From Propionibacteriaceae bacterium (lineage in GTDB: Bacteria; Actinomycetota; Actinomycetes; Propionibacteriales; Propionibacteriaceae), in assembly GCA_030538175.1 (NCBI GenBank), contig JAUNUL010000016.1, positions 1-17,793 of the forward strand: a stretch of DNA of 17,793 bases. Direction: 5' to 3'. Made by a program: the position numbers and the translations under genes. Under the pieces are notes generated by a model that ran no database searches, was not told the origin of the DNA, and worked only from the letters and a program-made list of their open reading frames with translations. Of this stretch, positions 1-17,793 are shown piece after piece. How positions within the stretch are numbered: the stretch's first letter is position 1; each line of letters begins with the position of its first letter.

Positions 1-51
1 TGGGGCGCGGGGTCGGTCATGCGCCACAGATTAGTGCCCCTTGAACACCGA

Positions 52-81
52 GGTCGCCCGAGCCTTGCCTGACGGGCGACC
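52..81 (-). terminator. Hairpin downstream of the first glycosyltransferase gene
   Basis: A perfect 9-bp inverted repeat (GGTCGCCCG at 52-60, CGGGCGACC at 73-81) encloses a 12-base loop. It lies 17 bases beyond the stop codon of the minus-strand gene ending at 99, where a terminator is expected. The base run after it on the minus strand (TCGGTGTTC) is only weakly T-rich, so it is a terminator candidate rather than a textbook intrinsic terminator. Nothing else can be supported in the first 98 bases. Confidence 0.45.
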
Positions 82-98
82 CTGCGGAGCGCGATGGA

Positions 99-1067
99 TC
101 AGAGGGTCGGGTCCGACGGAATCGACTGCTTCCAACGCCGCAGACGCCACTCGGAGATCCGGCCGGCGATGCGGTTGGGAATCGCCGTGAGGAGGGCGAG
201 TCGCAGGACCGTGGGTTCCACGGCGGAACCAAGCGCGGGACGAATGACTTCGCGGGCTTCCTTCTGCTCGCCGGTGCGGACCAGGTCACGGGTCAACGAG
301 ACCGCCGCTTCGAGGCGATAGCGCTCGAGCATGGCGTGGTCATAGGTCTTGTCCGATGCCAGGGCGTGATCGATCGAGATGATCCGACCGCGGAGCTGGC
401 TGGCCAAACGCCGGGAGGTGTCGGAATCCGGGTGGATCCGATAGCGCACGGTGGCCTCGGGGACATAGATCGCAGCGGTGGCGTCACCGGCGGCTTCGAT
501 CAGCACGTGCAGGTCATAGGCGCTGGCGGTCTCGATGTTGAGGTTGTGCCAGTCCACCGCGCTGGTGCGGATCACCGCGGCATTCAGCTGGACGCCGCCG
601 TTGAGGACATAGTCGAGGAACGGGCGCAGATAGCCGTGGGGGATGGCCCCGCGAAAGCTGTCCTCCTGGGCCTGCTTTTTCGGCAGGGGCTCGCTGTGCG
701 AGCCGATATAGGTCAGCGGGCCGAAGCTGAGCACCGCGGAAGGGTTGTCCCGCAAGGCACCGACCGCGAGCTCGAGGAAACGCTCATCGAATTCGTCGTC
801 GTCATCAAGCTTGACCGCGAATTCGCTTTCCACGGCCTGGAATCCCGCCAGTGCATTGCCGACCAGGCCAAGATTCTCGGGGCGGCCGATATAGCGGAAA
901 CGGTCATCATTGAAGCTTGCTACGAGCTCGGCGGTCTCAGTCTCATTCGCGTTGTCGCAGATGAGCACCTCGAAATCCGAGAAGGTCTGGGCCACCAGGG
1001 ACTCCAGTGCCAGCTTCAGATATTCCGGTCGCTTGAACGTTGTGGTCACCACTGTCACAGCGGCCAT
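99..1067 (-). CDS. Family 2 glycosyltransferase (GT-A fold), 322 aa
   Basis: This is a predicted cytoplasmic or membrane-associated glycosyltransferase that adds a sugar from a nucleotide donor to a lipid-linked polysaccharide intermediate; donor and acceptor cannot be read from the sequence. The N-terminus (VTVVTTTFKRPEYL, residues 4-17) is the usual GT2 nucleotide-binding start, followed by FEVLICDNA (32-40), ENLGLVGNA (64-72) and an acidic DDDDE run at 88-92 that supplies the DXD metal site. No membrane segments are evident. The reading frame extends upstream to 1187, but the ATG at 1067 is chosen because GGGGAGG lies just before it and the GT2 fold begins there. It is divergent from rfbF; the 152-base gap holds TACTAT (minus strand, 1129-1134) as a possible -10, but no clear -35. 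Tyrosine is encoded by TAT at all ten positions. The GT2 call is secure; the specificity is unknown. Confidence 0.9.
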   Translation of the reverse strand: MAAVTVVTTTFKRPEYLKLALESLVAQTFSDFEVLICDNANETETAELVASFNDDRFRYIGRPENLGLVGNALAGFQAVESEFAVKLDDDDEFDERFLELAVGALRDNPSAVLSFGPLTYIGSHSEPLPKKQAQEDSFRGAIPHGYLRPFLDYVLNGGVQLNAAVIRTSAVDWHNLNIETASAYDLHVLIEAAGDATAAIYVPEATVRYRIHPDSDTSRRLASQLRGRIISIDHALASDKTYDHAMLERYRLEAAVSLTRDLVRTGEQKEAREVIRPALGSAVEPTVLRLALLTAIPNRIAGRISEWRLRRWKQSIPSDPTL

Positions 1068-1219
1068 GTGCGCCTCCCCATACCTCGCCCGTCGGGACGC
1101 GACGAGCCTCAGCATTACGCAGTGGAGCATAGTAGCGATCGTGAGCGGCTGGTCGTGGCTGTGCCGCTTCGGAGGATCGGACGACAACCAGGGGCGTTAA
1201 GCTACGCCGGGAGGTATCG

Positions 1220-2002
1220 ATGAAAGCAGTGATCTTGGCCGGCGGCTTGGGCACGCGGCTGAGCGAAGAGACCGGAACCAAGCCGAAACCCATGGTGGAG
1301 ATCGGCGAACGCCCGATCCTCTGGCACATCATGGCCTCCTATGCCTCGCATGGGATCACCGAATTTGTGGTCTGCGCGGGCTACAAGGCGTCGGTGATCA
1401 AGGACTGGTTCGCCAGCTATGCCACCCGCTATGCGGACATCACCTTTGATCTGGCGACCGGCGAACAGATCGTGCACAAGCGGGCGACGCTGCCGTGGAA
1501 GGTCACGGTCGTCGACACCGGCCCCGAGACCATGACCGGTGGCCGCCTGAAGCGGGTGCGCGAATATCTGGGCGATGAGCCGTTCTGCTTCACCTATGGC
1601 GATGGTGTCGGCGACATCGACATCCCGGGGTCGATCGAGTTCCACCGCGCCCAGGGCAAGTTGGCGACGATGACGGTCACGCAGCCGCCGGGACGTTTCG
1701 GGGCCATCCAGCTCGGCGCGAGCGAGACCACGATCGAGCACTTCCGCGAGAAGCCCGAGGGCGATGGCGCCTGGGTGAACTGTGGGTTCTTCGTGCTCGA
1801 GCCGGGCGTCATCGACTACATCGCTGATGACTCGACGGTGTGGGAGCAGCAGCCGCTGCAGCAGCTCGCCGTCGGCGGCCAGCTGAACGCGTGGAAGCAC
1901 ACGGGCTTCTGGCAGCCAATGGACACGCTGAACGACAAGAACAAGCTCGAAAAACTGTGGGCGTCCGGGAACGCCCCGTGGAAGAACTGGGACTGGGACT
2001 GA
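1220..2002 (+). CDS. rfbF: Glucose-1-phosphate cytidylyltransferase, 260 aa
   Basis: This enzyme joins CTP and alpha-D-glucose 1-phosphate to give CDP-glucose and pyrophosphate, the entry step to CDP-linked 6-deoxy and dideoxy sugars; it is cytoplasmic. The whole chain matches the family in length and motifs: the nucleotidyltransferase signature [13 protein letters not shown] (6-18), KPKPMVEIG with its lysines (21-29), ILWHIM (33-38), FTYGDGVGD (125-132) with metal-binding aspartates, the EKP segment (178-180), [10 protein letters not shown] (187-196) and a C-terminal [12 protein letters not shown] (225-236). [10 protein letters not shown] followed by KPKPM is typical of RfbF rather than of dTDP-glucose pyrophosphorylases. 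GGGAGG at 1209-1214 sits six bases before the ATG. It is first of five co-directional genes, and CDP-glucose 4,6-dehydratase follows after five bases, which fixes the pathway. A small inverted repeat (GGCGT/ACGCC, 1193-1208) lies just before the ribosome binding site. Confidence 0.97.
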
Positions 2003-2007
2003 CACCT

Positions 2008-3135
2008 ATGCAATCCAAAGACGACGAAGTCGCCTATCTCCGGGACTTCTATCGGGACAAGACCGTCCTGCTGACCGGCATCCACGGCTTCAAGGGCAGT
2101 TGGATGGCGCTGCTGCTGGCCGAGCTCGGGGCCAAGACGATCGGAGTCGGCCTGCACGCCGACGACGGCCTGCTGTTCCCCATGCTCGATCTCGAGGGGT
2201 TGGGGATCGAGAGCCACATCCTCGACATTCGTGATCGCGCCTTGGTCGACCTTGTCGTCGACACCCGTCCGGACGTGATTTTCCACATGGCCGCGCAGCC
2301 GATCGTCAGCGTCGGACACGACGATCCCTATCTCACCTATTCCAGCAATGTGATGGGTGTGGTCAACCTGCTCGATGGCGTGCGCGGGCTCGACAACCGG
2401 GTCAGCGTGGTGAATGTCACCACGGACAAGTGCTATCAGAATGTCGAAAAGGAAGAGCCCTATCTGGAGGATGACCGGCTGATGGGGGAGGACCCCTATA
2501 GCTCCAGCAAGTCATGCGCCGAGTTGGTCTCCTATTCCTATCGGGTGTCCTATTTCGACGACAACCACGCGCCCGATGCGAAGCTGCTGTCCACGGCACG
2601 GGCCGGCAATGTGATCGGCGGCGGTGATTTCGCGCTCAACCGCATTATCCCCGATATGGCCCGCGCCTTGGCCGCCGATGAACCGGTCACCATTCGCAAC
2701 TTCGACAGCATCCGGCCCTATGAGCATGTGCTCGATGCGTTGTACGCGTATGTGGTTCTCGCCGCCAGGCAGTGGGATTCATCCGACCTGGTTGGGGCGT
2801 ACAACATCGGGCCGAACACCGAAAGCGTGATGCGCACCCGTGAGCTCACCGACTATTTCGCGGCCCATTCGCCGCTGAAAATCGTTGATGGCTCCGAGGG
2901 CCGCACGTTCAAGGAATCGATCCTGTTGTCGCTGGATAGTGGCAAGTTCCGTCGGACATTCGACTGGACTCCGACGTGGGCCGGCAAGGACGAAATGCTG
3001 GCCAAGACCCTTGTTTGGTATCAGAAGTGGATCGAGGGCGACGTCGATATGACGGCGTTCACCACAGAACAGGTCAGAGAATTCCTGGCGGCACCGCAAT
3101 CCGCCGACGACACCCTCCAGAAAGCAGAGAGCTGA
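2008..3135 (+). CDS. rfbG: CDP-glucose 4,6-dehydratase, 375 aa
   Basis: This extended short-chain dehydrogenase/reductase converts CDP-D-glucose to CDP-4-keto-6-deoxy-D-glucose, using bound NAD+ for an internal hydride shift. Visible are the Rossmann glycine motif TGIHGFKG (23-30; HGFKG is typical of CDP-glucose dehydratases), HMAAQPIV (93-100), the active-site triad region VTTDK (137-141) and catalytic YSSSK (Tyr164, Lys168). ARAGNVIGGGDF (197-208) and RPYEHVLDAL (236-245) are also family-typical. The frame is open upstream to 1840, but that part overlaps rfbF out of frame; ATG 2008 gives the standard length and starts five bases after the rfbF stop, suggesting coupled translation. Its stop overlaps the next start by one base (TGATG). 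The product is the branch point for paratose, abequose, tyvelose, ascarylose, yersiniose and other CDP-sugars; which one is made here depends on the following genes. Tyrosine codons are 14 TAT to 2 TAC. Confidence 0.97.
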   Translation: MQSKDDEVAYLRDFYRDKTVLLTGIHGFKGSWMALLLAELGAKTIGVGLHADDGLLFPMLDLEGLGIESHILDIRDRALVDLVVDTRPDVIFHMAAQPIVSVGHDDPYLTYSSNVMGVVNLLDGVRGLDNRVSVVNVTTDKCYQNVEKEEPYLEDDRLMGEDPYSSSKSCAELVSYSYRVSYFDDNHAPDAKLLSTARAGNVIGGGDFALNRIIPDMARALAADEPVTIRNFDSIRPYEHVLDALYAYVVLAARQWDSSDLVGAYNIGPNTESVMRTRELTDYFAAHSPLKIVDGSEGRTFKESILLSLDSGKFRRTFDWTPTWAGKDEMLAKTLVWYQKWIEGDVDMTAFTTEQVREFLAAPQSADDTLQKAES

Positions 3136-3677
3136 TGCAGTTCACACCGACTGAGGTGGATGGTTGCTGGATCGTTGATCTGGAAACCATTGGTGATGAC
3201 CGGGGCTTCTTCGCCCGCACCTTCGACCGTGCAGAATTCGAGGCCCACGGGATCGATCCTTTCATCGCCCAGGGGAACATGTCGTTCAACCACAAGGCCG
3301 GCACGTTGCGCGGCATGCACCGTCAGATCGAGCCGCATGCCGAGGGCAAGCTCGTGCGCTGCATCAGCGGCTCGATCGTTGACTGCTGTCTTGACCTGCG
3401 CGAGGACAGCCCCACTTTCGGCAAGAACGTGATGGTCGAACTGAGCGCCGAGAACCGGCGGGCCCTGTGGATTCCGCCCTATTGCGCGCACGGCTACTAC
3501 ACCCTCACCGATAACACCGAGGTCACCTATCAGGTGTCCGGTCCCTATGCGCCCCAGGGTGAAAAGGGACAGCGTTATGACGATCCGGCATTCGGTCTGG
3601 AATGGCCGGGCGAGGTGGTCGTGATCTCGCAGAAGGATCTCAACTGGCCCGACTGGGACGGGAAGGCAATCCGATGA
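3135..3677 (+). CDS. RmlC-type nucleotide-sugar 3,5-epimerase family (cupin), 180 aa
   Basis: This belongs to the dTDP-4-dehydrorhamnose 3,5-epimerase (RmlC) family. By operon context its substrate is likely CDP-4-keto-6-deoxyglucose rather than a dTDP-sugar; this is inference. Family residues are present: DDRGFFARTF (21-30), LRGMHRQ with the catalytic His62 (58-64), KLVRCISGSIVDCCLDLR (72-89), PPYCAHGYYTL (115-124), E129-x-x-Tyr132, YAP with Tyr138, and a late aspartate (Asp169) in the QKDLNWP segment. With His, Asp and both tyrosines kept, it looks like an active epimerase; whether it acts at C3, C5 or both cannot be read. The start ATG overlaps the rfbG stop (TGATG), and the stop overlaps the next start by four bases (ATGA), so translation is probably coupled. 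Its length is close to the usual RmlC length of about 180 aa. Confidence 0.92.
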   Translation: MQFTPTEVDGCWIVDLETIGDDRGFFARTFDRAEFEAHGIDPFIAQGNMSFNHKAGTLRGMHRQIEPHAEGKLVRCISGSIVDCCLDLREDSPTFGKNVMVELSAENRRALWIPPYCAHGYYTLTDNTEVTYQVSGPYAPQGEKGQRYDDPAFGLEWPGEVVVISQKDLNWPDWDGKAIR

Positions 3678-4981
3678 TCATCACCGACACGCTCCTGGCC
3701 CAGCGCCACGCCGAGGGGAACCCGGTTCGGATCGGCGTCATCGGCCCCGGCTTCATGGCCCGCGGCATGATGAATCACATCCGCAACACCATGACTGGCA
3801 TGACTGTCAGCGCGGTCTATGCCCGCGACGTCGCCAAGGCCCGGGAATCACTGGCCTATGCCGGTTATGCAGCCGACGAGATCGTCGACGGCGAGTCCGT
3901 GCAGGCGGTTGAAAAGGCCGTTGAGGGTGGCCTGGTTGCCGTCACCGACAACTATGAGGATCTCACCGCCGCCAACGGCCTCGATGCGATCGTGGACTGC
4001 AGCGGCTCGGTCGAATTCGGCGCCCATGTAGCGTTGTCGACCATTGCCAACGGCAAACACCTGATTCTGATGAATGCCGAAGTCGATGCCACCATCGGCT
4101 CGATTCTGGCGAAGAAGGCGCAGAGCGCCGGCATTGTGTACACCGGCATCGACGGTGACCAGCCGGGCGTCGAGATGAACTTGGTGCGCTTTGTTCGGGG
4201 CCTCGGTGTGACGCCGTTGTTGGCCGGCAACATCAAGGGTCTGCAGGATCGCTTCCGCAACCCAACCACCCAGGAAGGCTTCGCCAAGCAGTGGGGCCAG
4301 AACGTGCATATGGTCACGAGTTTCGCTGACGGGACGAAGGTCTCGATCGAGCAGGCTCTGGTTGCTAATGCGGCGGGTTTCTCGGTCCATGAAAACGGCT
4401 GCCTCGGTCGTGATTTCGAGGGCCATGTCGATGAGCTGACGACCGAATATGACGTGGAAGAACTCATCGCCATGGGTGGTGCCGTCGACTATGTCGTGAA
4501 GGCCAAGCCGGGTCCCGGCGTGTTCGTGCTCGGCACCCATCCCGACCCCAAGCAGCAGCATTTCCTGTCCTATTACAAGCTTGGGACCGGACCGCTCTAT
4601 AGCTTCTATACGCCGTATCACCTCTGCCATTTCGAGGTGCCCACGACGGTGGCTCGCGCGGTGCTGCTGGGGGACGCCACGATCGCTCCGCTGCCGGACG
4701 GTCCGCGGGTCGAGGTTGTGACCGTCGCGAAGAAGGAGCTCCGTGCGGGTGACACCCTTGACGGCATCGGTGGCTATAGCTATTTCGGTGAATGCCGACC
4801 CGCCGCCGTGCAGCGTTCCGCCGGCCTGCTTCCGGTGGGATTGGCCGAGGGCGTGGTCGTCAATCGGGACATTGCGGTCGACGAGGTGATTTCGTACGCC
4901 GACGTCACCCTCCCCGAGGGTCGGCTCGCGGATCAGTTGCGTGCCGAACAGGACGCGCTGTTCAACCCCGGAAAGGCCTGA
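3674..4981 (+). CDS. DRL-like NAD(P)-dependent oxidoreductase with SAF-type C-terminal domain, 435 aa
   Basis: The N-terminus is a homoserine-dehydrogenase-like Rossmann fold (RIGVIGPGFMARG, 19-31; VDCSG, 107-111), followed by GKHLILMNAEVDATIG (127-142), a catalytic region and a C-terminal SAF-type segment from about residue 350 (VAKKELRAGDTLDGIGGYSY, 351-370). This order, the block FYTPYHLCHFEVPTTVAR (311-328) and the length resemble, from memory, the DXR-like (DRL) family first characterised in Brucella, which converts 1-deoxyxylulose 5-phosphate to methylerythritol 4-phosphate by carbon-skeleton rearrangement and NADPH reduction. Such proteins are often annotated only as SAF-domain or FlgA-like. 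Its place after CDP-sugar dehydratase and epimerase genes, with four-base coupling, argues for a nucleotide-sugar substrate, so it may be a reducing or rearranging final enzyme (inference). A true MEP-pathway role is the alternative. The family call is fairly sure; the reaction is unknown. Confidence 0.82.
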   Translation: MIITDTLLAQRHAEGNPVRIGVIGPGFMARGMMNHIRNTMTGMTVSAVYARDVAKARESLAYAGYAADEIVDGESVQAVEKAVEGGLVAVTDNYEDLTAANGLDAIVDCSGSVEFGAHVALSTIANGKHLILMNAEVDATIGSILAKKAQSAGIVYTGIDGDQPGVEMNLVRFVRGLGVTPLLAGNIKGLQDRFRNPTTQEGFAKQWGQNVHMVTSFADGTKVSIEQALVANAAGFSVHENGCLGRDFEGHVDELTTEYDVEELIAMGGAVDYVVKAKPGPGVFVLGTHPDPKQQHFLSYYKLGTGPLYSFYTPYHLCHFEVPTTVARAVLLGDATIAPLPDGPRVEVVTVAKKELRAGDTLDGIGGYSYFGECRPAAVQRSAGLLPVGLAEGVVVNRDIAVDEVISYADVTLPEGRLADQLRAEQDALFNPGKA

Positions 4982-4992
4982 GCGGAGGACCG

Positions 4993-5592
4993 ATGGAATT
5001 CACTGCGGAGCGCCGGCCCAGGACCTGGGCTGAGGCGAAGTCAGCCTTTCGACAGCTGCGGGAGGCCGATTTCGCGCGCAGCCCTTCGCTGTTCCACCGG
5101 ATCACGTCCACGATTTGGCGGGCGGGGCAGGTGCTGCTGCATGCGCGCGGACCGGTGGCGTTCGTTGTTCGCCGGTTCGTGTTGGTGGCCGACCTCGTGT
5201 GGACGCAGACCCTGATGGGGGCTGAACTGCCACACGAGGTCTGGGCCGGACCAGGGGTCAAGCTCGAGCATGGTGCACGCGGTGTGATCATGCATCCGTC
5301 GACCGTGATCGGCTCCGAGGTGACCATCTATCACCGGGTGACGATCGGCGTACGCGATGCCCGCCCCGCAGCGACCATCGGTGATCGGGTCGAGCTGGGC
5401 ACAGGTGCCACTCTCCTGGGCCCAGTGCAGGTAGCCGACGGATCACGGGTCGGGGCCAACGCGGTCCTGCTGAACGACACCGAACCCGACTGCACCTATG
5501 TCGGTGTCCCGGCGAAGCGCGTGGGGGAGCAGCGCGTCGTGGAGACCTATTGGGAGTTCACCCGCCCGGCCTGGATGCCGGATCGGGGCTGA
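4993..5592 (+). CDS. Left-handed beta-helix acetyltransferase, serine O-acetyltransferase-like, 199 aa
   Basis: This hexapeptide-repeat acyltransferase probably O-acetylates a sugar or glycan precursor with acetyl-CoA. Residues 85-175 carry the turns of the helix: GPGVKLEHGARGVIMHPS (86-103), VIGSEVTIYHRVTIGV (105-120), a short loop, then IGDRVELGTGATLLGPV (129-145) and GSRVGANAVLLNDTEP (150-165), ending in the typical YVGVPAKRVG (169-178). LEHG with His93 aligns with the catalytic His of CysE-type enzymes. It is about 70 residues shorter than CysE, and the N-terminal part (1-80) lacks the family's acidic helical bundle, so cysteine synthesis is less likely than polysaccharide decoration. GCGGAGG upstream supports the ATG; the start is 11 bases after the preceding stop. 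It is the last gene of the CDP-sugar operon, which implies that the sugar or its product is acetylated. Confidence 0.85.
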   Translation: MEFTAERRPRTWAEAKSAFRQLREADFARSPSLFHRITSTIWRAGQVLLHARGPVAFVVRRFVLVADLVWTQTLMGAELPHEVWAGPGVKLEHGARGVIMHPSTVIGSEVTIYHRVTIGVRDARPAATIGDRVELGTGATLLGPVQVADGSRVGANAVLLNDTEPDCTYVGVPAKRVGEQRVVETYWEFTRPAWMPDRG

Positions 5593-5650
5593 CCCGGCGA
5601 CGACCCTTTTCTCGGCCGGTTCTCGGGTCGGGAGGCGGGTCGAAATTGCG

Positions 5651-5686
5651 AAGACCTGAGCTGCGATGGCCGTCAGCTCAGGTCTT
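5651..5686. terminator. Bidirectional intrinsic terminator between convergent operons
   Basis: A perfect 13-bp inverted repeat (AAGACCTGAGCTG at 5651-5663, CAGCTCAGGTCTT at 5674-5686) surrounds a 10-base loop. It lies 58 bases past the plus-strand acetyltransferase stop and 12 bases past the minus-strand gene stop at 5698. The plus strand continues as TTTTCC, a short T-run, while the minus strand continues as CGCAATTTCG. It is the strongest hairpin in the window and is placed to end transcription from both sides, better supported for the plus strand. Confidence 0.85.
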
Positions 5687-5697
5687 TTCCATCTGGG

Positions 5698-7314
5698 TCA
5701 ACGCAGATAGTCGAAGACAGTCCACTGTCCGTTGGAGTGCAGGTGGTGTGTGCCGCAGATGCCCGGCATGAAGTCGGGGTCGATGTTGCGCACCACCACC
5801 TCCGCGTACACCTCGTCATCCAGACGCGTGATCTTCCGAATGGTCGACCCGGCGCCATACGTGGTGAACCCGATGCGTTGCGAAACCCGATAGATGTCAT
5901 CACCATCGCGGAGGATGCCACCATTGCGGGCGGCCTGGGCATCGGTGACCACCGGATTCTGCGGATGTGGGGTCCAGTCCTGAGTCAGCAGGGTGGGGGC
6001 CGAGAAGACATGAAGTTCAGCTCCGGGGCGTTGCTGACCGCTGGGGTCGATATTGGTGAGCATCCACCACTTGTCCGCGTGCGGGAACAGCAGCGTGTCA
6101 CAGGCATCCACGTTCGGCATCAACGTCGCGGCAAGTTCCCATTGCAGGGGGAATGTAGTGCAGCGATAGAGGCGGATCTCGTTGGCTCCCATGGTTTCGG
6201 GGCACATATAGATCTCACCGTCGTGACGGAAGACGTTCGGGAACGACAGATGGAAACTCTCGTCGAGAGCCACGCCGAGGCGTTCGGCACCGTCCTCGGA
6301 AAGGCGATAGACCGAGATGATCCCACGAGCAGTGGCGAAGGGGTACTCCTCGACGAAGCAGTACTGCTGTCCCTCATGCTCGAACACAAAAGGGTCCGCC
6401 AGGAAGGTGTCGGCGGGGTTCTCGATCTCGGTGGCTCCGGCAAAGTCCACGTGCTGCCACGAGACATTCTGGAAACCGACGGACCACGTGCCCTCTTTGC
6501 CGAGGCGGCGACGGAGCCGGCCGGTGGCCATGGCACGGGCGCGGTTGAACCCATACCGCAACTGGCGTACGACCGATGGGGTCGCAGGGGCAGCGACGGC
6601 GAGCTGCGGCGTGCCCGCCGCGATCGTGGGGAGGTCCCCCGACCGTGCGAGCGTCGTCAGTGCCTCCTGCAGGTGATGCATCGCCAATTGGGTGATACCG
6701 GCCCGGTTCGCCGCATAAGACGGATAGGTGGCATGACTCCCGGTCCGGATCACCCGGACGCCCTGCGGACCGTGTTGGGAGACGGTGAACGACGTTGTCG
6801 GGGCGCGGTGGAGCACCTCGGTGAATCCGGGTGGGCCGACCGCAGGTCCGGTCCCATCCCCGAGATCGAGTTGCAGTACGCCGTGGCGCACCCCCGTCGC
6901 GAGCCCGGACCGCAGGGCAGTGGTGGGGACCAACCGGACGAGGACATCCACGCCGGCGAGGTCCCGGGCCAGTTCCGCAGAGCCATGCTCGGTCATGTCG
7001 ACCGTGACCACCCGGTGGCCGCCCGTCGTCAGGTCGACACTGTCCGCGTGCCGGGCGAACTCCGGGCGGCGCTGCAGAGCCCTGGCCTCCAGCGAGGTCA
7101 GCAGCGCGAACAATGACCGCGCCATCCTCACCGGAGCTTTGGCAGCGGGGGCGTTGTTGGCAACGACGATCACGTGCGTCACCAGAAGATCGGATCGATC
7201 GCGGGTCCAGTCGAGGAAGTCCCGGATCTCGGAAGGTCCGAACCGGGACTCCGCGACCAACCCGATCTTCAAGGGGTCGATGTCTGACACCGTGTGCTCA
7301 CTTCTGGCGGTCAT
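5698..7314 (-). CDS. GINT1-like beta-propeller protein with degenerate formyltransferase-like N-terminus, 538 aa
   Basis: Two parts are visible. Residues 15-230 look like a worn formyltransferase fold: KIGLVAES (16-23), LVRLVP (125-130) and VGPPGFTEVLHRAPTTSFTV (159-178), the equivalent of the stretch after the catalytic loop in methionyl-tRNA formyltransferase relatives. The usual His of the HxSLLP loop is absent (LQLDLGDGTG, 147-156), so catalysis of that kind is doubtful. Residues 275-538 form a five-bladed-propeller-like region recalling the N-terminal domain of plant glucosamine inositolphosphorylceramide transferase (GINT1): LADPFVF (305-311), CFVEEYP (319-325), HLSFPNVF (355-362), IYMCPET (368-374) and KWWMLTNI (415-422). 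A carbohydrate-related role is inferred from family and context. The start overlaps the previous stop by four bases (ATGA); a GTG eight codons in is an alternative. It is last in the minus-strand operon. No signal peptide is seen. Confidence 0.72.
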   Translation of the reverse strand: MTARSEHTVSDIDPLKIGLVAESRFGPSEIRDFLDWTRDRSDLLVTHVIVVANNAPAAKAPVRMARSLFALLTSLEARALQRRPEFARHADSVDLTTGGHRVVTVDMTEHGSAELARDLAGVDVLVRLVPTTALRSGLATGVRHGVLQLDLGDGTGPAVGPPGFTEVLHRAPTTSFTVSQHGPQGVRVIRTGSHATYPSYAANRAGITQLAMHHLQEALTTLARSGDLPTIAAGTPQLAVAAPATPSVVRQLRYGFNRARAMATGRLRRRLGKEGTWSVGFQNVSWQHVDFAGATEIENPADTFLADPFVFEHEGQQYCFVEEYPFATARGIISVYRLSEDGAERLGVALDESFHLSFPNVFRHDGEIYMCPETMGANEIRLYRCTTFPLQWELAATLMPNVDACDTLLFPHADKWWMLTNIDPSGQQRPGAELHVFSAPTLLTQDWTPHPQNPVVTDAQAARNGGILRDGDDIYRVSQRIGFTTYGAGSTIRKITRLDDEVYAEVVVRNIDPDFMPGICGTHHLHSNGQWTVFDYLR

Positions 7315-9104
7315 CCCCGCCGCGGGAAACGGAACCTGGAGGGACGCTGTCCATCCTTGGTGGGTTGCCCACCATCGCGGGGAATGGCTGGTCGGATCTG
7401 GGTGACTTCCGAACTGTCGTCCGGTGAGTACGCCGGCCCGCTTGCTGCAGGGGGTTCCGGCTGGCGGAGGATCGTGGAGTCCGCCGCGTTATCAGGTGCC
7501 CGGAAATCCGGCCCCTGCGGGGAGGCTTGGCGATCACGACCGTCATCGTGACCTTGCCCGCTCGAGCTGGCCTGACCCGCAGAAGGCCACTGTGCTTCCG
7601 CGGGACGCAGCATGGTGGCGTCCACGTCGTGTGGCGCCTGCCCGTATCCGTGCGAAGGCGAGGGTGCTTCGGTGGGGCGGAGCATGGTGGCGTCCACGTC
7701 GTGTGGTAGATGGCTGGCCGGCGCATGGTCCAGAGCTCGTTGCGGGGTGCCAGTCTGCCGGGTCGCCCCCGCCAGAGCCTGGAAGCGGCTCCGGCTGACC
7801 TCGTGAAAGTCCCGGAGGGTTGGCAAGTTGACCAAGACCCCTCGCCCGGCGATTCCCCAGAGCATCCAGACCATGAAGTTGGGCATGGGATAGGGATTGG
7901 GGCTGGTCATGCTGGGCACGAACCAGATGAAGAAGGCAGCCCAGCCGAGCAACTTCCAACCATGGATCTCGTGCACGCGGGCTCGGCCGGACAGGGCAAG
8001 CACCGGGCCCAAGAGGACCACCAGACCCCACAGGATCGCACCGGGGATGCCGGTTTCCGCAGCCCTCGACAGGAAGACGTTATGGATCTCGATGTTGACG
8101 GTGGTAACGGGATAGTTGTCGGCCTGGCGGACCCAGAGCATGCCATCGATGAGGAACTGTCCCCAACCGATGCCCTGCAGTGGCTCGGCCGCAATGATGC
8201 GGAACGCCGCGTCGTTGGTGTTGACGCGGTCGAAGAGCGACCCGCCCTCGGAAGCCCGGGCGAACAGGTCGTCCCGGAGTCCCGGGTTCATCAGCAGAAT
8301 GAGCCCCGCGAGCCCCAACAGGACACCGCCAATGGTCGGCACCCGTCGTCGCAGGGCTGGGACTCCGAGGACGAAAACGGCCGCGCCCAGGGCCAGGCCC
8401 AACCAAGCCGATCGGGTCATCGACATGGCATTCGCCACCACGCTGAGGACAGCCGCAGCCACCCCGACCCATCGCCACGCACCCTTGGAGCGATAGGCCA
8501 GGAACGCGGACATGAAAAAGGTGAGCGCCGCTGTCATGCCGAGCGGTTCACCACCGCCAAACGGTCCGACTGCGCGCCATTCGGGCATGATCTCGTGGAA
8601 GTCCTCGATATAGCGAGGGAAGACCAACAGCCACAGACCCAAACGCTCCAGGATCGCAGTGAAGCCGAGATAGATGCCCAGCACCGCGGCCGTGCGCAGG
8701 AGCAGCATTCGTCGAGTGGCGGTGGCAAAGATCAGTGCGCCGACGATGAACATCGCGAAGGGCAGCACGATCCGGTCCAGCAGTGCGAACCCCTTGTGGG
8801 TGTCGGTGAGCACGCCCGTCGATATCCACGAGATCAAGGTCCAGACCACCGTGAGCACCATGACGGGATAGACCGCCCGCCACCGAAGGCTCTCCGTGCC
8901 CGGATCGAGGATCAACAAGACGATAGCCAACAGGAACAGGGGACGGTCCAGCGCCATCGGCAGGCCGAGTGCGTCGGAATGCCCCGAGAACATGCTGAGG
9001 AGGAGCGCCGCCAGGAAGACCCACACGAAGAGGGGAGCTCTGGTTTCCGCTGATCTCTCCTGCTGGGCGCGGACTCGCGCCCGAGCGAGCGCAGCGACGG
9101 CCAT
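7311..9104 (-). CDS. Wzy/O-antigen-ligase-like membrane protein with repetitive cytoplasmic-type tail, 597 aa
   Basis: Residues 25-440 are a polytopic membrane protein with roughly ten or more hydrophobic segments (for example 25-40, 56-66, 78-95, 112-128, 139-161, 187-204, 211-226, 232-249, 257-272, 354-371, 385-397). Wzy_C hallmarks are SMTRSAWLGLALG (228-240) and, after a long outside loop, IEIHNVFLSRAAETGIPG (338-355). Proteins of this type polymerise lipid-linked repeats or ligate glycan to a carrier; polymerase is favoured here because flippase and Wzz-like genes adjoin. The 150-residue tail (about 450-597) is hydrophilic and low in complexity, with four copies of a [D/E]-x-T-x-[I/L]-R-[P/Q] motif at Thr473, 497, 544 and 568, and it ends in basic residues. 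The start is two bases after the upstream stop and the 3' end overlaps the next gene, so the gene is embedded in an operon. Confidence 0.87.
   Translation of the reverse strand: MAVAALARARVRAQQERSAETRAPLFVWVFLAALLLSMFSGHSDALGLPMALDRPLFLLAIVLLILDPGTESLRWRAVYPVMVLTVVWTLISWISTGVLTDTHKGFALLDRIVLPFAMFIVGALIFATATRRMLLLRTAAVLGIYLGFTAILERLGLWLLVFPRYIEDFHEIMPEWRAVGPFGGGEPLGMTAALTFFMSAFLAYRSKGAWRWVGVAAAVLSVVANAMSMTRSAWLGLALGAAVFVLGVPALRRRVPTIGGVLLGLAGLILLMNPGLRDDLFARASEGGSLFDRVNTNDAAFRIIAAEPLQGIGWGQFLIDGMLWVRQADNYPVTTVNIEIHNVFLSRAAETGIPGAILWGLVVLLGPVLALSGRARVHEIHGWKLLGWAAFFIWFVPSMTSPNPYPMPNFMVWMLWGIAGRGVLVNLPTLRDFHEVSRSRFQALAGATRQTGTPQRALDHAPASHLPHDVDATMLRPTEAPSPSHGYGQAPHDVDATMLRPAEAQWPSAGQASSSGQGHDDGRDRQASPQGPDFRAPDNAADSTILRQPEPPAASGPAYSPDDSSEVTQIRPAIPRDGGQPTKDGQRPSRFRFPRRG
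7609..7706 (-). repeat. Tandem 72-base direct repeat in the Wzy-like tail
   Basis: Positions 7609-7634 and 7681-7706 are identical over 26 bases, and similarity continues weakly outward (TGCTTC at 7593 and 7665), giving a period of 72 bases or 24 codons. In protein the two copies encode PHDVDATML at residues 491-499 and 467-475. Two more divergent copies of the core motif lie further along the tail at Thr544 and Thr568, again near multiples of 24 residues. Confidence 0.9.
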
Positions 9105-9106
9105 CG

Positions 9107-9955
9107 TCAGCCCTGGGTCTGGCCGCGGCGACGAGCCGACGCGGTCGCGCTGATGACGCCCACGGCACCGCCCACGACCAAACCGAGCAGGCCACCGATC
9201 TGCATGTTGCTGGACCGGCTGGAGGTCGGCTTGCCGACTTCACGGACGAGGGTGAGCTTCGCGGCCTGCGAGTTCTCTGAGATCAGACGGACGAGCTTGG
9301 TCTGCTGTGCGTTCAGTTCGGCCTCGGCGATTCCCTCTGCGCCCTTGGCCTCGGCCAGTCGGTTGCGGGCTCCATCACGCTGTTCCACCGTGGCGACGGG
9401 GGGTGCTTGGAGGCGGATCAGCTCAGCCTGGTGCGACTGCACGCGAGCGAACGCATCGGAATACTGCTGCGAGGCGGCAGCGAGGGCGTCACGGGTGTCC
9501 TTGATCTCCCGCTGGATGCTCTCGTCGTTCACCTGGGCGATCAGCTCATCGGCCGCCGCGGTGGCGGCAGCTGTCGCGTCCTCGGCGTTCTTGGACGTGG
9601 CCTCGATCCGGATCACGTTGGATTCCGGGATCTGCGACGCCTTGAGCTTGACACCCGGCATGGTGGCCTCGCGGGCGACACCCGTGCTGTTGACGTAGCG
9701 CGCATAGTTGGACGCGAGGTTCACTGCGGCCAAAGGGAAGCCGGCGATAGCCGACGTGGTCAGCGAGCCCTGCCCGACCGCAACCCGCACCTCTGCGGTC
9801 TGTGACGTCGGGATGAGGAGGCCAACCAGGACACCCAGGAGGGCGCCCACGAGGGAGATGGCGCTCACCCTGACCCAGCGCTTGCGGACCGCGGCCATGG
9901 GCGCTGCCGTGCGATCAATAATGGGCTCGTCCTCGCGTGCCTCAACTGTGCTCAT
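9107..9955 (-). CDS. Wzz-like polysaccharide chain-length / co-polymerase protein, 282 aa
   Basis: The layout is that of a chain-length determinant protein: a short cytoplasmic N-terminus, TM1 at about 29-49, a long extracytoplasmic part with a helical, coiled-coil-prone stretch (about 145-235, rich in Ala, Glu and Gln), and TM2 at about 251-271 followed by a basic RRRGQTQG end. No kinase domain or Walker motif follows TM2, so if a tyrosine kinase partner exists it is encoded elsewhere. These proteins sit with Wzy and set polymer length; here the Wzy-like gene follows after two bases. The frame opens further upstream to 10069, but ATG 9955 is preferred because the TM1-proximal N-terminus then has normal length; its ribosome binding site (GTGGAA) is weak. 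TAGGTT on the minus strand (9970-9975) could be a -10 element for an internal promoter with a very short leader. Confidence 0.85.
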   Translation of the reverse strand: MSTVEAREDEPIIDRTAAPMAAVRKRWVRVSAISLVGALLGVLVGLLIPTSQTAEVRVAVGQGSLTTSAIAGFPLAAVNLASNYARYVNSTGVAREATMPGVKLKASQIPESNVIRIEATSKNAEDATAAATAAADELIAQVNDESIQREIKDTRDALAAASQQYSDAFARVQSHQAELIRLQAPPVATVEQRDGARNRLAEAKGAEGIAEAELNAQQTKLVRLISENSQAAKLTLVREVGKPTSSRSSNMQIGGLLGLVVGGAVGVISATASARRRGQTQG

Positions 9956-10065
9956 TCGTTCCACTGGACAACCTAACCTGAAACTGACGTGGTCGGCTGA
10001 GTCTTGCACGCACGTGCTAAAGCACCCAAGCTGCGGTCCGCTGACCGTGACGGCTGCCCCGGGGT

Positions 10066-10090
10066 GCACCGCCTGGATACAGGTGGGTGC
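10066..10090 (-). terminator. Hairpin just after the GT4 gene (weak candidate)
   Basis: GCACC-g-CCTG (10066-10075) can pair with CAGG-tg-GGTGC (10080-10090), with a GATA loop and a small internal bulge. It starts seven bases after the stop of the minus-strand GT4 gene. No T-run follows on the minus strand, so it may only slow or trim the transcript, allowing differential expression of the Wzz-like gene after it. Confidence 0.3.
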
Positions 10091-10096
10091 CGTCTG

Positions 10097-11341
10097 TCAA
10101 AGGGAGCGGGCCCCCTGGAGGAAGGCGTACTGTCGCTGTGCCTGCTCGGCCTTGGAATAGTCCCGGATGACTGCATCTCGACCGGCCTCGCCGAGTCGGA
10201 CGGCCAGCGCCGGATCTGCGGCGAGCTCAGTGAGCGCGTCGGCGACCAGATCTGCGCGCCCGGGGGTGAGGAGCCACCCATTGACGCCATTCACAACGAG
10301 CTCGCCGATGCCGGCGATCCGAGTCGTCACCACGGGCAGACCCGTCGACATCGCCTCCATCAGCACCACCGGCAGCCCCTCTTGGAAGCTGGGCAGGCAG
10401 AAAACGTTCGCCCAGTGATAGTGCGCCAGGATGTCGTCCTGGCCGACCGCGCCGGTGAACGTCACCTCATTGACCAAGTTGGCTGCCGCAACCTGGGCGG
10501 TCAGCGACTCGCGCAGGGGCCCGTCGCCGACCAGGCGTACTTCGAAGGAAACGCCCGCCTTCTTCATGGCCGCCAGCGCATCGATCAGGACAGGAGTGCC
10601 CTTCTCCGGGACCAGCCGACCGACCTGAAGGATCCGCAGTGGGGTCTCCGCCCGGACGCCGGGGGCCGGCAGACTAAAGCGATCCGTGTCGACGCTCATC
10701 CGCACCAGATGGAGCTTCGACCAATGCTCGGGATCGGTGAACCGCATGAGTTGGCTGCGGGTGAAATCCGAAATGCAAGCCACGCCTGATGCCGATTCCA
10801 CCTTGGCGGTCAGGTCATAGTGGGCAACGGCCTCAAACTCGGTGGAGCCGTGCATGGTGAAAGACCACGACCAGCCCGAATCCGGGCCATCCAGGGCCAA
10901 CCCCAACTCAGCCACGAGCCGGGCGATATCCGCACCATTGTTGGCGAAGTGGGCGTGGATGTGACGGATCCCCTGGCGGGACATTTCCTGCTGGATCCGT
11001 GCAGCCTCAGCCAGATAGAACATCTGCCAGACACGGGCGCGGACCCGCTTGTCGCCGGTCCGGGCAGCCTTCGTGAGGGCTCGGAAATAACCGGCGGGGT
11101 TCCGGGTCACAGCAGACGCGTTGTCCCGCAGGACCTGTCCCTTGTCTGCTTGGACGACCACCGTGCTTGCAGCCTCGCTGCGCATCGCCTCGCTGGACAG
11201 CTCGGCGGGGGGCTGACGGACGCTGAACGTCACCACGTCGAGGCCCAGCTCCCGCAAACCGAGAACTTCGCGTTCGATGAAGGTGTGGGAGAGCGCCGGA
11301 TACTGGCTCACCAGATAGGCAACGGGTGCTGCGACCTGCAT
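10097..11341 (-). CDS. Family 4 glycosyltransferase (GT-B fold), WcaL-like, 414 aa
   Basis: This retaining GT-B glycosyltransferase probably extends the lipid-linked repeat unit at the cytoplasmic face. The N-terminus YLVSQYPALSHTFIEREV (9-26) is typical of WcaL/AmsK-type enzymes of colanic acid and amylovoran synthesis. IRHIHAHFANNGADIA (125-140) and FTMHGSTEFE (161-170) follow; the donor domain starts at ILQVGRLVPEKG (237-248), with VGDGP (271-275) and the nucleotide-sugar motif EGLPVVLME (321-329, the E-x7-E pair). There is no signal peptide or TM segment. The ATG is preceded by AAAGGACG at good distance. It lies 29 bases after the GT2 gene and 141 before the Wzz-like gene. Donor sugar unknown. 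Tyrosine codons are mostly TAT (7 of 8). Confidence 0.92.
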   Translation of the reverse strand: MQVAAPVAYLVSQYPALSHTFIEREVLGLRELGLDVVTFSVRQPPAELSSEAMRSEAASTVVVQADKGQVLRDNASAVTRNPAGYFRALTKAARTGDKRVRARVWQMFYLAEAARIQQEMSRQGIRHIHAHFANNGADIARLVAELGLALDGPDSGWSWSFTMHGSTEFEAVAHYDLTAKVESASGVACISDFTRSQLMRFTDPEHWSKLHLVRMSVDTDRFSLPAPGVRAETPLRILQVGRLVPEKGTPVLIDALAAMKKAGVSFEVRLVGDGPLRESLTAQVAAANLVNEVTFTGAVGQDDILAHYHWANVFCLPSFQEGLPVVLMEAMSTGLPVVTTRIAGIGELVVNGVNGWLLTPGRADLVADALTELAADPALAVRLGEAGRDAVIRDYSKAEQAQRQYAFLQGARSL

Positions 11342-11369
11342 GTGACGTCCTTTCAGACAATCAAGGGGA

Positions 11370-12221
11370 TCAGGACTGTTGGCGGCTGGATTCGTCGCGG
11401 TGCCACTGCTGAGGCGTACGCCGTGACCGGACGCGGGCTGCGACCGTGATGCCGGAATAGACAGCTGCGGCAGGGATCAGGCCCGGTCGACGACGGAGCA
11501 ACTCGACCAGTGCCTGAGCCGTGGAGCGGGTCGTCATGGCAGCATCCATCCCGGGCACGGGGGGTGCTGCGGCGAGCTCTTGGGAGCCCTGGGCAGCCCG
11601 GGTGCGCACGGCCAGGAGATCCTGCCAACGGCGGGGGACCCGGACGACGAATTCACCAGGCACGGTGATCCGTTCATCCAGGGTGAACAGGCGCTGCACG
11701 AAAAGGTCGTCCGCGGTCAGCTCCGGGAAGGCATCGAAACGTTGGCGGCCCTTCTCGGACAGGGCATAGATGCCGAGACCGATCAATCCTTCGGTCACAT
11801 AGGGCAGGCGTTCATAGATGGCATAGAAGCCTCGAACCACTGCGTCCGTGCCCTCGGTATCGAACCGGATGTGCGGCGCCGCCGCCCGGGGCTCGTCGAC
11901 GTTGAGGGCCTCCCACAGGCTGCGCACGGTCCCCGGGGAGAGCTGGATATCCGCATCCAGATAGATCCGGGGAAATAAGGTCGCGTGGCTGTCACCCAGG
12001 TTCAGCGCATTGGCCTTGCCGCCGGTGGGGGTTTCCACCACCACCAGCCCAGGAATCAGGTCGCTGGCAGCACGGGCCACTTCGGCCGAACGGTCCGTGG
12101 ATCCGTTGACCACCACGATGACCTCGAAGCCCTCGATGCCGGGTTGGTCGGCCAGGGCCTTGAGGCATCCGGGCAAGAGGCGTTCTTCGTTGTGTGCCGG
12201 GATGATGATGCTTCCGTGCAT
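11370..12221 (-). CDS. Family 2 glycosyltransferase, 283 aa
   Basis: This GT2 enzyme opens with GSIIIPAHNEERLLPGCL (3-20), then FEVIVVVNGSTDRS (32-45), TPTGGKANALNLGD (65-78) and the metal-binding YLDADIQL (87-94). LTADDLFVQRLF (168-179) supplies the later acidic active-site region of the fold. The C-terminal part (200-283) is basic and has one weakly hydrophobic stretch (about 247-262), so peripheral membrane binding is possible. ATG 12221 is chosen over the GTG two codons earlier because GGAGG (12227-12231) overlaps that GTG and stands five bases before the ATG. The GT4 gene follows after 28 bases. The 108-base gap before it (towards the flippase) contains TAGGTT at 12285-12290 on the minus strand, a possible -10. 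The acceptor and donor are unknown. Confidence 0.9.
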   Translation of the reverse strand: MHGSIIIPAHNEERLLPGCLKALADQPGIEGFEVIVVVNGSTDRSAEVARAASDLIPGLVVVETPTGGKANALNLGDSHATLFPRIYLDADIQLSPGTVRSLWEALNVDEPRAAAPHIRFDTEGTDAVVRGFYAIYERLPYVTEGLIGLGIYALSEKGRQRFDAFPELTADDLFVQRLFTLDERITVPGEFVVRVPRRWQDLLAVRTRAAQGSQELAAAPPVPGMDAAMTTRSTAQALVELLRRRPGLIPAAAVYSGITVAARVRSRRTPQQWHRDESSRQQS

Positions 12222-12329
12222 CGTCACCTCCCCCTTCGCAGATGTCGCGTCCGGCTGCCTGGCCGGGGACTACAGGGCATGGTCAACCTAGCGCAGTCGA
12301 TCGTGCGCCCCGTGGGTGTCGGCGAGCTG

Positions 12330-14318
12330 TCACTTGCCACGGTTCTTGATCCGCTGCAGGAGCTCACGGGTGCGCTGGGGGCCCAGCGCGAGAACCAGGT
12401 ACACCCCGAGCGCGGGAGCCGCAGCCAGCCCAACGGTCAACAGCGCCAGGGCACCCGTCGGTACGAGTGTGCCGACCAGGAAGTGGGATGCCGCCCAAGC
12501 GCCGGCGAGGGAGAGGACCGAGCTGAGGAGCGCAATGTGCCACGGCACGCGTGTCAGCGGGTTGCCCAGCTGGGTGGGCAACACACGGCGAACCAACACG
12601 AGCACCAAAGCCGCTGACAGGATCGACGCAATTAAGGTGGCGGCCACCGAACCCAGGGCGCCGAAGGTGCCGATCAGAGCAAATGTGAGGCCGAGGTTGA
12701 ACACGGCGTTCACCACCGACGACTTCATCCCCACATCGGAGCGGCCCAGGATATTGGCCCACTGGGTCTGGACGAAGACGAAGAGCTGGGCCCCGCGGGA
12801 GATCAGCAGCAAGCTGGCCACGATGCCGGGCAGCGAGGTGCCGAGGGCCAGCCAGGCATTCACTCCCATCAAGGCGGCCGGGGCGCCGACAGCAATCCAA
12901 CCGACGACCATGATCAGCCAGACCTGTTCGAGTTTGGCGATGTTGTCGACGGCTCCGTCCGCGCCATCTGCACCCACCTTTTGTCCGATGTGGGACTGGA
13001 TGGGGAAGGCGGCGTTCATGGGGACCATGCCGACGGTGTTCGAAAAGCTTGCGCCGGTGCCGAAGGCCACCATTTCCCGGGCCGCAAACTTGCCAACCAA
13101 CAGGTTGCCTGCGGAGTCCGAGACGATGGTCAGGAACCCCGATACCTGGATCTTCCACGCGTACTGGAAGAACTCGATCAGCAACGGCTTGTCGACGAAG
13201 CCGATGCCGGCCCGGGTGAGCAGCTTCAAGGCGCTCGGCACGATGATCAGGGTGCCGATGACCTGCTGGCCGACGAAGGTCCAGGCCAGACCAGTCAGGC
13301 CCTGCCCGGTTTCGACGGTCCAGATGACGCCGGCGGTATAGACCACGGACCCCATCAGCAAGGCCGTGCTTGACACTGCGAAGCGGTGGTGGGCAAAAAG
13401 GACCTGTGCGAGCAGACCACGCATCTGGGCCACCGCCGAGATGACCAGCATGGTGCGCAACAGGATGATGGCGCCGCCCGGATCGGGCGCGAAGACAGGG
13501 AAGAAGCCGACGATCACCGGAGCGAGCCAGAACACCACGCCGAGGACGACCACGCTGATGATGGTGATCGCGATCTGCAACGTGCACAGCAGCCGTGTGG
13601 TTGCCGCGGCATCGCCGCGGCCTGCATAGATCGAGAAATAGCGACCCGCGCTGGGGCCGATCCCGCCATCAAAGCTGCCCAGGAACATCTGCACGGCCAT
13701 GACGAGCAGGAAGATGCCATAGAGCCCTTGGCCGAGGCCGTGGATGACGTAGGGCGTGAGCACCAGGTTCACCACCAGCGGCAGCACCTGTGAGGCAGCC
13801 TGCCAGCTGGTGCCCTTCAGCAGCGTCTTGGCAGCACCGCCCCGCTTCTTCGTCGGTGCGCCGTCCCCATCCGGTTCGTCACCGTCCGGCTCGCCTGTGG
13901 CCATCTCATCCGGTGTGGCCGGCGACGGGCCGTCGTTCGGCGCCTCGCGCGCCTGGATGGGCAACCGCTGGAGTGTGGGCAGGTCGATCTGCGCTGGGCG
14001 GCCCAGATCCAGTCCTGAGGGAACATCCACCGGATGCGGTTCGTCGGCACCACGGGGCAGCAGATGACCGTGAGCTGGACCAGCGTCGGACGCCGGGTCG
14101 TGCTGAGCCCGGGTGGCGGGTTCGTCAGCACGGTGTTGACCGGCCGACGTGGGGTGGTCCCCGGACGCCTTGGGGTCCGGCGCGACCGGGCTGGTGTGGG
14201 CGTCAGCCGGCCTCTGGTGTTCTCCGTCAGGCTGAGCGGCCGCCCGGCGTGGTGCCGGGTCGGCCGCTTCAGGTGACGTGAACCCCGCGGATCTGCGGGG
14301 CTCAGGCACCACGTCCAC
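12330..14318 (-). CDS. Wzx-type polysaccharide flippase with long disordered N-terminus, up to 662 aa
   Basis: From about residue 165 on this is a MATE/MVF-like polysaccharide transporter with some 12-14 hydrophobic segments; it starts with an amphipathic KTLLKGTSWQAASQVLPLVV (164-183), as Wzx and MurJ-like flippases often do, and GLGQGLYGIFLL (194-205). It would flip undecaprenyl-linked repeats outward. The first 155 residues are Pro/Ala/Asp/His-rich, without hydrophobic stretches, and probably disordered; an acidic DGDEPDGDG (146-153) precedes KKRGG. Codon use in this part looks coding. The start is uncertain: GTG at 14318 (or GTGs at 14312 and 14309) overlaps the end of the previous gene and has no clear ribosome binding site, while ATG at residue 139 would remove most of the extension. 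It is second in the minus-strand operon. Confidence 0.87.
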   Translation of the reverse strand: MDVVPEPRRSAGFTSPEAADPAPRRAAAQPDGEHQRPADAHTSPVAPDPKASGDHPTSAGQHRADEPATRAQHDPASDAGPAHGHLLPRGADEPHPVDVPSGLDLGRPAQIDLPTLQRLPIQAREAPNDGPSPATPDEMATGEPDGDEPDGDGAPTKKRGGAAKTLLKGTSWQAASQVLPLVVNLVLTPYVIHGLGQGLYGIFLLVMAVQMFLGSFDGGIGPSAGRYFSIYAGRGDAAATTRLLCTLQIAITIISVVVLGVVFWLAPVIVGFFPVFAPDPGGAIILLRTMLVISAVAQMRGLLAQVLFAHHRFAVSSTALLMGSVVYTAGVIWTVETGQGLTGLAWTFVGQQVIGTLIIVPSALKLLTRAGIGFVDKPLLIEFFQYAWKIQVSGFLTIVSDSAGNLLVGKFAAREMVAFGTGASFSNTVGMVPMNAAFPIQSHIGQKVGADGADGAVDNIAKLEQVWLIMVVGWIAVGAPAALMGVNAWLALGTSLPGIVASLLLISRGAQLFVFVQTQWANILGRSDVGMKSSVVNAVFNLGLTFALIGTFGALGSVAATLIASILSAALVLVLVRRVLPTQLGNPLTRVPWHIALLSSVLSLAGAWAASHFLVGTLVPTGALALLTVGLAAAPALGVYLVLALGPQRTRELLQRIKNRGK
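14280..14303 (-). terminator. Hairpin spanning the junction of the exoprotein and flippase genes
   Basis: On the minus strand GAGCCCCGC and GCGGGGTTC pair over nine positions (one G-U) around an AGATCC loop. The hairpin covers part of the stop codon of the secreted-protein gene (14302-14304) and the first codons of the flippase. There is no T-run. It may act as a partial terminator or processing site, or may lower flippase translation; or it may be a chance product of GC-rich sequence. Confidence 0.35.
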
Positions 14319-15597
14319 GTGTCTTGACTAGAGCAAACGCGCCACCGGCCGCCAGGAGGACCGCGAGGCCCACCACGGGAAGAACCCATGAGACACCGCT
14401 GGATTCGCCATCCTCCTCAGGCGCTTCTGCCGTCGGGGTGGGGTCAGCGGGCTCGGCGGTCGGCGTCGCCTCGGGCGTCGGGAGGTTCGGGTTGCCAGTG
14501 GGCGGCGGCCCCTTGGGCCCGGTGTTGTTCAGCGGAGCGCGATAGCCCAACGGCAGGAATTCCAGCTGGTCGACCGGGAACGGAACCTCGCCACGAGCGG
14601 GATCCCCGGCCATCTCCAGGTTGGGCCAGCGACCGCGGAACACCTCCTCATAGCTGTTGCTCTGCAGAGAGATGTAGTTCTCGGCACCGATCGATACCGA
14701 TCCGGAGGTTTCGGTAAGCATGATGCCGTAGTCCTGTGCCGCCTTGGCGATCGTGCGCGCCGCCGGCGACAGCTTCATCGCATCGATGTCGAGGTCAGCG
14801 GGCAGACGCATGATCTGGCCCATGGTGATCGCGACACCGGTATAGCTGCCGTCAGTCCGGTTGGCTGGCCAGTTGGCTGCGGGCCAGGCGGTGATTTCGG
14901 GCAGCCCAACCGCGATGATGTGGTTGATCTCGCCGTTCACCATCTCCTGGTGGCGGATCGTGTACGCCAACTGCGACAGGCCGGAAGCGGAGGCGCCATA
15001 ACCATCGGGGAAGGTGCCGATCGACTCCTTGGCGTTGTCGATCTTGCCGCCCCAGCACGCCTCCCACTGGCCCTGGGGGTTCTTGCGCGTCTGCCACATG
15101 TCCACGACAACGCCGGTGTCCTCGTTGTAGATCGACACCGAACCGTCACTGGACTGGTCAGGGATCATGTCCGCAGGAATGTGGACACCCTTGAGCATCT
15201 CCGAGACCTCGGCAGCCCAGTTGGGGTCAGTCTTCTCCTGGCAGTTCCACATCTTGATGTCGAAGACGGGATCACTGTTGCGGGAGATGTAGAGCGCGGG
15301 AGCGAACTCCGAATAGTTGACGCCGATGTTCGGCTCGCCAGGGGAGCCGTAGTACTGCTCAGCCTGGCGCTTGAACGCAGCCTTCAGCTGATCGGAGTTG
15401 TTTGCCTTGGGGGTGTCGTCCGGGAGCTTTTGATAGAACGGCGAGTCCTCGCGGAACACCTGGGTCGGTATCGGGCGCGAGTCGCTGCCAGAGTTGGTCG
15501 CTGCATCGGCTGAGCCGGGCACCACGGAAAAGGCGAGAGCGAGACCGACCGAGGCGGTCGCGCACACCACCCGTCGTGTGTAGTCCTTCAGCTTCAA
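14302..15597 (-). CDS. Secreted, membrane-anchored protein of unknown function, 431 aa
   Basis: I do not recognise a characterised function. TTG at 15597 is chosen as start: AAGGGCGG lies just upstream and it gives a clean signal peptide (MKLKDYTRR, hydrophobic 10-26, PGSADA cleavage near 32); a GTG at 15672 would bury that peptide. The mature domain (about 45-355) is globular with many Trp and two cysteines (119, 181) that could bond. Its motifs, such as VDMWQTR (165-171), WEACWGGKID (178-187), DGYGASASGLSQLAY (198-212) and INHIIAVGLPE (224-234), recall from memory an uncharacterised extracytoplasmic family of actinobacteria. A Pro/Thr/Glu stalk (360-398) leads to one TM helix (402-424) and KTRGRGA; no LPxTG motif is seen. 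As first gene of the export/polymerisation operon it may bind or process the polymer outside. Tyrosine codons are mixed (6 TAT, 8 TAC), unlike its neighbours. Confidence 0.8.
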   Translation of the reverse strand: MKLKDYTRRVVCATASVGLALAFSVVPGSADAATNSGSDSRPIPTQVFREDSPFYQKLPDDTPKANNSDQLKAAFKRQAEQYYGSPGEPNIGVNYSEFAPALYISRNSDPVFDIKMWNCQEKTDPNWAAEVSEMLKGVHIPADMIPDQSSDGSVSIYNEDTGVVVDMWQTRKNPQGQWEACWGGKIDNAKESIGTFPDGYGASASGLSQLAYTIRHQEMVNGEINHIIAVGLPEITAWPAANWPANRTDGSYTGVAITMGQIMRLPADLDIDAMKLSPAARTIAKAAQDYGIMLTETSGSVSIGAENYISLQSNSYEEVFRGRWPNLEMAGDPARGEVPFPVDQLEFLPLGYRAPLNNTGPKGPPPTGNPNLPTPEATPTAEPADPTPTAEAPEEDGESSGVSWVLPVVGLAVLLAAGGAFALVKTRGRGA

Positions 15598-15652
15598 CGT
15601 GATCCGCCCTTCAACTTGTTTCGTAACGCGGGCATGGCACTGCCGCGCGTTC

Positions 15653-15658
15653 AATATA
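15653..15658 (-). promoter_or_regulatory. Candidate -10 element of the minus-strand export operon
   Basis: TATATT on the minus strand is the most AT-rich hexamer in the 158-base divergent gap between the exoprotein and GT2 genes. It would place the transcript start about 50 bases before the TTG start at 15597. No good -35 hexamer stands 16-18 bases upstream, which is common in actinobacterial promoters but weakens the call. Confidence 0.35.
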
Positions 15659-15755
15659 ACGCTCACTTCCACTGTGTGAGGTTTGCTGTGCCACCCAGCG
15701 GAGGCCCCTGCCGCGAAACGCGGCGTCCCGTTAGCCTGTGGGCTGGAGGTGGCTC

Positions 15756-16757
15756 ATGCCGAACGAACCCTTGGTAAGCCTGATCATCCCGGCTTACAAC
15801 AGCCAGATTGATGTGGGTGCCGCGATCGCTGGTGCCTTGGCTCAGATATACGCCAACAAGGAAGTCATCGTGGTCAACGATGGATCCCGCGATGGGACCC
15901 GACGGATCCTCGAAGGATTCGGTGACCTCATCAAGGTCGTTGACAAGCCCAACGGTGGGGTCTCCAGCGCGCGCAACGCGGGTGTCGCTGTAGCCGAAGG
16001 TGACTACATCTCGTTCGCGGATGCCGACGATGTGACGCTCCCCGGCTTCCTGGACGCCATGATGGCGACCCTGCGTGCAGCCGGTCCCGGGAAGTGGTGG
16101 GTCTATTCGCAGGCCTACTTCATGTCCGCGGAAGGCATCGACCTCCGTCGGCCCGTGGTTTTCGGGGGACCGTTTTCTCCGCAGGAGCAGCGCCTGGCCA
16201 TTCTGCAGCGCAACATCGCCGGCCCCCCGGCATCTTTGGTCCTGGCCGAGATGCATCGTGAGATCGGTGGCTTCGACGAGTCCATGCGCAGCCCTGAGGA
16301 CTGGGACTATTGGGCCAGGGCGATCTTCAACGGTTGGTCCGGTGTGTTGCAGCCGAAGCCGTTCTATCTGTATCGGTGGACCGAGAGCAGCCTCTCAAGC
16401 AACCGTGAAGCCATGCTCGCGGGCGAGGATCGCATCATGGAGAAGCTCCGCGAGCTGTTCTGGGATTCGATGTCCGCAGATGAGCAGCAGGCGCTGGAGC
16501 GTCGCCTGCGACTTGGTTCGCCCTTCCGGCTGCTCGCGAACGCGAACATCGCGCTGCGCAAGCAGGACTATCCCGCGGCGACCGAACTGTTCAAGCAGGC
16601 TGCGTCTGTGGCGTCCCTGGACAGGAAACTGCAGATCAAGGCGCGATCCATGGAGCTCCTGCCTCCCGTGGCGCGCTATTGGCGGGCTCGTCGGTTGGCG
16701 GCTGACAAGCAGCGCCGGCGCTTCGACTACTCGGCCGAGGATGCTGACGTAACGTAA
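15756..16757 (+). CDS. Family 2 glycosyltransferase with TPR-like C-terminus, 333 aa
   Basis: This GT2 enzyme shows the complete signature: VSLIIPAYNSQIDVGAAIAG (7-26), VIVVNDGSRDGT (37-48), NGGVSSARNAG (66-76) and the DXD-type SFADADDV (86-93). SPEDWDYWAR (179-188) matches the ED motif carrying the catalytic base in this class. Residues 258-300 (ANIALRKQDYPAATELFKQA and onward) look like one or two TPR-type helical hairpins, and the C-terminus is strongly basic, which could bind partners or membrane. GGAGG at 15745-15749 lies six bases before the ATG. It is transcribed divergently from the export operon; a TANNNT hexamer (TAGCCT, 15732-15737) just upstream would leave almost no leader, so its promoter is uncertain. 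A 5-bp hairpin (CTCTC/GAGAG, 16763-16779) follows the stop. Donor sugar unknown. Confidence 0.9.
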   Translation: MPNEPLVSLIIPAYNSQIDVGAAIAGALAQIYANKEVIVVNDGSRDGTRRILEGFGDLIKVVDKPNGGVSSARNAGVAVAEGDYISFADADDVTLPGFLDAMMATLRAAGPGKWWVYSQAYFMSAEGIDLRRPVVFGGPFSPQEQRLAILQRNIAGPPASLVLAEMHREIGGFDESMRSPEDWDYWARAIFNGWSGVLQPKPFYLYRWTESSLSSNREAMLAGEDRIMEKLRELFWDSMSADEQQALERRLRLGSPFRLLANANIALRKQDYPAATELFKQAASVASLDRKLQIKARSMELLPPVARYWRARRLAADKQRRRFDYSAEDADVT

Positions 16758-16901
16758 CAAGTCTCTCGCCATGTGAGAGCCATGCGTCCTGTGACCCCGA
16801 GCGCTCCATCAATCCGCAAATCCCCTAGTAGGGACTGGTTTGAGGGAATCGCCGCAGGGTGCTGGGGGGGTGGCTTTCCCGAAATGGCCTCAGGTTCTGG
16901 A

Positions 16902-16931
16902 TGGTCAGCGTTCCGGTTTCCGGCATAAGAT
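16902..16931 (+). promoter_or_regulatory. Candidate promoter for the sugar-transferase gene
   Basis: TGGTCA (16902-16907) and TAAGAT (16926-16931) are 18 bases apart and resemble -35 and -10 elements. The transcript would begin near 16938 and carry a leader of about 97 bases. The 277-base gap (16758-17034) also contains a short palindrome, CCCTA-g-TAGGG (16823-16833), 69 bases upstream of the -35 that could be an operator, and a small leader hairpin TCTTG/CAAGA (16965-16978). I saw no known riboswitch in the gap. Confidence 0.4.
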
Positions 16932-17034
16932 GGCGGGACTGGCCCGGAATCGGAGCATCATTGTTCTTGGGTTCAAGAGTGTGTTCCGAGCCGCTGGATC
17001 GGCATCAAGGTCACCAAGGGTTTGGGGGGACGGA

Positions 17035-17793
17035 GTGACGCAGGTGGACAGCAGGGCCGTCGAAACCATACGGGCAATGCCTCGTGGCACGATTGGCCGC
17101 CGCTTGGCTATCACTGATGCGCTCATTGTGATCGCGGTTGTCCTCGTAGCGGAGTTGGTCCGCTTCGGAGATGACAACCTTGGATCCCTCGCTGAGGGGC
17201 CCAGGGTCGATCACATCGTGCGGCTCATTGCCCTGACCGTGGCCTGGATCCTCGCCCTGCGCGTCTTCGACTCCTATGACCCGCGAATGCTGGGGCACGG
17301 GCCTGAGGAATACCGTGCGGTGATCAAGGCCACCTTTGTTGTTTTTGCCACCATCGCTATCGGCAGCTATGTGCTGAAGGCCCAGGTTGCTCGCGGCTAT
17401 GTCGTGATCGCTCTGCCGGTAGGGCTGTTTGCCCTTTTGGTGGGACGCTGGATCTGGCGACAGTGGCTCGTCCGCAACCGGGTCGCCGGGCGTCATGTGA
17501 TCAGAACGATCGTCGTCGGTTCGCGCGAGCGTCTTGAGTTGATGATTCGCAGCCTGCATTCGATGCCGGGAGCTGGTTATCGGGTCATCGGTGCCTGCGT
17601 CAGCGACGACGACCGCGATACACCCGTCGAGGGCGTACGCATCTTGGGGGACGCGAAATCAGCCGCGAAGGCCGCGCGCCGTGAAGGGGCCGACGTGGTC
17701 GCGGTCGTGTCAGCACTCGATGTTGAAGGCGGCCTGCGGAATCTCTCGTGGGAGTTGGAAGGCACGGACACTGACCTCATTGTCGTCCCGGGA
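17035..17793 (+). CDS. Polyprenyl-phosphate sugar-1-phosphate transferase (WbaP/EpsE-type), N-terminal part
   Basis: The frame is open to the window end (253 codons) and the catalytic C-terminal domain lies outside. Visible are four hydrophobic segments (about 26-42, 60-76, 98-115, 122-138) with FDSYDPR (79-84) and GHGPEEYRAVIKAT (87-100) between the second and third, then a Rossmann-like CoA-binding-type domain beginning IRTIVVGSRERLELMIRSL (156-174) with ADVVAVVSA (219-227). This is the standard N-terminal half of actinobacterial exopolysaccharide sugar transferases, which move a sugar phosphate from UDP-sugar to undecaprenyl phosphate and so start each repeat unit. GTG 17035 is preferred as start; GGGGGGACGGA precedes it closely and the first TM segment follows at the usual distance. 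Whether the enzyme prefers glucose, galactose or another sugar cannot be judged from this half. Confidence 0.85.
   Translation, partial: MTQVDSRAVETIRAMPRGTIGRRLAITDALIVIAVVLVAELVRFGDDNLGSLAEGPRVDHIVRLIALTVAWILALRVFDSYDPRMLGHGPEEYRAVIKATFVVFATIAIGSYVLKAQVARGYVVIALPVGLFALLVGRWIWRQWLVRNRVAGRHVIRTIVVGSRERLELMIRSLHSMPGAGYRVIGACVSDDDRDTPVEGVRILGDAKSAAKAARREGADVVAVVSALDVEGGLRNLSWELEGTDTDLIVVPG

What the first reader, a model, noticed from the sequence alone, without database searches (positions are those of the whole stretch)
3674..4981. DRL-like enzyme inside a CDP-sugar operon: possible branched-chain, ring-contracted CDP-sugar synthase
Seen: a Rossmann plus SAF-type protein, matching from memory the DXR-like (DRL) family in motif order, translationally coupled to CDP-glucose 4,6-dehydratase and epimerase genes. 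Known: DRL of Brucella turns a ketose phosphate into a branched polyol by retro-aldol/aldol rearrangement and NADPH reduction; UDP-apiose synthase does the analogous ring contraction on a UDP-4-keto sugar. Inference: on a CDP-4-keto-6-deoxyhexose, with the ketone next to a diol, the same chemistry would extrude C3 and yield a CDP-linked 5-deoxy-3-C-hydroxymethyl pentofuranose (a streptose-type sugar). No ordinary 4-reductase or aminotransferase is present in the operon, so this protein is the natural last enzyme.
Basis: partly seen in the sequence, partly recalled or inferred. Interest (0 to 1): 0.78.

Follow-up and report, generated by a model that had tools for sequence, protein, structure and literature searches.

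The report
Possible ring-shrinking CDP-sugar reductase
A bacterial gene cluster contains a relative of an isoprenoid-making enzyme that has apparently been recruited to finish an unusual activated sugar, perhaps by shrinking its ring, and the same enzyme group also sits in some streptomycin-type antibiotic clusters, where it may fill a missing step.

The parts
1220..2002 (+). rfbF, glucose-1-phosphate cytidylyltransferase (makes CDP-glucose)
   Evidence: TIGR02623 408.7 bits, cut-off 300.25
2008..3135 (+). rfbG, CDP-glucose 4,6-dehydratase; TTDK and YSSSK motifs readable in the sequence
   Evidence: TIGR02622 343.4 bits, cut-off 278.45; sequence
3135..3677 (+). RmlC-type 3,5-epimerase with the presumed catalytic His and Tyr
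   Evidence: TIGR01221 162 bits, cut-off 155.75; PF00908 204 bits; His/Tyr; TGATG overlap with rfbG
3674..4981 (+). DRL-fold NAD(P)H-dependent oxidoreductase of the DLO1/StrU clade; proposed terminal CDP-sugar reductoisomerase
3743..4132 (+). Rossmann NAD(P)-binding domain of the DRL protein (residues 24-153)
   Evidence: PF03447 34 bits
4154..4639 (+). DRL catalytic domain (residues 161-322)
   Evidence: PF21135 173.2 bits
4993..5592 (+). hexapeptide acetyltransferase (EpsC/CysE-like), 11 bases after the DRL stop; perhaps same transcript, not part of the conserved cassette
   Evidence: PF00132, NF041874 88.5 bits under cut-off 150; matched in 1 of 80 related loci, at 28% identity

Best explanation
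The protein is the last enzyme of a four-gene CDP-sugar cassette. [quoted passage not shown] The DRL-fold enzyme then uses its family chemistry on that 4-keto sugar: retro-aldol cleavage of C2-C3, re-aldol of C4 onto C2 so that the ring shrinks and C3 becomes a formyl branch, and NAD(P)H reduction of the branch, giving CDP-5-deoxy-3-C-hydroxymethyl-L-lyxofuranose (CDP-dihydrostreptose). In the commoner form of the cassette an SDR of the C4-dehydrogenase type stands in for RfbG, the C6 hydroxyl is kept, and the product would be the dihydrohydroxystreptose form. Shown: fold, clade, gene context, exclusivity of SDR and RfbG in the loci read, the split pattern in five streptomycin-type clusters. 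Inferred: substrate, rearrangement, product.
For: Fold and domain identity with an enzyme that does this kind of reductive rearrangement on DXP (PMC3847144). Clade members have rmlC within the stretch held in 94 of 99 distinct loci, rfbF 83, SDR 79, rfbG 9; other DRL loci 0 of 52 for each. SDR and rfbG co-occur in none, and the rfbG label needs 3 changes on the tree, so both seem to feed the same 4-keto step. Best PDB match of the SDR is 6VO6, which I recall as Cj1427, a C4-dehydrogenase recycled by 2-oxoglutarate to L-2-hydroxyglutarate (PMC10680097, passages); a match to L-2-hydroxyglutarate oxidase lies in 57 of 78 SDR loci with RmlC and 0 of 9 rfbG loci. Five streptomycin-type clusters, found by searching for DRL and each with an amidinotransferase match of 82% or more: G408 and G747 have StrQ, StrP, StrX, while StrE and StrL are not found in about 80 kb (G408) or are truncated (G747); G457, G659, G757 keep StrD, StrE, StrM, StrL, lack StrP and StrX in the stretches read, and have no StrQ-like protein in the whole genome. 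So StrQ-StrP-StrX appears to substitute for part of the streptose route. G408 carries StrU 99.8% identical to that of Streptomyces subrutilus, and G457 is S. mashuensis; I recall the first as a hydroxystreptomycin and the second as a streptomycin source.
Against: No product has been measured. PMC12498427 (figure legend and text) speaks of strP, strQ, strX as essential genes located outside the cluster in a strain in which streptomycin was detected and dihydrostreptose genes were found: if that genome has both sets, the swap is not strict. That these genes serve N-methyl-L-glucosamine, an unbranched sugar, is the assignment I recall from the literature. The five clusters were selected by their DRL protein, so that all have StrU is no evidence; in three of them StrU stands beside StrL with no StrQ, StrP or StrX, so its role there is unexplained. 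The GDP-heptose pathway with the same C4-dehydrogenase and 3,5-epimerase logic ends in plain C4 reduction. Two of the three residues that anchor fosmidomycin in Brucella DRL (K191, T229) are changed in the clade (N186, V/I/M223), so mechanism need not carry over. Only two clusters have the cassette, and absence of StrE and StrL in G408 was checked only around the cluster. The two StrQ proteins score 293-295 bits, just under the curated cut-off of 300.25.
Confidence: 0.48

Rival explanations
1. Plain C4 ketoreductase: the DRL protein reduces CDP-4-keto-L-rhamnose without rearrangement, giving CDP-L-rhamnose (or CDP-6-deoxy-L-talose); in SDR cassettes the product would be CDP-L-mannose or its C4 epimer.
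For: The same three-step logic ends in C4 reduction in GDP-heptoses and in CDP-6-deoxy-L-altrose (PMC12369002, abstract). The genome shows a single RmlC-type protein, so a CDP route to an L-rhamnose-like sugar could stand in for dTDP-rhamnose. strP, strQ and strX are named essential for streptomycin in PMC12498427 (legend) and, as I recall, are assigned to N-methyl-L-glucosamine, an unbranched L-sugar. Substrate-anchoring residues differ from DXR-II.
Against: [quoted passage not shown] the others were not). Recruits a fold whose known reaction is a rearrangement.
Confidence: 0.33
2. The DRL protein acts elsewhere in the pathway: on a different keto group (for example C2), or in a different step of the antibiotic clusters such as N-methyl-L-glucosamine formation, with the cassette product finished by an unseen enzyme.
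For: In three of the five streptomycin-type clusters StrU stands without StrQ, StrP and StrX; the five were chosen by having StrU.
Against: Outside Streptomyces it is tied to the same cassette in Actinomycetota, Cyanobacteriota, Pseudomonadota, Deinococcota and Bacteroidota, mostly just downstream of rmlC.
Confidence: 0.15
3. A second DXP reductoisomerase (DXR-II) for isoprenoids that happens to lie in a sugar operon.
For: 34% identity to Brucella DRL over the whole length.
Against: K191, T229 and R320 equivalents are N, V and T; on the tree it is separated from the proteins without sugar-nucleotide context; genome has a normal dxr at 127 bits, cut-off 21.7; context conserved as sugar-nucleotide.
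Confidence: 0.03

Closest known systems
Brucella DRL / DXR-II (PDB 3UPL, 3UPY)
   Different: K191, T229, R320 replaced; RmlC/RfbF context; dxr present
DLO1 family of PMC3847144, which includes a Streptomyces griseus protein
   Same: Hydrophobic residue at position 229; Nostoc and Anabaena are in that list and among the loci here
   Different: Uncharacterised in what I read of that paper; here it is tied to a CDP-sugar cassette. Membership is inferred from residue and genera, the paper's own tree was not rebuilt
StrU of streptomycin-type clusters
   Same: 54-57% identity, same clade-specific residues, StrX-like epimerase next to it in 2 of 5
   Different: In the window the C4 step is RfbG, so the sugar would be 6-deoxy
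dTDP-dihydrostreptose route (PMC9095892)
   Same: 4-keto sugar, 3,5-epimerase, then ring contraction with reduction
   Different: dTDP instead of CDP; that paper expects an RmlD paralogue to contract the ring and calls the activity unassigned
UDP-apiose synthase (recalled)
   Same: Ring contraction of a nucleotide 4-keto sugar by retro-aldol/aldol
   Different: SDR fold, UDP-glucuronate substrate, decarboxylation
CDP-6-deoxy-L-altrose and CDP-D-fucose route of Campylobacter (PMC12369002, abstract)
   Same: CDP-glucose, 4,6-dehydratase, 3,5-epimerase, NADPH reductase
   Different: Product is a plain hexose; a separate mutase makes the furanose

Membership tests
DRL superfamily (PF21135) | DRL catalytic domain over curated cut-off and DRL fold | tested here: met
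DXR-II (functional DXP reductoisomerases) | Thr229 (conserved in DXR-II per PMC3847144) and Lys191 anchoring the substrate analogue | tested here: not met
   V223 and N186 by the alignment; V/I/M and N in 97 of 97 clade proteins
DXR-II (functional DXP reductoisomerases) | Arg320 | tested here: not met
   T313; T in 94 of 97 clade proteins
DXR-II (functional DXP reductoisomerases) | Makes MEP from DXP | not testable with these tools
   Genome has dxr, so no need for it; PMC3847144 says DXR-II also occurs with DXR-I
DLO1 / StrU clade | Groups with streptomycin-cluster DRL proteins apart from DRL proteins without sugar-nucleotide context | tested here: met
   Branch support 95/95; 53 with context on one side, 16 without on the other (69 of 114 proteins used)
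DLO1 / StrU clade | Sugar-nucleotide cassette with RmlC-type epimerase | tested here: met
   Window; 94 of 99 distinct clade loci against 0 of 52 others
CDP-4-keto-6-deoxyhexose pathway | Cytidylyltransferase and CDP-glucose 4,6-dehydratase over equivalog cut-offs | tested here: met
   TIGR02623, TIGR02622
Ring-contracting nucleotide-sugar synthases | Product with contracted ring and 3-C branch | not testable with these tools
   Needs enzymology; indirect support only
UDP-apiose synthase | Extended SDR domain | tested here: not met
   Pfam scan at E 1e-3 gives DRL_cat, NAD_binding_3 and GFO_IDH_MocA only

The most novel reading that the evidence does not exclude
The whole DLO1/StrU clade is a family of ring-contracting nucleotide-sugar reductoisomerases: with a C4-dehydrogenase upstream it makes CDP-dihydrohydroxystreptose, with a 4,6-dehydratase CDP-dihydrostreptose. 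It would be the unassigned streptose/hydroxystreptose synthase, would explain the 5'-hydroxyl of hydroxystreptomycin as a retained C6 oxygen rather than a later hydroxylation, and would mean that streptose-type branched sugars are widespread in cyanobacterial and actinobacterial surface polysaccharides.
Probability: 0.42. Interest if true: 0.85.

Novelty: new variant of a known kind. Interest (0 to 1): 0.7.

Why it matters
PMC9095892 (passages and section 2 part 1) says that the rearrangement activity of streptose and dihydrohydroxystreptose formation has yet to be assigned, and that the activity making the 6-hydroxylated substrate of the latter has not been identified. The cassette described here offers candidates for both (an SDR of the C4-dehydrogenase type and a DRL-fold enzyme). 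It would give a function to a large uncharacterised group (7969 proteins at E 1e-100 or better to one StrU, a capped list; that all are clade members is inferred), and shows a fold moving between isoprenoid and sugar-nucleotide metabolism. One four-enzyme assay would settle it.

Tried and rejected
Simple C4 reductase was my leading reading until the streptomycin-type clusters were read; it is now the main rival. I first expected StrQ-StrP-StrX-StrU to be the N-methyl-L-glucosamine branch, the assignment I recall; three of five clusters have no StrQ-like protein in the whole genome, which spoke against that.

RmlC residue test: PMC9095892 reports a Met in place of a conserved Phe in the 6-hydroxy epimerase. 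At the AHG(Y/F) position RmlC of SDR and of rfbG cassettes look alike (mostly Y), and I could not be sure of the numbering, so it discriminates nothing.

Tree: 69 of 114 proteins were used (24 picked by me out of 69 from L020-L088); long branches (L139, L172, L162 and others) make their own places unsure.

A search of 398 genomes of the phylum of G793 (Pseudomonadota) gave 53 with a DRL match; 40 of the listed places were read: 3 had a clade DRL with rfbF and SDR (2 of them also RmlC), 37 had none of the cassette genes, one of these with a weak rmlA match. No RmlA version was found. PMC3847144 lists a DLO1 protein in Coxiella burnetii, whose O-antigen holds dihydrohydroxystreptose and whose region cbu1831-1838 holds RmlA, an SDR and RmlC (PMC9095892, PMC3539893). 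From recalled numbering the DLO1 gene would be cbu1836, but no call confirmed it and two paper searches gave nothing on it. It is a lead only.

StrQ relatives by protein search: names too sparse to separate producers; the query's own species was not listed. Passages of two papers said nothing on which named species make hydroxystreptomycin; those statements are recalled.

That the function is unpublished rests only on paper searches in the library held; papers on the Brucella DRL structure, on Cj1427 and on UDP-apiose synthase are not held.

Count corrections: L081 and L225 are the same locus; counts given are without the duplicate. L246 had no DRL match at the cut-off and is in neither group. 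One of the 57 L-2-hydroxyglutarate oxidase matches (L138) is only 31% and is annotated as another FAD oxidoreductase. In one search the 17 proteins without context include L034, a clade protein at a contig end.

Full report

WHICH KIND OF DRL. PMC3847144 (abstract, passages, section 5 part 1 and section 9) divides this superfamily into DXR-II and two uncharacterised families, DLO1 and DLO2. It names Thr229, with Lys191 and Lys193, as anchoring fosmidomycin and Arg320 as lying in the dimer interface; Thr229 becomes Leu, Ile or Val in DLO1. In the window protein these are Val223, Asn186, Lys188 and Thr313 (alignment). Across 97 clade proteins Asn186 and V/I/M223 hold in 97 of 97 and Thr313 in 94 of 97; K222, E226, N232 and H316 hold in all 114 proteins compared and K188 in 111. 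On a tree of 69 of these proteins, the 53 with cassette or streptomycin context lie on one side of a branch with support 95/95 and the 16 without context on the other. So it looks like a DLO1-type protein, not a DXR-II.

CONTEXT. RmlC lies in 79 of 80, rfbF in 73 at the looser cut-off and 72 at that. Most do not have rfbG: 67 of 80 carry a different SDR of about 340 aa, 8 carry rfbG, none both, and 5 neither, 4 of these on contigs cut near the gene. Loci from plasmids and from two surveys were added (394 genomes of the window's class, 43 with a DRL_cat match; 398 of the phylum of G793, 53 with a match; not all matches were read). Of 153 loci, one is a duplicate and one had no DRL match at the cut-off. 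The rest fall apart cleanly: 99 with DRL at 46.7% identity or more to the window protein, 52 at 38.9% or less. RmlC: 94 of 99 against 0 of 52; rfbF 83, SDR 79, rfbG 9, L-2-hydroxyglutarate oxidase match 57 of 99, all 0 of 52. The five without RmlC are one cut contig (L034), three streptomycin-type clusters (L142-L144) and L217, which has rfbF and SDR. Stretches held were mostly about 20 kb. The cassette occurs in Actinomycetota, Cyanobacteriota, Pseudomonadota, Deinococcota and Bacteroidota. Three low-identity DRL genes read with annotation lie beside sugar-alcohol PTS genes or genes for a pyruvate-dehydrogenase-like complex.

THE STEP BEFORE. The SDR has SSCSVYG and YxxxK rather than the TTDK of a 4,6-dehydratase (sequences). 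Its best PDB match is 6VO6, E 4e-31 (likewise for the Streptomyces copy), recalled as Cj1427. Cj1427 is a C4-dehydrogenase whose bound NADH is reoxidised by 2-oxoglutarate to L-2-hydroxyglutarate (PMC10680097, passages). The copy of L-2-hydroxyglutarate oxidase tested scores 594 bits (NF008726, cut-off 299); matches to it lie in 57 of 78 SDR cassettes with RmlC and in 0 of 9 rfbG cassettes (Fisher p 4e-5 before the duplicate was removed; the loci are related, so p is too small; one match, L138, is doubtful). This is what one expects if the SDR, unlike RfbG, needs an outside oxidant. The rfbG label needs three changes on the tree: the window group, a Nostocales group, Persicobacter. So a 4-keto sugar with or without the C6 oxygen seems to feed the same epimerase and the same DRL protein. 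No other reductase is annotated within the cassettes of Deinococcus, Gemmobacter or Paracoccus.

STREPTOMYCIN-TYPE CLUSTERS. In 392 genomes of the genus of G408 (Streptomyces, by the names), 8 had a DRL match at 1e-30 and 5 a strong one. All five lie in clusters with an amidinotransferase match of 82% or more to that of L144, which scores 719 bits to inosamine-phosphate amidinotransferase 1BWD, and with other streptomycin-type genes. They were chosen by DRL, so that each has it is no evidence. G747 and G408 have the SDR (StrP), rfbF (StrQ; 293-295 bits, cut-off 300.25) and rmlC (StrX) with the DRL protein (StrU). In G408 no StrE, StrL or StrM match was found in the roughly 80 kb read; in G747 the stretch between StrM and StrD is about 0.8 kb instead of 2.1 kb as in G659, with only pieces of StrL and StrE. 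G457, G659 and G757 have StrD, StrE, StrM and StrL, but no StrP match and no RmlC other than StrM in the stretches read, and nothing above 73 bits for StrQ in the genome. The names StrD to StrX are my labels from homology and recall. I recall S. mashuensis as a streptomycin and S. subrutilus as a hydroxystreptomycin source; no paper read here confirms it.

READING. If StrQ-StrP-StrX made N-methyl-L-glucosamine, the assignment I recall, three clusters would lack that sugar and two would lack streptose, unless genes lie elsewhere. If they make a streptose-type sugar that keeps its C6 oxygen, each cluster is complete and the difference predicts streptomycin against 5'-hydroxystreptomycin. The reductase that remains in the two StrQ clusters is then the DRL protein. 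PMC9095892 (passages and section 2 part 1) says that the C4 oxidase and the rearranging enzyme for dihydrohydroxystreptose are not identified and that RmlC-type enzymes supply a doubly epimerised substrate. DRL chemistry on such a substrate is ring contraction with reduction. Against it: PMC12498427 (legend and passages) speaks of strP, strQ and strX as essential genes outside the cluster in a strain in which streptomycin was detected and dihydrostreptose genes were found; if so, both sets coexist there. StrL stands beside StrU in three clusters. Only two clusters have the cassette. Plain reduction ends the closest biochemically known parallel pathways. I put 0.48 on ring contraction and 0.33 on plain C4 reduction. 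For the window the predicted product is CDP-dihydrostreptose (5-deoxy), or CDP-L-rhamnose under the rival. Neighbouring genes include glycosyltransferases and a Wzy_C protein, so the sugar probably goes into a surface polysaccharide.

VERDICT. What is new is a conserved CDP-sugar cassette with a DRL-fold enzyme as its last member, and a concrete, testable link to the unassigned streptose-type ring contraction.

Noticed in passing
4993-5592 (+): EpsC/CysE-like hexapeptide acetyltransferase right after the DRL gene; not conserved with the cassette (1 of 80 loci, 28% identity).
   Followed up: partly
5698-7314 (-): Protein with a GINT1_N domain (PF24793, 136 bits), a domain named after glucosamine inositolphosphorylceramide transferase 1, in a bacterial polysaccharide locus.
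   Followed up: no
99-1067 (-), 7311-12227 (-), 15738-16757 (+): Glycosyltransferases and a Wzy_C (O-antigen ligase family) protein; ORFs 9107-10069, 12330-14318, 14302-15672 and 15663-16256 gave no Pfam match at 1e-5.
   Followed up: no
L009-L088 and added loci: Matches to L-2-hydroxyglutarate oxidase inside or beside SDR-type cassettes (57 of 78, one doubtful), none in rfbG-type (0 of 9): a possible 2-oxoglutarate/2-hydroxyglutarate redox cycle for nucleotide-sugar C4 oxidation.
   Followed up: yes
L269:14100-15100 (G747): strE and strL reduced to pieces in a streptomycin-type cluster that has StrQ, StrP, StrX and StrU.
   Followed up: yes
L140, L172, L173: Low-identity DRL proteins of Nitratireductor, Listeria innocua and Rhizobium beside glucitol/sorbitol PTS genes or TPP-dependent dehydrogenase genes, suggesting sugar-alcohol catabolism rather than isoprenoid supply.
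   Followed up: no
H31-H34 (phage records): Four Listeria phage records carry a DRL-family gene at about 34% identity; they may be host DNA filed as phage.
   Followed up: no
L139:6915-7989: Persicobacter cassette has two RmlC-type genes in tandem between rfbG and the DRL gene.
   Followed up: no
L217: DRL of the clade with rfbF and SDR but no RmlC match in the 20 kb read.
   Followed up: no
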